Below, in pieces: positions 1 to 64,000 of a stretch of DNA of 64,000 nucleotides. The translations under genes and the position numbers were made by a program. Positions within the stretch are counted from its first letter, which is position 1; every line of letters starts with the position of its first letter. The notes under the pieces were generated by a model. The model was not told where the DNA came from and ran no database searches. It saw only the letters and a program-made list of their open reading frames with translations. The DNA lies in NCBI RefSeq assembly GCF_002844595.1, contig NZ_PJNW01000002.1, positions 496,001-560,000 of the forward strand, read 5' to 3'. The stretch is from Pleomorphomonas diazotrophica. Its GTDB lineage: Bacteria > Pseudomonadota > Alphaproteobacteria > Rhizobiales > Pleomorphomonadaceae.

Positions 1-306
1 CAGCGCATCGCCATCGCCCGCGCCATCATTCTGAAGCCGCAGGTGGTGGTGCTGGACGAGCCGACTTCGGCACTCGATCGTTCGGTGCAGAAGCAGATCG
101 TCGAGCTGTTGCGCGACCTGCAGGCCAAGCACGACCTCAGCTATCTGTTCATCAGCCACGACCTCGCGGTGGTCAGGGCGCTGTCGGACTACATCGTCGT
201 GATGAAGGGCGGCAAGATCGTCGAGGAAGGGGCGACCGACCAGATCTTCGACGCGCCGCGCGAGACCTATACCCGCGAGCTGATGGCCGCCGCCTTCGGC
301 AAGTGA
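1..306 (+). CDS. Oligopeptide/dipeptide ABC transporter ATP-binding protein, C-terminal part
   Basis: The window opens inside this gene, so only the last 101 codons are visible. The reading begins just after where the ABC signature would lie (QRIAIARAII), followed by Walker B plus D-loop (VVVLDEPTSALD) and the switch histidine (LFISHDLAVV). The tail with ETYTRELMAAAF resembles the end of the second nucleotide-binding domain in YejF/Opp/Dpp-type ATPases, which power uptake of peptides at the cytoplasmic face of the inner membrane. Substrate cannot be told from this fragment; the permease and binding-protein genes would lie upstream of the window. A strong hairpin terminator follows, so this is probably the last gene of its operon. 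Confidence 0.85.
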   Translation, partial: QRIAIARAIILKPQVVVLDEPTSALDRSVQKQIVELLRDLQAKHDLSYLFISHDLAVVRALSDYIVVMKGGKIVEEGATDQIFDAPRETYTRELMAAAFGK

Positions 307-335
307 GGGGCTGCGCATATCCTCAGAATCAGCAA

Positions 336-360
336 GGCCGGGCTCAGTGCCCGGCCTTTT
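336..360 (+). terminator. Rho-independent terminator after the ABC ATPase gene
   Basis: A perfect 8-bp stem (336-343 with 349-356) closes a 5-nt loop and is followed directly by TTTT. It lies 30 bases after the stop of the ABC ATPase gene. It may also act weakly for the convergent prfC, although the tail on that strand is TTGCTGATT. Confidence 0.85.
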
Positions 361-395
361 CGTTCTGGCGATTGCTTCTTTTGGTCAGCCGTGGC

Positions 396-2009
396 TCACC
401 CTTCGGCCGGTCGCGCCTGCGTTTCCTTGACGTCGGTGAAGCGGATCTTGGGCCACTTCTCCTTGATGTAGTTGAAGGCATAGCCGGAGGTGGCGAGCAG
501 CACGGGGTCGCCGTCGACGTCCTCGGCCATGGCCGAGCGGTTGCCGTTCTGGAAGTCGATGACGTCCTGCCGTTCGCCATCCAGCCAGCGGGCCATGTTG
601 TACTGGCTGACCTCGAAGCCGACCTCCAGGCCATATTCCTGGTCGAGCCGCCCCTGAAGCACGTCGAGCTGCAGCGCGCCGACGAAGCCGACCAGTGCCG
701 GCGAGCCGTCGATCGGCCGGAAGACCTGCACGACGCCCTCCTCGGCGAGCTCCTGCAGGGCCTGTTTCAGCTTCTTGGCCTTCATGGCATCCTCGAGGCG
801 GACGCGGCGCAGGATTTCCGGGGCGAAGCTGGGCACGCCGACGAAGGCGAGGTTCTCGCCCTCGGTCAGCGTGTCGCCGATGCGGAGCGTGCCATGGTTG
901 GGAATGCCGACGACGTCGCCGGCCCAGGCCTCGTCAGCGATCTGCCGCTCCTGGGCGAAGAAGAACTGCGGCGCCGTGAGGCCGATGGTCTTCTGCGTCC
1001 GGACGTGCTTGACCTTCATGCCGCGATTGAGCTTGCCCGAGCAGAGGCGGACGAAGGCGATGCGGTCGCGGTGGTTGGGGTCCATGTTCGCCTGGATCTT
1101 GAAGACGAAGGCGCTCATCTTCGGCTCCTCCGCCTTGACCACGCGGGTGCTCGCCGCCTGATCGCGCGGCGGAGGGGCATAGGCGGCAAGGCCGTCCAGG
1201 ATGTCCTTGATGCCGAAGTTCCTGAGCGCGGAACCCCAGAAGACTGGCGTCAGATGCCCTTCACGGAAGGATTGGAGGTCGAAGGGGTTGGTGCCTTCGG
1301 CAGCGAGATCGATTCCTTCCCTGAGCTCGGTGAGATAACGCTGTTCCAGAAGTGCATCGAGCTTGTCGTCGCCGATCTCGTCGCGGTGATCGTCGCCCTT
1401 CTCGTTCATCAGGCGGGTCTGCCGGCGCTTCAGGTCATAGGTGCCGATGAAGTCCTTGCCCGAGCCGACCGGCCAGGTGATGGGCGCCGTGTCCAAGGCC
1501 AGCGTCTTCTCGATCTCATCCAGCGTCTCGAACGGATCGCGGGCCTCTCGGTCGAGCTTGTTGACGAAGGTGACGATCGGGATGTCGCGCATGCGGCAGA
1601 CCTCGAACAGCTTGCGCGTCCGATCCTCGATGCCCTTGGCGGCGTCGATCACCATGATGGCGCTGTCGACGGCGGTCAGCGTGCGATAGGTGTCCTCGGA
1701 GAAGTCTTCGTGGCCCGGCGTGTCCAAGAGATTGAAGACGTTGCCGCCGTACTCGAAGGTCATGACCGAGGTGACGACCGAGATGCCGCGATCACGCTCG
1801 ATCTTCATCCAGTCGGATCGGGTGCGGCGGTTCTCGCCACGGGCGCGCACCTGACCGGCCAACTGGATGGCGCCGCCGAACAGCAGCAGCTTCTCCGTCA
1901 GCGTCGTCTTGCCGGCGTCCGGGTGCGAGATGATGGCGAAGGTGCGCCGCCGCTCGATCTCGCGGTGAAGCCGCGCTTCGGCGGAGGAGGGGGATTCAAG
2001 GCTGCTCAT
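396..2009 (-). CDS. prfC: Peptide chain release factor 3
   Basis: Translational GTPase that recycles RF1/RF2 from the ribosome after termination. The 537-residue product matches the usual RF3 length (about 530). The GTPase motifs are clear: P-loop region HPDAGKTTLTEKL near the N-terminus, DTPGHEDFSEDTYR (G3) and NKLDREARDP (G4). I start at the ATG at 2009, giving MSSLESPSSAEARL; an upstream in-frame start at 2051 would add 14 residues with no family resemblance. The C-terminal RF3 domain runs to the end. It is convergent with the ABC gene and lies about 70 bases downstream of an unknown gene on the same strand. Confidence 0.96.
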   Translation of the reverse strand: MSSLESPSSAEARLHREIERRRTFAIISHPDAGKTTLTEKLLLFGGAIQLAGQVRARGENRRTRSDWMKIERDRGISVVTSVMTFEYGGNVFNLLDTPGHEDFSEDTYRTLTAVDSAIMVIDAAKGIEDRTRKLFEVCRMRDIPIVTFVNKLDREARDPFETLDEIEKTLALDTAPITWPVGSGKDFIGTYDLKRRQTRLMNEKGDDHRDEIGDDKLDALLEQRYLTELREGIDLAAEGTNPFDLQSFREGHLTPVFWGSALRNFGIKDILDGLAAYAPPPRDQAASTRVVKAEEPKMSAFVFKIQANMDPNHRDRIAFVRLCSGKLNRGMKVKHVRTQKTIGLTAPQFFFAQERQIADEAWAGDVVGIPNHGTLRIGDTLTEGENLAFVGVPSFAPEILRRVRLEDAMKAKKLKQALQELAEEGVVQVFRPIDGSPALVGFVGALQLDVLQGRLDQEYGLEVGFEVSQYNMARWLDGERQDVIDFQNGNRSAMAEDVDGDPVLLATSGYAFNYIKEKWPKIRFTDVKETQARPAEG

Positions 2010-2078
2010 CTCATGGTTCTCGCGGCGGTCCCGGAAAGGCCGCCAAACCATACCGCGCCGGGCCGTTTGTCAACCGCT

Positions 2079-2603
2079 TCAGGCGATTTCTTCGCCGTCT
2101 TCCGCTCTGGGCGGCGTGCCGAGGGCGGTTTTCAGAAAGGCGTGGATGTCCGCCGTGTCGAGCAGGGCCTCGACCTCCTGACGGGCACGGTCGCCGACCT
2201 TGTCGAGCAACAGGCCGCGTGCCGTGTCGACGCGCCAGACGAGATCGCGCAGCGCCATGGTGGCGGTGCGGCTGGCGGCGGTCCAGTCGGTCGCCTCGCC
2301 GACCAGGGCGCGCGCCACGCTGACGATGGCCGAATCGCGGGTGAGTCGGCAGCCCTCGCTTCCCGACGCGTCGACGCCAGCCAGCACGAGCTGCATCAGG
2401 CGCAGCAGAGCACCGCTGTCGTCTGGCGTTCCCGGCTCTTCTGGCGGGAGATCATGGGCAAAACTCGTCCACGGCATCGGTGTGCGGCGTAGTCCGTCAT
2501 CGGGCGACTGGGTCGGCGTCGCTATCGTTGTTCTGGGCAGGCGTGCCTTGTGGCGGCCGGCATCTTGGCGCGATCGCGTAACGGCCATATTGGCACGGAA
2601 CAC
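2079..2603 (-). CDS. Hypothetical protein, 174 residues
   Basis: I do not recognise a family. The frame is open for 174 codons from a GTG at 2603; in-frame ATGs at 2588 and 2477 are alternatives, and none has a convincing ribosome binding site. The first 45 residues are basic and low in hydrophobics, and may not be translated. The rest (from about MPWTSFAHDL) is acidic and looks alpha-helical, with no membrane segment or signal peptide. The gene sits just upstream of prfC on the same strand and could share a transcript. Frames on the opposite strand here are less protein-like. Confidence 0.5.
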   Translation of the reverse strand: MFRANMAVTRSRQDAGRHKARLPRTTIATPTQSPDDGLRRTPMPWTSFAHDLPPEEPGTPDDSGALLRLMQLVLAGVDASGSEGCRLTRDSAIVSVARALVGEATDWTAASRTATMALRDLVWRVDTARGLLLDKVGDRARQEVEALLDTADIHAFLKTALGTPPRAEDGEEIA

Positions 2604-2780
2604 CGGGAGCGTCAGGTCGCGCCGCGACTTTTGGATGCGGTTCTCTTAATATACCCTAAAAATCCCTGTCATTTATCCCATGCGTAATAAAGGCTAGGTT
2701 TTGCAGAGGATCCTCTCAACCGCCTTGATTGCGCCCATTCCGGACGTCGCGAAGCGGTCCGTGGAACGTTTGCCGGCGCC

Positions 2781-2809
2781 TTGACAGGGTGTTTTCGATC
2801 GGGTACCAG
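2781..2809 (+). promoter_or_regulatory. Sigma-70-type promoter for tRNA-Gln
   Basis: A perfect TTGACA -35 hexamer at 2781-2786 is followed after 17 bases by TACCAG at 2804-2809 as a -10. A start around 2816 would give a leader of about 50 bases before the tRNA. Good -35, only fair -10. Confidence 0.6.
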
Positions 2810-2867
2810 AACGCCGCAGCCGACGAAGCGCCGCTTCGCCGCCGCCTCCGAACCGTCGGGGTCCCGC

Positions 2868-2941
2868 TGGGGGATAATTTAACGGTAGAATGACGGACTC
2901 TGACTCCGTTCGTCTTGGTTCGAATCCAGGTCCCCCAGCCA
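2868..2941 (+). tRNA. tRNA-Gln (anticodon CTG)
   Basis: The 74-nt sequence folds as a complete cloverleaf. The acceptor stem pairs TGGGGGA (2868-2874) with TCCCCCA (2931-2937), followed by discriminator G and an encoded CCA. The D-loop has the AACGGTAGAA core, and the T-arm contains GGTTCGAATCC. The anticodon stem ACGGA/TCCGT holds loop CTCTGAC, giving anticodon CTG, which reads CAG glutamine codons. The TGGGGG acceptor is typical of bacterial tRNA-Gln. Confidence 0.96.
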
Positions 2942-2997
2942 ATCTTCCTCCTTGATCGTCGATGTTTGTGGTGCCCTCTGTCGAGGGGTGCCGTCTG

Positions 2998-5487
2998 TCA
3001 CCCATCGGATGGAACGGTATGGTCACCCAGCAGATTTGCGAGATCGAGCGGCTTTTCGAGTAGCTTGAGCCGCGGCCCGTAGCGCGTTCCGAACGGCGAT
3101 GCATCGGGCAAGTGCCCCGAGACCACGAAGACCTTGACCCTCTGGTGATGGTCGAGCGCCCGCTCCGCCACCTGCCAGCCGGCCGTCTCGTTGCCGAGAT
3201 GCAGGTCGGTGATCACGGCGTCAAATCCGTCCTGGTTCGCCAGACAGTCCAACGCACCTTGCGCAGTGGTGCAAAGCTCGACCGTTGCGCCGGCCTCGAT
3301 CAGCAGATCCGAGGATCGCTTGGCATCGACCGGATCGTCCTCCACCAACAGGATACGCTGCCAGGGAAGCGAGGGAGGAGACAGGTCGGCGGCTTGCCCG
3401 ACGAGGGGAAGGGTGAGTCGCACGATCGTACCTCTGCCTTCCTCCGATTCGATCTGCACGTCGCCGTTGGACTGGCGAATGAACCCGTAGACCATCGCGA
3501 GCCCCAGCCCTGTGCCCTTGCCATCGCGCCTCGCGCTGAAGAAGGGCTCCATGGCATGGGCTAGGACTCGTGGCGACATTCCGATTCCGGTGTCCTCCAC
3601 AGTGATGACGGCGTGCTCGCCATCGGGCGAGGCGAGGGTGATGGTGATCCGACCGCTATCCGAAATGGCCTGGGCGGCGTTGAGACAGATGTTGATGATG
3701 GCACTTTCCAACTGTCCGGCGTCCACCCGGACGAAAAGGTCCTGGTCGGCAGGTTGCACGCCGAGCGTTATATTGTCTCGCAGCGTCAAATAGATGAGGT
3801 CCGTCAGCCCCTCCATTAGGTCATTGAGTTCCACAAGCTCGGGTTCGAGATGCTGACGACGAGCAAAGGCGAGCAGCCGTTGGGTGAGCGAGGTGCCGAG
3901 CTCGACGGCGCTGGCAATGGTATGGCGCAGTTCGCGACTCCGCTCCGGCGAGGCGGCTTCCAGCATGTGCATGCTGCTGGAAATGGTGGAGAGGATGTTG
4001 CCGAAGTCGTGGGCGACTTCACCGGAGATCTTGGCGAGACCTTCGATGCGCTGAATCTGCTGCATGCGATCCTGAAGCTGTCGTCGTTCGGTGGCGTCGG
4101 AGAACAGAGCGACAGCGCCGCCGGCGGGCAGCGACCGGTCGCGGCGCTCTATGGTGCGGCCGGCCGGGTCGGTCAGCTCGGCATAACCGGCTGTCGTCGA
4201 GCTGGAGCGCCAGCCGTTGGCTTCAAGCAACTGATCGAGGTTGGCCGGCCTTGCGAGGTTGGAGAGAGGCAAGCCGAGCACTTCGGCCAAGCGATCGTTG
4301 GCGGCCGTTATGCCGCCGCCGGGGGCCAGCACCGCAACGCCGTCCGACATGCCGCTCACCATGGTCCCGAGCAGGGCGGTCTGACGAACCCTTTGGCGAT
4401 GCGCCCGATCGAGGCGTATCGCGTTGGCGCGAAACACGCGAAAGGCCCGCAGGAGCTTGCCGATCTCGTCGCCCTTGCCGGAGCCGCGGGGCAGCGAACT
4501 CGAACGATCGCCGGCGGCGAGACGCATCATGCCGTCGGCAATGGCCGACAGATGGGCCGTGACATAGCTGGCGACGAACTTCGCCGTGAACAGTGCGATG
4601 GCCGTGCTGACAGCCATGACTACGAGGATCGTGCTTTTGGCGACCGAGATCAGCGTCGTGGTGCTGGTGAGCTCGCTGGCGATCTCCTTTTTCGCCGTGG
4701 CGGTCACAGCGGCAGCGTAGGAACTGACCATCTCGGCACCGATGCGGATGCGAACCAGGGCGTTGGCCGCCGCGATGCGATGGGCAAGTTCGCGCCGGCG
4801 CAGCTCGAACAGGCCGTCGTCGCCTTCGGCAAATGCGGCGAGCCGGTCGCGTGCCTCCCGGCCGATCGTGGTGCCGGCCGCCGGCGGTCTCCGGGTAAGG
4901 CCATGGAACTCCCGCTGGAACTCACCGAGGCCGATCAGGTTCTCGGCCCGCCCCGCGCCGAGAAGGGCAGAGGCGATGCGCTGCAGCGTCAGCCACTCGC
5001 CCCGCTCGTTGATGGACTGGTCGGTTCCCGCCGACAGGAGCGCGAGGTTGCGCTCCTCACGAGCCACTTCCGCGTTGAGGCGCAAGATGCGATCGAGCAG
5101 GGCGGAGCGGGACTGGGTCGCTGCGAGGAGATCGAACACCGCGAGACGCATCCTCATGAGATCGGCCGCGATCCCGGGCTGAAGATCTGGACGGTTCTCG
5201 ATATTGGCGATCAGGCCGAGGATATGTTCGCCCTCCTGGTGAACCCGGAATGGACTGTCGAGGGCCAGAAGAAACGGCATGCGTGTCGCCAGATCGGCGG
5301 CGTCGCTCGACAGGCGGAGTGCGTCGTCTACCTCGGCGAGGGTGCCGGTGTTCAGGCTTATGAGGCGGCTTTGTCCGCTTTCGAGCGTTATCCAGGCAAC
5401 AGCACCGGCAAAACAGGTCAACAGGGCGAGGATTGCCAGGGCGGCTTGCAGACGGGTGCGAACCGACAGGTTGGGCGATGCTTTCAC
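2998..5487 (-). CDS. TorS-like hybrid sensor histidine kinase
   Basis: An 829-residue membrane kinase. A transmembrane helix near residues 13-33 and another around 290-310 flank a largely helical periplasmic region of about 250 residues. They are followed by HAMP, a PAS-like segment (about 385-470), a HisKA dimerisation helix with the phospho-acceptor His in GEVAHDFGNIL, an HATPase_c domain (GTGLGLAMVYGF), and a C-terminal receiver domain with the Asp in AVITDLHLG and Lys in LLEKPLDL. The gene overlaps the response-regulator gene upstream by 4 bases (ATGA), so the two are co-translated. The divergent AfuABC importer next door suggests control of that importer, as in PgtABC-type systems; this is inference. 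Confidence 0.9.
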   Translation of the reverse strand: MKASPNLSVRTRLQAALAILALLTCFAGAVAWITLESGQSRLISLNTGTLAEVDDALRLSSDAADLATRMPFLLALDSPFRVHQEGEHILGLIANIENRPDLQPGIAADLMRMRLAVFDLLAATQSRSALLDRILRLNAEVAREERNLALLSAGTDQSINERGEWLTLQRIASALLGAGRAENLIGLGEFQREFHGLTRRPPAAGTTIGREARDRLAAFAEGDDGLFELRRRELAHRIAAANALVRIRIGAEMVSSYAAAVTATAKKEIASELTSTTTLISVAKSTILVVMAVSTAIALFTAKFVASYVTAHLSAIADGMMRLAAGDRSSSLPRGSGKGDEIGKLLRAFRVFRANAIRLDRAHRQRVRQTALLGTMVSGMSDGVAVLAPGGGITAANDRLAEVLGLPLSNLARPANLDQLLEANGWRSSSTTAGYAELTDPAGRTIERRDRSLPAGGAVALFSDATERRQLQDRMQQIQRIEGLAKISGEVAHDFGNILSTISSSMHMLEAASPERSRELRHTIASAVELGTSLTQRLLAFARRQHLEPELVELNDLMEGLTDLIYLTLRDNITLGVQPADQDLFVRVDAGQLESAIINICLNAAQAISDSGRITITLASPDGEHAVITVEDTGIGMSPRVLAHAMEPFFSARRDGKGTGLGLAMVYGFIRQSNGDVQIESEEGRGTIVRLTLPLVGQAADLSPPSLPWQRILLVEDDPVDAKRSSDLLIEAGATVELCTTAQGALDCLANQDGFDAVITDLHLGNETAGWQVAERALDHHQRVKVFVVSGHLPDASPFGTRYGPRLKLLEKPLDLANLLGDHTVPSDG

Positions 5488-6230
5488 GGCTCGCTCCGTG
5501 ACGTGGTGACGAAGATGTAGCCCTGGCCTCGGCGGGTCTGCAAATAGACCGGCTTGGACGGAACGGCCTCGATCTTGCGGCGGAGGCGCAGTATCAGGAC
5601 GTCGATGGTCCGGTCGACATAGGTCGAGAGGTCACTGCCGAGTTCCTTGAGGAGCTCGACGCGCGGAATGATGCGGTCGCGGTTCCGGACCAGGTATTCC
5701 AGCAGTCGGTACTCGCCGTTGGTGAGTGGTATTTCACCACCGTCGGAGGCGAGAAGCTCGCGCCGCGTCAGGTCGAGTGTCATGGAGCCAAAGCTCTGCA
5801 ACTGATGACCGGATCGGTCCGGCGCCGGCGTTTTCCACCCCGCGCGGCGCAGCACGGCTCTGAGACGGGCGAGCAGTTCGCGCGGGTTGAAGGGCTTCAT
5901 CAGGTAGTCGTCGGCGCCGGTCTCCAACCCTTCGATGCGATCCGTTTCGGTTCCCCAGCCGGTCAGCATGACGATGGGAACTCCCAGCCGGTCGCGGATG
6001 TCCATGGCCAGATCGAGCCCGGACTCGCCAGCCAGGTTGAGGTCGATCAGCGCGAGATCGAGCTTTGGGGGCGGATCGAGTTGGCGGTAGGCATCCGCGT
6101 TGGGGAGCGCAAGCGGCGTAAAGCCATTCTCGCTGAGCAGCGCCGTCATCGCGCTGCGCAGGTCGTCGTCGTCGTCAATGATGGCGATGATCGCTCCACC
6201 GGAAGCCTGGCGTTCATTGTCCTGAGTCAT
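5484..6230 (-). CDS. OmpR/PhoB-family response regulator
   Basis: 248 residues. The N-terminal receiver domain has the acidic cluster IIDDDDDLR, phospho-acceptor Asp in LALIDLNLAG, Thr in VMLTGWG and Lys in YLMKPFNP. The C-terminal winged-helix DNA-binding domain ends in the usual GYIFV hairpin. It is the first gene of a two-gene unit and overlaps the hybrid kinase by 4 bases. The divergent promoter region in front of it (6231-6442) contains two 10-bp direct repeats 22 bases apart, which suit tandem binding by an OmpR-type dimer. Confidence 0.95.
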   Translation of the reverse strand: MTQDNERQASGGAIIAIIDDDDDLRSAMTALLSENGFTPLALPNADAYRQLDPPPKLDLALIDLNLAGESGLDLAMDIRDRLGVPIVMLTGWGTETDRIEGLETGADDYLMKPFNPRELLARLRAVLRRAGWKTPAPDRSGHQLQSFGSMTLDLTRRELLASDGGEIPLTNGEYRLLEYLVRNRDRIIPRVELLKELGSDLSTYVDRTIDVLILRLRRKIEAVPSKPVYLQTRRGQGYIFVTTSRSEP

Positions 6231-6285
6231 GCCCCATCAATCGCCGATGCGGGGCGTCTCGGAAATTCGCCGTCAGTCGCGTTGA

Positions 6286-6317
6286 CCGGCTTTGAGGAGC
6301 GATTTCGCCGGCTTTGA
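6286..6317. promoter_or_regulatory. 10-bp direct repeats, candidate response-regulator site
   Basis: CCGGCTTTGA occurs twice, at 6286-6295 and 6308-6317, with a 22-base period (two helical turns). The pair lies between the response-regulator gene and the afuA-like gene. OmpR-family regulators typically bind direct repeats on one DNA face, so this is a reasonable operator candidate. Not tested. Confidence 0.45.
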
Positions 6318-6442
6318 AACATTGTTCATACAAAACCAGGCGATCGCGGCTGTTTTCCGACCTTTTGGATCTGGTTTCAGTGTCGGGTGGCATGTCACGT
6401 TTCAGCGACCCCGGACGAGGACCGGGCGAACGGGAGGACAAC

Positions 6443-7474
6443 ATGATCCGTCTTTGCACTGTCAGCGCCATCGCGCTGGCGGCCGGTATTTCTGTATCCG
6501 CAGCCGGCGCCGCCACACTCAACGTCGTCTGTTCCAACGAGCAGGCCTGGTGCGATCTGATGGCTCAGAACTTCAAGATCGACACCGGCATCGATGTCGC
6601 CATGGTGCGCAAGAGCACTGGCGAAGTGCTGGCGCAGATCCGCGCGGAAGCCGGTAATCCGAAGATCGACGTGTGGTGGGGCGGTACCGGCGATCCGCAC
6701 ATGATCGCCGCTGCCGAAGACCTGACCGAGGCTTCCGGCGTCGATACCTCGCAGTTGCTGGGCTGGGCGCGCAACATGACTGACATGACCGACGGCAAGG
6801 CCATCGGCGTCCACGTCGGCCTGCTCGGCATGATCTACAATACCGAGGTGGTGGCGGCGAAGAAGCTCGATGCGCCGGCTTGCTGGCGCGATCTTGCCAA
6901 GCCCCAGTACAAGGGCGAGATCCAGGTGGCCAACCCGAAATCGTCGGGCACCGCCTATACCGAACTTGCCACGCTGGTGCAGCTGTTCGGCGAGGACGAG
7001 GGCTTCAAGCTCTTGGCCGAGATCGGCGCCAACGTGAACCAGTACACGAAATCCGGCTCTGCGCCCGGCAAGGCGGTGGCGCGCGGGGAGACCACCATCG
7101 GCATCGGCTTCATGCATGACATGGTCAACCTGAAGAAGCAGGGCTTCCCGGTTCAGATCGTCGCGCCTTGCGAGGGCACGGGCTATGAGACCGGCGCGGT
7201 CAGCATGGTCAAGGGGACGCCGCACAAGGAAGAGGCCAAGAAGTGGATTGAATACGTCATCTCGGCCGACGCCCAGTCGGCGGGCCTTGAGGTCGGCGTC
7301 TACAACATCCCCTCAAATCCCGGCGCCAAGACCGATCCCGATGCGCCCGACATGGCTTCGGTCAAGCTGATCGACTACGACTACAAGACCTATGGTTCGT
7401 CCGACACGCGCACCCGGCTGCTCGAACGCTGGGACGCCGAGGTGAAGAACGCCGGCGGTCAGATCCAGGAATAA
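6443..7474 (+). CDS. afuA: AfuA-type periplasmic substrate-binding protein
   Basis: A 343-residue ABC binding protein of the ferric-iron/AfuA/PgtC superfamily. The ATG at 6443 has GGGAGGA 4 bases upstream; earlier in-frame starts have none. A signal peptide (MIRLCTVSAIALAAGIS to about AGAA) precedes the mature start TLNVVCSN. The motif DVWWGGTGDPHM matches the AfuA group, which in Actinobacillus pleuropneumoniae binds hexose phosphates, although relatives bind ferric iron. The role is delivery of the ligand to the permease encoded next. The adjacent two-component system also allows a sensory role like that of PgtC. Substrate is uncertain. Confidence 0.85.
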   Translation: MIRLCTVSAIALAAGISVSAAGAATLNVVCSNEQAWCDLMAQNFKIDTGIDVAMVRKSTGEVLAQIRAEAGNPKIDVWWGGTGDPHMIAAAEDLTEASGVDTSQLLGWARNMTDMTDGKAIGVHVGLLGMIYNTEVVAAKKLDAPACWRDLAKPQYKGEIQVANPKSSGTAYTELATLVQLFGEDEGFKLLAEIGANVNQYTKSGSAPGKAVARGETTIGIGFMHDMVNLKKQGFPVQIVAPCEGTGYETGAVSMVKGTPHKEEAKKWIEYVISADAQSAGLEVGVYNIPSNPGAKTDPDAPDMASVKLIDYDYKTYGSSDTRTRLLERWDAEVKNAGGQIQE

Positions 7475-7484
7475 CCCGTCGTAC

Positions 7485-7516
7485 TTCGGCCCGTTTCCAA
7501 TGCGAGCCGGGCCGAA
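7485..7516 (+). promoter_or_regulatory. Hairpin between afuA and afuB
   Basis: A perfect 9-bp stem, TTCGGCCCG (7485-7493) with CGGGCCGAA (7508-7516), has a 14-nt loop. It lies 10 bases after the afuA stop and ends about 20 bases before the permease start. It is followed by AATCCCC rather than a T-run. Such hairpins commonly stabilise the binding-protein message or dampen read-through into permease genes. Confidence 0.6.
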
Positions 7517-7538
7517 AATCCCCTTCAGGATGAATGGC

Positions 7539-9698
7539 ATGAAACGCACGGCGGGGCTCTGGCTCCTGATCGGCCTGATTGGCTATGCCCTGTTGCCCTG
7601 GTACCTCGTGGGCGACCCCGGCTTCTGGCGGTTCGGCTGGCTGGCCGATCCGGTTCATCTCGGGCCGTCGGCCCTTGTCTCGATGCTCGAGGGACGATGG
7701 TGGCTGGCGGCGCCGCTCGTCGGATTTGCAGCCACCGCTGCAACGTTGGGGCTTGGCAAGGGGCAGCTCACGGCAGCCCGCGGTCTGGTCGCATCCGGCG
7801 CGCTCGGCCTCGCCCTGATGGTGGCACAGGGTCTTCTGATCCTCGGTCACGGGCCTCGTCTGGGCGTGCCCGAGGGTGCAAGCCAACCAGGCATGGGAGC
7901 GGGCGCGCTGGTGGTGGCCGCCGCGCTGCTCTTTGTGCTGACCACCGGTGTTTCCGGGCTCGGCAAGGGGCGGGGCGATGCCTTCATCACCGGGCTGGTT
8001 GGCGCTATCGTGGCGCTGGTCGGGCTGTTCGTCTTCTATCCCATGGCCTTCGTGCTGGGGCGGGCCTTCGAGCTTCGCAATGGCGCCGGCTTCGGCGTCA
8101 GCGAATTCTTTCCACGACTGTTCTCGCCGGAAATCTGGAGCGGCGCCTGCTTCGTCGGGGCCGGCTGGTGCGGCCCGGCCGTGAACTCGGTCATCCTGGC
8201 CCTGGCGACTGCGGCGGGAACGACGCTGCTGGGGCTTGCCTTTGCGCTGATCGCCACCCGGACCGAGTTCCGCGCCAAGAAGCTGCTGCGCGTCCTCTCC
8301 ATCCTGCCGATCATCACGCCGCCTTTCGTAATCGGTCTCGCGCTGATCCTGCTGTTCGGCCGGGCCGGTACGATCACCGTCGGTCTCCATGAGATCTTCG
8401 GGATCGAACAAAGCCGCTGGCTCTACGGGTTCTGGGGCGTCTGGCTGTCGCAGATGCTGTCCTTCACGCCCATCGCCTTCCTGGTGCTGATCGGCGTCGT
8501 CGAGGGCGTCAGCCCATCCATGGAGGAGGCGAGCCAGACGCTCGACGCCGACCGCTGGCAGACCTTCCGTTACGTGACGTGGCCGCTGATGCGTCCGGGG
8601 CTGGCCAACGCCTTCCTGCTGGCCTTCATCGAGAGCCTCGCCGACTTCGGCAATCCACTGGTGCTGGGCGGCAACTTCGATGTGCTGTCGACGGAGATCT
8701 ACTTCTCGATCGTCGGCACCGTCGCCGATCCGGCGCAAGCCGCCATCCTGTCGGTGACGCTTCTGGTGCTGATGCTGACGGTGTTCCTCATCCAGCGGCA
8801 GTGGGTCGGCAAGAAGAACTATGCCACGGTTACCGGCAAGGCGGATTCCGGGCGCAACGCCGCCCTGAGCCCCGCGCTGCGCTGGACCTGCTATGGCGTT
8901 GCCATTCCCTGGGCGGTCTTCACGGCGCTGATCTATGCCCTGATCCTCTTCGGTAGCTTCGTGAAGCTTTGGGGCTACGATCACAGCTTCACCCTCGAGC
9001 ACTATGTGCGGGCCTTCAAGATCGTGTTCCGCAACGGCATCCATTTCGTCGGATCCGCTTGGGACAGCTACTTCACCACGCTGTGGATCGCCGGCATCTC
9101 GGCGCCGCTCACCGCCGCTGTGGGGCTCGCCACCGCCTATCTGCTGGTGCGGCAGAAGTTCGCCTTCAAGAATGCCTTCGAGTTCTCGACCATGCTGTCC
9201 TTTGCCATTCCCGGCACGGTGATCGGCGTGGCCTATGTGATGGCGTTCAACTTCCCGCCCGTCGAGCTGACGGGAACGGCGATCATCCTGGTCATCGTCT
9301 TCGTCTTCCGCAACATGCCGGTCGGCGTGCGGGGCGGCATCGCCGCCATGAGCCAGCTCGACAAGTCGCTCGACGAGGCGTCGATCATGCTGGGGGCGAA
9401 CAGCTTCACCACCTTGAGGCGGGTCATCATGCCGCTCCTGGGGCCGGCAATCCTTGCGGCGCTGACCTACAGCTTCGTGCGGGCCATCACCTCGGTTTCC
9501 GCCGTCATCTTCCTCGTCTCGGCCCAGTACAACATGGCGACGGCCTTCATCGTCGGCCGTGTCGAGAACGGCGAATATGGCATCTCCATCGCCTACGCAT
9601 CGGTGCTCATCGTCACCATGCTGGCCTGTATCCTCTTGATGCAACTGCTGATCGGCCGTCGCCGCCTGCGCCGCGCCGATCGCGTTGAAGCCCATTGA
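7539..9698 (+). CDS. afuB: AfuB-type two-module ABC permease
   Basis: About 719 residues, nearly all membrane. The first ~180 residues form extra hydrophobic helices, followed by two binding-protein-dependent transport permease modules. Each carries an EAA loop that contacts the ATPase: EEASQTLDADRW in the first and DEASIMLGANSF in the second. This fused layout matches AfuB/FbpB-type permeases (about 680-700 residues). I prefer ATG 7539 because CAGGA lies just upstream; a start at 7500 would fall inside the preceding hairpin. It forms the inner-membrane channel with the ATPase encoded downstream. Confidence 0.88.
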   Translation: MKRTAGLWLLIGLIGYALLPWYLVGDPGFWRFGWLADPVHLGPSALVSMLEGRWWLAAPLVGFAATAATLGLGKGQLTAARGLVASGALGLALMVAQGLLILGHGPRLGVPEGASQPGMGAGALVVAAALLFVLTTGVSGLGKGRGDAFITGLVGAIVALVGLFVFYPMAFVLGRAFELRNGAGFGVSEFFPRLFSPEIWSGACFVGAGWCGPAVNSVILALATAAGTTLLGLAFALIATRTEFRAKKLLRVLSILPIITPPFVIGLALILLFGRAGTITVGLHEIFGIEQSRWLYGFWGVWLSQMLSFTPIAFLVLIGVVEGVSPSMEEASQTLDADRWQTFRYVTWPLMRPGLANAFLLAFIESLADFGNPLVLGGNFDVLSTEIYFSIVGTVADPAQAAILSVTLLVLMLTVFLIQRQWVGKKNYATVTGKADSGRNAALSPALRWTCYGVAIPWAVFTALIYALILFGSFVKLWGYDHSFTLEHYVRAFKIVFRNGIHFVGSAWDSYFTTLWIAGISAPLTAAVGLATAYLLVRQKFAFKNAFEFSTMLSFAIPGTVIGVAYVMAFNFPPVELTGTAIILVIVFVFRNMPVGVRGGIAAMSQLDKSLDEASIMLGANSFTTLRRVIMPLLGPAILAALTYSFVRAITSVSAVIFLVSAQYNMATAFIVGRVENGEYGISIAYASVLIVTMLACILLMQLLIGRRRLRRADRVEAH

Positions 9699-9713
9699 CC
9701 GGAGCGCATTCCG

Positions 9714-10772
9714 ATGTCCGAAAAAGGTTCCGTCCAATTCCAAGGCGTCACGAAGCGCTTCGGCGAAGTGGTGGCCCTGAAGCCGCTCGATCTCGATGTC
9801 CAGCCGGGCACGCTGGTGACGCTGCTCGGCCCATCCGGCTGCGGCAAGACGACGACATTGCGGCTGATCGCCGGTCTGGAGAGCGCCACCGAGGGGCGCA
9901 TCCTCATCGGTGGCACCGACGTGACCAACCTGTCGGCCACCTATCGGCGGGTATCCATGGTGTTCCAGTCCTATGCGCTCTTTCCGCATATGACGGTGCT
10001 CGAGAATGTGGCCTATGGCCTGACGGTCAAGCGCGTGCCGAAGGCGGAGGCCCATGCCAGGGCAGAGGAGGGGCTGGCCATGGTGGGCCTCGCCGGTTTC
10101 GGCCGGCGTCTGCCGTCCGAGCTCTCCGGCGGCCAGCAACAGCGTGTCGCCGTGGCGCGTGCCGTCGTTCTCGAACCTGAGGTTCTGCTGCTCGACGAGC
10201 CGCTCAGCAACCTCGACGCCAAGCTCCGGCGCCGGGTGCGCGAGGAGATCCGTCAAATCCAGCAGCGGCTGGGGCTGACGGCCGTCTACGTGACGCATGA
10301 TCAGGAAGAGGCGATGGCCGTCTCCGATCGCATCATCGTCATGAAGAATGCCGAGATCGCTCAGGAGGGGGCACCGGAAGACCTCTACGAACGACCCGCC
10401 TCCGCCTTCATCGCCGACTTCATCGGCGACGCCAATCTGATCGACGTGGATGTGACCCCCGGCGGAGCGACCACCGCCGTCGACCTGCTCGGCCGGCGGA
10501 TCGAGCTGCCGCTCGCAACGACAGTTCGGGGTGCCGGCAAGCTGGTGCTGAGGCCGCATCAGATGGTCATCCGCGCCGAGCCGACACCCTATTCTCTGCC
10601 GGCCGAGGTCACTTACGCCGCATATCTCGGAAGTCAGATTCAGTATTCGCTGGAAACCCAGGCGGGGCCGCTGTTCGCTTCCGTGGCGCCCAAGGCCAAG
10701 CCATTCGCTGTCGGTGAGCAGGTCCACGTGGGTTTTGATCCGGCGGATCTCCGGATCGTTCCTGGGGCGTAG
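9714..10772 (+). CDS. afuC: AfuC-type ABC transporter ATP-binding protein
   Basis: A 352-residue ATPase with Walker A (GPSGCGKTTTLR), Q-loop (VFQSYALFPHM), signature (ELSGGQQQRVAVARA), Walker B (VLLLDEPLSNLD) and switch His (YVTHDQEEAM). These are followed by a C-terminal TOBE-like regulatory domain (about 285-350). It belongs to the FbpC/PotA/AfuC class. It begins 15 bases after the permease stop, and the three genes form one operon. A CGGAG 9 bases upstream of the start is a modest ribosome binding site. It energises import of the AfuA ligand. Confidence 0.92.
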   Translation: MSEKGSVQFQGVTKRFGEVVALKPLDLDVQPGTLVTLLGPSGCGKTTTLRLIAGLESATEGRILIGGTDVTNLSATYRRVSMVFQSYALFPHMTVLENVAYGLTVKRVPKAEAHARAEEGLAMVGLAGFGRRLPSELSGGQQQRVAVARAVVLEPEVLLLDEPLSNLDAKLRRRVREEIRQIQQRLGLTAVYVTHDQEEAMAVSDRIIVMKNAEIAQEGAPEDLYERPASAFIADFIGDANLIDVDVTPGGATTAVDLLGRRIELPLATTVRGAGKLVLRPHQMVIRAEPTPYSLPAEVTYAAYLGSQIQYSLETQAGPLFASVAPKAKPFAVGEQVHVGFDPADLRIVPGA

Positions 10773-10827
10773 CAGGCCCTGAGGAAGTCGACGCCCTCGC
10801 TTGCTCGACGCGCGGATGAGCCCATTG

Positions 10828-10874
10828 ATCGGTCTGGCCGACGTTCGGCGGCCGACCGATTCATGCGGCTTTTA
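10828..10874 (+). terminator. Possible terminator after afuABC
   Basis: ATCGGTC (10828-10834) pairs with GACCGAT (10854-10860), with a further GC-rich inner stem. A short TTTT follows only at 10870-10873, 9 bases past the stem, so this is not a classic intrinsic terminator. Confidence 0.4.
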
Positions 10875-10954
10875 GATTCATCTGCTAAATGCCCATCATT
10901 GCGAACTCTGCGATCGATTTTGGAAGACGAATGTCTTCCTATCCTGATCCGGTG

Positions 10955-10973
10955 CGTTCTCCTGCGGAGAACG
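10955..10973 (+). promoter_or_regulatory. Hairpin abutting the Shine-Dalgarno of the diguanylate cyclase gene
   Basis: CGTTCTCC (10955-10962) and GGAGAACG (10966-10973) form a perfect 8-bp stem with a 3-nt loop. Its last G is the first base of the GGGAGGG ribosome binding site (10973-10979) for the TTG start at 10984. As RNA it could limit ribosome access; as DNA it could be an operator. Confidence 0.5.
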
Positions 10974-10983
10974 GGAGGGCGAG

Positions 10984-12201
10984 TTGGGCGAGTTTCTCCA
11001 TATTCCGACGCTCTTCTTCATCCTGGCTGCGGCGAGCTGCTGCATCTGCGTCAGTCTGATGTTGACCTGGGCGACGTCGCGCGGCGAGACGTGCGCCCTG
11101 TCGTGGGGGGCGGCCTTTGCCCTGGCCGTGCTCACCATGATCCTGGTCGCGCTACGCGGTCAGGTCCCGCACGTCCTGTCTGTTACCATCGCCAATGCTG
11201 TCCTGCTCGCATCCTTCGGCGCTCTCTGGTTGGGATACCGACAGTTCATCGGCCGTGCAGGCCGCGCCGCTCCCTGGATGGCCGGAGCGGGCGCTCTGGT
11301 CTGGCTGGCGCTCTCTGCGGTCAGCTCCTTGTTCGATGATGTCAACATTCGAGCGTCCGTCCTGTCGGGCATCGAACTGGTGTATCTCCTGTCCATCGTC
11401 GCCGGCCTTGTTCGCCACCATACGGAGGAGCCTCTGCCATCGGTTGGCTTGACCGCCGTACTGGTCGGGACCCATGCTGCGGTGCAGGTCTACTGGATAG
11501 CCTCAGCGATCGTTGCGCCGATCGAGCCCGCCACGGTCGTCCTGCCCAACAGCCTCGCCATGGGGCTGAGGTTCACCGAGTCGTCGATCTTCGTGGTCTT
11601 TCTCGGCCTGTTGCAGCTGGTGATGATCGGGCAGCGGTCAGAACGTCGCTATCGCATTGTTTCGGAAACAGACTCCCTGACTGGGCTTGCCAACCGGGGC
11701 CACTTTTTCCGCCACGTTGGTGCCGCCATGAGCCAAGGTGGCCAACCTGGCGCCCTGATCCTGTTCGACATCGATCACTTCAAGACGATCAATGACACGC
11801 ATGGTCACCCGACCGGCGACCGGGCTCTGGTGGCGTTCGCATTCGGCCTTGCGGCGGCAGTACCGGCCGGCGGCGTGGCGGCGCGCATCGGCGGCGAGGA
11901 GTTCGCCCTGTTCCTGCCGGAAGCGACCACGGACGAGGCTGCCGAGGTAGCCGACGACATCCGCCGCATGACGGCCAATCTTCGTATCGCCGCGGCCAGC
12001 GGCACGGTACGCTTGACCGTCAGTTGCGGCGTCGCTGGTATGGGCGAAACCGGATCGGACGTTCAGAACTTGCATGCGGCCGCTGATCGCGCCCTGTATC
12101 TCGCCAAGGGCAATGGCCGCGACCAGGTCGCCGTTCACTGCCCCTCCGTCGCCGAGGGGGAGATGCGTCTAGATTGTGTCATTACCGCCGCCGCACACTG
12201 A
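10984..12201 (+). CDS. Membrane-bound GGDEF diguanylate cyclase
   Basis: 405 residues from a TTG start with a strong GGGAGGG site 4 bases upstream. About six transmembrane helices fill residues 5-215, without a recognised sensory domain. They are followed by a GGDEF domain with SLTGLANR at its start, the FDIDHFKTINDTHGH metal/GTP loop and the catalytic GGEEF signature. It should make cyclic-di-GMP from two GTP. The inhibitory RxxD site normally 5 residues before GGDEF is missing (sequence there is AGGVAAR), so product inhibition at that site is unlikely. It is a stand-alone gene. The C-terminal 20 residues after the domain are unremarkable. Confidence 0.92.
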   Translation: MGEFLHIPTLFFILAAASCCICVSLMLTWATSRGETCALSWGAAFALAVLTMILVALRGQVPHVLSVTIANAVLLASFGALWLGYRQFIGRAGRAAPWMAGAGALVWLALSAVSSLFDDVNIRASVLSGIELVYLLSIVAGLVRHHTEEPLPSVGLTAVLVGTHAAVQVYWIASAIVAPIEPATVVLPNSLAMGLRFTESSIFVVFLGLLQLVMIGQRSERRYRIVSETDSLTGLANRGHFFRHVGAAMSQGGQPGALILFDIDHFKTINDTHGHPTGDRALVAFAFGLAAAVPAGGVAARIGGEEFALFLPEATTDEAAEVADDIRRMTANLRIAAASGTVRLTVSCGVAGMGETGSDVQNLHAAADRALYLAKGNGRDQVAVHCPSVAEGEMRLDCVITAAAH

Positions 12202-12326
12202 GCTTCGGGTTGCGGAGCCGGGCCTGAACTGTCAATGACTTGCCGCGCCGGGGCGCCAGGGGGCGGTGCTGGTTGTTCGTCCGCGGCCTTACTTGACCAT
12301 CATCGCATAGTGCGAGGGAGGGGCTG

Positions 12327-12710
12327 ATGATCGAACTTCGGATTCAGTTGCGGGTGGATGCCGACACGCGCATCGGCCCGGGCAAGATTTCGCTTCTGGA
12401 GGCGATCGCCCGCGCTGGCTCGATATCGGCCGCCGCCCGCGAGCTGGAAATGACATACCGTCGCGCCTGGGAACTCATCGACCACATGAACAAGGCTTTT
12501 GGCCAGCCGCTGGTCGTTGGGCATACCGGAAGCGCGGGCGGGGCGTCGCTGACCGCTCTGGGAAGCGACGTAGTCCGCCGCTTCCGCCTTGTCGAGGAAC
12601 TCGCGCGGGAGAGTGCCGCGTCCCACATTGCCGCCCTCGATGCGGCGATCCTGACACCCGGTTCGGTTGCCGCCTCGGATGCGGACTCGCAGGACGACGA
12701 CCTAGACTAA
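12327..12710 (+). CDS. ModE-type winged-helix regulator without molybdate-binding domain
   Basis: 127 residues matching the N-terminal DNA-binding domain of ModE. Recognisable parts are GPGKISLLEAIARAGSISAAAR, then a YRRAWELIDHMN helix, and the GG..LTALG wing. The C-terminal di-MOP molybdate-binding part is absent, replaced by a short acidic tail. ModE proteins sense molybdate or tungstate; single-domain forms such as this are often found next to molybdo- or tungsto-enzyme loci. GGGAGGGG precedes the ATG. It lies immediately upstream of the AOR gene with a 329-base gap that contains two AT-rich palindromes, so it probably controls the AOR locus; how it would sense metal is unknown. Confidence 0.85.
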   Translation: MIELRIQLRVDADTRIGPGKISLLEAIARAGSISAAARELEMTYRRAWELIDHMNKAFGQPLVVGHTGSAGGASLTALGSDVVRRFRLVEELARESAASHIAALDAAILTPGSVAASDADSQDDDLD

Positions 12711-12812
12711 AGACGGTCCGCGGGTCTTTGGCTGTCTGGGCAATTGTGTTCTCAATCGTATAATTTCAACTGTTTGATGCGCGTGAGCCTTTTGCGGCCG
12801 GTTTCCGCTAAA

Positions 12813-12826
12813 AATACTTCAGTATT
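12813..12826. promoter_or_regulatory. AT-rich palindrome AATACT-TC-AGTATT
   Basis: A perfect 6-bp inverted repeat with a 2-base centre lies about 215 bases before the AOR start. It is followed by GGATTTTTC, so it could alternatively work as a weak terminator for the ModE-like gene. Confidence 0.4.
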
Positions 12827-12861
12827 GGATTTTTCTTTCTTTCCATGAGAATGCGAATTCA

Positions 12862-12883
12862 ATTATGTCGCCGCAAACATAAT
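12862..12883. promoter_or_regulatory. Inverted repeat ATTATGT-N8-ACATAAT, candidate ModE-like operator
   Basis: Perfect 7-bp arms (12862-12868 and 12877-12883) flank an 8-base GC-rich spacer. Known ModE boxes are AT-rich inverted repeats of similar form (TATATA arms with a 6-7 base spacer). Position between the ModE-like gene and AOR fits an operator. Assignment is inference. Confidence 0.5.
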
Positions 12884-13039
12884 AGTATAGGTTCGTATTT
12901 CATCTGATTTGCTTGGATTTGTGACTTTCGGCAAGGATGGTTCAGGCGAGCGTGGCGATCACGCAGCCAACCATTGTCTGGCAAGGCCGAAATCACGAGG
13001 CATTTGGGGACCTCCGGATCGGCAGTTGGAGGAAGAGCC

Positions 13040-14773
13040 ATGCCTAAAGTCATTCGCGTCAACATGACCGATCTCTCGGTCCGTATCGAGGAAGCTCCGG
13101 CCGCCTGGGCCGGCCTCGGCGGACGCGCCCTGACGTCGACCGTCGTCGCCGCCGAAGTGCCGCCGACCTGCCATCCGCTCGGCCCCAACAACAAGCTGGT
13201 GTTCGCTCCCGGCCTGCTGTCTGGCACCGCTGCCGGCAACGCCGGCCGCATGTCCGCAGGCGCCAAGAGCCCGCTGACCGGCACCATCAAGGAAAGCAAC
13301 GCCGGCGGCACCTGCGGCCGCATGCTCGGCCGCCTCGACATCAAGGCGATCATCATCGAGGGCCAGCCGGCTTCGACCGACGCCTGGTACAACATCCGCA
13401 TCAGCAACGAGGGCGTGGTGGTCGAGCCCGAAACCGAGACGGTCGGGCTGAACAACTTCGCCGTTCTGGAATCGGTTGCCCGCCGCTACGGCGAGGACAA
13501 GGGCGTCATCACCATCGGCTCGGCCGGTGAGAACCTGATGCTGATCTCCAACATCTCGACCCGCGACCCCGAAGGCAAGCTGCGCAGCTTCGGCCGCGGA
13601 GGTCTCGGCGCGGTGATGGGCTCCAAGCGCGTCAAGTTCATCACCATCGACCAGGACGGCACCCGCCCGGTTCCGCTGGTCGACTCGGCCGCCTTCAAGG
13701 CCGCCAACATGGTGTTCACCAAGGCGCTCAAGGATCACCCGGTGTCCGGCCAAGGCTTGCCGACCTATGGCACCGCCGTGCTGGTCAACATCCTGCACGA
13801 GATCGGCGGTCTGCCGACCCGCAACTTCACGTCGGGTCAGTGCGAGCACCATGACATGATCTCGGGCGAGCACATGTATGACACCATCGTCGCCCGTGGC
13901 GGCGAGCCGACGCACGGCTGTTCGCTCGGCTGCGTGATCCAGTGCTCGCAGGTCTACAACGACAAGGACGGCAAGTATCTCACCTCCGGCTTTGAATACG
14001 AGACCATCTGGGCCTTCGGCGCCGACTGCCTGATCGACAACCTCGACCTGATCGCCGAGTGCGACAACGTCATGGACGACCTTGGCGTCGACAGCATCGA
14101 AACGCCGGTGATGTTCGGCGTCGCCATGGAGGCTGGCATCCTCAAGTTTGGCGACGGCAAGGAAGTGTTGCGCCTGCTGCGCGAGGAGATCGGCAAGGCC
14201 ACGCCGCTCGGTCGCGTCCTCGGCGGCGGCACCGCCCTGGTCGGCAAGACCTATGGCGTTGCCCGCGTGCCGGTGGTCAAGGGGCAGGGCATTCCCGCCT
14301 ATGATCCGCGTTCGGTCAAGGGCATCGGCGTCACCTACGCCACGACCACCCAGGGCGCCGACCACACGGCGGGTTACGCCGTCGCCACCAACGTGCTCAA
14401 CGTCGGCGGCAAGGTCGATCCGCTGTCCAACGTGGGCCAGGTCGAACTGTCGCGCAATCTCCAGATCGCCACGGCGGCCATCGACTCCACCGGCCTCTGC
14501 CTGTTCATCGCCTTCCCGGCGCTGGACATCGCCGAGTGTCTGCCGGCCACCGTCGACATGCTGAATGCCCGCTTCGGCACAAAGCTGACGATGGACGACG
14601 TGGTGGGCCTCGGCAAGACGGTGCTCAAGCTTGAGCACGAGTTCAACCTCGCGGCCGGCATCGGCCCGGAACAGGACCGCCTGCCCGAGTTCTTCGAGCT
14701 CGAAGCGATCGCTCCCCACAACGTCAAGTGGGACATGGACCAGAAGGAACTCGCCACCTTCTGGAACTTCTAA
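13040..14773 (+). CDS. Aldehyde:ferredoxin oxidoreductase family tungsto/molybdo-enzyme
   Basis: 577 residues, close to characterised AORs (about 605). The family oxidises aldehydes to carboxylic acids, or reduces acids, with a bis-pterin tungsten cofactor and a [4Fe-4S] cluster. The N-terminal domain has GRMSAGAKSPLTGTIKESN, a pterin-contact region. The cluster cysteines appear as CSLGCVIQC near residues 294-302, with a distal Cys in STGLCLFIAF. The spacing C-x3-C-x3-C differs from the C-x2-C-x3-C of Pyrococcus AOR. ATG 13040 has a strong GGAGGAAG. Metal is inferred as tungsten because a TupBCA importer lies in the same gene block. Natural substrate is unknown. Confidence 0.92.
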   Translation: MPKVIRVNMTDLSVRIEEAPAAWAGLGGRALTSTVVAAEVPPTCHPLGPNNKLVFAPGLLSGTAAGNAGRMSAGAKSPLTGTIKESNAGGTCGRMLGRLDIKAIIIEGQPASTDAWYNIRISNEGVVVEPETETVGLNNFAVLESVARRYGEDKGVITIGSAGENLMLISNISTRDPEGKLRSFGRGGLGAVMGSKRVKFITIDQDGTRPVPLVDSAAFKAANMVFTKALKDHPVSGQGLPTYGTAVLVNILHEIGGLPTRNFTSGQCEHHDMISGEHMYDTIVARGGEPTHGCSLGCVIQCSQVYNDKDGKYLTSGFEYETIWAFGADCLIDNLDLIAECDNVMDDLGVDSIETPVMFGVAMEAGILKFGDGKEVLRLLREEIGKATPLGRVLGGGTALVGKTYGVARVPVVKGQGIPAYDPRSVKGIGVTYATTTQGADHTAGYAVATNVLNVGGKVDPLSNVGQVELSRNLQIATAAIDSTGLCLFIAFPALDIAECLPATVDMLNARFGTKLTMDDVVGLGKTVLKLEHEFNLAAGIGPEQDRLPEFFELEAIAPHNVKWDMDQKELATFWNF

Positions 14774-14774
14774 A

Positions 14775-14858
14775 GCAGTTTCAGCAAAAGTGGGGACCGG
14801 TTTTGCGTCCGAAACTGCGCTGAATCTAGTGGATGGAGCGCATTCGCAGAATGCGTTC
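14775..14858. repeat. Rhizobial-type intergenic palindromic element
   Basis: Two adjacent hairpins fill the gap after the AOR gene. The first pairs GCAGTTTC (14775-14782) with GAAACTGC (14811-14818) and inner GCAAAA with TTTTGC around GTGGGGACCGG. The second pairs GAGCGCATTC (14836-14845) with GAATGCGTTC (14849-14858), including one G-T pair. The wording AAAAGTGG...CCGGTTTTGCGTCC resembles palindromic repeats scattered between genes in Hyphomicrobiales. Only one full copy was seen here. Confidence 0.6.
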
Positions 14859-14867
14859 TGAGATGAG

Positions 14868-15098
14868 ATGGTCATGCGGATCACGGTCAAGCTCTTCGCG
14901 ACCTTTCGCGAGAACCGCTTCAAGGAGGCCCGGCGGGAGTATCCGCCGGGAACTACCGTCGCCGACGTGGCGGCGGAGCTTGAAATCGAGGCGGGCCTGA
15001 TCGGCATGATTTTCATTCACGGGCGCGCGGCCGAACTCGATCGCGTGCTCGAAGAAGGCGACGTTCTGGCGCTCTTTCCCCTCCTCGGAGGGGGCTAG
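14868..15098 (+). CDS. MoaD/ThiS-like beta-grasp sulfur carrier with C-terminal GG
   Basis: 76 residues (74 if it starts at ATG 14874). The product has the ubiquitin-like fold pattern MRITVKLFATFR ... GDVLALFPLLGGG and ends in the diglycine needed for adenylation and thiocarboxylation. MoaD donates sulfur for the dithiolene of molybdopterin. Here, next to an AOR gene and with a ThiF/MoeB-like gene downstream, it is probably a dedicated carrier for the tungsten-pterin cofactor. The ribosome binding site is poor for either start; translation may depend on coupling or on the preceding palindromic region. Confidence 0.88.
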   Translation: MVMRITVKLFATFRENRFKEARREYPPGTTVADVAAELEIEAGLIGMIFIHGRAAELDRVLEEGDVLALFPLLGGG

Positions 15099-15180
15099 GC
15101 TCGTTTCCTCCTAGGTGCGTTTAGTCGTGGAGTACGCGCCCCCAACGCGTGCTTTTCGTGGAGCAACCGGAACGAACGTG

Positions 15181-15205
15181 GAGGAGGCCCGACATGGGCC
15201 TCCTC
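15181..15205 (+). terminator. Perfect 10-bp hairpin between the MoaD-like and ThiF-like genes
   Basis: GAGGAGGCCC (15181-15190) and GGGCCTCCTC (15196-15205) form a perfect stem with a 5-nt loop, followed by AGCCGTTTC. The strength suits an intrinsic terminator or RNA processing site, but the T-tract is poor, so partial read-through is likely. It may separate the AOR-moaD message from the downstream cofactor genes. Confidence 0.55.
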
Positions 15206-15239
15206 AGCCGTTTCAGCCAGGCAAGTCGGAGGGGGCACC

Positions 15240-16007
15240 TTGCTATCCAAACTGGAGCTCGAGCGTTACAGCCGGCATATCCTGCTCAGGGACGTCGGTG
15301 GCCCAGGCCAGCACAAGCTCAAGGCCGCTCGGGTATTATGCGTCGGCGCAGGTGGTCTCGGATCGCCGGTGATCGAGTATCTGGCGGCGGCCGGCGTCGG
15401 CACACTCGGCCTCGTCGACGACGACAGGGTCAGCCTCTCCAACCTGCAGCGGCAGGTGGTGCACTCGACGGAGAATGTCGGCAAGCTGAAGGTCGAGAGC
15501 GCCCGCGAGCGGATTGCCGCCATCAATCCCAATGTTGCCGTCGAACTGCATCCGCTTCGACTCGATGCGGATAATGTCGGTGAGCTTGTGGGGGCTTACG
15601 ACTACGTCGTGGATGGCACCGACAACTTTCCGACCCGCTTTCTGGTGGCCGACACCGCCTATGCCCGGCGCAAACCGCTGGTCACGGCCGGCGTGCTGGA
15701 ATTCTACGGGTCCGTGACGACTCTGTTGCCATATGCGATGGACACCAACGGCCAGCCTAACCCGAGCTGGCGCTGCCTGATGCCGCGAGAGCCGGAAACA
15801 GCCGCGCTCACCTGTTCGGAAGTCGGCATTCTCGGGGGCGTTGTTGGCGTGCTCGGCACGCTTGCCGCCTGCGAGGTACTGAAGCTGATCACCGGCGTCG
15901 GCACGCCGCTGATCGGGCGTCTCCTGATGGTCGACATCCGCGACATGGGCTTCGACCTCGTCGATTACTACCGAAATCCGGCGTCTCCCGTGTTCGGACA
16001 AGGCTGA
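15240..16007 (+). CDS. ThiF/MoeB-like adenylating enzyme lacking zinc cysteines
   Basis: 255 residues from a TTG start with GGAGGGGG upstream. The nucleotide-binding loop GAGGLGSPVIEYLAAAG, acidic VDDDRVSLSNLQRQ and the DGTDNFPTRF segment are those of E1-like enzymes that adenylate MoaD or ThiS C-termini. The catalytic-type Cys is present in ALTCSEVG. The usual zinc site is eroded: MoeB has C-x2-C before this (CYRC), here SWRC with one Cys, and the C-terminal C-x2-C pair is absent. No rhodanese domain follows. It probably activates the MoaD-like protein at 14868; genes on either side belong to the same unit. Confidence 0.88.
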   Translation: MLSKLELERYSRHILLRDVGGPGQHKLKAARVLCVGAGGLGSPVIEYLAAAGVGTLGLVDDDRVSLSNLQRQVVHSTENVGKLKVESARERIAAINPNVAVELHPLRLDADNVGELVGAYDYVVDGTDNFPTRFLVADTAYARRKPLVTAGVLEFYGSVTTLLPYAMDTNGQPNPSWRCLMPREPETAALTCSEVGILGGVVGVLGTLAACEVLKLITGVGTPLIGRLLMVDIRDMGFDLVDYYRNPASPVFGQG

Positions 16008-16016
16008 GGTGCTCGC

Positions 16017-16370
16017 ATGGGCGGAGAGATAGAACTCATTGCCTTCATGGGGTTGCGGAAGCTGTTCGGTGACCGCGGCTGGTCGATCCCGCATTTTCTC
16101 AAGATCGAGACCGACATGACGGGCGAGGAGCTGCTGCGCTTCCTGTCGATCGAGAGCGCCAAGGTGGAATCGTTCATCGTCAATCGCTCGGCCATCGCCG
16201 TCGAGGAGGCGATCATCCATCCGGGCGATCGCGTTGCCCTGGTCCCGCCGGGCGTGCCGGGGCCGCACCGTCTGTTGCTCGGCATCCATGGTCAGACGAA
16301 GCCGGCGCAGCCCTTCGGCATGGTCTTTTCGGACACGGACAACGACACCAAGAAAGACGAGGACCAATGA
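16017..16370 (+). CDS. MoaD/ThiS-like beta-grasp protein without terminal GG
   Basis: 117 residues. The centre resembles the ThiS/MoaD fold: ELLRFLSIESAKVESFIVNRS and then IIHPGDRVALVPPGVPGPHR. Unlike sulfur carriers it does not end with GG; PPGVPG is followed by about 30 further residues with an acidic, lysine-rich tail. It thus seems unable to be adenylated at a C-terminal diglycine unless it is cleaved after VPG. It starts 10 bases after the ThiF-like gene and overlaps the next Fe-S gene by 4 bases (ATGA), so production is tightly coupled to that partner. Exact role unknown. Confidence 0.75.
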   Translation: MGGEIELIAFMGLRKLFGDRGWSIPHFLKIETDMTGEELLRFLSIESAKVESFIVNRSAIAVEEAIIHPGDRVALVPPGVPGPHRLLLGIHGQTKPAQPFGMVFSDTDNDTKKDEDQ

Positions 16371-17872
16371 CCCTCGACAAGCCGGAACTGCTGGCGCGCG
16401 CCGCCATGACGATCTGCATCAACTGCGAACAGTGCCGCGAGTTGATGGAAGACGCGCCCTGCCAGTATTTCCCGCGCCTGTTCCACCTTGCCGACCGCGC
16501 CAAGTCGGGCGGCAAGCCGGTATCGGGGCAGGATCTTGCCGAACTCATCGACCTTTGCAACGCCTGCGGCCAGTGTCCCTGCCGTCCCGTTCAGAGCGAC
16601 ATCCGCCGGGCCAAGGACGCTTTCGTGGAACGGGACGGCCTGCCGCTTGCCACCCGATTCATCGAGAACGTCCAGTTGGTCGGCCGGCTCTGCGGCACCT
16701 TTCCGGCGCTGGTCGACATCGTGATGAGAAACCCGCTGCTCGGGCGGATGGCCCGGCGGCTCGTCGGCGTCCATCCGGACCGCAAGATGCCGTCGTTTCC
16801 GCGAGATCGCCTGGCGAAATGGGTCAGGCGGCGCGGCCTCGACCGCCCGAAGCCGGCGGAGGGGCGCAAGGTTGCCTATTTCGTCGGGTGCACGGCGCGC
16901 TACATGTTTCCGGATGTGGCCAAGGCGACCATCGAGGTGCTGGAAAGAAACGGCGTCACCGTCTACGTGCCGGAGCAGAAATGCTGCGGCATGCCCACCT
17001 ACCTCGAAGGCGACAAGCCGTTCACGCTTGATCTTGTCGCCGCCAACCTGCCGGTTCTTCAGCAGTGCGTCGAGGACGGCTACGACATCGTGACGGCCTG
17101 CCCAACCTGCTCCTTCATGTTCAAGTCGGTCCTGGCGCGCGATGCTCAGTTCTCACCTGTTTATCGCGATCGCATCCGGGACTTGGCGGTTGAATGCGGC
17201 GGCGATACCGGGGCTATCGCCAATGCGCTCACGGCCGAGGTCGCCGCTCCATCCGGCCGCACCAGCAGCGTCGCATCCGAGTTTCTGGCGCCCTGGGTGA
17301 TCAACTACAATCTCGGCTTGCATGCCGAGGCCGATGGCGGGGACGTGGGCTATTTTGCCGGTTGGGATGCCAACCAGCGGATCAAGGTGGCCGCGCATGT
17401 CTTCGAGCTCGGCGAGTATCTCAGAGCCCTCGACCACGAGGGAGCCTTGCGCCTGCCGCCCATGGAGCCGTCGGAAAAGCTCTCCTATTTCCCGCCCTGC
17501 CATCTCCGGGAACAGAACATGGGTCGGCCGTGGCTGAGCCTGCTCGAAGAGGCGCCGCAGTCCGACATTTCGCCGGTGGGGCAGCCGATGGACTGTTGCG
17601 GCCTCGGTGGCATCATGGGGTTCAAGAGGGACTTCCATGCCGCGTCGCTGGCCATGGGGCGCGGTTTGATCGAGAGGATCGCGACGGCGGCGCCGGATCG
17701 GATCGTCACGGAGTGCCTGGCCTGCCGGCTGCAGTTCACGCAAATGCAGGACAGGCCGGTGTCCCATCCCGTCGAGTTGCTGGCCCGGGCCTATCGTCGT
17801 GAAAGCGACGGACGCGTTGCGGACAAGGCGCTTTCTCAGGCTATGGTAGGCGGCGGACAACACACGGATTGA
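16367..17872 (+). CDS. GlpC/HdrD-like iron-sulfur oxidoreductase subunit
   Basis: 501 residues, no membrane segment evident. The N-terminus carries two ferredoxin-like Cys sets: C17, C20, C23, C32 (CINCEQC...C) and C64, C67, C70, C72 (CNACGQCPC, with unusually short last spacing). Two CCG domains follow, with KCCGMP then ACPTC, and DCCGLGG then CLAC, as in GlpC, LutA and HdrD. Such proteins pass electrons between dehydrogenases and quinones or disulfides. No small ferredoxin gene sits beside the AOR gene, so this protein is a good candidate electron partner. It overlaps the MoaD-like gene upstream; moeA follows within 20 bases. Confidence 0.88.
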   Translation: MTLDKPELLARAAMTICINCEQCRELMEDAPCQYFPRLFHLADRAKSGGKPVSGQDLAELIDLCNACGQCPCRPVQSDIRRAKDAFVERDGLPLATRFIENVQLVGRLCGTFPALVDIVMRNPLLGRMARRLVGVHPDRKMPSFPRDRLAKWVRRRGLDRPKPAEGRKVAYFVGCTARYMFPDVAKATIEVLERNGVTVYVPEQKCCGMPTYLEGDKPFTLDLVAANLPVLQQCVEDGYDIVTACPTCSFMFKSVLARDAQFSPVYRDRIRDLAVECGGDTGAIANALTAEVAAPSGRTSSVASEFLAPWVINYNLGLHAEADGGDVGYFAGWDANQRIKVAAHVFELGEYLRALDHEGALRLPPMEPSEKLSYFPPCHLREQNMGRPWLSLLEEAPQSDISPVGQPMDCCGLGGIMGFKRDFHAASLAMGRGLIERIATAAPDRIVTECLACRLQFTQMQDRPVSHPVELLARAYRRESDGRVADKALSQAMVGGGQHTD

Positions 17873-17889
17873 AGCGGAGAGTCGAGGTC

Positions 17890-19143
17890 ATGGTGCAGTT
17901 GAGTTCGGACGCCTTCGCTTTCGGCGGTGAGCTGATGCCGGTTGAAGACGCCCTGGCGCTGGTCGCTGCCCGGATTCCGCCGCTCAGCGAAACCGAGAAG
18001 GTGAGCCTGATCGATGCCGACGGTCGGTTCCTCGCCTCGGATGTGATCGCTCCGATCGACCTGCCGGTGTTCGACAACTCGGCCGTCGACGGCTACGCGG
18101 TGGCACACGCGGATCTCGCGGCTAGTGGGCCTACCGTACTGCCGGTCGGTGCCAGGATCGCGGCGGGGCAGGCGGCATCCACCCCCATTGCCGGGAGAAC
18201 GGCGGCGCGCATCTTCACGGGCGCGCCCATGCCGCCCGGAACGGACACCGTGTTCATGCAGGAAGACGTGACGGTCCGTGAGGATGGTGGCGTCGAGCTG
18301 CCGCCGGGGCTCGGCAAGGGTGCCAACTGCCGCCCGAAGGGAGAAGATATCGCCCGCGGAAGCGTGGCCGCGCCAGCCGGCCGGCGGCTGGAGCCGCGCG
18401 ACATCGCGCTGCTGGCTGCGCTCGGCATTACCGCCGTCGAGGTTCGCCGGCGGCCGCGCGTGGCGGTGTTCTCCACCGGCAACGAGCTGCGCGATCCGGG
18501 ACAGACACTCGGAGCCGCGGCGATCTACGACTCCAACCGCTTTTCGCTCCAGGTCATGCTGAAGCGGGCCGGATGCGAGGTGTCCGACCTCGGCATTCTT
18601 CCCGATGATCGCAACACCACGGCCGCGCGTCTCGGCGAAGCCGCTCACGCGCATGACCTCATCGTGACCTCCGGCGGCGTTTCGACCGGCGAAGAGGATC
18701 ACGTAAGGGCCGCCATCACCGCCAGCGGTTCGATGGTCTTCTGGCGTCTTGCCATCAAGCCGGGACGGCCCTTGGCTATGGGCATCATCAATGGTGTGCC
18801 GCTGGTGGGGCTTCCGGGCAACCCGGTGGCGGTCTTCGTCACCTTTGCCCATGTATTGCGGCCGCTGGTGATCGCGCTGTCGGGCGGAACACCGGCTCCG
18901 ATCGCCGCCATGACCGTTATCTCGGGGTTCGACTACAGGAAGAAGGCCGGCCGCCGGGAGTATGTTCGCGTGTCGCTCGAAAGCTCGGAGGGGCCGGCCA
19001 TTGCCAAGAAGTACCCCGTCGACGGTGCCGGAGTTCTGACCTCGCTGACCCGGACCGATGGGATGGTCGAGCTTCCCGAAGCCTGTACGAACGTTCGGGT
19101 CGGCGATCCGATTTCCTTTTTCGCCTATAGCCAGCTCACCTGA
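17890..19143 (+). CDS. moeA: Molybdopterin molybdenumtransferase MoeA
   Basis: 417 residues with the family layout: N-terminal PVEDALALVAARI, domain with FDNSAVDGYAVAHADL, the central TGAPMPPGTDTVFMQED motif, the MPT-binding core with STGNELRDPG and SGGVSTGEEDH, and GLPGNPVAVFVTF near the end. MoeA inserts metal into adenylylated molybdopterin. In this operon it may be a copy dedicated to tungsten. I choose ATG 17890 (GAGG upstream); a TTG at 17869 overlapping the previous stop would add 7 residues. A housekeeping copy elsewhere in the genome is likely but cannot be seen. Confidence 0.93.
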   Translation: MVQLSSDAFAFGGELMPVEDALALVAARIPPLSETEKVSLIDADGRFLASDVIAPIDLPVFDNSAVDGYAVAHADLAASGPTVLPVGARIAAGQAASTPIAGRTAARIFTGAPMPPGTDTVFMQEDVTVREDGGVELPPGLGKGANCRPKGEDIARGSVAAPAGRRLEPRDIALLAALGITAVEVRRRPRVAVFSTGNELRDPGQTLGAAAIYDSNRFSLQVMLKRAGCEVSDLGILPDDRNTTAARLGEAAHAHDLIVTSGGVSTGEEDHVRAAITASGSMVFWRLAIKPGRPLAMGIINGVPLVGLPGNPVAVFVTFAHVLRPLVIALSGGTPAPIAAMTVISGFDYRKKAGRREYVRVSLESSEGPAIAKKYPVDGAGVLTSLTRTDGMVELPEACTNVRVGDPISFFAYSQLT

Positions 19144-19211
19144 GGGCCGCATCCGATGAGCATCGCAGCGGGTTCGGCATCCCCTTCGGTTCTGTGCAGG
19201 AGTTGGCTCGG

Positions 19212-20948
19212 ATGAACCTGCCAATGGGAAACCATGCGCCGAACTGCGGCCCGGCTTGCGGCACCGACCCCAACTGCGAGCAATGCGCCTCTTCGGCAAG
19301 GCAGTCCGGTCCGAGCAACCCCGTTGGCCGCTTGCCGCATCACGGCCAGATTCTGGCGGCGCGGTCGCGCTTCCTGTCCACCGGTTCCGTTCCGGAGGGC
19401 GTGCCGACGCCTCTTGTCCGGTCATGGCAGAGGAGCAGCCAGTTCGGCTTCGCGCCGCCGGCGTCGGCTCGGCAGCGCGACAGGCTGGAGGAATCGGGGC
19501 TGAGGAGCCTCAGGGAATGCCACGCCGATCTCATCGCGGCGTCGCGAGAGGAAATGGCGTCGCTGGGGCACGAGTTGAACGATCGTGGCGGCGTGGTGGT
19601 CCTGACCGATCCCTCGGGCATCGTGCTGAGCCGCATGGGCGAGGGCGCCTTTTCCGACGATGCCGACCGGTTGGGCCTCAATGAAGGCGTCGACTGGTCC
19701 GAGCAGGCGATTGGAACCAATGCCATTGGCACTGTGGCCCTGGAAAGGGTTGCCCTCTCGGTAATCGGCGCCGAGCATCTCTTTTGTCTGAACACCTCCC
19801 TGAGCTGCTCGGCGGTGCCGATCCTCGATCCGTCGGGTGTGCTGGCCGGCGTTCTCGACGTCTCGACCTCGTTCACCGTGACCCACGATTATCTGCTGCC
19901 GCTGCTCAAACGCTCGGTGATCGAAATCGAGCGTCGCCTGTTCGATCAGCGCTTTTCCGGGCACGCGCAACTCCGCTTCCATTCCAACCAGTACATGTTC
20001 GGCGGCCCCCGCGATGGCCTGCTGGCCTTCGACGAGGATCGCCTGATCGGCGCCAATCGCGCCGCATTGGAGCTTCTCGGCCACGATTGGTCGGCGATCG
20101 GGACGGCTCGATTCCAGCATCTCTTCTCAGCCGGCTACGACGTCATCGAGCGAACAGCATCGTCGGGCGAGTGTCGGCTCCGTTCGGCGGAAGGGGCGGA
20201 GTTCTTTGCGCGCCTGCAACTGCCGCAGAGCTCTCGTTCCCGCCCCGCTCCATCCGGGCAGCACGACCCGAAAGCCCCGGCCTACACGGAGACCGGCCGC
20301 GAGGACATGCGCGCCCACCTGGCGCTGGAGCAGATCAAAGGGCGGGGAACGCTCAGGTTTCGTCCGATGACGGCAGGCCAGCTCATCTATGGAGCCGATC
20401 TGCTGGACGAGTGTGGCGAGGCCATTCTGATCGTCGCCTCCGGTCGCTATCGCTGCTTCGCCTCGCACGACGGGCGGGAGTTGACGCTGTTCACGCTCGG
20501 CTGTGGCGACGCGCTGCCGCTTCGGGCCGACCTCGCCGTCGAAGTCTGTGCCGATGGCGACGCGGCCATCGTTCCGCGGGCGGTCTTCCAAAGGCTCGTT
20601 CGCGATTATCCGGAGTTCGGCCGCTGCGTCCTGTCGGTCATCGAGGGGCTTCTGGGCCGGTCATTGTCGATGGTTGGCGACATGGCCTTCCGAAGCGTCC
20701 GCTACCGGGTGATCCGGCATATCTCCGCCCTCGCCGAACGCAGCGGTCGTGAAACGCCGGCCGGGATCACGATCGATCCGGCCCCCACCGGCGATGAGTT
20801 GGCAACCGCCATCGGGGCGGCGCGACAGTCCGTTTCCACCGTTCTTGCCGAACTCATCCGGTCCGGCGACATCCGCCGGACCAACCCGCGCGCCCTCGAC
20901 ATCCCCGATCTCGACAGGCTTCGGGCGGAGCTGCAGCGCGCGCTGTGA
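19212..20948 (+). CDS. Chimeric regulator: AcoR-type sensor joined to CRP/FNR-type effector
   Basis: About 578 residues. Residues ~50-300 read like the sensory part of AcoR-type activators: VRSWQRS, GVDWSEQAIGTNAIGT, CSAVPILDPSG and an ANRAALELL PAS-like stretch. Where a sigma-54 AAA+ domain should follow, the chain instead continues as a cyclic-nucleotide-binding-like beta-roll (about 375-480) and a CRP-type helix-turn-helix (GDELATAIGAARQSVSTVL). No GAFTGA or Walker motifs occur. The extreme N-terminus has C12, C16, C22, C25 (C-x3-C-x5-C-x2-C), reminiscent of FNR cluster ligands. It is likely the redox- or substrate-responsive regulator of the AOR/tup genes. ATG 19212 has AGGAG 8 bases upstream; GTG 19194 is the alternative. 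Confidence 0.85.
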   Translation: MNLPMGNHAPNCGPACGTDPNCEQCASSARQSGPSNPVGRLPHHGQILAARSRFLSTGSVPEGVPTPLVRSWQRSSQFGFAPPASARQRDRLEESGLRSLRECHADLIAASREEMASLGHELNDRGGVVVLTDPSGIVLSRMGEGAFSDDADRLGLNEGVDWSEQAIGTNAIGTVALERVALSVIGAEHLFCLNTSLSCSAVPILDPSGVLAGVLDVSTSFTVTHDYLLPLLKRSVIEIERRLFDQRFSGHAQLRFHSNQYMFGGPRDGLLAFDEDRLIGANRAALELLGHDWSAIGTARFQHLFSAGYDVIERTASSGECRLRSAEGAEFFARLQLPQSSRSRPAPSGQHDPKAPAYTETGREDMRAHLALEQIKGRGTLRFRPMTAGQLIYGADLLDECGEAILIVASGRYRCFASHDGRELTLFTLGCGDALPLRADLAVEVCADGDAAIVPRAVFQRLVRDYPEFGRCVLSVIEGLLGRSLSMVGDMAFRSVRYRVIRHISALAERSGRETPAGITIDPAPTGDELATAIGAARQSVSTVLAELIRSGDIRRTNPRALDIPDLDRLRAELQRAL

Positions 20949-21380
20949 TCCTAAAGACATCGTTCTGATGAAAACGGCCGGACGCGGGTCCCGGCCGGGG
21001 CACGCCTGCGATCCACGTCGCGGCTGAAGGAGACGTAGGTTGCCCGTCGCAATACTGGACTTGGGAAGAAAACTTACGTGTTGGGATTTGTCGCCTAGGC
21101 GACAGCCTTTCTGCCGAGGCCAAGGTAAGTGCAGTGAGTAATGGTCAGGTCAGGAGGAGAAACCTGCCAGCGAGGATAGGGAGTGGGAGGGAAGTTGCGC
21201 GCCTATTGACTAAAAACGTCTCAGACCATCGGTGACGCTTAGACTATAGGCGTATTCTGGCATGTTTTGTCCGAATGTCTTGCTTCCTAAACCAGAAAAA
21301 TACCGTGATGAACGCCTAATCGGACTGCCATTGACCACATAAGACTAAATTATACCCAGTAAAACTACGTGGGACGAGGC
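20949..21380 (+). promoter_or_regulatory. Long leader/promoter region before tupBCA
   Basis: 432 bases without a gene. It holds a GC hairpin soon after the regulator stop (GGCCGG around 20983 with CCGGCC near 20995), the 16-bp palindrome listed separately, a spaced inverted repeat CGCCTAT (21200-21206)/ATAGGCG (21246-21252), and an AT-rich end with TTGACC and ATTATACCC at about 21333-21356 near the expected promoter. The unusual length suggests a structured leader or several operators. A metal-cofactor riboswitch is possible but I cannot match a consensus. Confidence 0.5.
21089..21104. promoter_or_regulatory. 16-bp perfect palindrome TGTCGCCTAGGCGACA
   Basis: Fully self-complementary 16-mer in the tup leader region. 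It could be a dimer-binding operator, for example for the upstream CRP/FNR-like or ModE-like regulator, or an RNA hairpin, though a 2-nt loop is too tight without fraying. Confidence 0.45.
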
Positions 21381-22091
21381 ATGCAGCAGGACGCGATATC
21401 CACCGCTTCGATCTTGTCGTTGCTCCTTGGCGACGGCGGGCACTTTCTGGGGATCATTTTCCTGTCGCTTCAGGTCACGATCACGGCCGTCACCTGTGCC
21501 GGGCTTGTCGGTCTGCCGCTTGGGGCGGCACTGGCCTTGTCCCGTTTCCCCGGTCGCACGGTGATCATCGTTCTGGTCAACACGATGATGGGGTTTCCGC
21601 CCGTCGTCGCCGGCCTTGCCATCTTCCTGCTTCTGTCGCGCTCCGGACCGCTCGGGGACATGGGGCTGCTGTTCACGCCGAAGGCGATGATGATCGCCCA
21701 GTTCGTCCTGGTGCTGCCGATCATCGTCGCACTGACCCGGCAGACGATCGAGGATCTCTGGACCGAATATCAGGATCACCTCACGTCGCTCGGCGCCGGG
21801 CGGCTGCGGTCCATTCCCACATTGCTGTGGGACGCGCGCTTCTCGCTGGTGACGACGCTGCTCGCCGGTCTTGGCCGCGCCAGCGCCGAAGTCGGCGCCA
21901 TCCTGATCGTCGGCGGCAACATCGCCGGCTTCACCCGCACCATGACCACATCGATCGCCCTTGAAACCTCCAAGGGGGATCTGCCGCTCGCTATGGCGCT
22001 CGGCGTCGTCCTCATGAGCCTGACGCTGGCCATCAACAGTCTCGCCTATGGCATTTCGCGCGTCGGCGCGCGGTTTTCAGGGAAAAGCTGA
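21381..22091 (+). CDS. tupB: Tungstate ABC transporter permease TupB
   Basis: 236 residues with about five to six membrane helices and the permease-type loop YQDHLTSLGAGRLRS contacting the ATPase. The family TupB/WtpB-like permease is paired with TupC and TupA just downstream, which fixes the identity. Start ATG 21381 follows GGGACGAGG; a GTG at 21369 is the alternative. The stop overlaps the tupC start (TGATG). Role: inner-membrane channel for high-affinity tungstate uptake. Confidence 0.9.
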   Translation: MQQDAISTASILSLLLGDGGHFLGIIFLSLQVTITAVTCAGLVGLPLGAALALSRFPGRTVIIVLVNTMMGFPPVVAGLAIFLLLSRSGPLGDMGLLFTPKAMMIAQFVLVLPIIVALTRQTIEDLWTEYQDHLTSLGAGRLRSIPTLLWDARFSLVTTLLAGLGRASAEVGAILIVGGNIAGFTRTMTTSIALETSKGDLPLAMALGVVLMSLTLAINSLAYGISRVGARFSGKS

Positions 22092-22819
22092 TGCGCGATA
22101 CCACGTCTCTGCTGCCGCTGATCGTGCGCGACCTCCGCCTGGAGCGGGATGGCCGGGTGCTTCTCGACGTTCCCATCGCCCGCATTCAGAACCGCCAGCG
22201 CAATGTCATTCTCGGCCCGAATGGTGCGGGCAAGTCGCTGTTTCTCAAGACCTGCCACGGACTGGTTCCGCCGACCTCGGGCAGCATCGAGTTTACCCGT
22301 CCGGCGTCCGCCGCCGACAACCGGCGCAAGCAGGCGATGGTGTTCCAGAAGCCGGTGATGCTCCGCCGGTCGGTTCGGGCCAACTTTATGCACGCGCTCG
22401 CCATGGCCGGTGTGGGCTGGAGGGAGCGTAGGCGGATCGCGACCGAGACCATGGCGCAATTCGGCCTTTCCTCGCTGGCAGACATGCCGGCGCGCGTACT
22501 GTCCGGCGGCGAGCAGCAAAGGCTTGCGATTGCCCGCGCGGCGAGCCTCTGGCCCGACCTGTTGTTTCTCGACGAGCCGACTTCCTCGCTCGATCCGACC
22601 GCCAGTCGTCAGATCGAAGACATGCTGGAGATCCTGCATGAGCGGGGCGTCACGCTCGTGCTGACCACGCATGACCTTGGGCTCGCGCGTCGTTTTGCTG
22701 ACGTGATCCTCTTCTTTCACAACGGCCGGCTCGTCGAAGAGAGCAATGCCGAGCGCTTCTTCACAGCCCCGCAAACCCCTGAAGCCAAGGCTTTCCTAGA
22801 ACATCGCCTGTTCTGGTGA
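22091..22819 (+). CDS. tupC: Tungstate ABC transporter ATP-binding protein TupC
   Basis: A 242-residue ATPase with Walker A GPNGAGKSLFLK, Q-loop VFQKPVMLRRSVRANF, signature VLSGGEQQRLAIARA, Walker B LLFLDEPTSSLD and switch His LTTHDLGLARR. It is short, without a regulatory C-terminal domain, as expected for TupC. Its start overlaps the tupB stop, so the two are translationally coupled. It energises tungstate import. Confidence 0.92.
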   Translation: MRDTTSLLPLIVRDLRLERDGRVLLDVPIARIQNRQRNVILGPNGAGKSLFLKTCHGLVPPTSGSIEFTRPASAADNRRKQAMVFQKPVMLRRSVRANFMHALAMAGVGWRERRRIATETMAQFGLSSLADMPARVLSGGEQQRLAIARAASLWPDLLFLDEPTSSLDPTASRQIEDMLEILHERGVTLVLTTHDLGLARRFADVILFFHNGRLVEESNAERFFTAPQTPEAKAFLEHRLFW

Positions 22820-22853
22820 GGCTGCTCCATCTTTACGAAACGGGAGAATCCCA

Positions 22854-23690
22854 ATGCTGCGTCGTACCTTCGTCACCGCTGCGGCGTCCATGCTGGTCGC
22901 CCTTGGCATGTTCCATCCGGCCGAGGCCGAGGAACGGTTCATCACGGTCGCGTCCACGACGTCGACCCAGGACTCGGGGCTTTTCGACGCCTTGCTGCCG
23001 GCGTTCACCGCGAAAACCGGCATCACCGTGAAGGTCATCGCGCAGGGAACCGGACAGGCGCTCGACACGGCCCGTCGCGGTGACGCCGATGTTGTCTTCG
23101 TGCATGCCAAGGCTCAGGAGCTCAAGTTCCTGGAGGACGGCTTCGGCGTGAAGCGCTACCCGGTGATGTACAACGATTTCGTCGTCGTTGGACCCAAGAG
23201 CGATCCGGCCGGCATCGCCGGCGGCAAGGATGTTGCCGCCGCCTTCAAGGCGATTGCCGAGAAGAAAGCCCCCTTCGTCTCTCGTGGGGACAAGTCCGGG
23301 ACCCATAGCGCGGAACTGAAGCTCTGGACGGCGGCCGGCATCGATCTGCCGGCGGTGCGGGGCGAATGGTACCGGGAGATCGGACAGGGCATGGGGGCGA
23401 CGCTGAATACCGCGAACGCCATGGTCGCCTACACGCTGTCGGACCGCGGCACCTGGATCGCCTTTGCCAACAAGGGCGACCTCGGGATCGTCGTCGAAGG
23501 CGATAAGAAGCTGTTCAACCAATACGGCGTCATGCTGGTCAATCCGACGAAGATCCCGACGGTCAAGGTCGACGACGGTCAGGCCTTCATTGACTGGCTC
23601 ATCTCGCCGGAAGGGCAGGCGATGATCGCAGGCTATCGCATCGGCGATCAGCAGCTCTTCTTCCCGAACGCCGACGATCCCAAGGCCTGA
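22854..23690 (+). CDS. tupA: Tungstate-binding periplasmic protein TupA
   Basis: 278 residues with an N-terminal signal peptide (MLRRTFVTAAASMLVALGM to about AEA). The mature protein starts with the TupA hallmark VASTTSTQDSGLFDALL, whose Thr/Ser residues bind the oxoanion. It continues with GTGQALDTARRGDADVVFVHA. TupA proteins strongly prefer tungstate over molybdate, unlike ModA. It ends the tupBCA set; moaA follows after about 60 bases. The binding-protein gene coming last in the ABC unit is less usual. Confidence 0.94.
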   Translation: MLRRTFVTAAASMLVALGMFHPAEAEERFITVASTTSTQDSGLFDALLPAFTAKTGITVKVIAQGTGQALDTARRGDADVVFVHAKAQELKFLEDGFGVKRYPVMYNDFVVVGPKSDPAGIAGGKDVAAAFKAIAEKKAPFVSRGDKSGTHSAELKLWTAAGIDLPAVRGEWYREIGQGMGATLNTANAMVAYTLSDRGTWIAFANKGDLGIVVEGDKKLFNQYGVMLVNPTKIPTVKVDDGQAFIDWLISPEGQAMIAGYRIGDQQLFFPNADDPKA

Positions 23691-23752
23691 CCGCTACCAG
23701 CGCCCGGAGATGCCGTGCGCTTCGATGAGCCTCAGTGAGCCGCGGAGAGCGA

Positions 23753-24754
23753 ATGATGCAGCCCAGACTCGTTGATACCTTTGGTCGAGAAATCACCTAT
23801 CTCAGGGTCTCGGTGACCGATCGGTGCAACCTGCGCTGCCGCTATTGCATGGCCGGCGACGTTTCCTTCTCGCCGCGTCAGGACGTGCTGACTATCGAGG
23901 AACTCGGGTCTCTGACCTCGGCCTTCGTCGCCTGTGGCATCCGGAAAGTCCGGATCACAGGCGGCGAACCCTTGGTGCGCAAGGGTATCATGCACCTTGT
24001 CGAGGGGCTGTCGCGCCATCTGCGGACCGGCGCGCTCGACGAACTCTGCATGACCACCAACGGCGTGCTGCTGTCCAAGTATGCGCGCGGCCTAGCCGAC
24101 TGCGGCGTGCGCCGACTGAATGTTTCGCTCGACACGCTCGATCCCGAACGGTTTGCCGAGATCACCAGCGGCGGCGATCTCGATACGGTGCTGAAGGGGA
24201 TCGACGCGGCCCGCGACGCTGGCCTGGCAATCAAGCTCAATGCCGTGGCCCAGAAGGGCTACATCGAGCAGGATGCCGAGGCTCTCGTCCGGTTCGCCCA
24301 GGACAGGCATCTGGACATCACCTTCATCGAGACCATGCCGCTCGGCGAGGTCCGGAACAATTGCGCCGATCATTATCTGCCGCTTGACGAGTTGCGACGG
24401 CTGATCGAGCGTCGCTGGAAGCTGATCGACACCGACGAGTCGAGCGGTGGTCCGGCGCGCTATGTGCGAGTGGCCAACACCGGCGGCCTGATCGGCTTCA
24501 TCACGGCGTTGAGCCACTGCTTCTGTGGCGATTGCAACCGTATCCGCCTCAGCGCCACCGGGTCTCTTTACACGTGTTTGGGCCACGAAGACGCCACCGA
24601 TCTGCGCGGGCTCGTGCGTCAGGGCGCCGACTTGGAGACCATCGAGAATGCAATCCACGGCGCTGTTGCCGCCAAGCCCAAGTCACATGGGTTCGGCACG
24701 AGCCCGGGGCGGGAGCCGGCGTTGAAGAGGCACATGTCGGTGTTGGGCGGATAG
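23753..24754 (+). CDS. moaA: GTP 3',8-cyclase MoaA
   Basis: A radical-SAM enzyme of 333 residues catalysing the first step of molybdopterin synthesis, GTP to 3',8-cyclo-GTP. The N-terminal SAM cluster motif is CNLRCRYC and the second cluster motif is CFCGDCNRIRL with a further Cys 13 residues on (SLYTC). The C-terminus ends in GG, required for activity in MoaA. The start at ATG 23753 (or 23756) follows GGAGAG; a GTG at 23735 is less likely. It sits just after tupA, so cofactor precursor synthesis and metal import are co-located. Confidence 0.95.
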   Translation: MMQPRLVDTFGREITYLRVSVTDRCNLRCRYCMAGDVSFSPRQDVLTIEELGSLTSAFVACGIRKVRITGGEPLVRKGIMHLVEGLSRHLRTGALDELCMTTNGVLLSKYARGLADCGVRRLNVSLDTLDPERFAEITSGGDLDTVLKGIDAARDAGLAIKLNAVAQKGYIEQDAEALVRFAQDRHLDITFIETMPLGEVRNNCADHYLPLDELRRLIERRWKLIDTDESSGGPARYVRVANTGGLIGFITALSHCFCGDCNRIRLSATGSLYTCLGHEDATDLRGLVRQGADLETIENAIHGAVAAKPKSHGFGTSPGREPALKRHMSVLGG

Positions 24755-24825
24755 CGCTTCGGCCGCATTGCTTATCACTTCAGCAACTTGCGTCCCTGTA
24801 GGATGGTCGTCACAGGGGACTTTCG

Positions 24826-26565
24826 ATGATGACCAACGCCGCGCTCGATCTCCGCGAAATGGTGGTGTTTCTCGCGGCCGCCGGCGTCGTGCTGCCCTTC
24901 ATGCATCGTCTGCGCATCAGCCCGATCATCGGCTTCGTCGGCATCGGCCTGCTGCTCGGTCCGGGCGGACTTGGGCGCTTTTCGGGAATGGTGCCGGGTA
25001 TCGACTTCCTGCTGATCACCGATCGTGCCGGAATCGCCGTTCTCTCCGAACTCGGGCTGGTGTTTCTGCTGTTCATGATCGGCCTCGAACTGTCTCTCGA
25101 TCGGCTTTGGGCGATGCGGGTGCGGGTGTTCGGCATGGGTGGCGCCCAGATGGTTGCCACGGCCACGGTCATGATCGTCTTGCTGCTGACGGCAGGCCTG
25201 CCTCTTCCGGCGGCCATCGTCATCGGTTCCGCCCTGTCGATGTCGTCAACGGCCATCGTCATGCAGATCCTTGCCGAGCGTGGCGCGGTCGGCGGCCGCC
25301 TCGGTCGCTCGGCGTTGGCCGTTCTGCTGTTTCAGGATCTGGCGGTCATCCCGATTCTCTTGATGACACAGGCCTTTGGCGACCGGAGCGGGCAGCCCGT
25401 CGTCCTCGATCTGGCCTTCGCCGCGATCAAGGCGGCAATCGCCGTCGCCGTGATCCTGGCACTTGGTCGTCTTCTGCTCCGCCCCCTGTTTCGCATGGTC
25501 ATTGCAACCGGCATCCGCGAGCTGTTCCTGGCTCTCGTTCTCGTCACGGCGATCGGCACGGCGGTTCTGACGGAAACGATCGGCTTGTCGCTGGCGCTCG
25601 GGGCCTTTCTTGCCGGCCTCCTCGTTTCCGAGACCGAATACCGCCATCAGATCGCCGTCGACATCGAACCGGTGAAGGGCCTGTTGCTTGGCGTTTTCTT
25701 CGTATCCGTCGGGCTTGGCATCGATCTCGACCGCGTCGTTGCCGCGCCCTTCCTGCATCTCGGGGCACTGATCGGCTTTCTGGTCATCAAGGCGACCGTA
25801 TTGCTGGCGGTATGCCTGGCGATCGGACTTCCCAAGTCCCTGATGGCCGAGTTGTCGCTGCTGCTCGCCGGCGGAAGTGAGTTCGTCTTCGTCGTGGTCG
25901 GCATCGCCGGCGGTTTCGGCCTGATCACGACGGAAGCGAGTAGCCTGATCGTGGTGGTGGTTGGCCTCTCCATGCTGTCTGCGCCGACGGTTGGCGTCAT
26001 TACCCGACGTGTCGTCCCGCACCTCCTGCGCAACGAAAAGCCGGTTCCCGACCTGCCGCCGGAGGAAGAGGACGGCCACGTCGTGGTCGCGGGCTACGGT
26101 CGTGTCGGCCGGGCGGTTGGCGGTGCGCTCCGGGAAGCGGGCATTCCGATTGCTGCGGTCGACTCGGATGCGCTCATAGTGGGCGCCCTGCGCAAGACCG
26201 GCGTTGCCATTCATTGGGGCAACGCCATCCATCGTCCGCTCCTCAAACGGCTTGGAACCGGCAGGGCGGCGGCGCTCGTCGTCACCATGAACGATACGGC
26301 TGCGGCCGCCGATGTCGTTCGTGTCGCCCGGGCGGAATGGCCTGATTTGCCGATCTTTGCCCGTGCCCATGATACGCAGCATGCCCGGCTGTTGCTGGAA
26401 TCAGGGGCCTCCAAAGTCGTTCTATTGCCGCTTGAGGCGAGCTTGCAGCTCGCCGAAGCCGTTCTTTCCGCGACGGGCGTCCCGGACGAGGTGGCCCATG
26501 CGATCACCGGTGCCGAGCGCGATCGCCAGCTAGCGGCGTTGCTCCCGCCTGCCGTCCTGGGGTAG
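24826..26565 (+). CDS. CPA2-family cation:proton antiporter with TrkA-N domain (YbaL/KefB-like)
   Basis: 579 residues. About 12 membrane helices make up the Na+/H+-exchanger domain (to about residue 395), with LSMSSTAIVMQIL and LLFQDLAVIPILL typical of the CPA2 core. A cytosolic NAD-binding TrkA-N domain follows, with GYGRVGRAVGGAL. There is no TrkA-C domain. Family members move K+ or Na+ out against protons, or act as glutathione-gated K+ efflux. It follows moaA by 70 bases but has no obvious link to tungsten; it is probably a separate gene with AGGGGAC as ribosome binding site. Confidence 0.9.
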   Translation: MMTNAALDLREMVVFLAAAGVVLPFMHRLRISPIIGFVGIGLLLGPGGLGRFSGMVPGIDFLLITDRAGIAVLSELGLVFLLFMIGLELSLDRLWAMRVRVFGMGGAQMVATATVMIVLLLTAGLPLPAAIVIGSALSMSSTAIVMQILAERGAVGGRLGRSALAVLLFQDLAVIPILLMTQAFGDRSGQPVVLDLAFAAIKAAIAVAVILALGRLLLRPLFRMVIATGIRELFLALVLVTAIGTAVLTETIGLSLALGAFLAGLLVSETEYRHQIAVDIEPVKGLLLGVFFVSVGLGIDLDRVVAAPFLHLGALIGFLVIKATVLLAVCLAIGLPKSLMAELSLLLAGGSEFVFVVVGIAGGFGLITTEASSLIVVVVGLSMLSAPTVGVITRRVVPHLLRNEKPVPDLPPEEEDGHVVVAGYGRVGRAVGGALREAGIPIAAVDSDALIVGALRKTGVAIHWGNAIHRPLLKRLGTGRAAALVVTMNDTAAAADVVRVARAEWPDLPIFARAHDTQHARLLLESGASKVVLLPLEASLQLAEAVLSATGVPDEVAHAITGAERDRQLAALLPPAVLG

Positions 26566-26724
26566 CCGCCTCCGCCAGCGCTGCCGATCGCTAAGCCGTT
26601 AGGCGCGATTCCTGCCTTTTGCACAGGATGGTTCAGGGGTGGTGAAGGACCCTATCTTGAACGCTGTCCTCCGGTAGACGATAGCTTTGCCCAATAAACA
26701 ATACTGGGCAGGGGCGAAGCGAAC

Positions 26725-28080
26725 ATGTCTCAAGGTCGCGACGGGTTTACCACGACGTTCGGTGCACTGATGGCCACCCTCGGGTCGGCCGTCGGTCTCG
26801 GCAATATCTGGAAGTTTCCATCGTTGACCGGCACCAACGGCGGCGCGGGTTTTCTTCTGGTCTATCTCGCAGCCACCATTCTGGTCGGTCTGCCGGTGAT
26901 GATTTCCGAGATCATGCTCGGCCGGACGGCGCGGGCCGACGCGATCACCACCTTCGACAAGCTGGCCCCGAGGAACCAGTGGTGGTGGAAGGCGATCGGC
27001 TGGATGGGCTTTGCCGCCGCGCTTCTCATCATGGCCTTCTATTCCGAGGTGGCCGGCTGGGTTTACGCCTATATCTTCAAGTCGCTGACCGGCGAGATCG
27101 CCACCACCGACCCGAAGGCGGCCGAGGTGGTGTTCGGCCAGCTCGTGTCCAACCCCTGGTCTTCGCTGATCTGGCAGTGGGTGGTGCTCGGCCTCACCGG
27201 CTTCATCATTGCCTTCGGCGTCTCCAAGGGCATTGAGGCGGTGACGCGCCGGCTGATGCCGCTCTTGTTCATCCTGCTGCTGATCCTCTGTGTCCGCAGC
27301 CTGACCCTGTCGGGCGCCGGAGACGGGCTGGCCTTCCTGTTCAACCCGGACTTCGCCAAGATCACCCCCGCGGTGATGCTCACGGCGCTCGGTCTCGCCT
27401 TCTTCAAGCTGTCGCTCGGCATGGGCACCATGCTGACCTACGGCAGTTATTTCCGCGAGGACCAGAACATCGCCAAGACGGCGACGCGGGTGATGCTCGC
27501 CGACCTCTCGGTGTCGCTGCTCGCCGGCATCGCCATATTCCCGGCCGTGTTCGCCTTTGGCTTCGAGCCGGCAGCCGGCCCCTCGCTGGTCTTCATGACC
27601 ATTCCGGCCGTGTTCACCTCGATGCCGGGCGGCACCGTGTTCATGGCCTTGTTCTTCCTGCTGACGGCCATCGCCAGCGTCGGGGCCATCCTGTCCCTGC
27701 TCGAAGTGGTGGTGGCCATCCTGTCGGAGCGCTTCGGCCTGCCGAGGAAGGCGGCGGCGATCAGCACCATCGCCATGATCGCCGTGTTCGGCGTGCCGGC
27801 GGCGCTGTCGCAGGGCGTGATGGCCGATTACAAGATCTTCGGCCTCAATCCGTTCGACCTGTTCGACTTCCTGAGCTCGAACATCCTGCTTCCGGTCGGC
27901 GGCATCCTGATCTGCCTGTTCGTCGGCTGGGTCTATGGTCTGGCGGCGCCCGAAAAGCGGCTCGCCGAAGCAGGAACGTCGGTTCAGCGTGTGGTGATCC
28001 GCAGCGTGTTCTTCCTCGTCCGTTTCGTGGCGCCGGTGGCCATCGCCATAGTGCTGCTGAACGGGTTGGGCGCGTTCTGA
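26725..28080 (+). CDS. Neurotransmitter:sodium symporter (NSS) family transporter
   Basis: 451 residues with 11-12 predicted membrane helices. The first helix carries the family signature GSAVGLGNIWKFPSLTGTNGGAG, the unwound region that binds Na+ and substrate (written here in two overlapping parts: GSAVGLGNIWKFP and SLTGTNGGAG). Bacterial members such as LeuT, TnaT and MhsT import amino acids with sodium. Exact substrate is unknown. The gene stands alone, with a 159-base gap upstream and a strong hairpin downstream. Confidence 0.92.
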   Translation: MSQGRDGFTTTFGALMATLGSAVGLGNIWKFPSLTGTNGGAGFLLVYLAATILVGLPVMISEIMLGRTARADAITTFDKLAPRNQWWWKAIGWMGFAAALLIMAFYSEVAGWVYAYIFKSLTGEIATTDPKAAEVVFGQLVSNPWSSLIWQWVVLGLTGFIIAFGVSKGIEAVTRRLMPLLFILLLILCVRSLTLSGAGDGLAFLFNPDFAKITPAVMLTALGLAFFKLSLGMGTMLTYGSYFREDQNIAKTATRVMLADLSVSLLAGIAIFPAVFAFGFEPAAGPSLVFMTIPAVFTSMPGGTVFMALFFLLTAIASVGAILSLLEVVVAILSERFGLPRKAAAISTIAMIAVFGVPAALSQGVMADYKIFGLNPFDLFDFLSSNILLPVGGILICLFVGWVYGLAAPEKRLAEAGTSVQRVVIRSVFFLVRFVAPVAIAIVLLNGLGAF

Positions 28081-28094
28081 CGGGTTCGGTTTTT

Positions 28095-28128
28095 CCGGAA
28101 GGCGCCTGAGCGATTGGGCGTCTTCCGG
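28095..28128. terminator. 12-bp hairpin between convergent genes
   Basis: CCGGAAGGCGCC (28095-28106) pairs with GGCGTCTTCCGG (28117-28128), with one G-T pair and a 10-nt loop. It lies between the convergent NSS and UPF0045 genes. No T-run follows on either strand, so it may act as a 3' end stabiliser or a weak bidirectional terminator. Confidence 0.55.
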
Positions 28129-28145
28129 CCATCGGGTTAAGGGTC

Positions 28146-28457
28146 TCAGCCCGTGCTGAGCTTGCGACCCAACCGGTCTTCGACCGAGGCGATCTTGGTG
28201 GCAAGGCGGCTCGTCTCTCCTTCGCGATAGTCGACCTTGAGCGCTACCTCGACGCGCGGACAGTCAGCACGCATCGCCTGGAAGCATTGGGTCACCACCG
28301 CCATCACCTCGTTCCATTCGCCCTCGAGGATCGTACCCATGGGGGTGAGCTGATAGGCAACGCCGCTTTTGTCGATGATGTCGAGCGAGCGGGCGACATA
28401 GGGGCTTAGGCTTTCGCCCTTGCCGACGGGGTACATCGCAAATTCCAGAAGGACCAT
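28146..28457 (-). CDS. MTH1187/UPF0045 family thiamine-binding protein
   Basis: 103 residues with a ferredoxin-like fold pattern: VLLEFAMYPVGKGESLSPYV, then SGVAYQLTPMGTILEGEW and RVEVALKVDYREG. The family (YkoF-related, MTH1187) binds thiamine or related ligands in the cytosol and is usually 95-105 residues. AAGGA lies 8 bases before the ATG. It is a single gene convergent with the NSS transporter. Function in the cell is not well established for the family. Confidence 0.88.
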   Translation of the reverse strand: MVLLEFAMYPVGKGESLSPYVARSLDIIDKSGVAYQLTPMGTILEGEWNEVMAVVTQCFQAMRADCPRVEVALKVDYREGETSRLATKIASVEDRLGRKLSTG

Positions 28458-28542
28458 CTGAGTTCCTTTCGCGGCCTGATGGCTGGTTCGGTGTTCTGGC
28501 TGGACTCAGCTTAGGGCGGCTGAATCCCGGCGATCTCGTCTC

Positions 28543-29442
28543 TTACGCCGCTTGGCGCATGAATCGCCCTGGCGGCAGGCCGACATGCCGGCTGAAAGCC
28601 GTGCTGAAGGTGCTGGCGGAACCGTAGCCGATCCGTCTCGCGACCTCCTCCAGGGCCATGTCGCCATTGCGCAGCAAGGTCTTGGCGAGCGCCATGCGCC
28701 AGGACAGCAGATATTCCATGGGGCGGACGCCAACCGTGCGGGTGAAGCGGCCGAAGAAAGCAGAGCGCGACATGCCCGCCGCGCGCGCGAGCTCCGGCAC
28801 CGTCCATGCCCGTTCGACATCGCCATGCACCAGGCGAAGCGCAACGGCGATGCGCGGATCGGCCAACCCACGCAACAGACCCGGCCGTGCTTCCTGCGTC
28901 GGCGCCGCCCGCAACGCCTCCACCAGCAGGATCTCCACGAGCCGTTCGAGGATGAGGTCGCGGCCGATGTCGTCGCGCGCCGCCTCCTCGCCAACGAGAC
29001 GAACCAGTTGCGTCAGTCGTGGCACGCCACGGATGTGGATCATGCGCGGCAGGAGCGACACGAGAAGATCGGCGTCCGGCGAGGCAAAAGCGAAATAGCC
29101 GCCGAATTGCCTGACATCTGGGGGGCCGTCGACCCGACCGTGGCGGACCTCTCGATCGGGCGGGGATGCAGTCGCCGGATCGATGCGGACCACGGGCGCC
29201 GGCTCAAATCCCGACATGGTGAAGGCCGGTGTCGCCGGCAGGAGAACGAAGTCGCCTTCCTCCAAGATGACCGGCTCCTCGCCGTCGACGGCAAGCCGGC
29301 ACCGTCCCTCGGTCACCGCACAAAAGCCCGGCTGACCGAACTCGGCGTAGCGCACCGCCCAGCGCCCGGCGCCACTGATCCCCTTGGAATAGATGGCTCG
29401 GGGCCGCAGGAGGCGGATCACATCGGAGAGTGGATCGGTCAT
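28543..29442 (-). CDS. AraC-family transcriptional regulator
   Basis: 299 residues from ATG 29442 (a TTG at 29457 would add 5). The N-terminal cupin-like domain (AraC_binding_2 type; EEGDFVLLPATPAFTM) is followed by two C-terminal helix-turn-helix motifs: PELARAAGMSRSAFFGRF and LEEVARRIGYGSASTFSTAF. It is divergent from an SDR gene 95 bases away, the usual arrangement for a regulator controlling its neighbour. Inducer unknown, though such AraC/SDR pairs often respond to the SDR substrate. Confidence 0.92.
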   Translation of the reverse strand: MTDPLSDVIRLLRPRAIYSKGISGAGRWAVRYAEFGQPGFCAVTEGRCRLAVDGEEPVILEEGDFVLLPATPAFTMSGFEPAPVVRIDPATASPPDREVRHGRVDGPPDVRQFGGYFAFASPDADLLVSLLPRMIHIRGVPRLTQLVRLVGEEAARDDIGRDLILERLVEILLVEALRAAPTQEARPGLLRGLADPRIAVALRLVHGDVERAWTVPELARAAGMSRSAFFGRFTRTVGVRPMEYLLSWRMALAKTLLRNGDMALEEVARRIGYGSASTFSTAFSRHVGLPPGRFMRQAA

Positions 29443-29480
29443 TTGGATTATTGCCAATGAAATGTGGACTAGTGATCGGC

Positions 29481-29495
29481 GATAATCCTGATAAT
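29481..29495. promoter_or_regulatory. Direct repeat GATAAT-CCT-GATAAT in the AraC/SDR divergent promoter
   Basis: Two copies of GATAAT are separated by three bases. They could be -10-like elements or part of an AraC half-site array. The region 29443-29537 is AT-rich and must contain both promoters. Confidence 0.35.
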
Positions 29496-29537
29496 GCCCG
29501 CTACAACACTCCTGTCAACGGAGAATAGGAGATTGCC

Positions 29538-30281
29538 ATGAAAACTGTGCTCATCACCGGCTGCTCGTCCGGCTACGGGTTGGAGACCGCTCGTCATTTC
29601 CACGCCCAGGGCTGGGCCGTTATTGCCACCATGCGCAACCCGCGCGAGGACCTCTTTCCGAAGTCGGATCGCATCCGCGTTCTCTCACTCGATGTAACCA
29701 ACGTCGACAGTATCGCTGCAGCCATCGAGGCAGCCGGCCCGATCGACGTGCTGGTCAACAATGCGGGCATCGGCGTGGTCGGTGCCTTCGAGGCGACGCC
29801 GATGGCGCATGTGCGCAAGGTGTTCGATACCAACACCTTCGGCGTCATGGCGATGACGCAGGCCCTCATCCCTCAGATGCGGGAGCGCCAGTCGGGCGTC
29901 ATCGTCAACGTGACCTCCAGCGTGACGCTGGCGCCGATGCCGCTTGCCGCCGCCTACACGGCCAGCAAGCAGGCCATCGAGGGCTTCACCGGGTCGCTGG
30001 CCCATGAACTCGCGGCATTCGGCATACGGGCAAAACTGGTGGAGCCCGGATATGCGCCGACGACGCGCTTTGCCGAGAACACCGACATTCCAGTCATGGA
30101 TCTCATTCCGGAAACCTATGCCGACTATGCACGTCCCATCTTCGCGGCCTTCGCCAACCCGTCGCTGACGACCAGGGAAAGTGACGTGGCCGAGGCAGTG
30201 TGGCTGGCGGCCAACGATGCCTCCGGTCGGCTGCGCTATCCAGCGGGTGCCGATGCCGTCGCTTTGGTTCAGGGTGACTGA
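29538..30281 (+). CDS. Short-chain dehydrogenase/reductase
   Basis: 247 residues, classical SDR. Cofactor motif TGCSSGYGLETARHF (TGxxxGxG), NNAG in VLVNNAGIGVVG, catalytic Ser in VTSSVTL and YTASK for Tyr/Lys. The Arg in TMRNPRED after the second strand hints at NADP preference. Probably an NAD(P)-dependent oxidoreductase of unknown substrate, controlled by the divergent AraC-type gene. GGAGAATAGGAG precedes the start. Confidence 0.92.
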   Translation: MKTVLITGCSSGYGLETARHFHAQGWAVIATMRNPREDLFPKSDRIRVLSLDVTNVDSIAAAIEAAGPIDVLVNNAGIGVVGAFEATPMAHVRKVFDTNTFGVMAMTQALIPQMRERQSGVIVNVTSSVTLAPMPLAAAYTASKQAIEGFTGSLAHELAAFGIRAKLVEPGYAPTTRFAENTDIPVMDLIPETYADYARPIFAAFANPSLTTRESDVAEAVWLAANDASGRLRYPAGADAVALVQGD

Positions 30282-30318
30282 ACCTGTTCGCGGAGAGTCG
30301 GGACACTTTCGTCAAACA

Positions 30319-30338
30319 GGAGGCGGGCCGCCGCCTCC
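30319..30338 (+). terminator. 8-bp hairpin after the SDR gene
   Basis: GGAGGCGG (30319-30326) pairs perfectly with CCGCCTCC (30331-30338) around loop GCCG, 38 bases after the SDR stop. No T-run follows. Confidence 0.45.
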
Positions 30339-30432
30339 CTTGCCGTCGCCGGATGGAGATTGTCTGCGTGCCGCCTCTGCCCTGCTGAAAGAAACGGCTT
30401 GCCGCGCCGACCGAGTGCGACAAAAATGGAAG

Positions 30433-30459
30433 TGAGATCTCTTGTTTTTCTAGATCTCA
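30433..30459. promoter_or_regulatory. Inverted repeat TGAGATCT-N11-AGATCTCA upstream of the hydrolase gene
   Basis: Perfect 8-bp arms (30433-30440 and 30452-30459) separated by 11 T-rich bases lie 56 bases before the hydrolase start. Candidate repressor operator or leader hairpin. The rest of the 30282-30515 gap shows only an 8-bp terminator-like hairpin. Confidence 0.45.
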
Positions 30460-30515
30460 ATTGCCGCGTTTATTGGTTTGTTTTCTTACGTGAAGTGTTC
30501 GTGGAGGTCACCATC

Positions 30516-31391
30516 ATGTCGACCGGAACCGAGTTCGCAAGTCACGACGAGTATTTGACCGGTAGCAGTGGTCTTCGGTTGTTTGTTCGCTCCTGGCTGC
30601 CGCAGGGCATGCCCAGAGCCGTTCTTGTCATTTGCCATGGCGTCATGGCCCATAGCGGTCATTATGTCTGGGCCGCCGAGCGAGCTGCCGAGGCGGGGTA
30701 CGTGGTCTACGCTCTCGACCTCCGGGGGCGCGGGCGGTCGGAGGGCGCGCGGTTCCTGGTGTCCAGCGTCGACGAATATGTGAGCGATCTTGCCCAGGTG
30801 ATCGCCCTGGCCCGTGACCGCAATGCCGGGCTGCCAGTGTTCCTTCTCGGGCATAGTGCCGGCGGTGTCGTGTCCTCGCTCTATGCCCTTCGGCACCAGG
30901 ACCTGCTGGACGGATTCATTTGCGAGAGCTTCGCCTATCGCGTGCCGGCACCCCAGATCGCGTTGGCGACGCTCAAGCTGTTGGCTCCGTTGATCCCAAA
31001 GGTTCCAGCCCTGAAGCTGAAAACGGAGGATTTCTCGCGCAATCCGGACGCCGTGGCAGCGCTCGATCGCGATCCGCTCATTGCGGGAGAAAAACAGCCC
31101 GTCGGCACGGTAGCGGCTCTGGTGCGCGCCGGGGACGAGCTTCGGGAGGGGTTCCCCCGAATTACCCTGCCGCTTCTCGTTCTGCACGGAACCGCGGACA
31201 AGGTAACCCTGCGGGAGGGCAGTGAGGAGTTTTTCGCGCGCGCCGGTTCGGCGGACAAAGGCCTCAAACTCTACGACGGGCATGTTCACGACCTGCTGCA
31301 GGATGTCGGACGCGAGCAGGTGATGTCCGACATTCTCGGCTGGATCGGCGAGCGCCTGCCATCGCAAAGCGGAGAAGTGTTGGCTGGATAA
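30516..31391 (+). CDS. Alpha/beta hydrolase, monoacylglycerol-lipase-like
   Basis: 291 residues. Oxyanion-hole region VICHGVMAHSGHY, nucleophile elbow FLLGHSAGGVV (Ser), acid in LHGTADKVT (Asp) and His in YDGHVHDLL complete the triad. The order and spacing resemble the Hydrolase_4/monoglyceride-lipase group, which cleaves carboxylic esters. I start at ATG 30516 because GGAGG lies 8 bases upstream and the longer frame from 30360 has no protein-like character. No signal peptide is visible, so it is probably cytosolic or membrane-associated. Confidence 0.9.
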   Translation: MSTGTEFASHDEYLTGSSGLRLFVRSWLPQGMPRAVLVICHGVMAHSGHYVWAAERAAEAGYVVYALDLRGRGRSEGARFLVSSVDEYVSDLAQVIALARDRNAGLPVFLLGHSAGGVVSSLYALRHQDLLDGFICESFAYRVPAPQIALATLKLLAPLIPKVPALKLKTEDFSRNPDAVAALDRDPLIAGEKQPVGTVAALVRAGDELREGFPRITLPLLVLHGTADKVTLREGSEEFFARAGSADKGLKLYDGHVHDLLQDVGREQVMSDILGWIGERLPSQSGEVLAG

Positions 31392-31475
31392 ACCATCCCA
31401 CCGCCTATTCGTTGATCTCGGTGCTTTTCGTCTGATCACTGAGCTTCGATTGATATCTCGTCGCCGTACTCGGAT

Positions 31476-31513
31476 AAAGAAAACCCCGTGCGTCCGGGGC
31501 GGACGGCACGGGG
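31476..31513 (-). terminator. Rho-independent terminator for the 68-residue gene
   Basis: On the minus strand the stem GCACGGGG/CCCCGTGC plus GGAC/GTCC forms a 12-bp hairpin with a single bulge, followed by TTTTCTTT. It lies 58 bases downstream of the small gene at 31571-31777. Confidence 0.8.
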
Positions 31514-31570
31514 AGAGTTGGCCGGGTGCGCGCCCACTTGGGGCGGGGGTCTAGGCACCTCGGCAGGGCG

Positions 31571-31777
31571 TCAGGCTTGATGGCCGATCAGTGCGGCCAT
31601 TTCGGTGATGCGGGGATCGCAACGGTTGCCGCCGAGCCGCCCTTCGGGCTCGGCGAGCTCTTCGTTCCGCCTGACGAAATCCTGAGCGGTAAGGCGGAGG
31701 ATGTCCGGCGGGGCGTCGCCGCTTTCGATGAGATAGTCGCGATACTCGTCTTCAAGCTCCTGGAGACGGGGTTTCAT
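31571..31777 (-). CDS. Small acidic hypothetical protein, 68 residues
   Basis: Not recognised. The product (MKPRLQELEDEYRDYLIESG ... GHQA) is charged, mostly helical at the N-terminus and has a single Cys (GNRCDPR). GGAGAG lies 7 bases upstream of the ATG, and a strong intrinsic terminator follows on the same strand, which supports a real, separately expressed gene. It is 106 bases downstream of the cysteine-hydrolase gene. Confidence 0.65.
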   Translation of the reverse strand: MKPRLQELEDEYRDYLIESGDAPPDILRLTAQDFVRRNEELAEPEGRLGGNRCDPRITEMAALIGHQA

Positions 31778-31883
31778 GGCTTTCTCTCCGCAAGGGTGAT
31801 GAGACCGTCTGTTGGACAGGCAACCCGCAAGAACCCTTGTGGTTCCAACGGTTTTTTGATTGTCGGCTAGGCTGCGACCCTAC

Positions 31884-32492
31884 TCATCGCCAGTTTTCGA
31901 GGACTTCGTCCACCGTGGTGACTTCGAGCTGTTCGGTGAAGCGGGTGAGGTAGAGCTCCATCAGCGCGTCATGCGTCTCGTCGACGAAGCTGCATAGGGC
32001 GTCCCCGACCAGGACGACGCGATAGCCGCGGTCGATGCCTCCGAGCGCCGAGGCCAGCACGCAGACATCGGTCTCGCCACCGGTGATGACGAGGGTATCC
32101 ACGCCCGAGCCGGACAGCATCGCGTCGAGCTTGCCCTCGGTCCAAGGCGCGTAGACGTGCTTGTCCAGCACCTTGGCCGGGGGGACGAAGCGTTCCAGCG
32201 CCGGAACCAGCCGCACGGCATCTGTGCCCAGCTTCTCGAGCGTTATGTCGGCCCAGCGCTCGTAATAGCGCCCCCAGGTGCCGCGCCCCTCGCCGGGGTG
32301 GGCGGCCGGGATGAAGCGGGTGAAAAGGGTGCGGTCGGCATGCCGTTCGCACAACCGCTCGATTGCCGGCGTAACCCGTTCCAACCATGGCATGGCCCAA
32401 GGGTAGCCGGGGCCGAACACCCTCTGCATGTCGACGCAGAGATGCAGCGTCCCCGGCCCCAGCGGACCATAAACCAAGCCTTGTTCAGCCAT
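31884..32492 (-). CDS. Isochorismatase-family cysteine hydrolase
   Basis: 202 residues. Catalytic triad positions are visible: Asp in HLCVDMQRVF, Lys in KVLDKHVYAPW and Cys in GGETDVCVLASAL. The family hydrolyses amides or enol ethers (nicotinamide, N-carbamoyl compounds, isochorismate); substrate cannot be told. ATG 32492 has GAGAGGA upstream; an upstream in-frame start at 32516 is less likely. It lies 33 bases downstream of the formaldehyde dehydrogenase gene and is probably cotranscribed with it. Confidence 0.9.
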   Translation of the reverse strand: MAEQGLVYGPLGPGTLHLCVDMQRVFGPGYPWAMPWLERVTPAIERLCERHADRTLFTRFIPAAHPGEGRGTWGRYYERWADITLEKLGTDAVRLVPALERFVPPAKVLDKHVYAPWTEGKLDAMLSGSGVDTLVITGGETDVCVLASALGGIDRGYRVVLVGDALCSFVDETHDALMELYLTRFTEQLEVTTVDEVLENWR

Positions 32493-32525
32493 CGGATCCT
32501 CTCGCCGCCGCGCCACCAGACGCGC

Positions 32526-33704
32526 TCAAAGGCCCGGCTTCATCACCACCTTGATGCAGCCGTCCTGCTTGTCGCGGAAGGTCTTGTAGAGGTCGGGTCC
32601 CGCCTCGAGGCCGGCGCGGTGGGTGATGACGAAGGTCGGATCGATCTCCCGGGAGACGACCTTCTGCAGGAGCGGTTCCAGATAGCGCTGGGTGTGGGTC
32701 TGTCCCATCTTGAAGGTCAGGCCCTTGTTCATGGCCGGTCCGAAGGGCACCTTGTCGAGAAGCCCGACATAGACACCGGGGATGGAAATGGTTCCCCCCT
32801 TGCGGCAGCAGAAGATCGCCTCGCGCAGCACATGCGGGCGGTCCGTGCCGAGGAAGAGCGCCGCCTTCACTTGATCGAGGGCCGAGTCAAAGCTGCCGGT
32901 GGGGTTGGATTCGGTTCCCACGCAGTCGATGCACCGGTCGGGACCGCGCCCGCCGGTCATTTCCATCAAAGCGTCATAGATATCCACCTGGCTGAAATCG
33001 AGCGTTTCCGCACGCCCGTGTTCGCGTGCCTTGGCGAGGCGCTCGGGCACCCGGTCGATGGCGATCACCCGTCCGGCGCCGAGCATCCAGGCACTCTGGA
33101 TGGCAAACTGGCCCACTGGCCCGCAGCCCCAGATGGCTACGGTGTCTCCTGGCTCGATGTCGGCGTTCTCGGCGGCCATGTAGCCTGTCGGGAAGATATC
33201 GGACAGGAAGAGCACCTGCTCGTCATCGAGTTCATCCGGCACGCGGATCGGGCCGACGTCGGCGAAGGGCACGCGCAGATATTCGGCCTGACCGCCGGCA
33301 TAGCCGCCGAGCATATGCGAATAGCCGAGAAGACCGGCCGGCGACTGGCCCATGACCTTGGCGGCCTGGTCGGCGTTGCGGTTGGAACGGTCGCAGAGGG
33401 AGTAGAGCTGCTTCTGGCAGAAGAAGCATTCGCCGCAGGAGAGGTTGAAGGGAACGACGACCCGGTCGCCGTGCTTGAACTTGCTGTGGGCGCGGCCAAC
33501 CTCCTCAACCACACCCATGGTCTCGTGCCCGAGCACGTCGCCCGTCTTCATCGTCGGCATGTAGCCGTCCATCAGGTGAAGATCGGAGCCGCAGATGGCG
33601 CAGGCGGTGACGCGGATGATGATGTCGCGATCGTCTTCGATGCTGGGATCGGCGACGCTTTCACAGCGGATGTCGCCCTTGCCGTGCCAGGTCAGCGCCT
33701 TCAT
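32526..33704 (-). CDS. fdhA: Zinc-dependent alcohol dehydrogenase, glutathione-independent formaldehyde dehydrogenase type
   Basis: 392 residues starting at ATG 33704, which has AGGAG upstream; the longer frame to 33806 is not family-like. Catalytic zinc ligands lie in [13 protein letters not shown] and LGHETMG; the structural zinc set is [15 protein letters not shown]. The Rossmann motif is [11 protein letters not shown]. The length and the [14 protein letters not shown] segment resemble the Pseudomonas putida FdhA group, which oxidises formaldehyde with bound NAD without glutathione. Close relatives use other aldehydes or alcohols, so the substrate is provisional. Confidence 0.9.
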
Positions 33705-33838
33705 GCCAGTCTCCTGCGGTAACTTGTGAGGGCCGGAGGAACTCCGTCCACCGGCCTTTGTTCCCGTCCTCGGAGCTTGCCGGGCTATGCGATGTGCCGG
33801 CATCAAGAGCAGGGGGCGCCCGTCCGGCGTCCTCTTCG

Positions 33839-36181
33839 TCAGGGCAGGGCATAGGCGAGCACGTAATCGCCCGCCTTGGTGCCGATCGATCCGTGCCCGC
33901 CCGCCACGATCACCACCATCTGGCGGCCATCGGCGAGGGAGTAGGTCATTGGCGTTGCCTGTCCGCCGGCCGGAAGTCGTGCCCTCCAGAGCTCCTTGCC
34001 CGTCGTCAGGTCATAGGCGCGGAGGAAGTTGTCCACCGCCGCCGCCAGGAAGGCGACGCCGCCCTTGGTGATGATCGGACCGCCGATGCCGGGAACGCCC
34101 AGCTTGATGGGCAGCGGCAAGGCCGTCATGTCGTAGACCGTGCCGTTTCGGTGCTTGTAGGCGATCTCGCCGGTGTTGAGGTCGGCGCCGGCGACATAGC
34201 CCCAAGGCGGCGCCTGGCAAGGAATCTTGAGCGGACCGAGGAAAGGCCCCATCACCACGCCATAGGGCGCGCCTTCGTTGCGGTTGAGGCCCTGTTCGCT
34301 ACCCTTTTCATTCTCGCCGGGCGGCGGGATATCGGCCCTCGGCACCAGACGCGAGGTGAAGGCGAGGTAGGTGGGCATGCCGAACATCACCTGCCGCTCG
34401 GGGTCGACGGCGACGCTGCCCCAGTTGAAGACGCCGAAGTTGCCGGGATAGACCAGCGTGCCATTCAGCGAGGGCGGGGTATACCGGCCCTCGTAGTTGA
34501 GCTGGTGGAACTGAATGCGGCAGGCCAGCTGGTCGAACATGGTCACGCCCCACATGTCCTTCTCTTGAAGCGGTCGCGGCATGAAGGAAAGGGCTGAGAC
34601 CGGCTGGGTTGGGGCTGTGAAGTCCTCGGGAATGGCGCCGCCGGGGGCGGGTATCTCGGTGACCGGCAGGATCGGCTCGCCGGTTCGGCGGTCCAGCACA
34701 TAGACGTCGCCCTGCTTGGTCGGGCCGACGAGCGCCGGAACGGTGGTTCCGTCGGGTCTGGTTAGGTCGATGAGGACGGGCTGTGCCGGCACGTCCATGT
34801 CCCAGAGATCGTGATGAACGGTCTGGCGGACCCAGCGATCCCGGCCGGTTTCCACGTCCAGTGCCACGATCGACGAGGAGTATTTCTCCACGTGGGCGCT
34901 GCGGCCCATGCCGAGCTGATCAGGCACCTGATTGCCGAGTGGGATGTAGACGAGCCCAAGGATCTCGTCGACGCTGAACACCGACCAACTGTTGGGCGAG
35001 TTGGTAGTGTAGGTTCGGCCCGGCGGCAGCGGGGCGGTTTCGGTGGGATTGCCGGAGTCCCAGTTCCAGATCAGGGCGCCGGTGTCGACGTCGAAGGCCC
35101 GGATGACGCCGGATTGCTCCTGCGTCGAATAGTTGTCGTTGACGGCGCCGCCGATGATGATCTTGCGCCCGGCGATGACGGGCGGCGAGGTGGAATAATA
35201 GTAGCCCGCCGGTTTGTGCTCCATGCCGGTTTCGAGATGCAGCGCGCCCTGATCGGCGAAGCCGGTGCAGACGCTGCCGGTGCGGGCGTCGAGGGCGATC
35301 AGGCGGGCGTCGGAGGTCGGCAGATAGACGCGTTCGGCACAGGCGGCGCCGGCGGTTGCGGCGGCATCACGATAGTAGGTCACGCCCCGGCAGGTCTGGT
35401 GTTGGCGGTTGGGATTGAGACCAGCCTCAGGGTCGTATTTCCACTTTTCCTTGCCGGTGGCTGCGTCGAGGGCGATGGCCCAGTTGTGCGGCGTGCAGAG
35501 GTAAAGCGTGTCGCCGACCTTGAGCGGCGTTACCTGATAGGTGGTCTCTCCGACGTCCTCGGGGCGCTTCACGTCGCCGGTCTGGTAGCGCCACGCCTCC
35601 TTCAGGTGGCTGACGTTGTCGACCGTGATCTGGGCGAGCGGCGAGTAGCGCTGCCCGAGGGGAGTTCGGCCATACTGCCACCAATCGCCATCGGGGATGC
35701 CACGCTGATCGGCCGCCGTCTGACCACCCTTTTCCGGCAGCCGACCATTGATGTCGTGAGGATCGACGAACATCGACCAACCAGCGACGCCAGCCGACAG
35801 GAGGCAGGCAACGACCAGCGCCAAGGCGGGTGGGCTGGCAAGGCTGGGGGACGCAGCGGCGCGCTTGAGATGCCAGCGGACGAAGGGCATGAGCAACCAC
35901 AGACCGAGGAGCACGGGAAGGCCGCCGCGAGGACCGAGCTGCCACCAGTCGAAGCCGACTTCCCAGAGAGCCCAGACCAGCGTGCCGAACAGAACGGCGG
36001 CGTAGACGGTGAGGGCCTGCGCGCTTCGTCGGTAGAGCAGGAGAGCGGTGATCAGCATGCCGCCGCCGGCAAGGACGTAGTAGGCGCTGCCTCCGAGGGT
36101 GACGAGATAGGTGCCGCCGCCGAGGAGAAGCAGGCCGAACAGGCCCGCCACAAGAGCGCTGAAAGTCACCATCGCCGGCAT
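33839..36181 (-). CDS. gcd: Membrane-bound PQQ-dependent glucose dehydrogenase
   Basis: 780 residues, against 796 for E. coli Gcd. Five N-terminal membrane helices fill residues ~5-140. A periplasmic eight-bladed PQQ propeller follows, starting at [20 protein letters not shown], with tryptophan-docking repeats such as [10 protein letters not shown] and [12 protein letters not shown] and the [15 protein letters not shown] segment. It oxidises glucose to gluconolactone in the periplasm and passes electrons to ubiquinone. ATG 36181 (GAGGGA just upstream) or 36172 are possible starts. No pqq synthesis genes lie in the window, so cofactor comes from elsewhere in the genome or from outside. Confidence 0.93.
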
Positions 36182-36318
36182 TCCCTCTTCAATCGTCAGC
36201 CTATTGAAGCGTTCAGACGGGGATTGGTTCCATGAAAAGCCCTTTCTCGCGACCGGTCCGGAACTAGTTGGCACCTGCGGGGTTGGGCGGGTGACCTATG
36301 CACCGGAAGGATCCGAAG

Positions 36319-36456
36319 ATGCGCGCCAATCCGCTGATGCTTGCCCTGGGGCTGCTCCTCGTCGTCGTGGTGGTGATCGGGGCGATCCGTCTCGGCGGAA
36401 ACCTTGGCCGCGGCGAGGATCAAAAGGAGTTCCCGCCCCACGCGGTCCAGCAGTGA
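36319..36456 (+). CDS. 45-residue single-span membrane protein
   Basis: A short frame with GGAAGGA 8 bases before its ATG. The product has one strongly hydrophobic helix (residues ~6-24, MLALGLLLVVVVVIGAIRLG) and a short polar tail ending in PPHAVQQ. It sits between divergent gcd and the cioAB operon, 187 bases before cioA on the same strand. I do not recognise a family. Its size and position suggest a small accessory membrane protein, but no function is assigned. Confidence 0.6.
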   Translation: MRANPLMLALGLLLVVVVVIGAIRLGGNLGRGEDQKEFPPHAVQQ

Positions 36457-36643
36457 CGGCTTTGCCAACAAGAATGATGCAAGGGCCTTGGAACTTTTTC
36501 CAGGGATGGGCGTTGCGCGTGAGGATGTCAGGCAGGGCCGGTTGGCCCGCCTCGCCGGCCACATGCCGGTCATTTGATTGGCGGCATTCTGCCGGCCGGC
36601 TATCGTTGTGCCAGATCGCCGCCGGGGAAGGGGAACGCGTTTG

Positions 36644-38065
36644 ATGCTTGAAAACCTGGATGCCCTTCTGCTCGCGCGGCTGCAATTTGCCTTTACCGTC
36701 GCCTTTCATATTGTCTTTCCTGCTTTCACCATCGGATTGGCGAGCTATCTTTTCGTTCTCAACGCGCTCTGGCTCATCACCAAGCGGCAGGTCTACGAGC
36801 AACTTTTCGATTTCTGGAAGACGATTTTCGCCGTCGCCTTCGCCATGGGCGTCGTGTCGGGCATCGTCATGTCCTACCAGTTCGGCACCAACTGGAGCGT
36901 GTTTTCCGACAAGGCCGGTCCGGTCATCGGCCCGCTGATGGGCTACGAGGTCCTGACCGCCTTCTTCCTGGAGGCAGGTTTTCTCGGCGTCATGCTGTTC
37001 GGCCTCAAGCGCGTCGGCCATGGCCTGCACCTCCTAGCGACAGGCATGGTGGCGGTGGGCACCTTGCTGTCGGCGACGTGGATTCTCGCCGCCAACTCGT
37101 GGATGCAGACGCCCCAAGGCTTTGGCACCAACGAGGCCGGCCAGTTCATTCCGCTCGACTGGTGGGCGATTATCTTCACGCCCTCATTCCCCTATCGCCT
37201 GGTTCACATGGTGCTGGCGGCCTATCTGACCACGGCGCTGGTGGTCGGTGCCTGCGGCGCCTGGCATTTGCTGAAACGGACCGCCCCGGGGCGCAGCGCC
37301 ACGATGTTCACGATGGCGATGGGCATGGTGGCCGTGGTGGCGCCCTTGCAGATTCTGGCAGGCGATTTTCATGGTCTCAACACGCTGGAACATCAGCCAG
37401 CCAAGATCATGGCGATGGAGGGGCACTTCGAGAGCCATCCTGAGGGCAGGGCGCCGCTCATCCTGTTCGGGCTACCCGATCAGGAGAACAAGCGCGTCGA
37501 CTATGAGATCTCGATCCCGGGCCTCTCGAGCCTCATCCTGCGGCATGGCTGGAACGAGCCGCTCGCCGGCCTTGATACCATTCCCGACGAACTGGAGCCG
37601 CCCGTCGCGGTGGTCTTCTGGTCATTCCGCGTCATGGTCGCCCTGGGAATGGCCATGCTGCTCCTCGGCCTGTGGTCGGCTTTCTCCTGGTGGCGTGGTC
37701 GCCTGACGACCGATCGCTGGCTGCACAGGGCCGCGGTCGTCATGGGGCCGGCCGGATTCGTAGCGGTGCTGGCCGGCTGGATAACCACCGAGGTCGGCCG
37801 CCAGCCCTATACCGTCTATGGACACCTGTTGACGGCCGATTCCATGTCGCCGATCGCCGCCCCAGCCGTCGCGACCTCGCTGACGGCCTTCGTCATTGTC
37901 TACTTTTTCGTGTTCGGCGCAGGTGTGTTCTACATTTTCCGCCTGATGGCCCGTCTGCCTGTCGAGGCCGACGAAGAGGTGCTGGACAAGGGGCCGGTCC
38001 GGACGGCCGGCATCACTCCTGGTCCGGCTCAGGGCACGCATCAGGGAGATAGCCATGGGCATTGA
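36644..38065 (+). CDS. cioA: Cytochrome bd-type (cyanide-insensitive) quinol oxidase subunit I
   Basis: 473 residues with about nine membrane helices. The N-terminal RLQFAFTVAFHIVFPAFTIG contains the haem ligand His, and the GRQPYTVYGHLLTADS motif near the C-terminus is typical of subunit I. The quinol-binding Q-loop is short, which marks the CioA rather than the E. coli CydA class. The enzyme oxidises ubiquinol and reduces O2 to water with high O2 affinity or cyanide tolerance. Start ATG 36644 follows GGGGAAGGGGAA. Overlaps cioB by 11 bases. Confidence 0.95.
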   Translation: MLENLDALLLARLQFAFTVAFHIVFPAFTIGLASYLFVLNALWLITKRQVYEQLFDFWKTIFAVAFAMGVVSGIVMSYQFGTNWSVFSDKAGPVIGPLMGYEVLTAFFLEAGFLGVMLFGLKRVGHGLHLLATGMVAVGTLLSATWILAANSWMQTPQGFGTNEAGQFIPLDWWAIIFTPSFPYRLVHMVLAAYLTTALVVGACGAWHLLKRTAPGRSATMFTMAMGMVAVVAPLQILAGDFHGLNTLEHQPAKIMAMEGHFESHPEGRAPLILFGLPDQENKRVDYEISIPGLSSLILRHGWNEPLAGLDTIPDELEPPVAVVFWSFRVMVALGMAMLLLGLWSAFSWWRGRLTTDRWLHRAAVVMGPAGFVAVLAGWITTEVGRQPYTVYGHLLTADSMSPIAAPAVATSLTAFVIVYFFVFGAGVFYIFRLMARLPVEADEEVLDKGPVRTAGITPGPAQGTHQGDSHGH

Positions 38066-39059
38066 CCTCGCTTTCATCTGGGCCTTCCTGATCGCCTTCG
38101 CCGTCTTGGCCTATGTGGTGATGGACGGCTTCGATCTCGGCATCGGCATCCTGTTCCCGTTCTTCCGGGAGAAACACGACCGGGACACCATGATGAACAC
38201 CGTGGCGCCGGTCTGGGACGGCAACGAGACCTGGCTGGTGCTGGGCGGCGGCGGCTTGATGGCCGTCTTTCCATTGGCCTATGCGACGGTTCTGCCGGCG
38301 CTCTATGTGCCGCTGATCGCCATGCTCTTGGGGCTGATCTTTCGCGGCGTCGCCTTCGAGTATCGCTGGCGCACCACGCGCTGGCTTCCGGTCTGGGACT
38401 GGGGCTTCTCACTTGGCTCGATGGTGGCGGCCTTCTCGCAGGGCATCGCCCTCGGCGCGCTGATCGAAGGCATACCGGTTGCCGATCGCGCCTACGCCGG
38501 CGGCTGGTGGAACTGGCTGACGCCCTTCTCGGTGGCGACCGGCATTTCGCTGGTCATCGGCTACGCTTTGCTCGGCGCGACATGGCTGGTGATGAAGACC
38601 ACCGGCGACCTCGCTGCCCGTGCCCGCGACATTGCCCGCCCCGCGACCTACCTCACACTACTTGGAATGGGCGTGTTCAGCCTGTGGACGCCGCTGATAG
38701 GGGCGCATTATCTCGGCCGCTGGCTGGCCTTCCCGGCAGTGATCTTCAGCGTGCTGGTACCGCTCCTGGTGCTGACCTGCGTCACGCTCATCCTGTCGGG
38801 CCTCAATCGCCTGAAGGACGTTCAGCCCTTCCTTGCCGCGCTCGCTCTGTTCGTGCTGGGTTTCATCGGCATCGGGATCAGCTTCTATCCGTTCATCGTG
38901 CCCCCGTCGCTCACCATCCAGGAGGCCGCCGCGCCTCGCGAAAGCCTCGCTTTCCTGCTGGTCGGGGCGGCAGTGCTCATCCCCATCATCCTCACCTACA
39001 CCGCCTATGCCTATTGGGTGTTCCGCGGCAAGGTGCGGCCTGAGGAGGGGTATCACTGA
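38055..39059 (+). CDS. cioB: Cytochrome bd-type quinol oxidase subunit II
   Basis: 334 residues, about eight helices. N-terminal YVVMDGFDLGIGILFPF, then TVAPVWDGNETWLVLGGGG and FRGVAFEYRW are diagnostic of CydB/CioB. It partners with subunit I in the inner membrane. It overlaps cioA upstream, and its stop overlaps the start of a 37-residue gene (TGATG), so the three genes are translationally coupled. Confidence 0.95.
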   Translation: MGIDLAFIWAFLIAFAVLAYVVMDGFDLGIGILFPFFREKHDRDTMMNTVAPVWDGNETWLVLGGGGLMAVFPLAYATVLPALYVPLIAMLLGLIFRGVAFEYRWRTTRWLPVWDWGFSLGSMVAAFSQGIALGALIEGIPVADRAYAGGWWNWLTPFSVATGISLVIGYALLGATWLVMKTTGDLAARARDIARPATYLTLLGMGVFSLWTPLIGAHYLGRWLAFPAVIFSVLVPLLVLTCVTLILSGLNRLKDVQPFLAALALFVLGFIGIGISFYPFIVPPSLTIQEAAAPRESLAFLLVGAAVLIPIILTYTAYAYWVFRGKVRPEEGYH

Positions 39060-39172
39060 TGGCGGTTCGGCCGACGCTGGTGCGGCTCCTGTGGTTCGGC
39101 GGCTATTGGCTGGCGGGCGTCGTGGTGGTTTCGATCGTTGCCGCCGGCATCAGGTTCTGGCTGGTCCCTTAG
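39059..39172 (+). CDS. DUF2474-type small subunit of the bd-type oxidase
   Basis: A 37-residue protein starting in the last base of the cioB stop. One hydrophobic helix: LLWFGGYWLAGVVVVSIVAA, with basic residues at the N-terminus. Its place and pattern match DUF2474, a CydX-like group encoded directly after cioAB in many proteobacteria. Small subunits of this sort stabilise the haems of bd oxidases. Role here is inferred from the family and coupling. Confidence 0.8.
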   Translation: MAVRPTLVRLLWFGGYWLAGVVVVSIVAAGIRFWLVP

Positions 39173-39191
39173 TCACGGTTTCGGCCGCGGA

Positions 39192-40757
39192 TCACGCGTG
39201 CCCCAAGACTGCAGCACGACGGTCGCGGGCGAGCCGGCGGTAGAGGCAGGCGTAACGTTCGGCGCTGCGCGCCCAGCCAAAGTTGGTCCGCATGGCCTGC
39301 GTTTGCAGTTGCTGCCAGGCGGTGGAGTTGTCGTAAGCCGTCAGCGCCCGGTCGATGGCGTGATAGAGATCCTCGATCGAGCCGGGGTGAAACTGGAACC
39401 CGGTCGCCACGCCGGCAGCCGTCGCCGCCTCGTTGGCGTCAATCACCGTTTCCGCCAGTCCGCCAGTACGCGAGACGATGGGTATGGCGCCATATCTCAG
39501 GGCATAGAGTTGGGTCAGCCCGCAGGGCTCGAAGCGGGAGGGCTGCACCACGATGTCGCTCCCGGCATGGAGCAGATGGGCGGCTTCCTCACTGAAGCCG
39601 ACATGAACCACGACGCGGCCGGAGTGCTGCCGGGCCTGTTGGGCGAGGCCGTAGACAATGCCGGGGTCGCCTTCGCCGATGACGATGAGACGCGCGCCGC
39701 GATCAACGATGCCTTGCACCACCGGCGCCAAAAGATCGATCCCCTTCTGCCAGGTGAGACGGCTGATGACGCTGAGAATGGCTCCATCTCCCGGCGTCAG
39801 ACCGAAGAACTGTTCGACCGCATCGCGGTTTGCAACGCGTCGTTCGAGGGTCTCAAGATCGTAGTTCTCGGTGATGTGGGGGTCCGTCTGCGGGTTCCAG
39901 ATGTCCTCATCAATGCCGTTGACAATCCCAGAGAGCACGGAGCGACGGCTTTGAAGCACACCGGCCATACCCATTCCCAGTTCCTCCGTGAGAATCTCAC
40001 GGGAGTAGGTGGGCGACACGGTGGTCACCGCGTCGCTGAGCCGGATGCCGGCCTTCAGGAAGCTGATGTCGCCGTAATACTCGAGCCCGTCGATATGGAA
40101 GAAATAGTCGGGCAGGCCGAGTTCCGGGAACACGCTGGCGGGGAACTGCCCCTGGAAGGCGAGGTTGTGGATGGTGATCACCGTCGGCACGTCGACACCG
40201 GCCGCCCGCATATAGGCGGCGGTCAAACCGGCCTGCCAATCATGAAGATGGACGATATCGGGACGCCAGCCGTCGACACCTTCAGCGGCGATCCGAGCCC
40301 CGACCGCCGACAGCAGGGCGAAGCGGCGCCAATTGTCCGGGTAGTCCATGCCCTGGTCGTCGAGATAGGGGCCGCCGCGCCGATCGAACAGCACCGGGCA
40401 GTCGACGAGCAGCAGTTCCAGTTCATGGCAGTGGCTCGCCCATAAGGTGACGTCCTCGCCGAACACCGACATCTGCCCGACGATTTCCTTGTCCCCGCAG
40501 TTGGCAAGCACGATCGGGTAGGCCGGGATGAGCGTCCGGGTGGCAACGCCGAGCGACATCAAGGCCTTGGGCAACGATCCGATGACATCGGCAAGCCCGC
40601 CGGTCTTGACTACAGGAAAAGCTTCCGAGGCGACCGCCAGGACCGAGAGCGGCTCGAAGCGCCTGACAATGCAGGCGTCGTCGGCGTCCGGCCGCACTCC
40701 ATTCGGCATCTGCTCAACGTCGTTGCCGGCGGGTGCAATTTCGAGATTTCGGGTCAC
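39192..40757 (-). CDS. glgA: Glycogen synthase GlgA
   Basis: About 521 residues, GT5 family. ADP-glucose binding loop KTGGLADVIGSLPKAL lies about 50 residues in; the C-terminal GT-B half contains FGLTPGDGAILSVISRLTWQ, split by eye into known motifs, and EPCGLTQLYALRYG. It transfers glucose from ADP-glucose to glycogen. I choose GTG 40757, which has AGAGG 8 bases upstream; GTG 40766 would overlap that site. The first ~40 residues extend beyond the usual GlgA start (about 480 total). It is an orphan: no glgB, glgC, glgP or glgX nearby. Confidence 0.92.
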   Translation of the reverse strand: MTRNLEIAPAGNDVEQMPNGVRPDADDACIVRRFEPLSVLAVASEAFPVVKTGGLADVIGSLPKALMSLGVATRTLIPAYPIVLANCGDKEIVGQMSVFGEDVTLWASHCHELELLLVDCPVLFDRRGGPYLDDQGMDYPDNWRRFALLSAVGARIAAEGVDGWRPDIVHLHDWQAGLTAAYMRAAGVDVPTVITIHNLAFQGQFPASVFPELGLPDYFFHIDGLEYYGDISFLKAGIRLSDAVTTVSPTYSREILTEELGMGMAGVLQSRRSVLSGIVNGIDEDIWNPQTDPHITENYDLETLERRVANRDAVEQFFGLTPGDGAILSVISRLTWQKGIDLLAPVVQGIVDRGARLIVIGEGDPGIVYGLAQQARQHSGRVVVHVGFSEEAAHLLHAGSDIVVQPSRFEPCGLTQLYALRYGAIPIVSRTGGLAETVIDANEAATAAGVATGFQFHPGSIEDLYHAIDRALTAYDNSTAWQQLQTQAMRTNFGWARSAERYACLYRRLARDRRAAVLGHA

Positions 40758-41158
40758 TTGCGTCACCTCTTTTGCCGGATGGCGACCGACGCTTCTGATG
40801 TCTTTGGAACCAAACCGTCATGCATTGGTTCCCCCTGAAACGGGAGAAAGCGGACGCAAGGGATCAATCATCCGGCATGACAACTCGATCGGCCGAAAAG
40901 GCGCGTTGCGAGAGGCTAGGCGGTCAAAAAAGCCGGGAAATCAGAACAGGCCGGACAGATCTCAGGGGGACTCGGGAAACGGCATTGGCCGACGACGGTA
41001 CAACCAAAGGAAATGGGGCCGGTTGCCATCATAGCTCATTGAGTCCTCTGCTGGAAGACGCCATTCGCGAGGGCTGTGCTCGTTGTTAAGGATCCGTGAC
41101 GAGAAACGTTTGCAACCTAGAGGTAACGCCGTTTTCAGGATCAGCCGAGGAGACTGAC
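40758..41158. promoter_or_regulatory. 401-base gap between divergent glgA and an SDR gene, with inverted repeat
   Basis: No credible gene lies here. The clearest structure is a perfect inverted repeat, GGAACCAA (40806-40813)-N11-TTGGTTCC (40825-40832), about 50 bases upstream of glgA, which could be an operator or a leader hairpin. The part towards the SDR is featureless apart from CCGAGGAGA before its start. Confidence 0.5.
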
Positions 41159-41938
41159 ATGCCGAACAAGAAAGTTGCTCTGGTGACGGGTGCGGGGTCC
41201 GGCATTGGACGGGCATCTGCCATCGAGCTGGCAAGGAATGGCTTTGCCGTCGGCCTGCTCGGACGCACCCCTTCGGAGCTCGAGGAGGTGGCGAAGCTTC
41301 TTCGCAGCTCCGGCGCCGAGGCGGAAAGGTTGGACGCCGACATCTCCATCGAGGAGGAGATGAGCGCGGCGGTCGATCAGCTCATCAAGCGTTTCGGCCG
41401 CCTGGACGTCGTCGTGGCCAATGCCAGCATCAACGGCACCTGGGCACCGATCGAGGACATCAAGGCCGAGGAGTGGGATCAGACGATCGCCGTCAACCTG
41501 CGCGGCACCTACCTGACGCTCCGCTTCACGGTTCCCCACCTCAAGAATGGTGGAGGCGGATCGATCGTCGTCGTTTCTTCCATCAACGGTACGCGAACCT
41601 TCACATCGCCCGGCGCTACCGCCTACTCGGCCAGCAAGGCCGCCCAGCTTGCCATGGTGCAGCAGCTGGCCCTGGAGCTCGGCCGTCATCGCATCCGCGT
41701 CAACGCGGTCTGTCCGGGTGCGATTGAGACCAACATCGACGACAGCACGACGAAACGGGCCGAGGAGGAAACAGCCATCCCTGTGGTGTTTCCGGAGGGG
41801 CAGGTACCGCTGACCGGCGGCAGGCCCGGCCGAGCGGAGGACGTGGCGCACCTCGTCACCTTCCTGGCGAGCGATGCCTCTTCGCACATCACCGGTACTC
41901 CGATCTGGATCGACGGCGGCCAGGGGCTGCTGCGCTAA
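41159..41938 (+). CDS. SDR-family NAD(P)-dependent oxidoreductase
   Basis: 259 residues from ATG 41159 (GAGGAGA upstream). Cofactor loop TGAGSGIGRASAIEL, NASI in place of the common NNAG (VVVANASING), Ser region VVVSSINGTRT and catalytic YSASK. The GLLGRTPSE segment after strand 2 suggests NADP. C-terminal IWIDGGQGLLR is typical of classical SDRs with a sugar- or acyl-type role. Substrate unknown. It stands alone, convergent with ptsN. Confidence 0.9.
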   Translation: MPNKKVALVTGAGSGIGRASAIELARNGFAVGLLGRTPSELEEVAKLLRSSGAEAERLDADISIEEEMSAAVDQLIKRFGRLDVVVANASINGTWAPIEDIKAEEWDQTIAVNLRGTYLTLRFTVPHLKNGGGGSIVVVSSINGTRTFTSPGATAYSASKAAQLAMVQQLALELGRHRIRVNAVCPGAIETNIDDSTTKRAEEETAIPVVFPEGQVPLTGGRPGRAEDVAHLVTFLASDASSHITGTPIWIDGGQGLLR

Positions 41939-41963
41939 TCCGCGAACCGGCGCGAGCGGTATA

Positions 41964-42416
41964 TCAGGCGGCGTTGCCGGCAAGCAGCGCATGAAGGGCG
42001 GCGGGCGAGGGCGCCCGTCTCACCTCGTCCAGCCAAACGGCCGATCGCGCGTTCCGCGCAATGGAGGCGAGGAGGCTCAGATGCGCGGCCCCTTTGTGCA
42101 AGGGTGACAGCGTCAGGAAGATGATGTCGACAGGCGCCTCGTCGATCGCCTCGAAATCGATGGGCTGCTTCAGACGGAGCAACAGCGTGAAGGACGCCGC
42201 GAGCTCGGGCACGTTGGCGTGGGGAATGGCGACGCCGCTGCCAATGCCTGTCGATCCCAGGCGCTCGCGGCTGATCAGCAGGCTGAGAATGGTATTGGCG
42301 TCGATACCCGTCCGAGGGGAAGCCAGATTGGCCAGATCGCGCATGAGGTCCGCCTTGGAGGCGGCGCGGTGATTGATGAGCACGTCCTGCGGCTCAATCA
42401 TTTCGGCAAGTTCCAT
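41964..42416 (-). CDS. ptsN: PTS IIA-like nitrogen-regulatory protein PtsN
   Basis: 150 residues, the expected length for EIIA-Ntr. The phosphorylated His is in GVAIPHANVPEL. Regulatory phosphotransferase protein; in E. coli, unphosphorylated EIIA-Ntr binds KdpD and TrkA and thus links nitrogen status to potassium uptake. Here it follows kdpE by 56 bases on the same strand, as the last gene of the kdp unit. This could be a second, kdp-dedicated copy, since ptsN is usually near rpoN. Confidence 0.9.
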   Translation of the reverse strand: MELAEMIEPQDVLINHRAASKADLMRDLANLASPRTGIDANTILSLLISRERLGSTGIGSGVAIPHANVPELAASFTLLLRLKQPIDFEAIDEAPVDIIFLTLSPLHKGAAHLSLLASIARNARSAVWLDEVRRAPSPAALHALLAGNAA

Positions 42417-42472
42417 GATTGTCTCACATCGAGTGTCGAGCCTTCGCGGGGGCGGAGCGGCTCGAAGCGCCT

Positions 42473-43165
42473 TCAGTCCGCGACGCGAAGCCGGTATCCG
42501 ACTCCCGTCTCGGTGAGGATGTATTGGGGCTGGTCGGGACTCTGCTCGATCTTCTGCCGAAGCTGCCGAACATAGACGCGCAGATATTGCACATCGGCCG
42601 ACGCTCCCCAGACCTGCCTGAGAATGTGTTGGTGGGTCAATACCTTACCTGCATGCTGTACCATCAGGCGGAGGATGTCATACTCCTTGGGCGAGAGACT
42701 TATCTCCTTTCCGGCCACCTTGACGATACGCTTGACCAGATCGACCGAGAGATCGCCGACCTGGAAGACCGGTCGTTCGCCCTGTTGCTGCAGACGGTGG
42801 CGCAAGGCGACGCGTATGCGGGCCGCGAGTTCCGCGACACCGAAAGGTTTGGTCACGTAGTCGTCGGCGCCGAGTTCGAGCGCTCGGACAATGCCTGCCT
42901 CATCGGTCCGACTCGAGAGGATGATGACCGGCAGTTCGAGCCCCGAGGCGCGCCAACCCGACAGGAGGTCATGCCCCTGGACGTCGGGCAAACCGAGATC
43001 GAGGATGACGACATCCGGGTTTTCCTCGGCGAGGGTTGTCCCGGCTTCGGCGGCGTCGGCCGCCTCCTGGACGACGTAGCCTTCCGTTGTCAGGCCGACG
43101 CGCAACAGGCGACGGATGGGCGCTTCGTCGTCCACGACCAGTATCTTGACCGCCGGCGCTGTCAT
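42473..43165 (-). CDS. kdpE: KDP operon response regulator KdpE
   Basis: 230 residues. Receiver domain with VVDDEAPIRR, phospho-acceptor Asp in VVILDLGLPDVQG, Lys in DDYVTKPFG; C-terminal OmpR-type winged helix with SPKEYDILRLMV and VGYRLR. ATG 43165 overlaps the kdpD stop (ATGA). It activates kdpFABC at low potassium or high osmolarity. Confidence 0.95.
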   Translation of the reverse strand: MTAPAVKILVVDDEAPIRRLLRVGLTTEGYVVQEAADAAEAGTTLAEENPDVVILDLGLPDVQGHDLLSGWRASGLELPVIILSSRTDEAGIVRALELGADDYVTKPFGVAELAARIRVALRHRLQQQGERPVFQVGDLSVDLVKRIVKVAGKEISLSPKEYDILRLMVQHAGKVLTHQHILRQVWGASADVQYLRVYVRQLRQKIEQSPDQPQYILTETGVGYRLRVAD

Positions 43166-45870
43166 GACGGACCTTTCACACTGTCGGTTTGAGAGGGGAT
43201 GGGCAGCCGAATTGTGAACACCGCGCCGGGGCGATCGGTGCGGTTGGCTGCCGTGATGGTGCCGCCCATCGCCTCGACGAAGCCGCGACAGATGGAGAGG
43301 CCGAGGCCGGTACCCGCCGGGACATGGTCGGTCTTGCGTACCCGATAGAAGCTGTCGAAGACGCGTTCGAGGTCGTCGGGGGGGATGCCCGGTCCCTCGT
43401 CCACGACCCGCAGCAACACATGCCCGCCGTCCCGCCATCCCTGAATGGCGATGGTGGAGGCAGGCGGCGCGTATTTGGCGGCATTGTCCAGCAGATTGAA
43501 GACGACCTGCTCGAAGAGCACGGCGTCGACCTTGAGCATCGGCAGGTCCGAAGGCAGCGCCACGTCGACCCTGTGGCGGGAGAGCATTCGGCTGGCGCGC
43601 CTCAGCGCGCTGCCGACGATGTCGCCGGGAAAATGCAGCGAGGCGTTGGGCTGCGTGGCGCCCGACTCGAGACGGGTCATGTCGAGCAGGTTGCCGATGA
43701 AGCGGTGAAGACGTTCCGACTCCTCGATGATGGTCGAGACGAGTTCGGTCCGGTCGGTCTCAGGCAGCGATGGGGCGTAGTCATTGAGCGTGCCGGCGGC
43801 GCCGAGAATGCCAGCCAGTGGCGTCTTGAGGTCATGGGAGATCGACGACAGCAGCGCCGTTCTCAGCCGGTCGGCCTCGGCGGCCAGGCGGGCGCGCTCC
43901 ACGTCGGCGACGAGCTGGATGCGCTCGATGGCGATGGCGGCCTGGTCGGCCAGCGCGTCGAACAGGCGCTGCTCCTCCGGCGTGAGCAGCGGACCTGGCT
44001 TGTCGTTGTCGAGGCCGATGACGCCGACCGGCGTGCGGCCCGTCCGGAGCGGCATGTAGAGCCGCTTGGCGCCCGGCAGGGTGTAGGCGCCACGTCCGGC
44101 CGGCTGTTCGTGGTCCCAGGCCCAGCGGGCGGCAGCGATGTCGGCGTCGACCAGCGTGTCGTCAGGCGGATAGCCCACCTTGACGGCCAGCGTGTCGCTC
44201 TCGGGCATCAGGATGACCACCCTGAGGCGCAGCATGGAGGCGATCTGATAGGCGGTGGCCCACAACACGTCATCGAGCGTGCCGGTGCCGGCCAGCTTGC
44301 GCGAGAACTGATAGAGGTCGTCCGTCATTCGCGCTCGCTTGCGGGCGGCGGCGGCCTGCCGGTGCAGGCGGGCGGCGAGGTTGCTGGCCGTCACGGCGAC
44401 GATCAGGAAGAAAACGAGAGCGATGACGCTTTCGGGATCCCGTATGGTCAGCGTGTAGCGGGGTTCGAGAAAGAAGAAGTTGAAGACGAAGGCGCTGGCA
44501 ATACAGGCATAGAGCGCCGGCCATAGACCGTAGGTGATGGCCGACGCCAGCACCGCCATCAGGAGGACAAGGGCCAGGTTGCGGACATCCAGGAAGCGAT
44601 CGAGCAACACGCTCATCGCCAGCGCGCCAGCCACGTACACCGTCGAAACGAGGTAGGGCCTGACCGGGAATGTCCCATTGGGCACCGCCGTTCGGACAGT
44701 CCGCGTCGGCGCGGGTGTTCGTTCAGAGCCGGAAATGACGTGGACGCTGATGTCGCCGGCCCACCGGATCAGATCGTGCGAGGCCGATCCCTCGAACAGC
44801 TCACGCCAGCGCCCCTTATGCGGCGTGCCGACGACGACATGGGTGAAGTTGTTGGCCTTGGCGTAGCGAAGGATGTCGCGCGCCACCTCCTGGCCGGGGA
44901 TCGTTACGGCCTCGCCACCGAGTTGTTCGGCAAGGCGCAGATGGTCGGCAACCCGGTCCTTGTCCGTCTCGGCCAACGCCACCGAGCGCGCAGTCTCCAC
45001 GTGGATCGCCGCCCACGGCGCCCTGAGACGGTCGGCCTGCCGGCGGGCATAGCGCACCAGGGCGGCCGAGCGGGGCTGCTCGTCGATGCAGACCAACACG
45101 CGGTCGCCGGCTTCCCAGGGGCCGGCGATGGCATGGGCCTGCATGTGGCTGACGAGTTGGTCATCGACGCGCTGGGCCGTGCGCCGCAAGGCCAGCTCGC
45201 GCAAGGCGGTGAGGTTGCCGGGCGAGAAGTAGTTGGCCGTGGCACGGGTGGCGGTCTTCGGCAGATAGACCTTGCCTTCGTGCAGCCGCTTGATCAGGTC
45301 GTCGGGCGTCAGGTCGATGATCTCGATGTCGTCGGCCCGGTCGATGATCGAATCCGGCACCGTCTCGCGCACTCGGATGCGGGTGATGCGGGCGACCACG
45401 TCGTTGAGACTCTCGACGTGCTGGATGTTCAGCGTCGTGTAGACGTCGATGCCGCGGTCGAGCAGTTCCTCGACATCGAGATAGCGTTTGGGGTGGCGGC
45501 TGCCCTCGACATTGCTGTGGGCGAGCTCGTCGACGAGAACGAGGTGGGGGCGGCGGGCTATGATCGCGTCGAGGTCCATTTCCTCGAGGTCGTGCCCCCT
45601 GTAGTGGAGCTTGAAGCGGGGAACGATCTCGAAGCCATCGAGCAGCGCTTCGGTCTCCAGACGCCCGTGGGTCTCCACCACACCGATAACGACGTCCGTT
45701 CCGTCGGCCCGGCGGGCGCGTCCGTCCATCAGCATCTCGTAGGTCTTGCCGACTCCGGGAGCCGCGCCGAGGAAAATCTTCAGGCGCCCGCGCGTTTCCC
45801 GTTCGGCGCTCTCGAGCAGCGCATCCGGGGAAGGCCTGTCATCAGCGGTACGGTCGTCCTGAAGCGGCAT
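43162..45870 (-). CDS. kdpD: Sensor histidine kinase KdpD
   Basis: 902 residues from ATG 45870 (AGAGG upstream); a TTG at 45906 would add 12. N-terminal KdpD domain with Walker A GAAPGVGKTYEML and DELAHSN; universal-stress-protein-like domain (about 250-370); four clustered membrane helices (about 395-500); GAF domain; HisKA with SISHDLKTPLAG; HATPase with FNLLDNAAKYAPP and GTGLGLSI. It senses K+ limitation and phosphorylates KdpE. It follows kdpC by about 50 bases. Confidence 0.96.
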   Translation of the reverse strand: MPLQDDRTADDRPSPDALLESAERETRGRLKIFLGAAPGVGKTYEMLMDGRARRADGTDVVIGVVETHGRLETEALLDGFEIVPRFKLHYRGHDLEEMDLDAIIARRPHLVLVDELAHSNVEGSRHPKRYLDVEELLDRGIDVYTTLNIQHVESLNDVVARITRIRVRETVPDSIIDRADDIEIIDLTPDDLIKRLHEGKVYLPKTATRATANYFSPGNLTALRELALRRTAQRVDDQLVSHMQAHAIAGPWEAGDRVLVCIDEQPRSAALVRYARRQADRLRAPWAAIHVETARSVALAETDKDRVADHLRLAEQLGGEAVTIPGQEVARDILRYAKANNFTHVVVGTPHKGRWRELFEGSASHDLIRWAGDISVHVISGSERTPAPTRTVRTAVPNGTFPVRPYLVSTVYVAGALAMSVLLDRFLDVRNLALVLLMAVLASAITYGLWPALYACIASAFVFNFFFLEPRYTLTIRDPESVIALVFFLIVAVTASNLAARLHRQAAAARKRARMTDDLYQFSRKLAGTGTLDDVLWATAYQIASMLRLRVVILMPESDTLAVKVGYPPDDTLVDADIAAARWAWDHEQPAGRGAYTLPGAKRLYMPLRTGRTPVGVIGLDNDKPGPLLTPEEQRLFDALADQAAIAIERIQLVADVERARLAAEADRLRTALLSSISHDLKTPLAGILGAAGTLNDYAPSLPETDRTELVSTIIEESERLHRFIGNLLDMTRLESGATQPNASLHFPGDIVGSALRRASRMLSRHRVDVALPSDLPMLKVDAVLFEQVVFNLLDNAAKYAPPASTIAIQGWRDGGHVLLRVVDEGPGIPPDDLERVFDSFYRVRKTDHVPAGTGLGLSICRGFVEAMGGTITAANRTDRPGAVFTIRLPIPSQTDSVKGPS

Positions 45871-45922
45871 GTCGGCCTCTTGTGGCGGGTCGGGGTCGTC
45901 AACCAACCCCGACGGAATTCGA

Positions 45923-46492
45923 TCACTTCTTCCGCAGGTCGTCGAGAGCGAGGTTGAGTTTCAATACGTTGACGGTCGGTTCGCCCATGAAGCCCAGTGT
46001 ACGCCCGACGATCTCGGCATCCACCAGGCGCCTGAGTGCCTCCGGTTCGAGGCCGCGCGCCTTGGCGACGCGCGGAATCTGGAAATAGGCCGCTTCCGGC
46101 GATATCTGGGGATCGAGACCGCTGCCGGACGTCGTTACGAGGTCCATCGGTATGGCTGCGCCGGGATTCTCAGCTTTCAGCTGGTCAGCATCGGCTCGGA
46201 TGCGGTCGATCAGCTTGGAGTTGGCAGGGCCGAGGTTGGAGCCGCTCGAACTCGACGCATCATATCCGGCGCCCGCCGAGGATGGGCGGCCATGGAAATA
46301 GGCCTCGCTGGCGAATGCCTGTCCGATCAACTCCGAGCCGATCACGACGCCGTTTCGCTCGATCAGGCTGCCGGACGCCTGATGTGGAAAGATGGCGCCG
46401 GCAATGCCGGTCATGAGGAGTGGGTAGGCGAGCCCGGTCAAGGCTGCCAGAACGAGGAGGGTGACGGCCGCCGGCCTCAGTTGCTTCAACAT
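45923..46492 (-). CDS. kdpC: Potassium-transporting ATPase subunit KdpC
   Basis: 189 residues. One N-terminal membrane helix ([18 protein letters not shown]), then a periplasmic domain with the conserved [14 protein letters not shown] and [16 protein letters not shown] segments. It stabilises the KdpFABC complex. Start ATG 46492 has GAAGGA upstream and lies 11 bases after the kdpB stop. Confidence 0.96.
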
Positions 46493-46503
46493 GGGACTAT
46501 CCT

Positions 46504-48546
46504 TCAAACGAGGCCGAGGGCGGTGACGGCGAGATCGATCGCCTTGATGCCGACGAAGGGCACGATGAGGCCGCCGAGGCCGTAGATCAGGAGATTGCGG
46601 CCGAGCAGTGCGCCGGCACCTACCGGCCGGTAACGGACGCCTTTCAGTGCCAGCGGGATGAGCGCCACGATGATCAGGGCGTTGAAGATGATCGCCGAGA
46701 GGATGGCGCTTTCCGGCGTGGCGAGACCCATCACGTTGAGCGCGCCGAGCTGGGGGTAGAAGGCCAGGAACATCGCAGGGATGATGGCGAAATACTTGGC
46801 AACGTCGTTGGCGATCGAGAAGGTTGTGAGCGCCCCACGCGTCATCAGCAGCTGCTTGCCGATCTCGACGATCTCGATGAGTTTGGTCGGGTCGCTGTCG
46901 AGGTCCACCATGTTGCCGGCCTCACGGGCGGCGACGGTGCCGGTGTTCATGGCGACGCCGACATCCGACTGCGCAAGGGCGGGTGCGTCGTTGGTACCGT
47001 CGCCGCACATGGCCACCAGTTTGCCCTTGGCCTGTTCGGCCCGGATGAGGTTCAGCTTGTCCTCGGGCGTCGCCTGGGCGAGGAAGTCATCTACGCCAGC
47101 TTCGGCGGCGATGGCGGCGGCGGTCATGGGGTTGTCGCCGGTGATCATCACTGTGCGGATGCCCATGCGGCGCAGTTCGGTGAAACGTTCATGGATGCCC
47201 CCTTTGACGATATCCTTGAGCTCGATGACGCCGAGCAGGCGACCGTCCCTCATGACCGCCAGCGGTGTGCCGCCCGTCCTGGCGATGCCGTCGGCGATCG
47301 ACCGGACCTCGCGCAAGGCCGCGGCGGCGGCCGGGTCGGCCTGGGCGGTAATGGCGTCAATGGCGCCCTTGCGGATGCTGTGCCCGTCGTGGTCGACGCC
47401 GCTCATGCGGGTCTGGGCGGTGAAGGGAACGAAGGTGGCGTGCAGGCTCTCCATCTCCCGCCCCCTCAGGCCGTATTTTTCCTTGGCGAGAACGACGATC
47501 GACCGGCCCTCGGGCGTCTCGTCGGCAAATGAGGCGAGCTGCGCTGCGTCGGCGAGTGCCTCGGCGGAGATGCCCTCAACCGGGTGAAACCCAGTGGCTT
47601 GTCGGTTGCCGAGCGTGATGGTGCCGGTCTTGTCGAGCAGCAGCGTGTCGACGTCGCCGGCCGCCTCGACGGCGCGGCCGGACATGGCCAGCACGTTGAA
47701 GCGGACGAGACGGTCCATGCCGGCGATGCCGATGGCCGACAGCAGCGCGCCGATGGTCGTTGGTATCAGAGTCACGAACAGGGCGACCAGCACGACCACC
47801 GGAATGGAGCCGCCGGCGTAGCTCGCGAAGCTCGGGATGGTCACCGTTGCGAGCACGAAGATCAGGGTCATGCCGGCCAGGAGGATGTTGAGGGCGATCT
47901 CGTTGGGCGTCTTCTTCCGCTCGGCGCCCTCCACCAACGAGATCATGCGATCGATGAAAGTGGAGCCCGCCGCCGCGGTGATGCGGACGCGGATCCAGTC
48001 GGACAGCACCTCGGTGCCGCCGGTCACCGCCGAGCGGTCGCCACCGGATTCGCGGATGACCGGGGCGGACTCGCCGGTGATTGCCGCCTCGTTGACCGAG
48101 GCGACGCCTTCGATCACCTCGCCGTCGGAGGGGATGATGTCGCCCGCCTCGACTAGCACCACGTCACCGACCTTGAGGCTGTGGCCGGGCACCGTGCGGT
48201 AGGCCTTACCGCCGTCGGTGATGAGCTTGGCCTGGGTTTCGGTGCGGGTGCGACGAAGGGCGTCGGCCTGCGCCTTGCCGCGCCCTTCCGCAACGGCTTC
48301 CGCGAAGTTGGCGAACAGCAAGGTGAACCACAGCCAGAGCACGATCTGGAAGGAAAAGCCGAGCTGGCCGCTGCCGGCGATTGCGTCCTTGACGAGCAGC
48401 ACGGTGGTCAGCACCGAGACGACGGCGACGACGAACATCACCGGATTGCGGATCAGGCTGCGCGGATCGAGCTTGCGGAAGGCGCCGCCGACCGCCGGCC
48501 ACAGGATGCGGGCGTCGAGGAGGCTCGCGGATCTGGACTTCGACAT
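46504..48546 (-). CDS. kdpB: Potassium-transporting ATPase ATP-binding subunit KdpB
   Basis: 680-residue P-type ATPase. Phosphorylation motif [11 protein letters not shown], actuator TGES in [10 protein letters not shown], and hinge [10 protein letters not shown]. It hydrolyses ATP to drive K+ through KdpA in the inner membrane. AAGGAG precedes the start; kdpA ends 26 bases upstream. Confidence 0.97.
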
Positions 48547-48572
48547 GAAAAACTCCTTGTCCGTCCGATGGC

Positions 48573-50276
48573 TCAGAAGGTCTCACCGGCGGTGATCGCC
48601 AGGTGCTCGACCACCGGTCCGAGCGCCAGCGCCGGGAAGAAGGTGAGGCCGCCGACAATGACGATCACGCCGGTGAGCAGCCCGACGAACAGCGGGCCGT
48701 CGGTGGGGAAGGTGCCGGCGGACACGGGAACGGTCTTCTTGGCGGCGACGGAGCCGGCAATCGCCAGTGCCGGAACGATCACAAGGAAGCGGCCCATCAG
48801 CATGGCGATGCCCAAGGTGACGTTGTACCAGGGCGTATTGCCGGAGAGACCGCCGAAGGCCGAGCCGTTGTTGGCCGCCGCCGAGGTATAGGCGTAGAGG
48901 ATCTCCGAGAAGCCGTGCGGTCCGGCGTTGGCGATGGACGAGACTCCGGTCGGCAGCACAACCGCCACGGCGGCGAAGCCGAGCATGGCGAGCGGCAGGC
49001 AGAGAACGGCCAACATGGCCATCTTCACTTCCTTGGCCTCGATCTTCTTGCCGAGATACTCGGGCGTGCGGCCGACCATCAAGCCAGCGACGAAGATGGC
49101 GATCACCACGAACATCAGGATGCCGTAGAAGCCGGCGCCAACGCCGCCGATAATGATTTCGCCGAGCATCATGTTGATCAGCGGGATCATGCCGCCGAGG
49201 GCCGTGAAGCTGTCATGCATGGCATTCACCGCGCCGCAGGAGGCGGATGTGGTGATGACCGCGAAGAGGGCCGACAAAGCGGTGCCGAAGCGCGCCTCCT
49301 TGCCCTCCATGTTGCCGCCGTCGATGCCGAGAGCGTGGATCAGCGGATTTCCGGCCGCTTCTGCCCAGTAGCAGACGGCGACGCCGACGAGGAACAGCGT
49401 GCCCATGGCGGCGAAGATCGCCCACCCCTGCCTCTCGTTGCCGACCATGCGGCCGAAGACGTTGGTCAGCGCCGCGCCGATGGAGAAGATCGCCACCATC
49501 TGGATCAGGTTGGAAATGGCGTTGGGATTTTCGAAGGGGTGGGCGGCGTTGGCGTTGAAGAAGCCGCCGCCGTTGGTGCCGAGCATCTTGATGGCGGTCT
49601 GCGAGGCAACGGGACCGATGGCAATGGTCTGCTTGGCGCCTTCCAGCGTCGTCACATCGACCGAAGCGCCGAGCGTTTGCGGCATGCCGAGCGAAACGAG
49701 GACGAGCGTCATGACGATGCAGATCGGCAGCAGCAGGTAGAGCGTGCCGCGGGTCATGTCGACCCAGAAGTTGCCAACCGTCCGCGTGGACTTGCGGGCG
49801 AAGGCCCGGATCAGCGCCATGGCCAGCGCGATGCCCGTAGCCGCCGACAGGAAGTTCTGCACGGTCAGCCCCAGCATCTGGCTCAGGTAGGACATGGTGG
49901 TCTCGCCGCCATAGTTCTGCCAGTTGGTGTTGGTGACGAAGCTGACGGCGGTGTTGAAGGCGAGTTCGGGGGGCACGTTGGCCATGCCGGTGGGGTTGAT
50001 CGGCAGGGAGCCCTGGAGGCGCAGAATGAGATAGAGCAGCAGAAAGCCGAGAAGGTTGAACAGGAGCATGGACACCGCGTAGGTGCTCCAATGCTGTTCC
50101 TCTTGTTCGGCGGTGCCGGCGAGGCGGTAGAGACCGCGCTCGACCGGGCCCAAGACCGGCGAGAGCAGCGTCCGCTCGCCATTGAAGATTGCCGTCATGT
50201 AGCCGCCGAGCGGCCGGACGAGCAGAATGATGATCCCGCAGAAGACGAGGATCTGTATCCATCCGTTGATGGTCAT
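48573..50276 (-). CDS. kdpA: Potassium-transporting ATPase K+-binding subunit KdpA
   Basis: 567 residues, about ten helices. Superfamily K+ transporter selectivity loops are visible: [14 protein letters not shown] and [21 protein letters not shown], where each Gly lines the filter. It captures K+ from the periplasm and passes it to KdpB. Start ATG 50276 with AGGAA upstream. Confidence 0.97.
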
Positions 50277-50302
50277 GGGAAAATTCCTGGTCGATGGGCG
50301 CT

Positions 50303-50392
50303 TCAGAAGCGTTCAGGGCGAACGAGGGCGTAAATCAGATAGCCCGACAGGAACGCCGCGGTGGCGCCCCCCAGGATGTATTCAAAAAGCAT
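50303..50392 (-). CDS. kdpF: KdpF small subunit
   Basis: 29 residues: one membrane helix ([19 protein letters not shown]) ending in RPERF, the hallmark of KdpF (YALLRPE...). It stabilises the KdpABC complex in the membrane. GGAG lies upstream of the ATG, and kdpA begins 26 bases after its stop. Confidence 0.9.
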
Positions 50393-50409
50393 GGTAGGCA
50401 CTCCAGCGA

Positions 50410-50490
50410 TCAAAGCCGGTCGCAGGCCCGGACATAGCCAAGCATCAACGCGAAAAAGGCGATGCCTGTCAGCGAGAGGACGATATCCAT
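50410..50490 (-). CDS. kdp-leader micro-protein, 26 residues
   Basis: Encodes MDIVLSLTGIAFFALMLGYV followed by a short RACDRL tail. A single hydrophobic helix ends in a charged ACDRL motif, a pattern I have seen upstream of kdpF in other proteobacteria. GGAG lies 8 bases before the ATG, and it ends 17 bases before kdpF. Either a further small Kdp membrane subunit or a leader peptide. Function unknown. Confidence 0.65.
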   Translation of the reverse strand: MDIVLSLTGIAFFALMLGYVRACDRL

Positions 50491-50612
50491 CTTCGAGCTC
50501 CGAACTCGGTGCGGCAGAGAATTCATCCCCGCCGCCGTGTCGCAGCGGGGCTGTGCGTGAACTCTGGACTGAAGGTAGGCTTGAACCGCATAGGGGTTCG
50601 AGACGGAGCGGA

Positions 50613-50633
50613 GGGCAAAGGTATTAAAAAGTC
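50613..50633 (-). promoter_or_regulatory. T-rich candidate KdpE-binding site
   Basis: On the minus strand the stretch ACTTTTTAATACCTTTG lies about 125 bases upstream of the kdp micro-protein gene. It is the only A/T-run in the gap and resembles the T-rich KdpE site known from E. coli. Motif similarity is loose. Confidence 0.35.
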
Positions 50634-50725
50634 ATAGGGATCGCGGGCCGATCCCACCCGGCGATTGCCTCCTATCGTGTTAAGTGATCTAGATTCCGCA
50701 AGGGATCCTGCATCAGGGGGCAGCG

Positions 50726-51670
50726 GTGAAGATCACGGTCATCGGCATGGGAGCGGTGGGCACCGAAGTGGTCGGCCACCTTCTCAACAGCGGCGTCGCC
50801 TCGGAAATCGTGGTGATCGATCAAGCGACCGCCAAGGCTCAGGCGGAGCTCTGGGACTTCTCGCACACGACATCCTTCATCTATGCCCAGAATCCCCGCC
50901 TCGTGACCGGCGATTACGCGAGCTCCTCAGGCAGCGACATCGTGGTGATCACCGCCGGAGCGCAGATCAAGCCGGGGCAGACGCGCGACGCGCTGGCCCA
51001 GATCAACAGTGCCATCATCAAGTCGATCATCGCCGAAGTGGAGCGGACATCGCCCGATGCCATCGTGCTGATGGTCACCAATCCCGTCGACATCCTGGTG
51101 CAGGTGGTGCTGCGCCATTCGTCCTTCCCCAAGGAACGCGTGATCAGCCTCGGCACCATCGTCGACACCGCTCGCCTCATGCGCATCGTCAGCGAGCACG
51201 TGATGATCGACCCCAAGAATATCTTCGGCTGGGTGCTGGGCGATCACAGCGACACCGGCTTCATTCCCTGGAGCCTTTGCAACGTCTGCGGCCTCGATGT
51301 CGACAGCTATTGCGAGCTGAACGGCCTGCCGCCGATCGACCGCGCCGAGGTTCGGCGTCGGGTGCTGCAGATCGGCCTCGACATCTTCGCCGGCAAGGGC
51401 AACACCAACCACGGCATCGCCGCCTCGGTGTTCCGCATCATCCGGGCGATCGCCGGCAACGAACGCTCCGTGCTGCCGGTCGGTACGCTGCTCCAGGGCG
51501 AATACGGCGTCTCCGACGTGGTGATGAGCGTGCCCTGCGTCATCGGTCGCGCCGGCCGCGAGGCCATTGTCGCCTGCCGGTTCACCGAAGAGGAGCAGGC
51601 GGCCTTCGAGGCTTCGCACGCCCACGTGCTGGCGCTGCTCGAACGGGCCGAGGCGCAGACGGCCGGGTAG
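50726..51670 (+). CDS. Lactate/malate dehydrogenase family protein
   Basis: 314 residues from GTG 50726 with AGGGGG upstream. NAD-binding GMGAVGTEVVGHLL, nucleotide acid VIDQATAK, substrate-arginine loop AGAQIKPGQTRDAL, Arg in TARLMRIVSE and catalytic His in LGDHSDTG. The family interconverts 2-hydroxy acids and 2-oxo acids with NAD. The substrate-discriminating position (Gln in LDH, Arg in MDH) is Ile here, so the natural substrate may be neither lactate nor malate. A lone gene, convergent with an SDR. Confidence 0.88.
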   Translation: MKITVIGMGAVGTEVVGHLLNSGVASEIVVIDQATAKAQAELWDFSHTTSFIYAQNPRLVTGDYASSSGSDIVVITAGAQIKPGQTRDALAQINSAIIKSIIAEVERTSPDAIVLMVTNPVDILVQVVLRHSSFPKERVISLGTIVDTARLMRIVSEHVMIDPKNIFGWVLGDHSDTGFIPWSLCNVCGLDVDSYCELNGLPPIDRAEVRRRVLQIGLDIFAGKGNTNHGIAASVFRIIRAIAGNERSVLPVGTLLQGEYGVSDVVMSVPCVIGRAGREAIVACRFTEEEQAAFEASHAHVLALLERAEAQTAG

Positions 51671-51687
51671 GGCGCGCCTCGCCCTTG

Positions 51688-52518
51688 TCAGTCGTCGAGG
51701 CGGGTCAGCCTCAGCGCCCGGCCATCGCTGGCGACGAGATCGTCCATCGCCTGTTCCAGTGCATCGCGATCCTCGACGCCGCGCAACATGCGGCCGGCCA
51801 GCTTGTCGAAGCGACCGGCGGCGATGTCGGCAATGAGGGCGGCGGCCCGGCTCGGCGGGATGTTGACGCCCTCGTCGAACAGCCGCTCGATGTCCGGCAG
51901 ATGCTTCTTGCCCTCGTCGGAATAAAGCTGAAGCTCGGTCATGGCGGTGCGCACCAGCCCTGGATCGACGGCGAAGGCATGGACGCCGGCGTCCTTCACG
52001 GTGTCATTGAAGCACTCGGTGAAGCGCATGATGGCCGCCTTGCTCGCGGCATAGCCGGACCCATTGGGGAAGCTGGTGCCGGTGCCGCCACCGACCAGAT
52101 TGACGATGCGGCCGCGCCCACGGGCGCGCATGGCCGGCGCCACGGCGCGACAGGTGTGGAAGGTGCCGCGCAGGTTGATCTCGACGTCGGACCACCAAGT
52201 GTCGGGGTCGCACTCCCAGATCGGGCCAAAGGCGCGGAAGGAACCGTGGTTGTTGACGAGCGTGTCGACAGGGCCGAGATCGGCGACGACGCGGGCAATG
52301 GCCGCTTCGACGACGGCGCGGTCGACGAGATCGACGGGGAGGGCGATCGCCTGTCCACCCTCGGCGACGATGAGGGCCGCAGTCTCCTCGATTTCACGGG
52401 CAGTGCGCGCCAGAGCGGCGACCTTCGCGCCGGCTCGCGCCTGATGGAGGGCGATTTCCCGTCCAATGCCCCGGCCGGCGCCGGTAACCACCGCGACCGT
52501 TCCCTCAAGGTTTGCCAT
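51688..52518 (-). CDS. SDR-family protein with altered catalytic serine site
   Basis: 276 residues from ATG 52518 (GGGGGAG upstream). Cofactor loop TGAGRGIGREIALHQ, NNHG in TLVNNHGSFRAFG, and catalytic Tyr-Lys YAASK. The segment before the Tyr reads VNLVGGGTGTSFPNG; relatives have LSGGG there, so the usual catalytic Ser is replaced by Val or Gly. The enzyme could thus be inactive or have a different mechanism. An extended C-terminus of ~60 residues follows. It is 17 bases from the convergent LDH-like gene. Confidence 0.85.
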   Translation of the reverse strand: MANLEGTVAVVTGAGRGIGREIALHQARAGAKVAALARTAREIEETAALIVAEGGQAIALPVDLVDRAVVEAAIARVVADLGPVDTLVNNHGSFRAFGPIWECDPDTWWSDVEINLRGTFHTCRAVAPAMRARGRGRIVNLVGGGTGTSFPNGSGYAASKAAIMRFTECFNDTVKDAGVHAFAVDPGLVRTAMTELQLYSDEGKKHLPDIERLFDEGVNIPPSRAAALIADIAAGRFDKLAGRMLRGVEDRDALEQAMDDLVASDGRALRLTRLDD

Positions 52519-52614
52519 CGCATCTCCCCCTGCAGCGGTGCTCGGACGCCTGCGTCCACTCCCTGACGGCAGGCTATGCCGAGGAACCATTCACGGCAAG
52601 TCGGGCGCGATTCA

Positions 52615-53481
52615 TCAGCTGGCAGTCCGGTCGGCCCTGAGCACCATGAGGCCGGCGGCGATGATGATGGCTGCGCCAATCCAGGTGAACAGCTCCACCG
52701 ACGCGCCGAACACCAGCCAGCCATTGAGCGCGCCCCAGAAGATCAGGCAATACTGGAAGGGCGCGACGAAGGAGGCGGTGCCGACACGATAGGCGCGGAC
52801 GATCAGCAGGTTGCCGGCGAACAGACAGACGCCGCCCAAAAGGACGAGCGCCACGTCACCGGTCGACAGACCGGAGAACCCGGTGGTCAGAAGCGTCACG
52901 ATGCCGCTGCCGAGGGCGAGAATGGCCATCGGGCTGATGACCAGCGCCAGGTCGGACTCGCGGGGCGGGGCGATGCGGATCATCACCAGTGTTACGGCGA
53001 AGACCAGGGCGGAACCCGCGGCCGCGAAGTGACCGAGACCAAATTCCATGGCGCCGGGGCGGAAGGCGACGAGCACCCCGATGAAGCCGAGCGCAATGCC
53101 GATTGCCACCAGCGGCGACGGACGTTCGCCCAGGAAGGCGATGGCGATCACCGACACGAAGATCGGCGTGAGGAAGGTGAGAACATAAACGTCGGCGAGC
53201 GGAACGACGGAGAAGGCGTAGTAGATGATTGCCGTTTCGCTGGCGAGCAGCGCCCCTCGACCGAGCGTGAAGGCCGGCGTCGCCGGCACCAGCGCTCGAC
53301 CTTGACCGGTCAGGGCGGCATAGAGCGCGATGAGCACCGTCGCGGCGCCAGTGAGCATCGCCGTCACGGCGGCAACGGGCAGGAACTGGCTCTCATATTT
53401 GACGATGGTGTCGGCGACCGAAAAGATGCCGAAGGCGCCGACGGCGAGGATGGCGCCCTTGAGATTATCGCTGAGAATCAC
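52615..53481 (-). CDS. EamA/DMT-superfamily permease
   Basis: 288 residues with ten predicted helices in two EamA repeats; PLADVYVLTFLTPIFVSV and FLGERPSPLVAIGIALGFIG are typical. Such proteins export or import metabolites such as amino acids or nucleosides; substrate unknown. The GTG at 53481 overlaps the cutC stop (GTGA) with GGAGAG upstream, so it is translationally coupled; the longer frame to 53622 is antisense-like noise. Confidence 0.88.
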   Translation of the reverse strand: MILSDNLKGAILAVGAFGIFSVADTIVKYESQFLPVAAVTAMLTGAATVLIALYAALTGQGRALVPATPAFTLGRGALLASETAIIYYAFSVVPLADVYVLTFLTPIFVSVIAIAFLGERPSPLVAIGIALGFIGVLVAFRPGAMEFGLGHFAAAGSALVFAVTLVMIRIAPPRESDLALVISPMAILALGSGIVTLLTTGFSGLSTGDVALVLLGGVCLFAGNLLIVRAYRVGTASFVAPFQYCLIFWGALNGWLVFGASVELFTWIGAAIIIAAGLMVLRADRTAS

Positions 53482-54206
53482 GCGCGCTCTCCAGAAAAGA
53501 CGGCCGCCTTCAATGCCCGGATGCGGTCGGCATCGGCAAAGCGCCGCTCGGCGGGCCCGAAGCCGAAGTGGCGAACATCGTCGGCATTGGCCTCGGCGCG
53601 GCCGCAGGACGAATGCAGCCAATGAACGCCTGTTTCCCGATGAATGATCGCAGCATTCTCGGGACGAACGCCGCTGCCGGCCATGATGTCGATGCGGCCA
53701 GCGGCGCGCTCCACCATGGCGGCGATGACCGGGACGCCTGCCTCGGCAGTGAGTTCTCCACCCGAGGTCAGGATGCAGTCGAAGCCGAGGTGGACGGCAA
53801 GGTCGACGGCGGCGACCGGATCGGGCAGCAGATCGATGGCGCGATGCAGCGTCTTGCCAAGGCTACCGGCCGCATCGACGAGGCGAGCGAGCACTGCAAC
53901 GTCGAGTTCGTTCTCGGCGGTCATCGCCCCGAGCACCACACCGGCAAGACCGGCGTTCCTCACAGTGGCGATATCGGCGAGCATCACCTCCACCTCCGCC
54001 TCGGCAAAGTGGAAGTCGCCGGCGCGCGGCCGGATCATGGCGCGGGACGGCAGGGGGGACTTGGCGGCGGCGGCGATCAGGCCGGGGGAGGGGGTGAGTC
54101 CGCCGAGATCGAGGGCCGAACAGAGCTCGATGCGGTCGGCACCGCCCTTGGCGCAGGCATCAAGGCTGAGAACATCGTCGATGCAGACTTCGAGGCGAAT
54201 GGTCAT
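53478..54206 (-). CDS. cutC: CutC family protein
   Basis: 242-residue TIM-barrel protein. Begins RLEVCIDDVLSLDACAKGGA and contains AMIRPRAGDF and DCILTSGGE, family hallmarks. Named for copper homeostasis in E. coli, but direct copper function is doubted. It overlaps nagK-like upstream and the EamA gene downstream by 4 bases each. Its place after a sugar kinase suggests a role in carbohydrate metabolism here, which is inference. Confidence 0.92.
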   Translation of the reverse strand: MTIRLEVCIDDVLSLDACAKGGADRIELCSALDLGGLTPSPGLIAAAAKSPLPSRAMIRPRAGDFHFAEAEVEVMLADIATVRNAGLAGVVLGAMTAENELDVAVLARLVDAAGSLGKTLHRAIDLLPDPVAAVDLAVHLGFDCILTSGGELTAEAGVPVIAAMVERAAGRIDIMAGSGVRPENAAIIHRETGVHWLHSSCGRAEANADDVRHFGFGPAERRFADADRIRALKAAVFSGERA

Positions 54207-55096
54207 GACGGTGGCGTATCCGATACGTGCAGCGCCGCGCCGATCAGGCCCTTCTCCGGCCCCGTCTCGGTGGGGAGGCAGAGCGGCGTCAGACGTTTGC
54301 CGAGGGTACGGGCGCGCACTTCGGCGTCGATGGCGGCGATGAGCGCGGCGTTGCGGGCAAGGCCGCCGCCGATCGGCACGATGTCGGGGTCAAGGATATT
54401 GACCGTGTTGGCGAGCGCGCCGCCGACGACGTCCAGATAGACATCAAGGGTGCGAACGGCGTCCGGATCGCCCTGCTGCCATGCGGTGAGGATGGCAGGG
54501 CTGTCCGCTTCGACACCCGAGAGATGCTGGTGCAGGCGCTCGAGGCCGCGCGCGCCGCCAATCGTATCGACGCAGCCGGGTTGGCCGCAGCCGCAGCGGA
54601 CGTTGGGAAGGGTTGCGCCGGTGCGCGTCGCGGCCGCCGGGCCGTGGCCCCACTCGCCGGCGCTGCCGGTCGAGCCCATGACAAGCCTGCCATTGAGGAC
54701 GAAGGCGCCGCCGATCCCGGTGCCGATGATCACCGCGAAAACCGAAGCATGCCCCTTGCCTAGGCCGACGGTGGCTTCGGCCAGGGCAAACGCCTTGGCG
54801 TCGTTGAGCACACCGACCCGGCGGCCGAGCCGCGCCTCCAGATCCGCCGCAAGCGGCTTGCCATCGGCACAGGGGATGTTGGCGACCGTGAGACGGCCGT
54901 CGCGCGGGTCAACGACGCCGGCAATGGAAATGCCGATCGGCTCGCCGCCCGGTCCGGCAAGATCGCCGATCGCCATGCAGAAAGCATCGTAGTCTCGGAT
55001 GGGCGTCGGTAGGCGCCCGATTTCGTTGGCCGTCCTATCGGCGCCCACCCTGGCAGCCGCGATTTTGGTGCCGCCGATGTCGAAGGCTATGACCAT
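54203..55096 (-). CDS. ROK-family sugar kinase, N-acetylglucosamine/glucokinase-like
   Basis: 297 residues. ATP loop FDIGGTKIAAARV, catalytic Asp in LNDAKAFALAEA, IGTGIGGAFVL phosphate loop, and the ROK zinc site GEWGHG...CGCGQPGCVDT. It phosphorylates a hexose or N-acetylhexosamine at C6 in the cytosol; NagK-like is the best guess. First gene of an overlapping three-gene unit with cutC and the EamA permease. GAGAGGA precedes the ATG. Confidence 0.9.
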   Translation of the reverse strand: MVIAFDIGGTKIAAARVGADRTANEIGRLPTPIRDYDAFCMAIGDLAGPGGEPIGISIAGVVDPRDGRLTVANIPCADGKPLAADLEARLGRRVGVLNDAKAFALAEATVGLGKGHASVFAVIIGTGIGGAFVLNGRLVMGSTGSAGEWGHGPAAATRTGATLPNVRCGCGQPGCVDTIGGARGLERLHQHLSGVEADSPAILTAWQQGDPDAVRTLDVYLDVVGGALANTVNILDPDIVPIGGGLARNAALIAAIDAEVRARTLGKRLTPLCLPTETGPEKGLIGAALHVSDTPPS

Positions 55097-55405
55097 GCGT
55101 TCCTCTCAGAGATTCGTGCTCGAGGCTATCATCAAAGCAGGCCGAAAGGCGATCTCAGGCCAAGAGATGTTTTCCGCCAGACTTTGCGTCTGGCTCGTTA
55201 TCCTGATGAAATAACTAAACAAATCACTCATTTCTTCGCCGGATGGCGGATTGACGGCTCCTCCGTATCGTCACAGCCTCGGTGGGCTTGGCTGCGGTCC
55301 GCTGCCATCGGCCGGCAATCGCCAAACGCAGGCTGCTGCGCGCTTGCGTTTCATTGCCTTTCCGTATATGAGTATATTATAATATAACTGCTAAAGGAGG
55401 TTGTG
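55097..55405. promoter_or_regulatory. Divergent promoter gap between the ROK kinase and DUF2892 genes
   Basis: 309 bases without a gene. A perfect hairpin, GCCAGAC (55176-55182)/GTCTGGC (55188-55194) with loop TTTGC, lies about 80 bases upstream of the kinase gene. Near the other end is the AT palindrome listed separately. The DUF2892 gene has an ideal AAAGGAGG site at 55393-55400. Confidence 0.6.
55373..55386. promoter_or_regulatory. 14-bp perfect palindrome TATATTATAATATA, candidate ArsR-type operator
   Basis: Perfect inverted repeat 6 bases before the ribosome binding site of the DUF2892-RND operon. AT-rich palindromes of this sort are bound by ArsR/BigR-type repressors in front of DUF2892 genes. 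It overlaps the expected start region, consistent with repression. No repressor gene is adjacent. Confidence 0.55.
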
Positions 55406-55606
55406 ATGACCCTTGATCGCGCCGTTCTAGCTTTCGCGGGCAGCGTGCTGCTCGCTTCGCTGCTGCTGACCTATTTCGTGTCGCCGTATTTCGTGTGGCT
55501 GACGGCTTTCGTCGGCTTCAACCTCATCCAGTCGGCCTTCACCGGTTTCTGTCCGGCGGCGATCATTTTTCGCAAGCTCGGCGTCAAGCCCGGCACCGCC
55601 TTCTGA
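55406..55606 (+). CDS. DUF2892 (YgaP-type) small membrane protein
   Basis: 66 residues, two membrane helices separated by a short loop (VLLASLLLTYFVS and LTAFVGFNLIQSA), and the conserved end GFCPAAIIFRKLG with one Cys. The family often accompanies rhodanese, sulfur-stress or efflux genes. It is the first gene of the RND operon; its stop is 13 bases before the adaptor start. ATG 55406 rather than GTG 55403 fits the AAAGGAGG spacing. Confidence 0.88.
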   Translation: MTLDRAVLAFAGSVLLASLLLTYFVSPYFVWLTAFVGFNLIQSAFTGFCPAAIIFRKLGVKPGTAF

Positions 55607-55619
55607 AGGGGAGGTTGTG

Positions 55620-56573
55620 ATGCGCCTCGTTCTCGCCGGGCTTGCCTCGCTCTGTCTTGTCTCGCTGGCCGAGGCCGGGTCCCTCGTGGTCCAACCGGTC
55701 ACCGTTCCGGAGTTGAAGGCGGTTTATGGTCGCGTCGAGGCGCGCGACAGTCTCGCCGCACGGGCGCGCGTCGGCGGCACGCTGATATCGCTCGACGTGT
55801 CCGAGGGCGACGTGGTGACGGCCGGACAGCGCATCGCGGTCGTGCGGGACGACAAGATCGAGTTCCAGATTTCCGCCCTCGATGCGCAGTTGAAGGCGTT
55901 GGCAGCGCAGTTGCAAAATGCCGAGGCCGAGCTCGGTCGTGGTCAGACGCTGGTCGAGAAGGGCGTCACAACAAGCCAGCGGCTGGACCAGTTGCGGACC
56001 CAGGTCGACGTTTTCCGCAACCAGATCGCCGCCGCCGAGGCACAGCGGCAGGTGGTGGTGCAGCAGGGGGCCGAAGGGGACGTGCTGGCTCCCGTCGATG
56101 GCAAGGTCCTGACGGTTCCCGTCACAAAGGGGTCCGTGTTGATGGCGGGTGAGACCGTCATCACCTTGGGGGGTGGCGGGTTTTTCCTGCGTCTGTCCAT
56201 TCCCGAGCGCCACGCCACCCTTCTGAAAGAGGGCGCGCCGCTTGCCGTGGAAACGGTGGACGGCGTCCTGGAGGGCAGGCTTGCCAAGGTTTATCCGCAG
56301 ATCCAGGGCGGCCGCGTCACCGCCGACGTCGAGGTCTCCGGCCTGCCCACCGACTTCGTCGATGCCCGCCTCCTGGTTCGCGTGCCCGTCGGTACGCGAC
56401 AAGCCCTTCTGGTTCCGACTACCGCCATCCACAGCCGGTCCGGCATCGATACGGTGCGTGTCGCCTATGATGGAGAAGAGACCAGCCGTACCGTGGTGCT
56501 CGGCGAGCGGCATGGCGAAGATGTGGAGATCCTTTCCGGTCTTTCCGGCGGTGACGCGGTGGTGCTGCCATGA
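55620..56573 (+). CDS. RND efflux periplasmic adaptor (membrane fusion protein)
   Basis: 317 residues with a signal peptide (MRLVLAGLASLCLVSLAEAG). Beta-barrel/lipoyl halves: RARVGGTLISLDVSEGDVV and APVDGKVLTVPVTKGS flank a helical hairpin (AQLKALAAQLQNAEAELGRG). It links the inner-membrane RND pump to an outer-membrane channel. Short for an adaptor. AAGGGGAGG precedes the ATG; 4-base overlap with the pump gene. Confidence 0.9.
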   Translation: MRLVLAGLASLCLVSLAEAGSLVVQPVTVPELKAVYGRVEARDSLAARARVGGTLISLDVSEGDVVTAGQRIAVVRDDKIEFQISALDAQLKALAAQLQNAEAELGRGQTLVEKGVTTSQRLDQLRTQVDVFRNQIAAAEAQRQVVVQQGAEGDVLAPVDGKVLTVPVTKGSVLMAGETVITLGGGGFFLRLSIPERHATLLKEGAPLAVETVDGVLEGRLAKVYPQIQGGRVTADVEVSGLPTDFVDARLLVRVPVGTRQALLVPTTAIHSRSGIDTVRVAYDGEETSRTVVLGERHGEDVEILSGLSGGDAVVLP

Positions 56574-59500
56574 AGCTCGGTATCGCCGGCCATCTCACCC
56601 GCGCGTTCATCGGTTCAGCCCTGACGCCGCTGTTTCTGCTGGCCGCCTTCGCGGTGGGCCTCGTTGCTCTCGTGACCCTGCCGCGCGAGGAGGAGCCGCA
56701 GATCTCGGTCCCGATGGTCGACATTCACGTGTCGGCGCCGGGCCTCAAGGCCGAGGATGCAGGAAAGCTGATCACCGAGCCGCTCGAGACCATCGTCAAG
56801 GCCATCGACGGCGTGGAACATGTCTATTCGCAGACCCGCGACGAGCAGGTGATGGTCACCGCCCGTTTCCTGGTCGGCACCTCGGCCGATGCTGCGGTGC
56901 TGCGCGTTCACGACCGGATCAGGGCCAATCTCGACCGAATCCCGGTCGGTATCCCAGAACCCAGGATCGTCGGCCGTGGCATCGACGACGTCGCCATCGT
57001 CACCTTGACGCTGTCGCCGAAGCCGGAAGCGGCGGCCTCGGTCAGGGCCGCCGATCTGACGCGCGTCGCTCGCGAGCTCCGCAGCGAGATCGCCAAGGTC
57101 GACAATGTCGGCCTCACCTATCTGGTCGGTGAGACGGGCGATGCCATCCGCATCGCGCCCGACCCCGATCGGCTCGCCCTCTACGGCGTCACGCTGCAAC
57201 AGCTCTCCGCAAAGGTCACCGCCGCCAATCGGTCGTTCCCGGCCGGTTCCGTGCGAAGCGGCGGCGAGGAAATCCAGGTGGTCGCCGGCGAGACCTTGCA
57301 GTCGCCGGCCGAGATTGCCAACCTTCTGCTGACGACCCGCGACGGCCGGCCCGTCTACGTGCGCGACGTGGCCGACGTCTCGTTCGTCCAGGACACCGCC
57401 GATCTCTATGTGTCCACCGTCCGCAAGGCGGCCGATGGCTCGGTCGAGCGACTGCCGGCGGTGACGCTGGCTGTTGCCAAGCGGGCCGGCGCCAACGCCG
57501 TCACCGTCGCCCACGACATCCTTGCCCGTGTCGACGGCCTCAAGGGCGGCCTCATTCCAGACAGCCTCGCCGTCGAGGTGACGCGCGACTACGGCGAGAC
57601 CGCCAACGAGAAGGCCAACGAACTGCTGTTCCATCTCGGTCTGGCGACGCTGTCGATCATCGCGCTCGTGTGGGTGGCGATCGGCTTCCGCGAGGCGGTG
57701 GTGGTGGCGATCGTCATCCCCGTCACCATCCTGCTGACGCTATTCGCCGCCAAGGTGATGGGCTACACGCTCAACCGCGTGTCGCTGTTCGCGCTGATCT
57801 TCTCCATCGGCATCCTGGTCGACGACGCCATCGTCGTCATCGAGAACATTGCCCGTCACGCGGCCATGGGCAAGGGCGTCAGCCGTCGGGAGAGCGCGGT
57901 CGCGGCCGTCGCCGAGGTCGGCAACCCAACCATCGTCGCGACGCTGACCGTGGTGGCGGCGCTGCTGCCGATGCTGTTCGTCTCCGGCATGATGGGCCCC
58001 TACATGAGCCCCATTCCGGCCAACGCTTCCGCGGCCATGATCTTCTCCTTCTTCGTGGCGGTGATCGTGACGCCCTGGCTGATGCTGAAGGTGGCCGGGG
58101 ACGGATCGGCGCATCACCATCAGGGTGACAGTGCCGGCGGCGTGCTGGGAAAGGCCTATGCTGCCGTAGCGCGGCCGGTCCTCCAGAGCAAGGGCCGCAG
58201 CCTCGCCTTCCTGCTGGCGGTGGGCGTCCTGACGCTGGGCTCGCTGACACTCTTCTACACCAAACATGTCACGGTGAAGCTCCTGCCCTTCGACAACAAG
58301 GCGGAGCTCGCCGTCACCATCGACCTGCCGGAAGCGGCCTCGGTGGAGGCGACGGACGCCGTGGCGCAGGCGGTAGCCAGAACGGCGCTCGACCTGCCCG
58401 AAGTGGTCTCCGTCCAGACCCATGCCGGCGCCGCCGCGCCGTTCAACTTCAACGGTCTCGTCCGCCACTCCTATCTGCGCGCCGAGCCACAGCTCGGCGA
58501 CGTCCAGGTCAATCTGACGCCGAAGGGTGAGCGCGACAGGGCCTCGCACGATATTGCGCTCGAGCTGCGCCAGCGCGTCTCGGCACTGCCGGTTCCGGCC
58601 GGTACCTCGCTCAAGGTGGTCGAGCCGCCGCCGGGGCCGCCAGTGATGGCGACGTTGCTCGCCGAGATCTACGGTCCGGATGCCGACGCGCGGCGGCGGG
58701 CGGCGGAGAAGGTGGAGGCCGCCTTCCGCGAAGTGCCCTTCATCGTCGACGTCGACAACTCCTTCGGCACACCTGCCCGGCGGCTTCGGGCAACCATATC
58801 CACCGACGACCTCGACTTCTTCCGCGTCGCCGAAAGCGACGTGTTCGATACTCTGGCGATCCTGGGTGGTTCGTCGACGGTCGGCTATTCGCATCGTGGC
58901 GGCGGCAGAGCGGCCATTCCCATCGTCGTCGAGCGGCCGAAGGGCGAGAAGGTGCTCGATGAGACGGCGCTGACCACGCCCATTCCCGCCAATGTATTGC
59001 CGGGCGATCGCGGTGTCGTCGAGCTGGGCGACGTGATCAGGGTGAGCGAGGAAAAGGCCTCCTTCCCGATTTTCCGCCACAACGGTCGCTTCGCCGAGAT
59101 GGTGACGGCCGAACTGGCCGGCGACTACGAGGCGCCGCTCTACGGCATGCTGGCCGTTCAGGACGCGCTGGACCGGCAGGACTGGACAGGGCTCGAAAAG
59201 CCCGTCATCGCCCTCCACGGACAGCCTGCCGACGAGAGCTCGTCGACGCTTCTCTGGGACGGCGAGTGGGAGGTGACCTGGGTGACCTTCCGCGACATGG
59301 GGGCGGCCTTCGCCGTTGCCGTGCTCGGGATCTACATCCTCGTCGTGGCGCAGTTCGGCTCGTTCAAGCTGCCGCTGGTGATCCTGACGCCGATTCCGCT
59401 GACCTTCATCGGCATCCTCGGCGGACACTGGCTGTTCCACGCGCCGTTCACGGCAACATCGATGATCGGTTTCATCGCGCTCGCCGGCATCATCGTGCGC

Positions 59501-59797
59501 AACTCCATCCTGCTGGTCGACTTCATCCGCCACGCCCCGCGCGAGGTTGTGGTGACGGATGAGGAGGGGATGTCTCACGCCATGCGGCGGCCGCTTGCCG
59601 ACATTCTGATCGAGGCCGGCTCGATCCGCTTCAAGCCGATCCTCTTGACGGCGCTCGCCGCCATGATCGGCGCCGCGGTGATCCTGACCGATCCGATCTT
59701 CCAGGGGCTCGCCATATCCCTGCTATTCGGGCTCGCGTCCTCGACACTGCTCACCGTCCTGGTCATTCCGGCCATCTACCGGCTGCTCCGGAGCTAA
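56570..59797 (+). CDS. RND-family efflux pump, inner-membrane subunit
   Basis: 1075 residues, 12 helices with two large periplasmic loops. The proton-relay helix has FSIGILVDDAIVVIENIAR (adjacent Asp pair), and a typical N-terminus carries TLPREEEPQISVPMVDI. It belongs to the AcrB/MexB-like superfamily but not the closely related hydrophobe pumps; substrate unknown. There is no outer-membrane factor gene here, so TolC-like protein must come from elsewhere. Overlaps the adaptor gene by 4 bases. Confidence 0.92.
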   Translation: MKLGIAGHLTRAFIGSALTPLFLLAAFAVGLVALVTLPREEEPQISVPMVDIHVSAPGLKAEDAGKLITEPLETIVKAIDGVEHVYSQTRDEQVMVTARFLVGTSADAAVLRVHDRIRANLDRIPVGIPEPRIVGRGIDDVAIVTLTLSPKPEAAASVRAADLTRVARELRSEIAKVDNVGLTYLVGETGDAIRIAPDPDRLALYGVTLQQLSAKVTAANRSFPAGSVRSGGEEIQVVAGETLQSPAEIANLLLTTRDGRPVYVRDVADVSFVQDTADLYVSTVRKAADGSVERLPAVTLAVAKRAGANAVTVAHDILARVDGLKGGLIPDSLAVEVTRDYGETANEKANELLFHLGLATLSIIALVWVAIGFREAVVVAIVIPVTILLTLFAAKVMGYTLNRVSLFALIFSIGILVDDAIVVIENIARHAAMGKGVSRRESAVAAVAEVGNPTIVATLTVVAALLPMLFVSGMMGPYMSPIPANASAAMIFSFFVAVIVTPWLMLKVAGDGSAHHHQGDSAGGVLGKAYAAVARPVLQSKGRSLAFLLAVGVLTLGSLTLFYTKHVTVKLLPFDNKAELAVTIDLPEAASVEATDAVAQAVARTALDLPEVVSVQTHAGAAAPFNFNGLVRHSYLRAEPQLGDVQVNLTPKGERDRASHDIALELRQRVSALPVPAGTSLKVVEPPPGPPVMATLLAEIYGPDADARRRAAEKVEAAFREVPFIVDVDNSFGTPARRLRATISTDDLDFFRVAESDVFDTLAILGGSSTVGYSHRGGGRAAIPIVVERPKGEKVLDETALTTPIPANVLPGDRGVVELGDVIRVSEEKASFPIFRHNGRFAEMVTAELAGDYEAPLYGMLAVQDALDRQDWTGLEKPVIALHGQPADESSSTLLWDGEWEVTWVTFRDMGAAFAVAVLGIYILVVAQFGSFKLPLVILTPIPLTFIGILGGHWLFHAPFTATSMIGFIALAGIIVRNSILLVDFIRHAPREVVVTDEEGMSHAMRRPLADILIEAGSIRFKPILLTALAAMIGAAVILTDPIFQGLAISLLFGLASSTLLTVLVIPAIYRLLRS

Positions 59798-59884
59798 GAG
59801 ACATTGTTGCAGGCGGCATTTTTCGCTATTGGCGGGCGGCGCCGCTGTCCTTGATGGAGGGCGGCCGCCCAGCGCCGGAAAGCA

Positions 59885-61027
59885 ATGTCGATGACCCAGC
59901 CTTTTTCCTTCCGCCTTCTTGCCACTGACGGCCGGGCGCGCCGTGGCGAGATCGTCACGCCGCATGGCGTCGTCCGTACGCCGGCCTTCATGCCGGTCGG
60001 CACGCTCGGAACGGTGAAGGCGATGTTCATGGACGACGTGAAGGCGACGGGCGCCGACGTCGTGCTGGGCAACACCTACCACCTGATGCTGCGGCCCGGT
60101 GCCGAACGAGTGGCGGCGCTCGGCGGCCTGCACAAGTTCTCCACCTGGGACAAGACCATCCTGACCGACAGCGGCGGCTTCCAGGTGATGTCGCTCGCCC
60201 AGCTTCGGAAGATGGACGAGCGCGGCGTCACCTTCCAAAGTCACATCGACGGCAGCCGGCATGAGCTGACGCCCGAGCGCTCCATCGAGATCCAGGGGCT
60301 TCTTGGCTCCGACATCCAGATGCAGCTCGACGAGTGCGTTCGCCTGCCGGCCGAGCCCAAGGAAGTCGAGCGCGGCATGCAACTCAGCCTCCGCTGGGCC
60401 GAGCGGTCGCGCCGGCAGTTTGAGGCGATGGGCGGGCCTGAGAAGGGGCAGGGGCTCTACGGCATCGTGCAGGGCGGCGACGTGCCGTCGCTCCGCGAGG
60501 TGAGCGCGCGCGAGCTGTCCGCGATGCCCTTCGAGGGCTATTCGGTGGGCGGTCTCGCCGTCGGCGAGCCGCAGGCGGTCATGCTCAAGATGATCGACGT
60601 CGTCGACCCGATCCTGCCGCGCGACAAGCCGCGCTATCTGATGGGCGTCGGCACGCCCGACGACATCATCGAGAGTGTGGCGCGCGGCATCGACCAGTTC
60701 GATTGCGTCATGCCGACGCGGGCCGGCCGCCACGGCCTCGCCTATACCCGCTTCGGCAAGCTCAACTTCAAGAATGCCCGCCATATGGATGATCCCCGCC
60801 CGATCGATCCGACGTCGGACTGCCCGGCGGCCCGCGACTATTCACGCGCCTACATCCATCACCTCGTGCGCACCGGCGAGGCGCTCGGCGCCATGCTGCT
60901 CACCTGGGTCAACGTTGCTTATTACCAGTCGCTGATGCAGGGCATTCGCGACGCCATCGAGGCCGGCCGCTTCGAGGAGTTCAAGGCTGAGACAAAGGCT
61001 GCCTGGGCGCGGGGAGAGAACGGATGA
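59885..61027 (+). CDS. tgt: tRNA-guanine transglycosylase
   Basis: 380 residues, TIM barrel. Active-site segments: [24 protein letters not shown] (Asp), [13 protein letters not shown], and catalytic Asp in [14 protein letters not shown]. It replaces G34 of certain tRNAs by preQ1 on the way to queuosine. The C-terminal zinc site is unusual: where E. coli has C-x-C-x2-C before RNYSRAYLHH, this protein has [16 protein letters not shown], so two of three zinc Cys are missing. Overlaps tenA by 4 bases. Confidence 0.96.
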
Positions 61028-61686
61028 GCCTCTACGACCGTCTCATCGAGGCCAGCGCCGACGACTGGCGCGCCTATACCGAGCACCCCTTCGTGGAGAT
61101 GATGGCGGCGGGCACGCTGCCCGAGACGGCCTTTCGCCACTATCTCGTTCAGGACTACCTGTTCCTGATCCAGTTCGTCCGCGCCTACGCGCTCGCCGCC
61201 TACAAGGGGCGGACCATCGAGGAAATGCGCTATGGCCTCGATGGCCTCAGGGCGATCCTCGACGGCGAGATGGCGTTGCACGTCAACTATTGCGCCGGCT
61301 GGGGCCTGACGCCGTCCGATCTCGAGGCGGCCGACGAGGACATGCCGACCACGGCCTACACCCGTTTCGTGCTCGACTGGGGCGTTCGCGGCGATCTCCT
61401 CGACCTCCACGTGGCGCTCGCCCCCTGCATCATCGGCTATGCGGTGATTGCCCGCCGACTCGCGTCCATTCCGGGAGCGCTCGCCGCGAGCAATCCCTAC
61501 GCCCCGTGGATCGCCGAATATGCCGGCGACGGGTATCAGCAACTCGCGGCGTCCACTGTCGAGCATCTCGACACGCTGTCCGACGGCGCCGTGGGGGAAG
61601 TGCGTTTTCGCCAGATCGCCGGCATCTTCGCGCAAGCCAGCCGGCTTGAGGCTGCCTTCTGGCAGATGGGGCTCGATCGGGCCTGA
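61024..61686 (+). CDS. tenA: TenA/thiaminase-II family protein
   Basis: 220 residues, all-helical. Typical TenA points: [38 protein letters not shown], a central Cys-containing [16 protein letters not shown] and the C-terminal [22 protein letters not shown]. It salvages thiamine pyrimidine by hydrolysing aminopyrimidine derivatives. Coupled to tgt by a 4-base overlap with no obvious pathway link. Confidence 0.92.
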
Positions 61687-61690
61687 AGCT

Positions 61691-62878
61691 TCACTTGACC
61701 GTCGCGAGTTGGGCTGCCGCCCTGGCGAACAGGCCGGCGGCCACCGTCTCGTCGATTTCCGCGTTTCGGTTGAGCGTCACCGACAGGCAGTGCTTGCGGC
61801 CATCCTTGCCGATCAGCGCGGCGGTGAGGTTCAGGACGCCGGTTTCGCTGCCGCCCTTGAAGGCGATGCGTTGCCAGGGAGCGGGGCGGACCGGGCCGGG
61901 ATTGATCGCGAAGATGTCGGTGTCGGCCAACTCCACGGCGAGGCTGCAGAGCCGCCGGACGGGAATCATCCATTCGAGGCCGGGTGTGTAGGGGGTGGAC
62001 GCCGCCGTCACTGACGGCAGGTCCCGTTCGGCCAGCTGCGTCAGAATGGTGGCCCGGTCTTTGGCCGAACCCGAGAGGTAGGCGTCGGCCAGCGGCTTGT
62101 CGGCTTTCAACTGGAACAGCGCGCGCGTGGTGAGCAGCGTATCAAGTCCGAGTACCCCGGCGATCCGATCGGCCCCGACCACACGGATCAGCGTGTCGGT
62201 CGCCGTGTTGTCGCTGCGAGCGATCATCTCGGCTGCCAGCGTGTGCAGGGTGAGGGGCGAGGCGGCTGGATAGAGGCGGAGTTGGCCCGATGGCAGCGAG
62301 CGGTCGGTCGCCTCGAGCGTCACCACGTCGTCCCAGCGGCGGCGTCCCGCCGCGATATCCTCGGTGAGAACCTTCAGCACGCCGAGCTTGAACGCCGAGC
62401 CGACGGCAAGCGGTCGTTCGGCGTCGCGTTCGTGGCGGATAACTCCGTCCGTCTCGATCAGATAGGAGACGGTGTCGGCGAGGCCGCCGAGCTTTTCCAG
62501 CGTTTCGTCAAGGGAGGCGGTCAGGGCGACGGGCGGCTCGAACAGCAGCCCGTCGATCAGGCCGTCGTCATCCAGGGTGACCTTGGTGGGAATGGAATGG
62601 GTGCCGGTCTCGACGGCATAGTCCTCGCCGTCCTGGATGATCGTTCGTGGTTCCCCAAGCGAGCTGGTGAGCTGTTTTACGATCTGTGCCACCTGATCGG
62701 CGGGCACCTCGGCAAGAAAGGACTTCGAGAACAGGATGCTCGCTTGATCGGGCGAGCGAAACAGTTGCTCAAGGCGAGCGAGTTCCGCCTCACCGGCCAT
62801 GGCGCCAGTCATTTGACTCACCTGCGCGGCCATGTGGATCAGAAGCGAGGCCGCTAACGCTCGGATGTGGAATTGCAT
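61691..62878 (-). CDS. Class A beta-lactamase-like serine hydrolase
   Basis: 395 residues with a signal peptide (about residues 1-28). The C-terminal two thirds fits the class A fold: SxxK as VGSAFKLG, SDN as ARSDNTATD and the KTG-like triad as FKGGSETG. An N-terminal ~100-residue domain (Cpn/DUF-like; SKSFLAEVPADQVAQIV) is typical of related non-lactamase hydrolases. The Glu of the omega loop is not obvious, so it may not be a true lactamase. Periplasmic. Convergent with tenA. Confidence 0.85.
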   Translation of the reverse strand: MQFHIRALAASLLIHMAAQVSQMTGAMAGEAELARLEQLFRSPDQASILFSKSFLAEVPADQVAQIVKQLTSSLGEPRTIIQDGEDYAVETGTHSIPTKVTLDDDGLIDGLLFEPPVALTASLDETLEKLGGLADTVSYLIETDGVIRHERDAERPLAVGSAFKLGVLKVLTEDIAAGRRRWDDVVTLEATDRSLPSGQLRLYPAASPLTLHTLAAEMIARSDNTATDTLIRVVGADRIAGVLGLDTLLTTRALFQLKADKPLADAYLSGSAKDRATILTQLAERDLPSVTAASTPYTPGLEWMIPVRRLCSLAVELADTDIFAINPGPVRPAPWQRIAFKGGSETGVLNLTAALIGKDGRKHCLSVTLNRNAEIDETVAAGLFARAAAQLATVK

Positions 62879-62998
62879 GGCAGCAATTTACGCCTGTATG
62901 CCGGCGGTGCAAGTCGTCCACGGCTTTTTTGGCGTGATGGCTGGACGTGCCGGTTTGTTCGCTTTATGTTCCTATCGATCATATTTGCGGGGATGGCG

Positions 62999-63394
62999 AT
63001 GGCGGACGACGGTTTCAGGGAGTATCTGCGCGAACTGATGGAGCCGCTCGGCGGCGTTACCTTCCGCAAGATGTTCGGCGGGCTCTCCATCTATCAAGAC
63101 GGCATGGTGTTCGCGTTGGAGATCGAGGGCAGCCTCTACTTCAAGGTTGATGACGAAACGCGCGGTCGGTTCGTTGCCGAGGACTGCCCACAGTTCGAGT
63201 ATACCACCAAGGACGGCCGGACGGCGCAGATGCCCTATTGGCGCGCGCCCGAGCGGCTTTACGACGAACCGGACGAGTTCCTCGACTGGTGTCGCGCCGC
63301 GGTCGGCGTTGCCCGTCGCAGCGAGGCGACCAAGGCCGAGGAAAAGGCGCGCAAGGTGAGCCGCAAGCGCAAGACGACGGCCGATACCGATTGA
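62999..63394 (+). CDS. TfoX/Sxy N-terminal-domain protein
   Basis: 131 residues. Starts DGFREYLRELMEPLGGVTFRK and contains KMFGGLSIYQDGMVFALEI, SLYFKVDDETR and MPYWRAPERLYDEPDE, the TfoX-N pattern. It lacks the C-terminal TfoX domain and ends in a basic Lys/Arg-rich tail. Role is unclear in bacteria not known to be competent. The ATG at 62999 (GGGGA just before) is preferred; 62993 also possible. Confidence 0.9.
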   Translation: MADDGFREYLRELMEPLGGVTFRKMFGGLSIYQDGMVFALEIEGSLYFKVDDETRGRFVAEDCPQFEYTTKDGRTAQMPYWRAPERLYDEPDEFLDWCRAAVGVARRSEATKAEEKARKVSRKRKTTADTD

Positions 63395-63502
63395 TACACT
63401 TCGGCACCGTCTTGAGAGGATCGGGACGCGGCGAAGCGATAGAAGAAAGAAGAGCCAAAGGACTGGCTTCCTTAAGTTTTCTTTCTTTGTCGAGTTTTCG
63501 CC

Positions 63503-64000
63503 ATGTCCGCCAAAGACACCCTGTTCCGCTATGCCACGCCGCTGACCACCTGGCTGTTCCTGATCTCTCTGGTCTCCGGCGTCGCTCTCTTTCTCGGCGT
63601 CGGCACGCAGTATTTCCGTGAAATGCACGAGATACTGTCGCTGTTCCTGATCGTCCCCTTCGGGTTGCACGTCTGGCGCAACTGGCGGACGCTCATGAGC
63701 TATTTCCGTCACCCGGCCATGTGGATCTCGACCGTCGTCTGCCTCGCGGCCGCCGGCGCCTTCGTCTACGAGGGGGCTAGCGCCTCCACCGACAATCCCC
63801 GCGCCGTCATCTTCGGGGCTCTCGGCAATGCTTCGGTGACGGCGCTCGCCGCGCTTGCCCACACCGACGAAGCGACGGTGACCCAACGGCTCAAGGCGAT
63901 CGGCGTCGAGGTCACCTCGGCCGAGGATACGGTGGCGGGGCTCGCCAGGGCGTCGGGTCACGATAGTTTTGAGCTGTTGGGCGTCGCACTGGCGTCGGCC
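63503..64000 (+). CDS. DUF4405-like membrane protein, N-terminal part
   Basis: The frame is open to the end of the window (166 codons, no stop). The start at 63503 is followed by a first helix (TTWLFLISLVSGVALFLGVG), a second with HEILSLFLIVPFGLHVWRNW (two His, possible haem ligands as in b-type cytochromes), and a third around WISTVVCLAAAGAFVYEG. A soluble C-terminal region starts near residue 100. Weak ribosome binding site. Function unknown. Confidence 0.75.
   Translation, partial: MSAKDTLFRYATPLTTWLFLISLVSGVALFLGVGTQYFREMHEILSLFLIVPFGLHVWRNWRTLMSYFRHPAMWISTVVCLAAAGAFVYEGASASTDNPRAVIFGALGNASVTALAALAHTDEATVTQRLKAIGVEVTSAEDTVAGLARASGHDSFELLGVALASA

Follow-up and report, generated by a model that had tools for sequence, protein, structure and literature searches.

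A predicted tungsten-type aldehyde oxidoreductase gene block with a GlpC-like iron–sulfur protein in Pleomorphomonas diazotrophica

Gene content and candidate operators

The window, i.e. the whole 64,000-nucleotide stretch of a Pleomorphomonas diazotrophica contig that was analysed, contains at 12327-24754 a block of twelve open reading frames (ORFs), all on the + strand. Every gene that the original prediction had named there, from a ModE-like regulator to moaA, is present at the coordinates it gave, and these genes are listed below together with two candidate operator sites.

12327..12710, + strand: ModE-like DNA-binding protein, HTH only, 127 aa (TIGR00637, E 1.8e-20; PF00126)
12742..12765, no strand: candidate operator site 1, AATTGTG-N10-TATAATT
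12861..12884, no strand: candidate operator site 2, perfect ATTATG-N10-CATAAT
13040..14773, + strand: predicted tungsten-type aldehyde oxidoreductase (AOR; WorL), 577 aa from ATG (AFOR_N/AFOR_C)
14868..15098, + strand: MoaD-like sulfur carrier ending GGG, 76 aa (PF02597, 33.2 bits)
15240..16007, + strand: ThiF/MoeB-type E1 activating enzyme (PF00899, 229.9 bits; PRK05690 MoeB, 286.4 bits, cut-off 266)
16017..16370, + strand: WorX-type ThiS-fold protein, conserved GDRVALVPPGVPGPHR (weak PF02597 match)
16367..17872, + strand: GlpC/LutA/EtfD/HdrB-like Fe-S protein, 501 aa, carrying a pair of CCG domains and, N-terminally, two variant Cys clusters
17869..19143, + strand: MoeA metal insertase, W type (IKPGR ... 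NPVA), by the residue meaning given in the available text of PMC13197769
19194..20948, + strand: chimaeric regulator with a Cys-containing N-terminus, a GAF half like that of DhaR/AcoR and a Crp half like CooA
21369..22091, + strand: TupB, tungstate permease, by place and kin
22091..22819, + strand: TupC, ABC ATPase (PF00005)
22854..23690, + strand: TupA, tungstate-binding protein (NF041772 TupA; PF12849)
23735..24754, + strand: MoaA, one of two genomic copies (TIGR02666, 357.6 bits, over cut-off)

The TupB ORF has no Pfam match and takes its name from operon position and from tblastn matches within the tup operons of relatives, and the TupA assignment rests on operon order and kin, the curated model being the top match at 250 bits yet falling under its 400 cut-off. 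The other moaA copy lies elsewhere in the genome (G000:C40). To call the locus complete was an overstatement, as the sole MoaE match in the genome maps to a different contig and none of the ORFs in the block gave a moaE match (the MoaE and PF00384 searches, one of each, covered only the block's own genome). An Rfam scan of the window at gathering thresholds returned one tRNA only, and a Moco/Tuco riboswitch was rejected on this basis. Of the two predicted MoaD-like proteins the first stands, its GGG end being kept in relatives. The second lacks a terminal GG, carries a conserved PGVPGPHR close to its C-terminal end and matches the ThiS family (PF02597) weakly (20.8 bits vs a cut-off of 22.5), and we take it to be a WorX-type ThiS-like protein, as described in the available text of PMC13328260, rather than a usual sulfur carrier.

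The ModE-like protein scored 72.8 bits with TIGR00637, under the 98.5 cut-off for a ModE assignment, and a profile search found no metal-binding domain in it. Its gene lies upstream of the AOR gene in 14/14 loci (L052-L065), and the palindrome ATTATG-N10-CATAAT occurs within 400 bp before the AOR gene at all 15 loci that have an adjoining HTH-only ModE-like gene, compared with 2/66 loci outside this set, the motif being derived from the very sequences used for its count. A sixteenth alphaproteobacterial locus (L084) has neither the ModE-like gene nor the palindrome. The palindrome is likely an operator, and we infer that the ModE-like protein binds it before the AOR gene, where it would repress or tune expression by metal state. 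The right half of site 1 overlaps a promoter-like -10 hexamer, although the promoter match by itself is no better than chance. A third palindrome-like site in the genome (G000:C11:903340), between an ORF resembling a sugar-binding protein and a ROK-type regulator, was considered as a regulon member and is thought unrelated. A literature search for TunR returned nothing on TunR. The combination of a candidate operator and a one-domain ModE relative makes tungsten-specific regulation testable, for example in Pleomorphomonas oryzae DSM 16300.

The aldehyde oxidoreductase, its relatives and its metal

Assignment of the AOR-like gene to a family of pterin enzymes was borne out by profile search (AFOR_N 196.9 bits, AFOR_C 240.6 bits), with 9mqx, 1aor and 8c0z as kin in the PDB. 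The ORF as listed starts at a TTG (12974), and the alignment of relatives from other genera begins at the ATG at position 13040. The [4Fe-4S] ligands C294, C298, C302 and C487 are invariant in 105/105 aligned rows, and the suspicion that Geobacter-type relatives lack the fourth of these Cys was therefore rejected. Their spacing is Cx3Cx3C, vs Cx2Cx3C in 1aor and in 8c0z, the latter falling in another clade of the tree and presumably being the AorABC enzyme of Aromatoleum aromaticum. T245, E321, Y421 and H442 of the 577-aa protein, equivalent to Thr243, Glu313, Tyr427 and His448 of PfAOR, are likewise invariant in all 105 rows and match the list of aldehyde-oxidising residues in the available text of PMC13328260 (T243, E313, Y427, H448, PfAOR numbering). 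By its domains and alignment, the protein is a genuine AOR/WOR-family member with a full set of catalytic and Fe-S residues.

The P. diazotrophica genome yielded a single AOR gene. In a quick, arbitrarily rooted tree, its clade includes many sequences from Geobacter, Pelobacter and other anaerobes. A resemblance to the order's other AORs was rejected, as these are 32-39% identical to the window's AOR (42% for one fragment of 163 residues) and fall outside its clade, four of them forming the sister group. Some AOR-family gene is present in 50/297 genomes of the order (E <= 1e-20), and the available text of PMC1779556 (2006) already reported AOR-MoaD-MoeB clusters in proteobacteria including Magnetospirillum, so the suggestion that AOR genes belong mostly to archaea and anaerobes was too strong. 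What is rare is this particular clade, which occurs in nine of the 297 genomes of the order and, at E <= 1e-150, in one of 385 genomes in a sample of the class, namely the window's own, with at most 3-5 best first-look candidates scored per genome in the class scan.

Comparison of loci among relatives, drawn from a contig scan of the best 80 of 346, confirmed that the flanking genes are co-conserved with the AOR gene. Within Pleomorphomonas the block order is preserved, Oryzibacter and Siculibacillus retain most of it with some rearrangement, and the W-type MoeA, tup genes and AOR form one unit across genera. At both selectivity positions the MoeA of the locus carries the W-type residues Arg and Ala (IKPGR and NPVA), whereas Lys and Ser (RPGK and NPVS) occupy them in the second genomic MoeA, and the available text of PMC13197769 ties Arg plus Ala to tungsten selectivity. 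The W-type pair was seen in 9/9 AOR-locus copies read in one survey and in 12/12 in a second survey, of named loci. In the first, residues could be assigned at 27 of the 32 MoeA loci (5 unread), with 2 of the 27 misread at an earlier PG (the genome's own second MoeA, reread separately, and one in G223), and 16 of 46 MoeA matches had no locus; in the second, 16 MoeA-like ORFs had no reading. Four related genomes with no detected AOR also have a W-type MoeA, which counts against the main reading given below. The TupBCA linkage and the MoeA residues together support the predicted use of tungsten.

That the AOR is instead a molybdenum protein in vivo, with TupBCA supplying a different enzyme, for instance a tungsten formate dehydrogenase, is highly improbable. 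The genome does encode two FDH/Nas-like DMSOR-family proteins (PF00384 search) that could be tungsten users, and E. coli YdhV, a WOR, favours Mo according to the available text of PMC13328260. The persistence of AOR, tup genes and W-type MoeA as one unit across genera argues for tungsten, as may, if its enzymes belong to this clade, Pelobacter carbinolicus, which in the available text of PMC4275255 has two W-AORs with tungstate and a Mo enzyme instead without it. With a W-type and a Mo-type MoeA in one genome, metal choice is directly testable in culture.

The GlpC-like protein and the proposed path of electrons

The GlpC-like protein matches PF02754 (CCG) twice and shares with GlpC, LutA, EtfD and HdrB the two CCG domains with a CxnCCGxnCxxC pattern, but differs from them in the unusual Cys spacing of its N-terminus. 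All 18 motif Cys are invariant in 14/14 sequences, comprising those of the CCG domains (C175, C206, C207, C245, C248; C378, C410, C411, C450, C453) and of the N-terminal clusters C17xxC20xxC23x8C32 and C64xxC67xxC70xC72. Two canonical cubane motifs, of the form CxxCxxCxxxCP, are not present, no Fer4 domain was recognised by profile search, and the curated GlpC model scored 214.8 bits against a cut-off of 278. The predicted structure (pLDDT 80.6) best matches LutA, EtfD and HdrB. No transmembrane segment was found in the protein (top 19-residue hydropathy mean 1.43), nor was a membrane partner gene recognised adjoining its own, points that weigh against the main reading below.

At E <= 1e-30, with at most 3-5 best first-look candidates scored per genome, GlpC-like matches were found in 8/295 genomes of the order, each within the nine that have the AOR clade. 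The gene accompanies 21 of 26 AOR-subclade members (14 in the locus, 7 elsewhere in the genome), and was not found in the remaining 5, in which loss and incompleteness are inseparable because all are MAGs. A relative 37-41% identical occurs in two Pelobacter-type genomes, adjoining arsenic-type or sulfur transport genes at two annotated places and with no AOR match within the surrounding 12.5-15 kb, so the family is not AOR-specific. The co-occurrence with the AOR subclade survives rearrangement and inversion, and the GlpC-like protein is likely the redox partner of the AOR, perhaps passing electrons on to quinone.

The alternative is an ordinary Class I WOR, in which a lone AOR reduces ferredoxin and the GlpC-like protein is incidental or otherwise employed, for example in thiol/disulfide or metal-stress chemistry. 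The block's gene content, with a lone WorL, fits Class I, where the available text of PMC13328260 places stand-alone WorL, some with WorX, with ferredoxin as carrier; WorN, WorABC and WorS, the polyferredoxin found beside WorL in Classes II-V, were not recognised among the block's ORFs. A full-length GlpC-like gene is missing from the neighbourhood of the AOR at locus L060 and at the Geobacter-type loci, and the proximity of a GlpC-like relative to ars-type genes would also suit such a role. The GlpC-like gene is an addition to the Class I gene content, and its tracking of the AOR subclade through rearrangement makes this reading unlikely on balance.

The second regulator combines a GAF domain with a Crp-type HTH, the Crp half being closest in the PDB to the CO regulator CooA (E 3e-20); its predicted structure (pLDDT 42.5) was unusable. 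The positions aligned to the CooA heme ligands, which we take to be Cys75 and His77, are P and R, and a role as a heme CO sensor was rejected since both differ. This kinship could point to a unit that mainly runs in reverse, turning acids into aldehydes by means of low-potential electrons, for example from CO, but the absence of both ligand positions counts against it, and a GlpC-type partner would favour flow to quinone. Acid reduction is possible for some AORs (available text of PMC12096430), and a Pleomorphomonas-like isolate forms H2 from CO, although its CO products were H2 and CO2 with nothing else detected (available text of PMC5603099), and we consider this direction quite improbable.

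The reading we prefer, at a probability of roughly 0.58, is a tungsten AOR unit that delivers electrons through the GlpC-like protein to quinone, with the ModE-like protein acting at the palindromes. Tungstate would be imported by TupBCA, molybdopterin would come from the shared pterin pathway aided by the extra MoaA, the dedicated MoaD-like carrier and the ThiF/MoeB activator, and the W-type MoeA would insert the metal. With its W-bis-pterin and single [4Fe-4S] cluster, the AOR would then oxidize aldehyde to acid, feeding respiration through the GlpC-like Fe-S protein and the quinone pool rather than ferredoxin or NAD, and in Pleomorphomonas the GAF/CooA-like regulator may bring in a further signal, from aldehyde, alcohol or redox state. 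A bolder and somewhat doubtful possibility is a further class of tungsten oxidoreductase, in which a soluble single-subunit AOR passes electrons by a dedicated GlpC/EtfD-like protein to quinone under a one-domain ModE relative with its own operator. If so, very low-potential aldehyde oxidation would feed respiration directly in facultative proteobacteria, and the operator would be to tungsten what the molybdenum box is to molybdenum.

Comparison with known systems

The locus is a variation on already described AOR clusters, since AOR-MoaD-MoeB clusters (2006) and the Hdr-like subunits of benzoyl-CoA reductase were known before. In the available text of PMC1779556 the AOR gene likewise adjoins its own MoaD and MoeB, sometimes MoaA/MoeA, and at times stands apart from the main Moco genes. 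Among the neighbours that text names are ferredoxin and pyridine disulfide oxidoreductase; GlpC-like, ModE-like and tup genes, present in the window, are not among them.

Among characterized enzymes, Pcar_0456 and Pcar_0665 of Pelobacter carbinolicus are alike by published description, and Pelobacter-labelled sequences fall in the window's AOR clade. As given in the available texts of PMC4275255 and PMC3543383, they are AORs of ~65 kDa, 34% identical to PfAOR, W-dependent, formed with tungstate and linked to the oxidation of acetaldehyde to acetate. Unlike the path proposed here they are annotated as ferredoxin-reducing, and a Moco riboswitch is predicted for 3/4 aor genes in that organism, whereas none was found in the window. 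AorABC of Aromatoleum aromaticum is similarly a proteobacterial W-AOR with two MoaD-like operon genes (available text of PMC6365974; see also PMC10413684), but differs in having AorA with four Fe4S4 clusters and AorC with FAD, and in reducing NAD (PMC6365974). The W-specific insertase MoeA1 of M. extorquens has Arg and Ala at both selectivity positions, as does the locus MoeA, but works for a formate dehydrogenase with the MGD cofactor (available text of PMC13197769).

The closest framework is the WOR classification of PMC13328260 (2026), cited here from its available text. Class I resembles the window in its lone WorL, in some cases with WorX and thiF nearby, and in Cetobacterium TupABC adjoins a WOR. 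Feeding of a respiratory chain has been proposed for Class V, whose activity is not known, and the BamD/BamE subunits of Class IV benzoyl-CoA reductase are homologous to HdrABC. None of Classes I-V is described there with a single GlpC-type protein by a lone WorL, and its main text does not mention HdrD, GlpC, CCG, Alphaproteobacteria or Pseudomonadota. Only 5/92 WOR clades have any member of defined role, and electron transfer has been shown there to ferredoxin and to NAD; were a lone AOR joined to quinone by a GlpC-type protein, this would be a new use of tungsten in bacteria capable of respiration.

Gene content and conservation of the locus

The twelve genes of the original prediction are all present at 12327-24754, in the order described and on a single strand, and their names concur with the Pfam and NCBIfam matches, subject to three qualifications concerning the AOR start, the second MoaD-like protein and the permease ORF. 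The genes discussed individually below are:

12327-12710, + strand, ModE-like protein (HTH only)
13040-14773, + strand, AOR (WorL)
16017-16370, + strand, second MoaD-like protein
16367-17872, + strand, GlpC-like protein (CCG-domain Fe-S protein)
19194-20948, + strand, GAF/CooA-like regulator

The AOR start is probably ATG 13040, not TTG 12974, because relatives from other genera align from there. The second MoaD-like protein has a conserved PGVPGPHR in place of the GG end, and we regard it as WorX, the ThiS-like protein of PMC13328260. The permease ORF had no match in Pfam and is called TupB, putatively, from its place and kin. Within the host genome (4.53 Mb, 40 contigs), MoaE has one copy, outside the locus, and MoaA (two copies over the cut-off) and MoeA (two copies) each have one copy within it.

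Conservation was assessed among named relatives, the best 80 of 346, of which 14 loci (L052-L065) have a ModE-like gene beside AOR; one of these is a 4.5-kb contig (L061) and another stops ahead of the tup genes (L058). Genes for the ModE-like protein, MoaD and ThiF were found in 14/14 (ThiF in L060 and L061 by matches of only 29-31%), WorX in 13, MoeA in 12, TupA in 11, the GlpC-like protein in 10, the GAF/CooA-like regulator in seven and MoaA in five. The unit stays together despite rearrangement: inversion in Oryzibacter leaves tup, moeA and the GlpC-like gene adjacent, and moeA-tup lies on the opposite side of AOR in Siculibacillus and two Ancalomicrobiaceae MAGs. Just upstream of the locus, 6314-10772 encodes an ABC importer made up of an SBP_bac_6 binding protein, a TOBE_2 ATPase and a permease that has two BPD_transp_1 stretches; we see no connection between it and the locus.

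The AOR clade and its MoeA

Among the best 80 of 346 relatives, the closest AORs are 94-96% identical (L052-L058, five Pleomorphomonas records and two Proteobacteria MAGs), and AOR was present in five of six other drawn genomes labelled as the same genus. The protein matches the solved structures 9mqx, 1aor (PfAOR) and 8c0z (AaAOR) nearly end to end. Across an alignment of 105 rows (the window, 80 named relatives, 21 same-order relatives and three PDB chains), the equivalents of PfAOR Thr243, Glu313, Tyr427 and His448 are invariant, as are the four cluster cysteines, the first of which is spaced Cx3C rather than Cx2C in the window's clade. In the tree, this AOR shares a clade with those of Desulfuromonadales, Holophagaceae, Desulfobulbaceae and Rhodocyclaceae. 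The three PDB chains (1aor, 8c0z, 9mqx) lie elsewhere, and so do 17 of 21 further AORs from the order Rhizobiales, whose remaining four form the clade's sister group. Identity to AORs of the order that fall outside the clade is 32-39%, with 42% for a single short fragment. Of 297 genomes from the order, 50 have an AOR of some kind (E ≤ 1e-20) and nine have one of this clade; among 385 genomes drawn from the class Alphaproteobacteria the clade was found only in the host genome. With the tree root arbitrary, we infer as the simplest reading that the gene reached these alphaproteobacteria by transfer from such anaerobes, perhaps with betaproteobacteria as an intermediate.

The sister group (L011-L014 with L040-L043, four genomes from other families) carries a Cx3Cx3C motif (HACMPGCLIKCSN), and beside its AOR a tblastn search with the proteins of the window detected none of TupA, MoeA, ThiF, MoaD and the GlpC-like protein. 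Next to the main locus, the contig of L062 (844-8875, equivalent to L038) encodes a second, distant AOR (36%), a second ModE-like protein and a protein resembling MoaD, along with a large ORF similar to MoeA.

The MoeA1 of M. extorquens has been reported as W-selective, and docking, with partial backing from mutants, links this property to Arg291 and Ala312, positions occupied by Lys and Ser in Mo-insertases (PMC13197769). In the MoeA of the locus these positions are Arg, within IKPGR, and Ala, within NPVA and exactly 21 residues further along; in the host's other MoeA they are Lys (RPGK) and Ser (NPVS). The Arg/Ala pair recurs in 12/12 locus MoeA proteins of the named loci and in 9/9 read at the genome level, where one other MoeA per genome has Lys in all nine, with Ser in six and Ala in three. 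Four family members with no detected AOR (G058, G095, G155 and G260) also encode an Arg/Ala MoeA, which counts against an exclusive tie to AOR; there it perhaps serves a W-formate dehydrogenase. The PF00384 set of the host comprises NuoG and two FDH/Nas-like proteins. Elsewhere among the named loci the pocket varies (Gly/Ser in seven, Arg/Ser in five and Arg/Ala in four of 16 read). L049 (2150-10294), whose AOR belongs to another clade within the order, combines tupBCA with a neighbouring pair of MoeA genes, of which one is Lys/Ser and the other Arg/Ala.

The GlpC-like protein

The GlpC-like protein combines two complete CCG sites with a pair of unusual cysteine clusters in its N-terminal part (C17xxC20xxC23x8C32 and C64xxC67xxC70xC72), and all 18 cysteines are invariant in 14/14 sequences at identities down to 44%. 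Pfam recognised no Fer4 domain in it, and it scores below the cut-off of GlpC models. The best structural matches of its AlphaFold2 model (pLDDT 80.6, pTM 0.84) were LutA, mycobacterial EtfD and HdrB; EtfD and GlpC are quinone-linked. The protein has no transmembrane segment, and residues about 90-120 are moderately amphipathic.

At E ≤ 1e-30 it was found in eight of 295 genomes of the order, all among the nine with this AOR clade, and at E ≤ 1e-60 in one of 385 drawn from the class, namely the host. An AOR subclade of 26 rows (SH-aLRT 97), comprising the window, 15 other alphaproteobacterial and 10 betaproteobacterial loci, has the gene inside the AOR locus in 14 rows, window included, and elsewhere in the genome for seven of the other 12, in four of them apparently on the AOR contig, 12-29 kb off; none was seen in locus or genome of L060, L061, L063, L106 and L125. 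None of the other 55 named loci has a full-length copy near AOR (weak partial matches, at 20-23 bits, occur in six), and of 11 genomes searched among these, nine lacked the gene and two held a 37-41% relative. In the Pelobacter-type L207 the neighbours of this relative are ArsR, ArsP and cation-efflux genes, and in L209, of the same type, they are SBF and sulfur-transport genes; L208, likewise Pelobacter-type, also has such a relative. Given this distribution, in 21 of the 26 subclade rows and as a 37-41% relative in two genomes outside it, the protein looks like a partner gained in the proteobacterial branch from the wider CCG family.

In a Sideroxyarcus MAG (L097, 1-9000, with L202), a complex-I- or group-4-hydrogenase-like module lies upstream of AOR on the same strand (a 1281-aa Proton_antipo_M protein, NADHdh and Complex1_30kDa, with a ferric-reductase-like gene in between), and the GlpC-like gene lies at a distance of 12 kb. 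In betaproteobacteria, such a module might take up electrons from AOR and use them to pump protons.

Regulation, working model and known systems

The modE-AOR intergenic stretch contains two copies of the palindrome ATTATG-N10-CATAAT:

12742, site 1, two mismatches
12861, site 2, perfect

With at most two of 12 mismatches and within 400 bp before AOR, the palindrome occurs in all 15 loci with a ModE-like gene there (L052-L065 plus the window); 14 of these have no more than one mismatch, and the surrounding DNA hardly aligns between genera. The same stretch contains it in two of the 66 other named loci; L084, the sole alphaproteobacterial locus without a ModE-like gene, has none before AOR. Elsewhere, at one mismatch or fewer, it occurs once in the 328 kb of the 15 loci and once in the 1.185 Mb of the other 66. 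The former site lies in Oryzibacter between moeA and tupB, some 150 bp ahead of the latter, and gives support of a more independent kind because the motif was derived from the counted sequences. When up to three of 14 mismatches are allowed, two matches fall in the window where 0.25 would be expected, a number reached in 2/100 shuffles, and both AOR sites are within the three best of 22 matches in the host genome.

The ModE-like protein is the better candidate binder because it is encoded beside the site in 15/15 loci and the GAF/CooA-like regulator in eight (the window and seven others). Compared with the ModE consensus ATCGNTATATA-N6-TATATANCGAT (PMC545781), the palindrome differs in sequence, with half-sites lying about as far from the centre as those of the consensus. 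Site 1 coincides in part with a -10-like promoter element, an arrangement that fits repression, but the promoter match taken by itself is not above chance. For one-domain ModE regulators in general there is a reported precedent in Desulfovibrio, with a different candidate operator (PMC545781); the palindrome had no match in the open-licence PMC literature searched.

The GAF/CooA-like regulator joins a DhaR/AcoR-like GAF half (DhaR match at residues 132-294, E 2e-6) to a CooA-like Crp half (residues 410-577, E 3e-20, the best PDB hit). Pro and Arg occupy the positions of the CooA heme ligands. Near the N-terminus, Cys18 and Cys28 are invariant, and Cys31 is present in 8/9 sequences. Full-length relatives were limited, among the loci scanned, to L052-L058 and their counterparts. 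We infer an aldehyde/alcohol- or redox-sensing activator.

In the working model, TupBCA would bring tungstate in, shared Moa enzymes with the extra MoaA, MoaD and MoeB would make the pterin, and the W-type MoeA would supply the metal; AOR would oxidise aldehyde and pass electrons through the GlpC-like protein, probably to quinone, under control of the ModE-like and GAF/CooA-like proteins. Clusters of AOR, MoaD and MoeB were described in 2006 (PMC1779556), and tup-WOR linkage is also known (PMC13328260). Neither the open-licence PMC literature searched nor the main text of PMC13328260 yielded an AOR paired with a lone GlpC-like protein; the latter paper describes Hdr-homologous subunits in benzoyl-CoA reductase and a proposed respiratory role for Class V WORs. 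The nearest functional lead comes from the W-dependent enzymes of Pelobacter, candidate members of the clade, which have been tied to acetaldehyde oxidation (PMC4275255).
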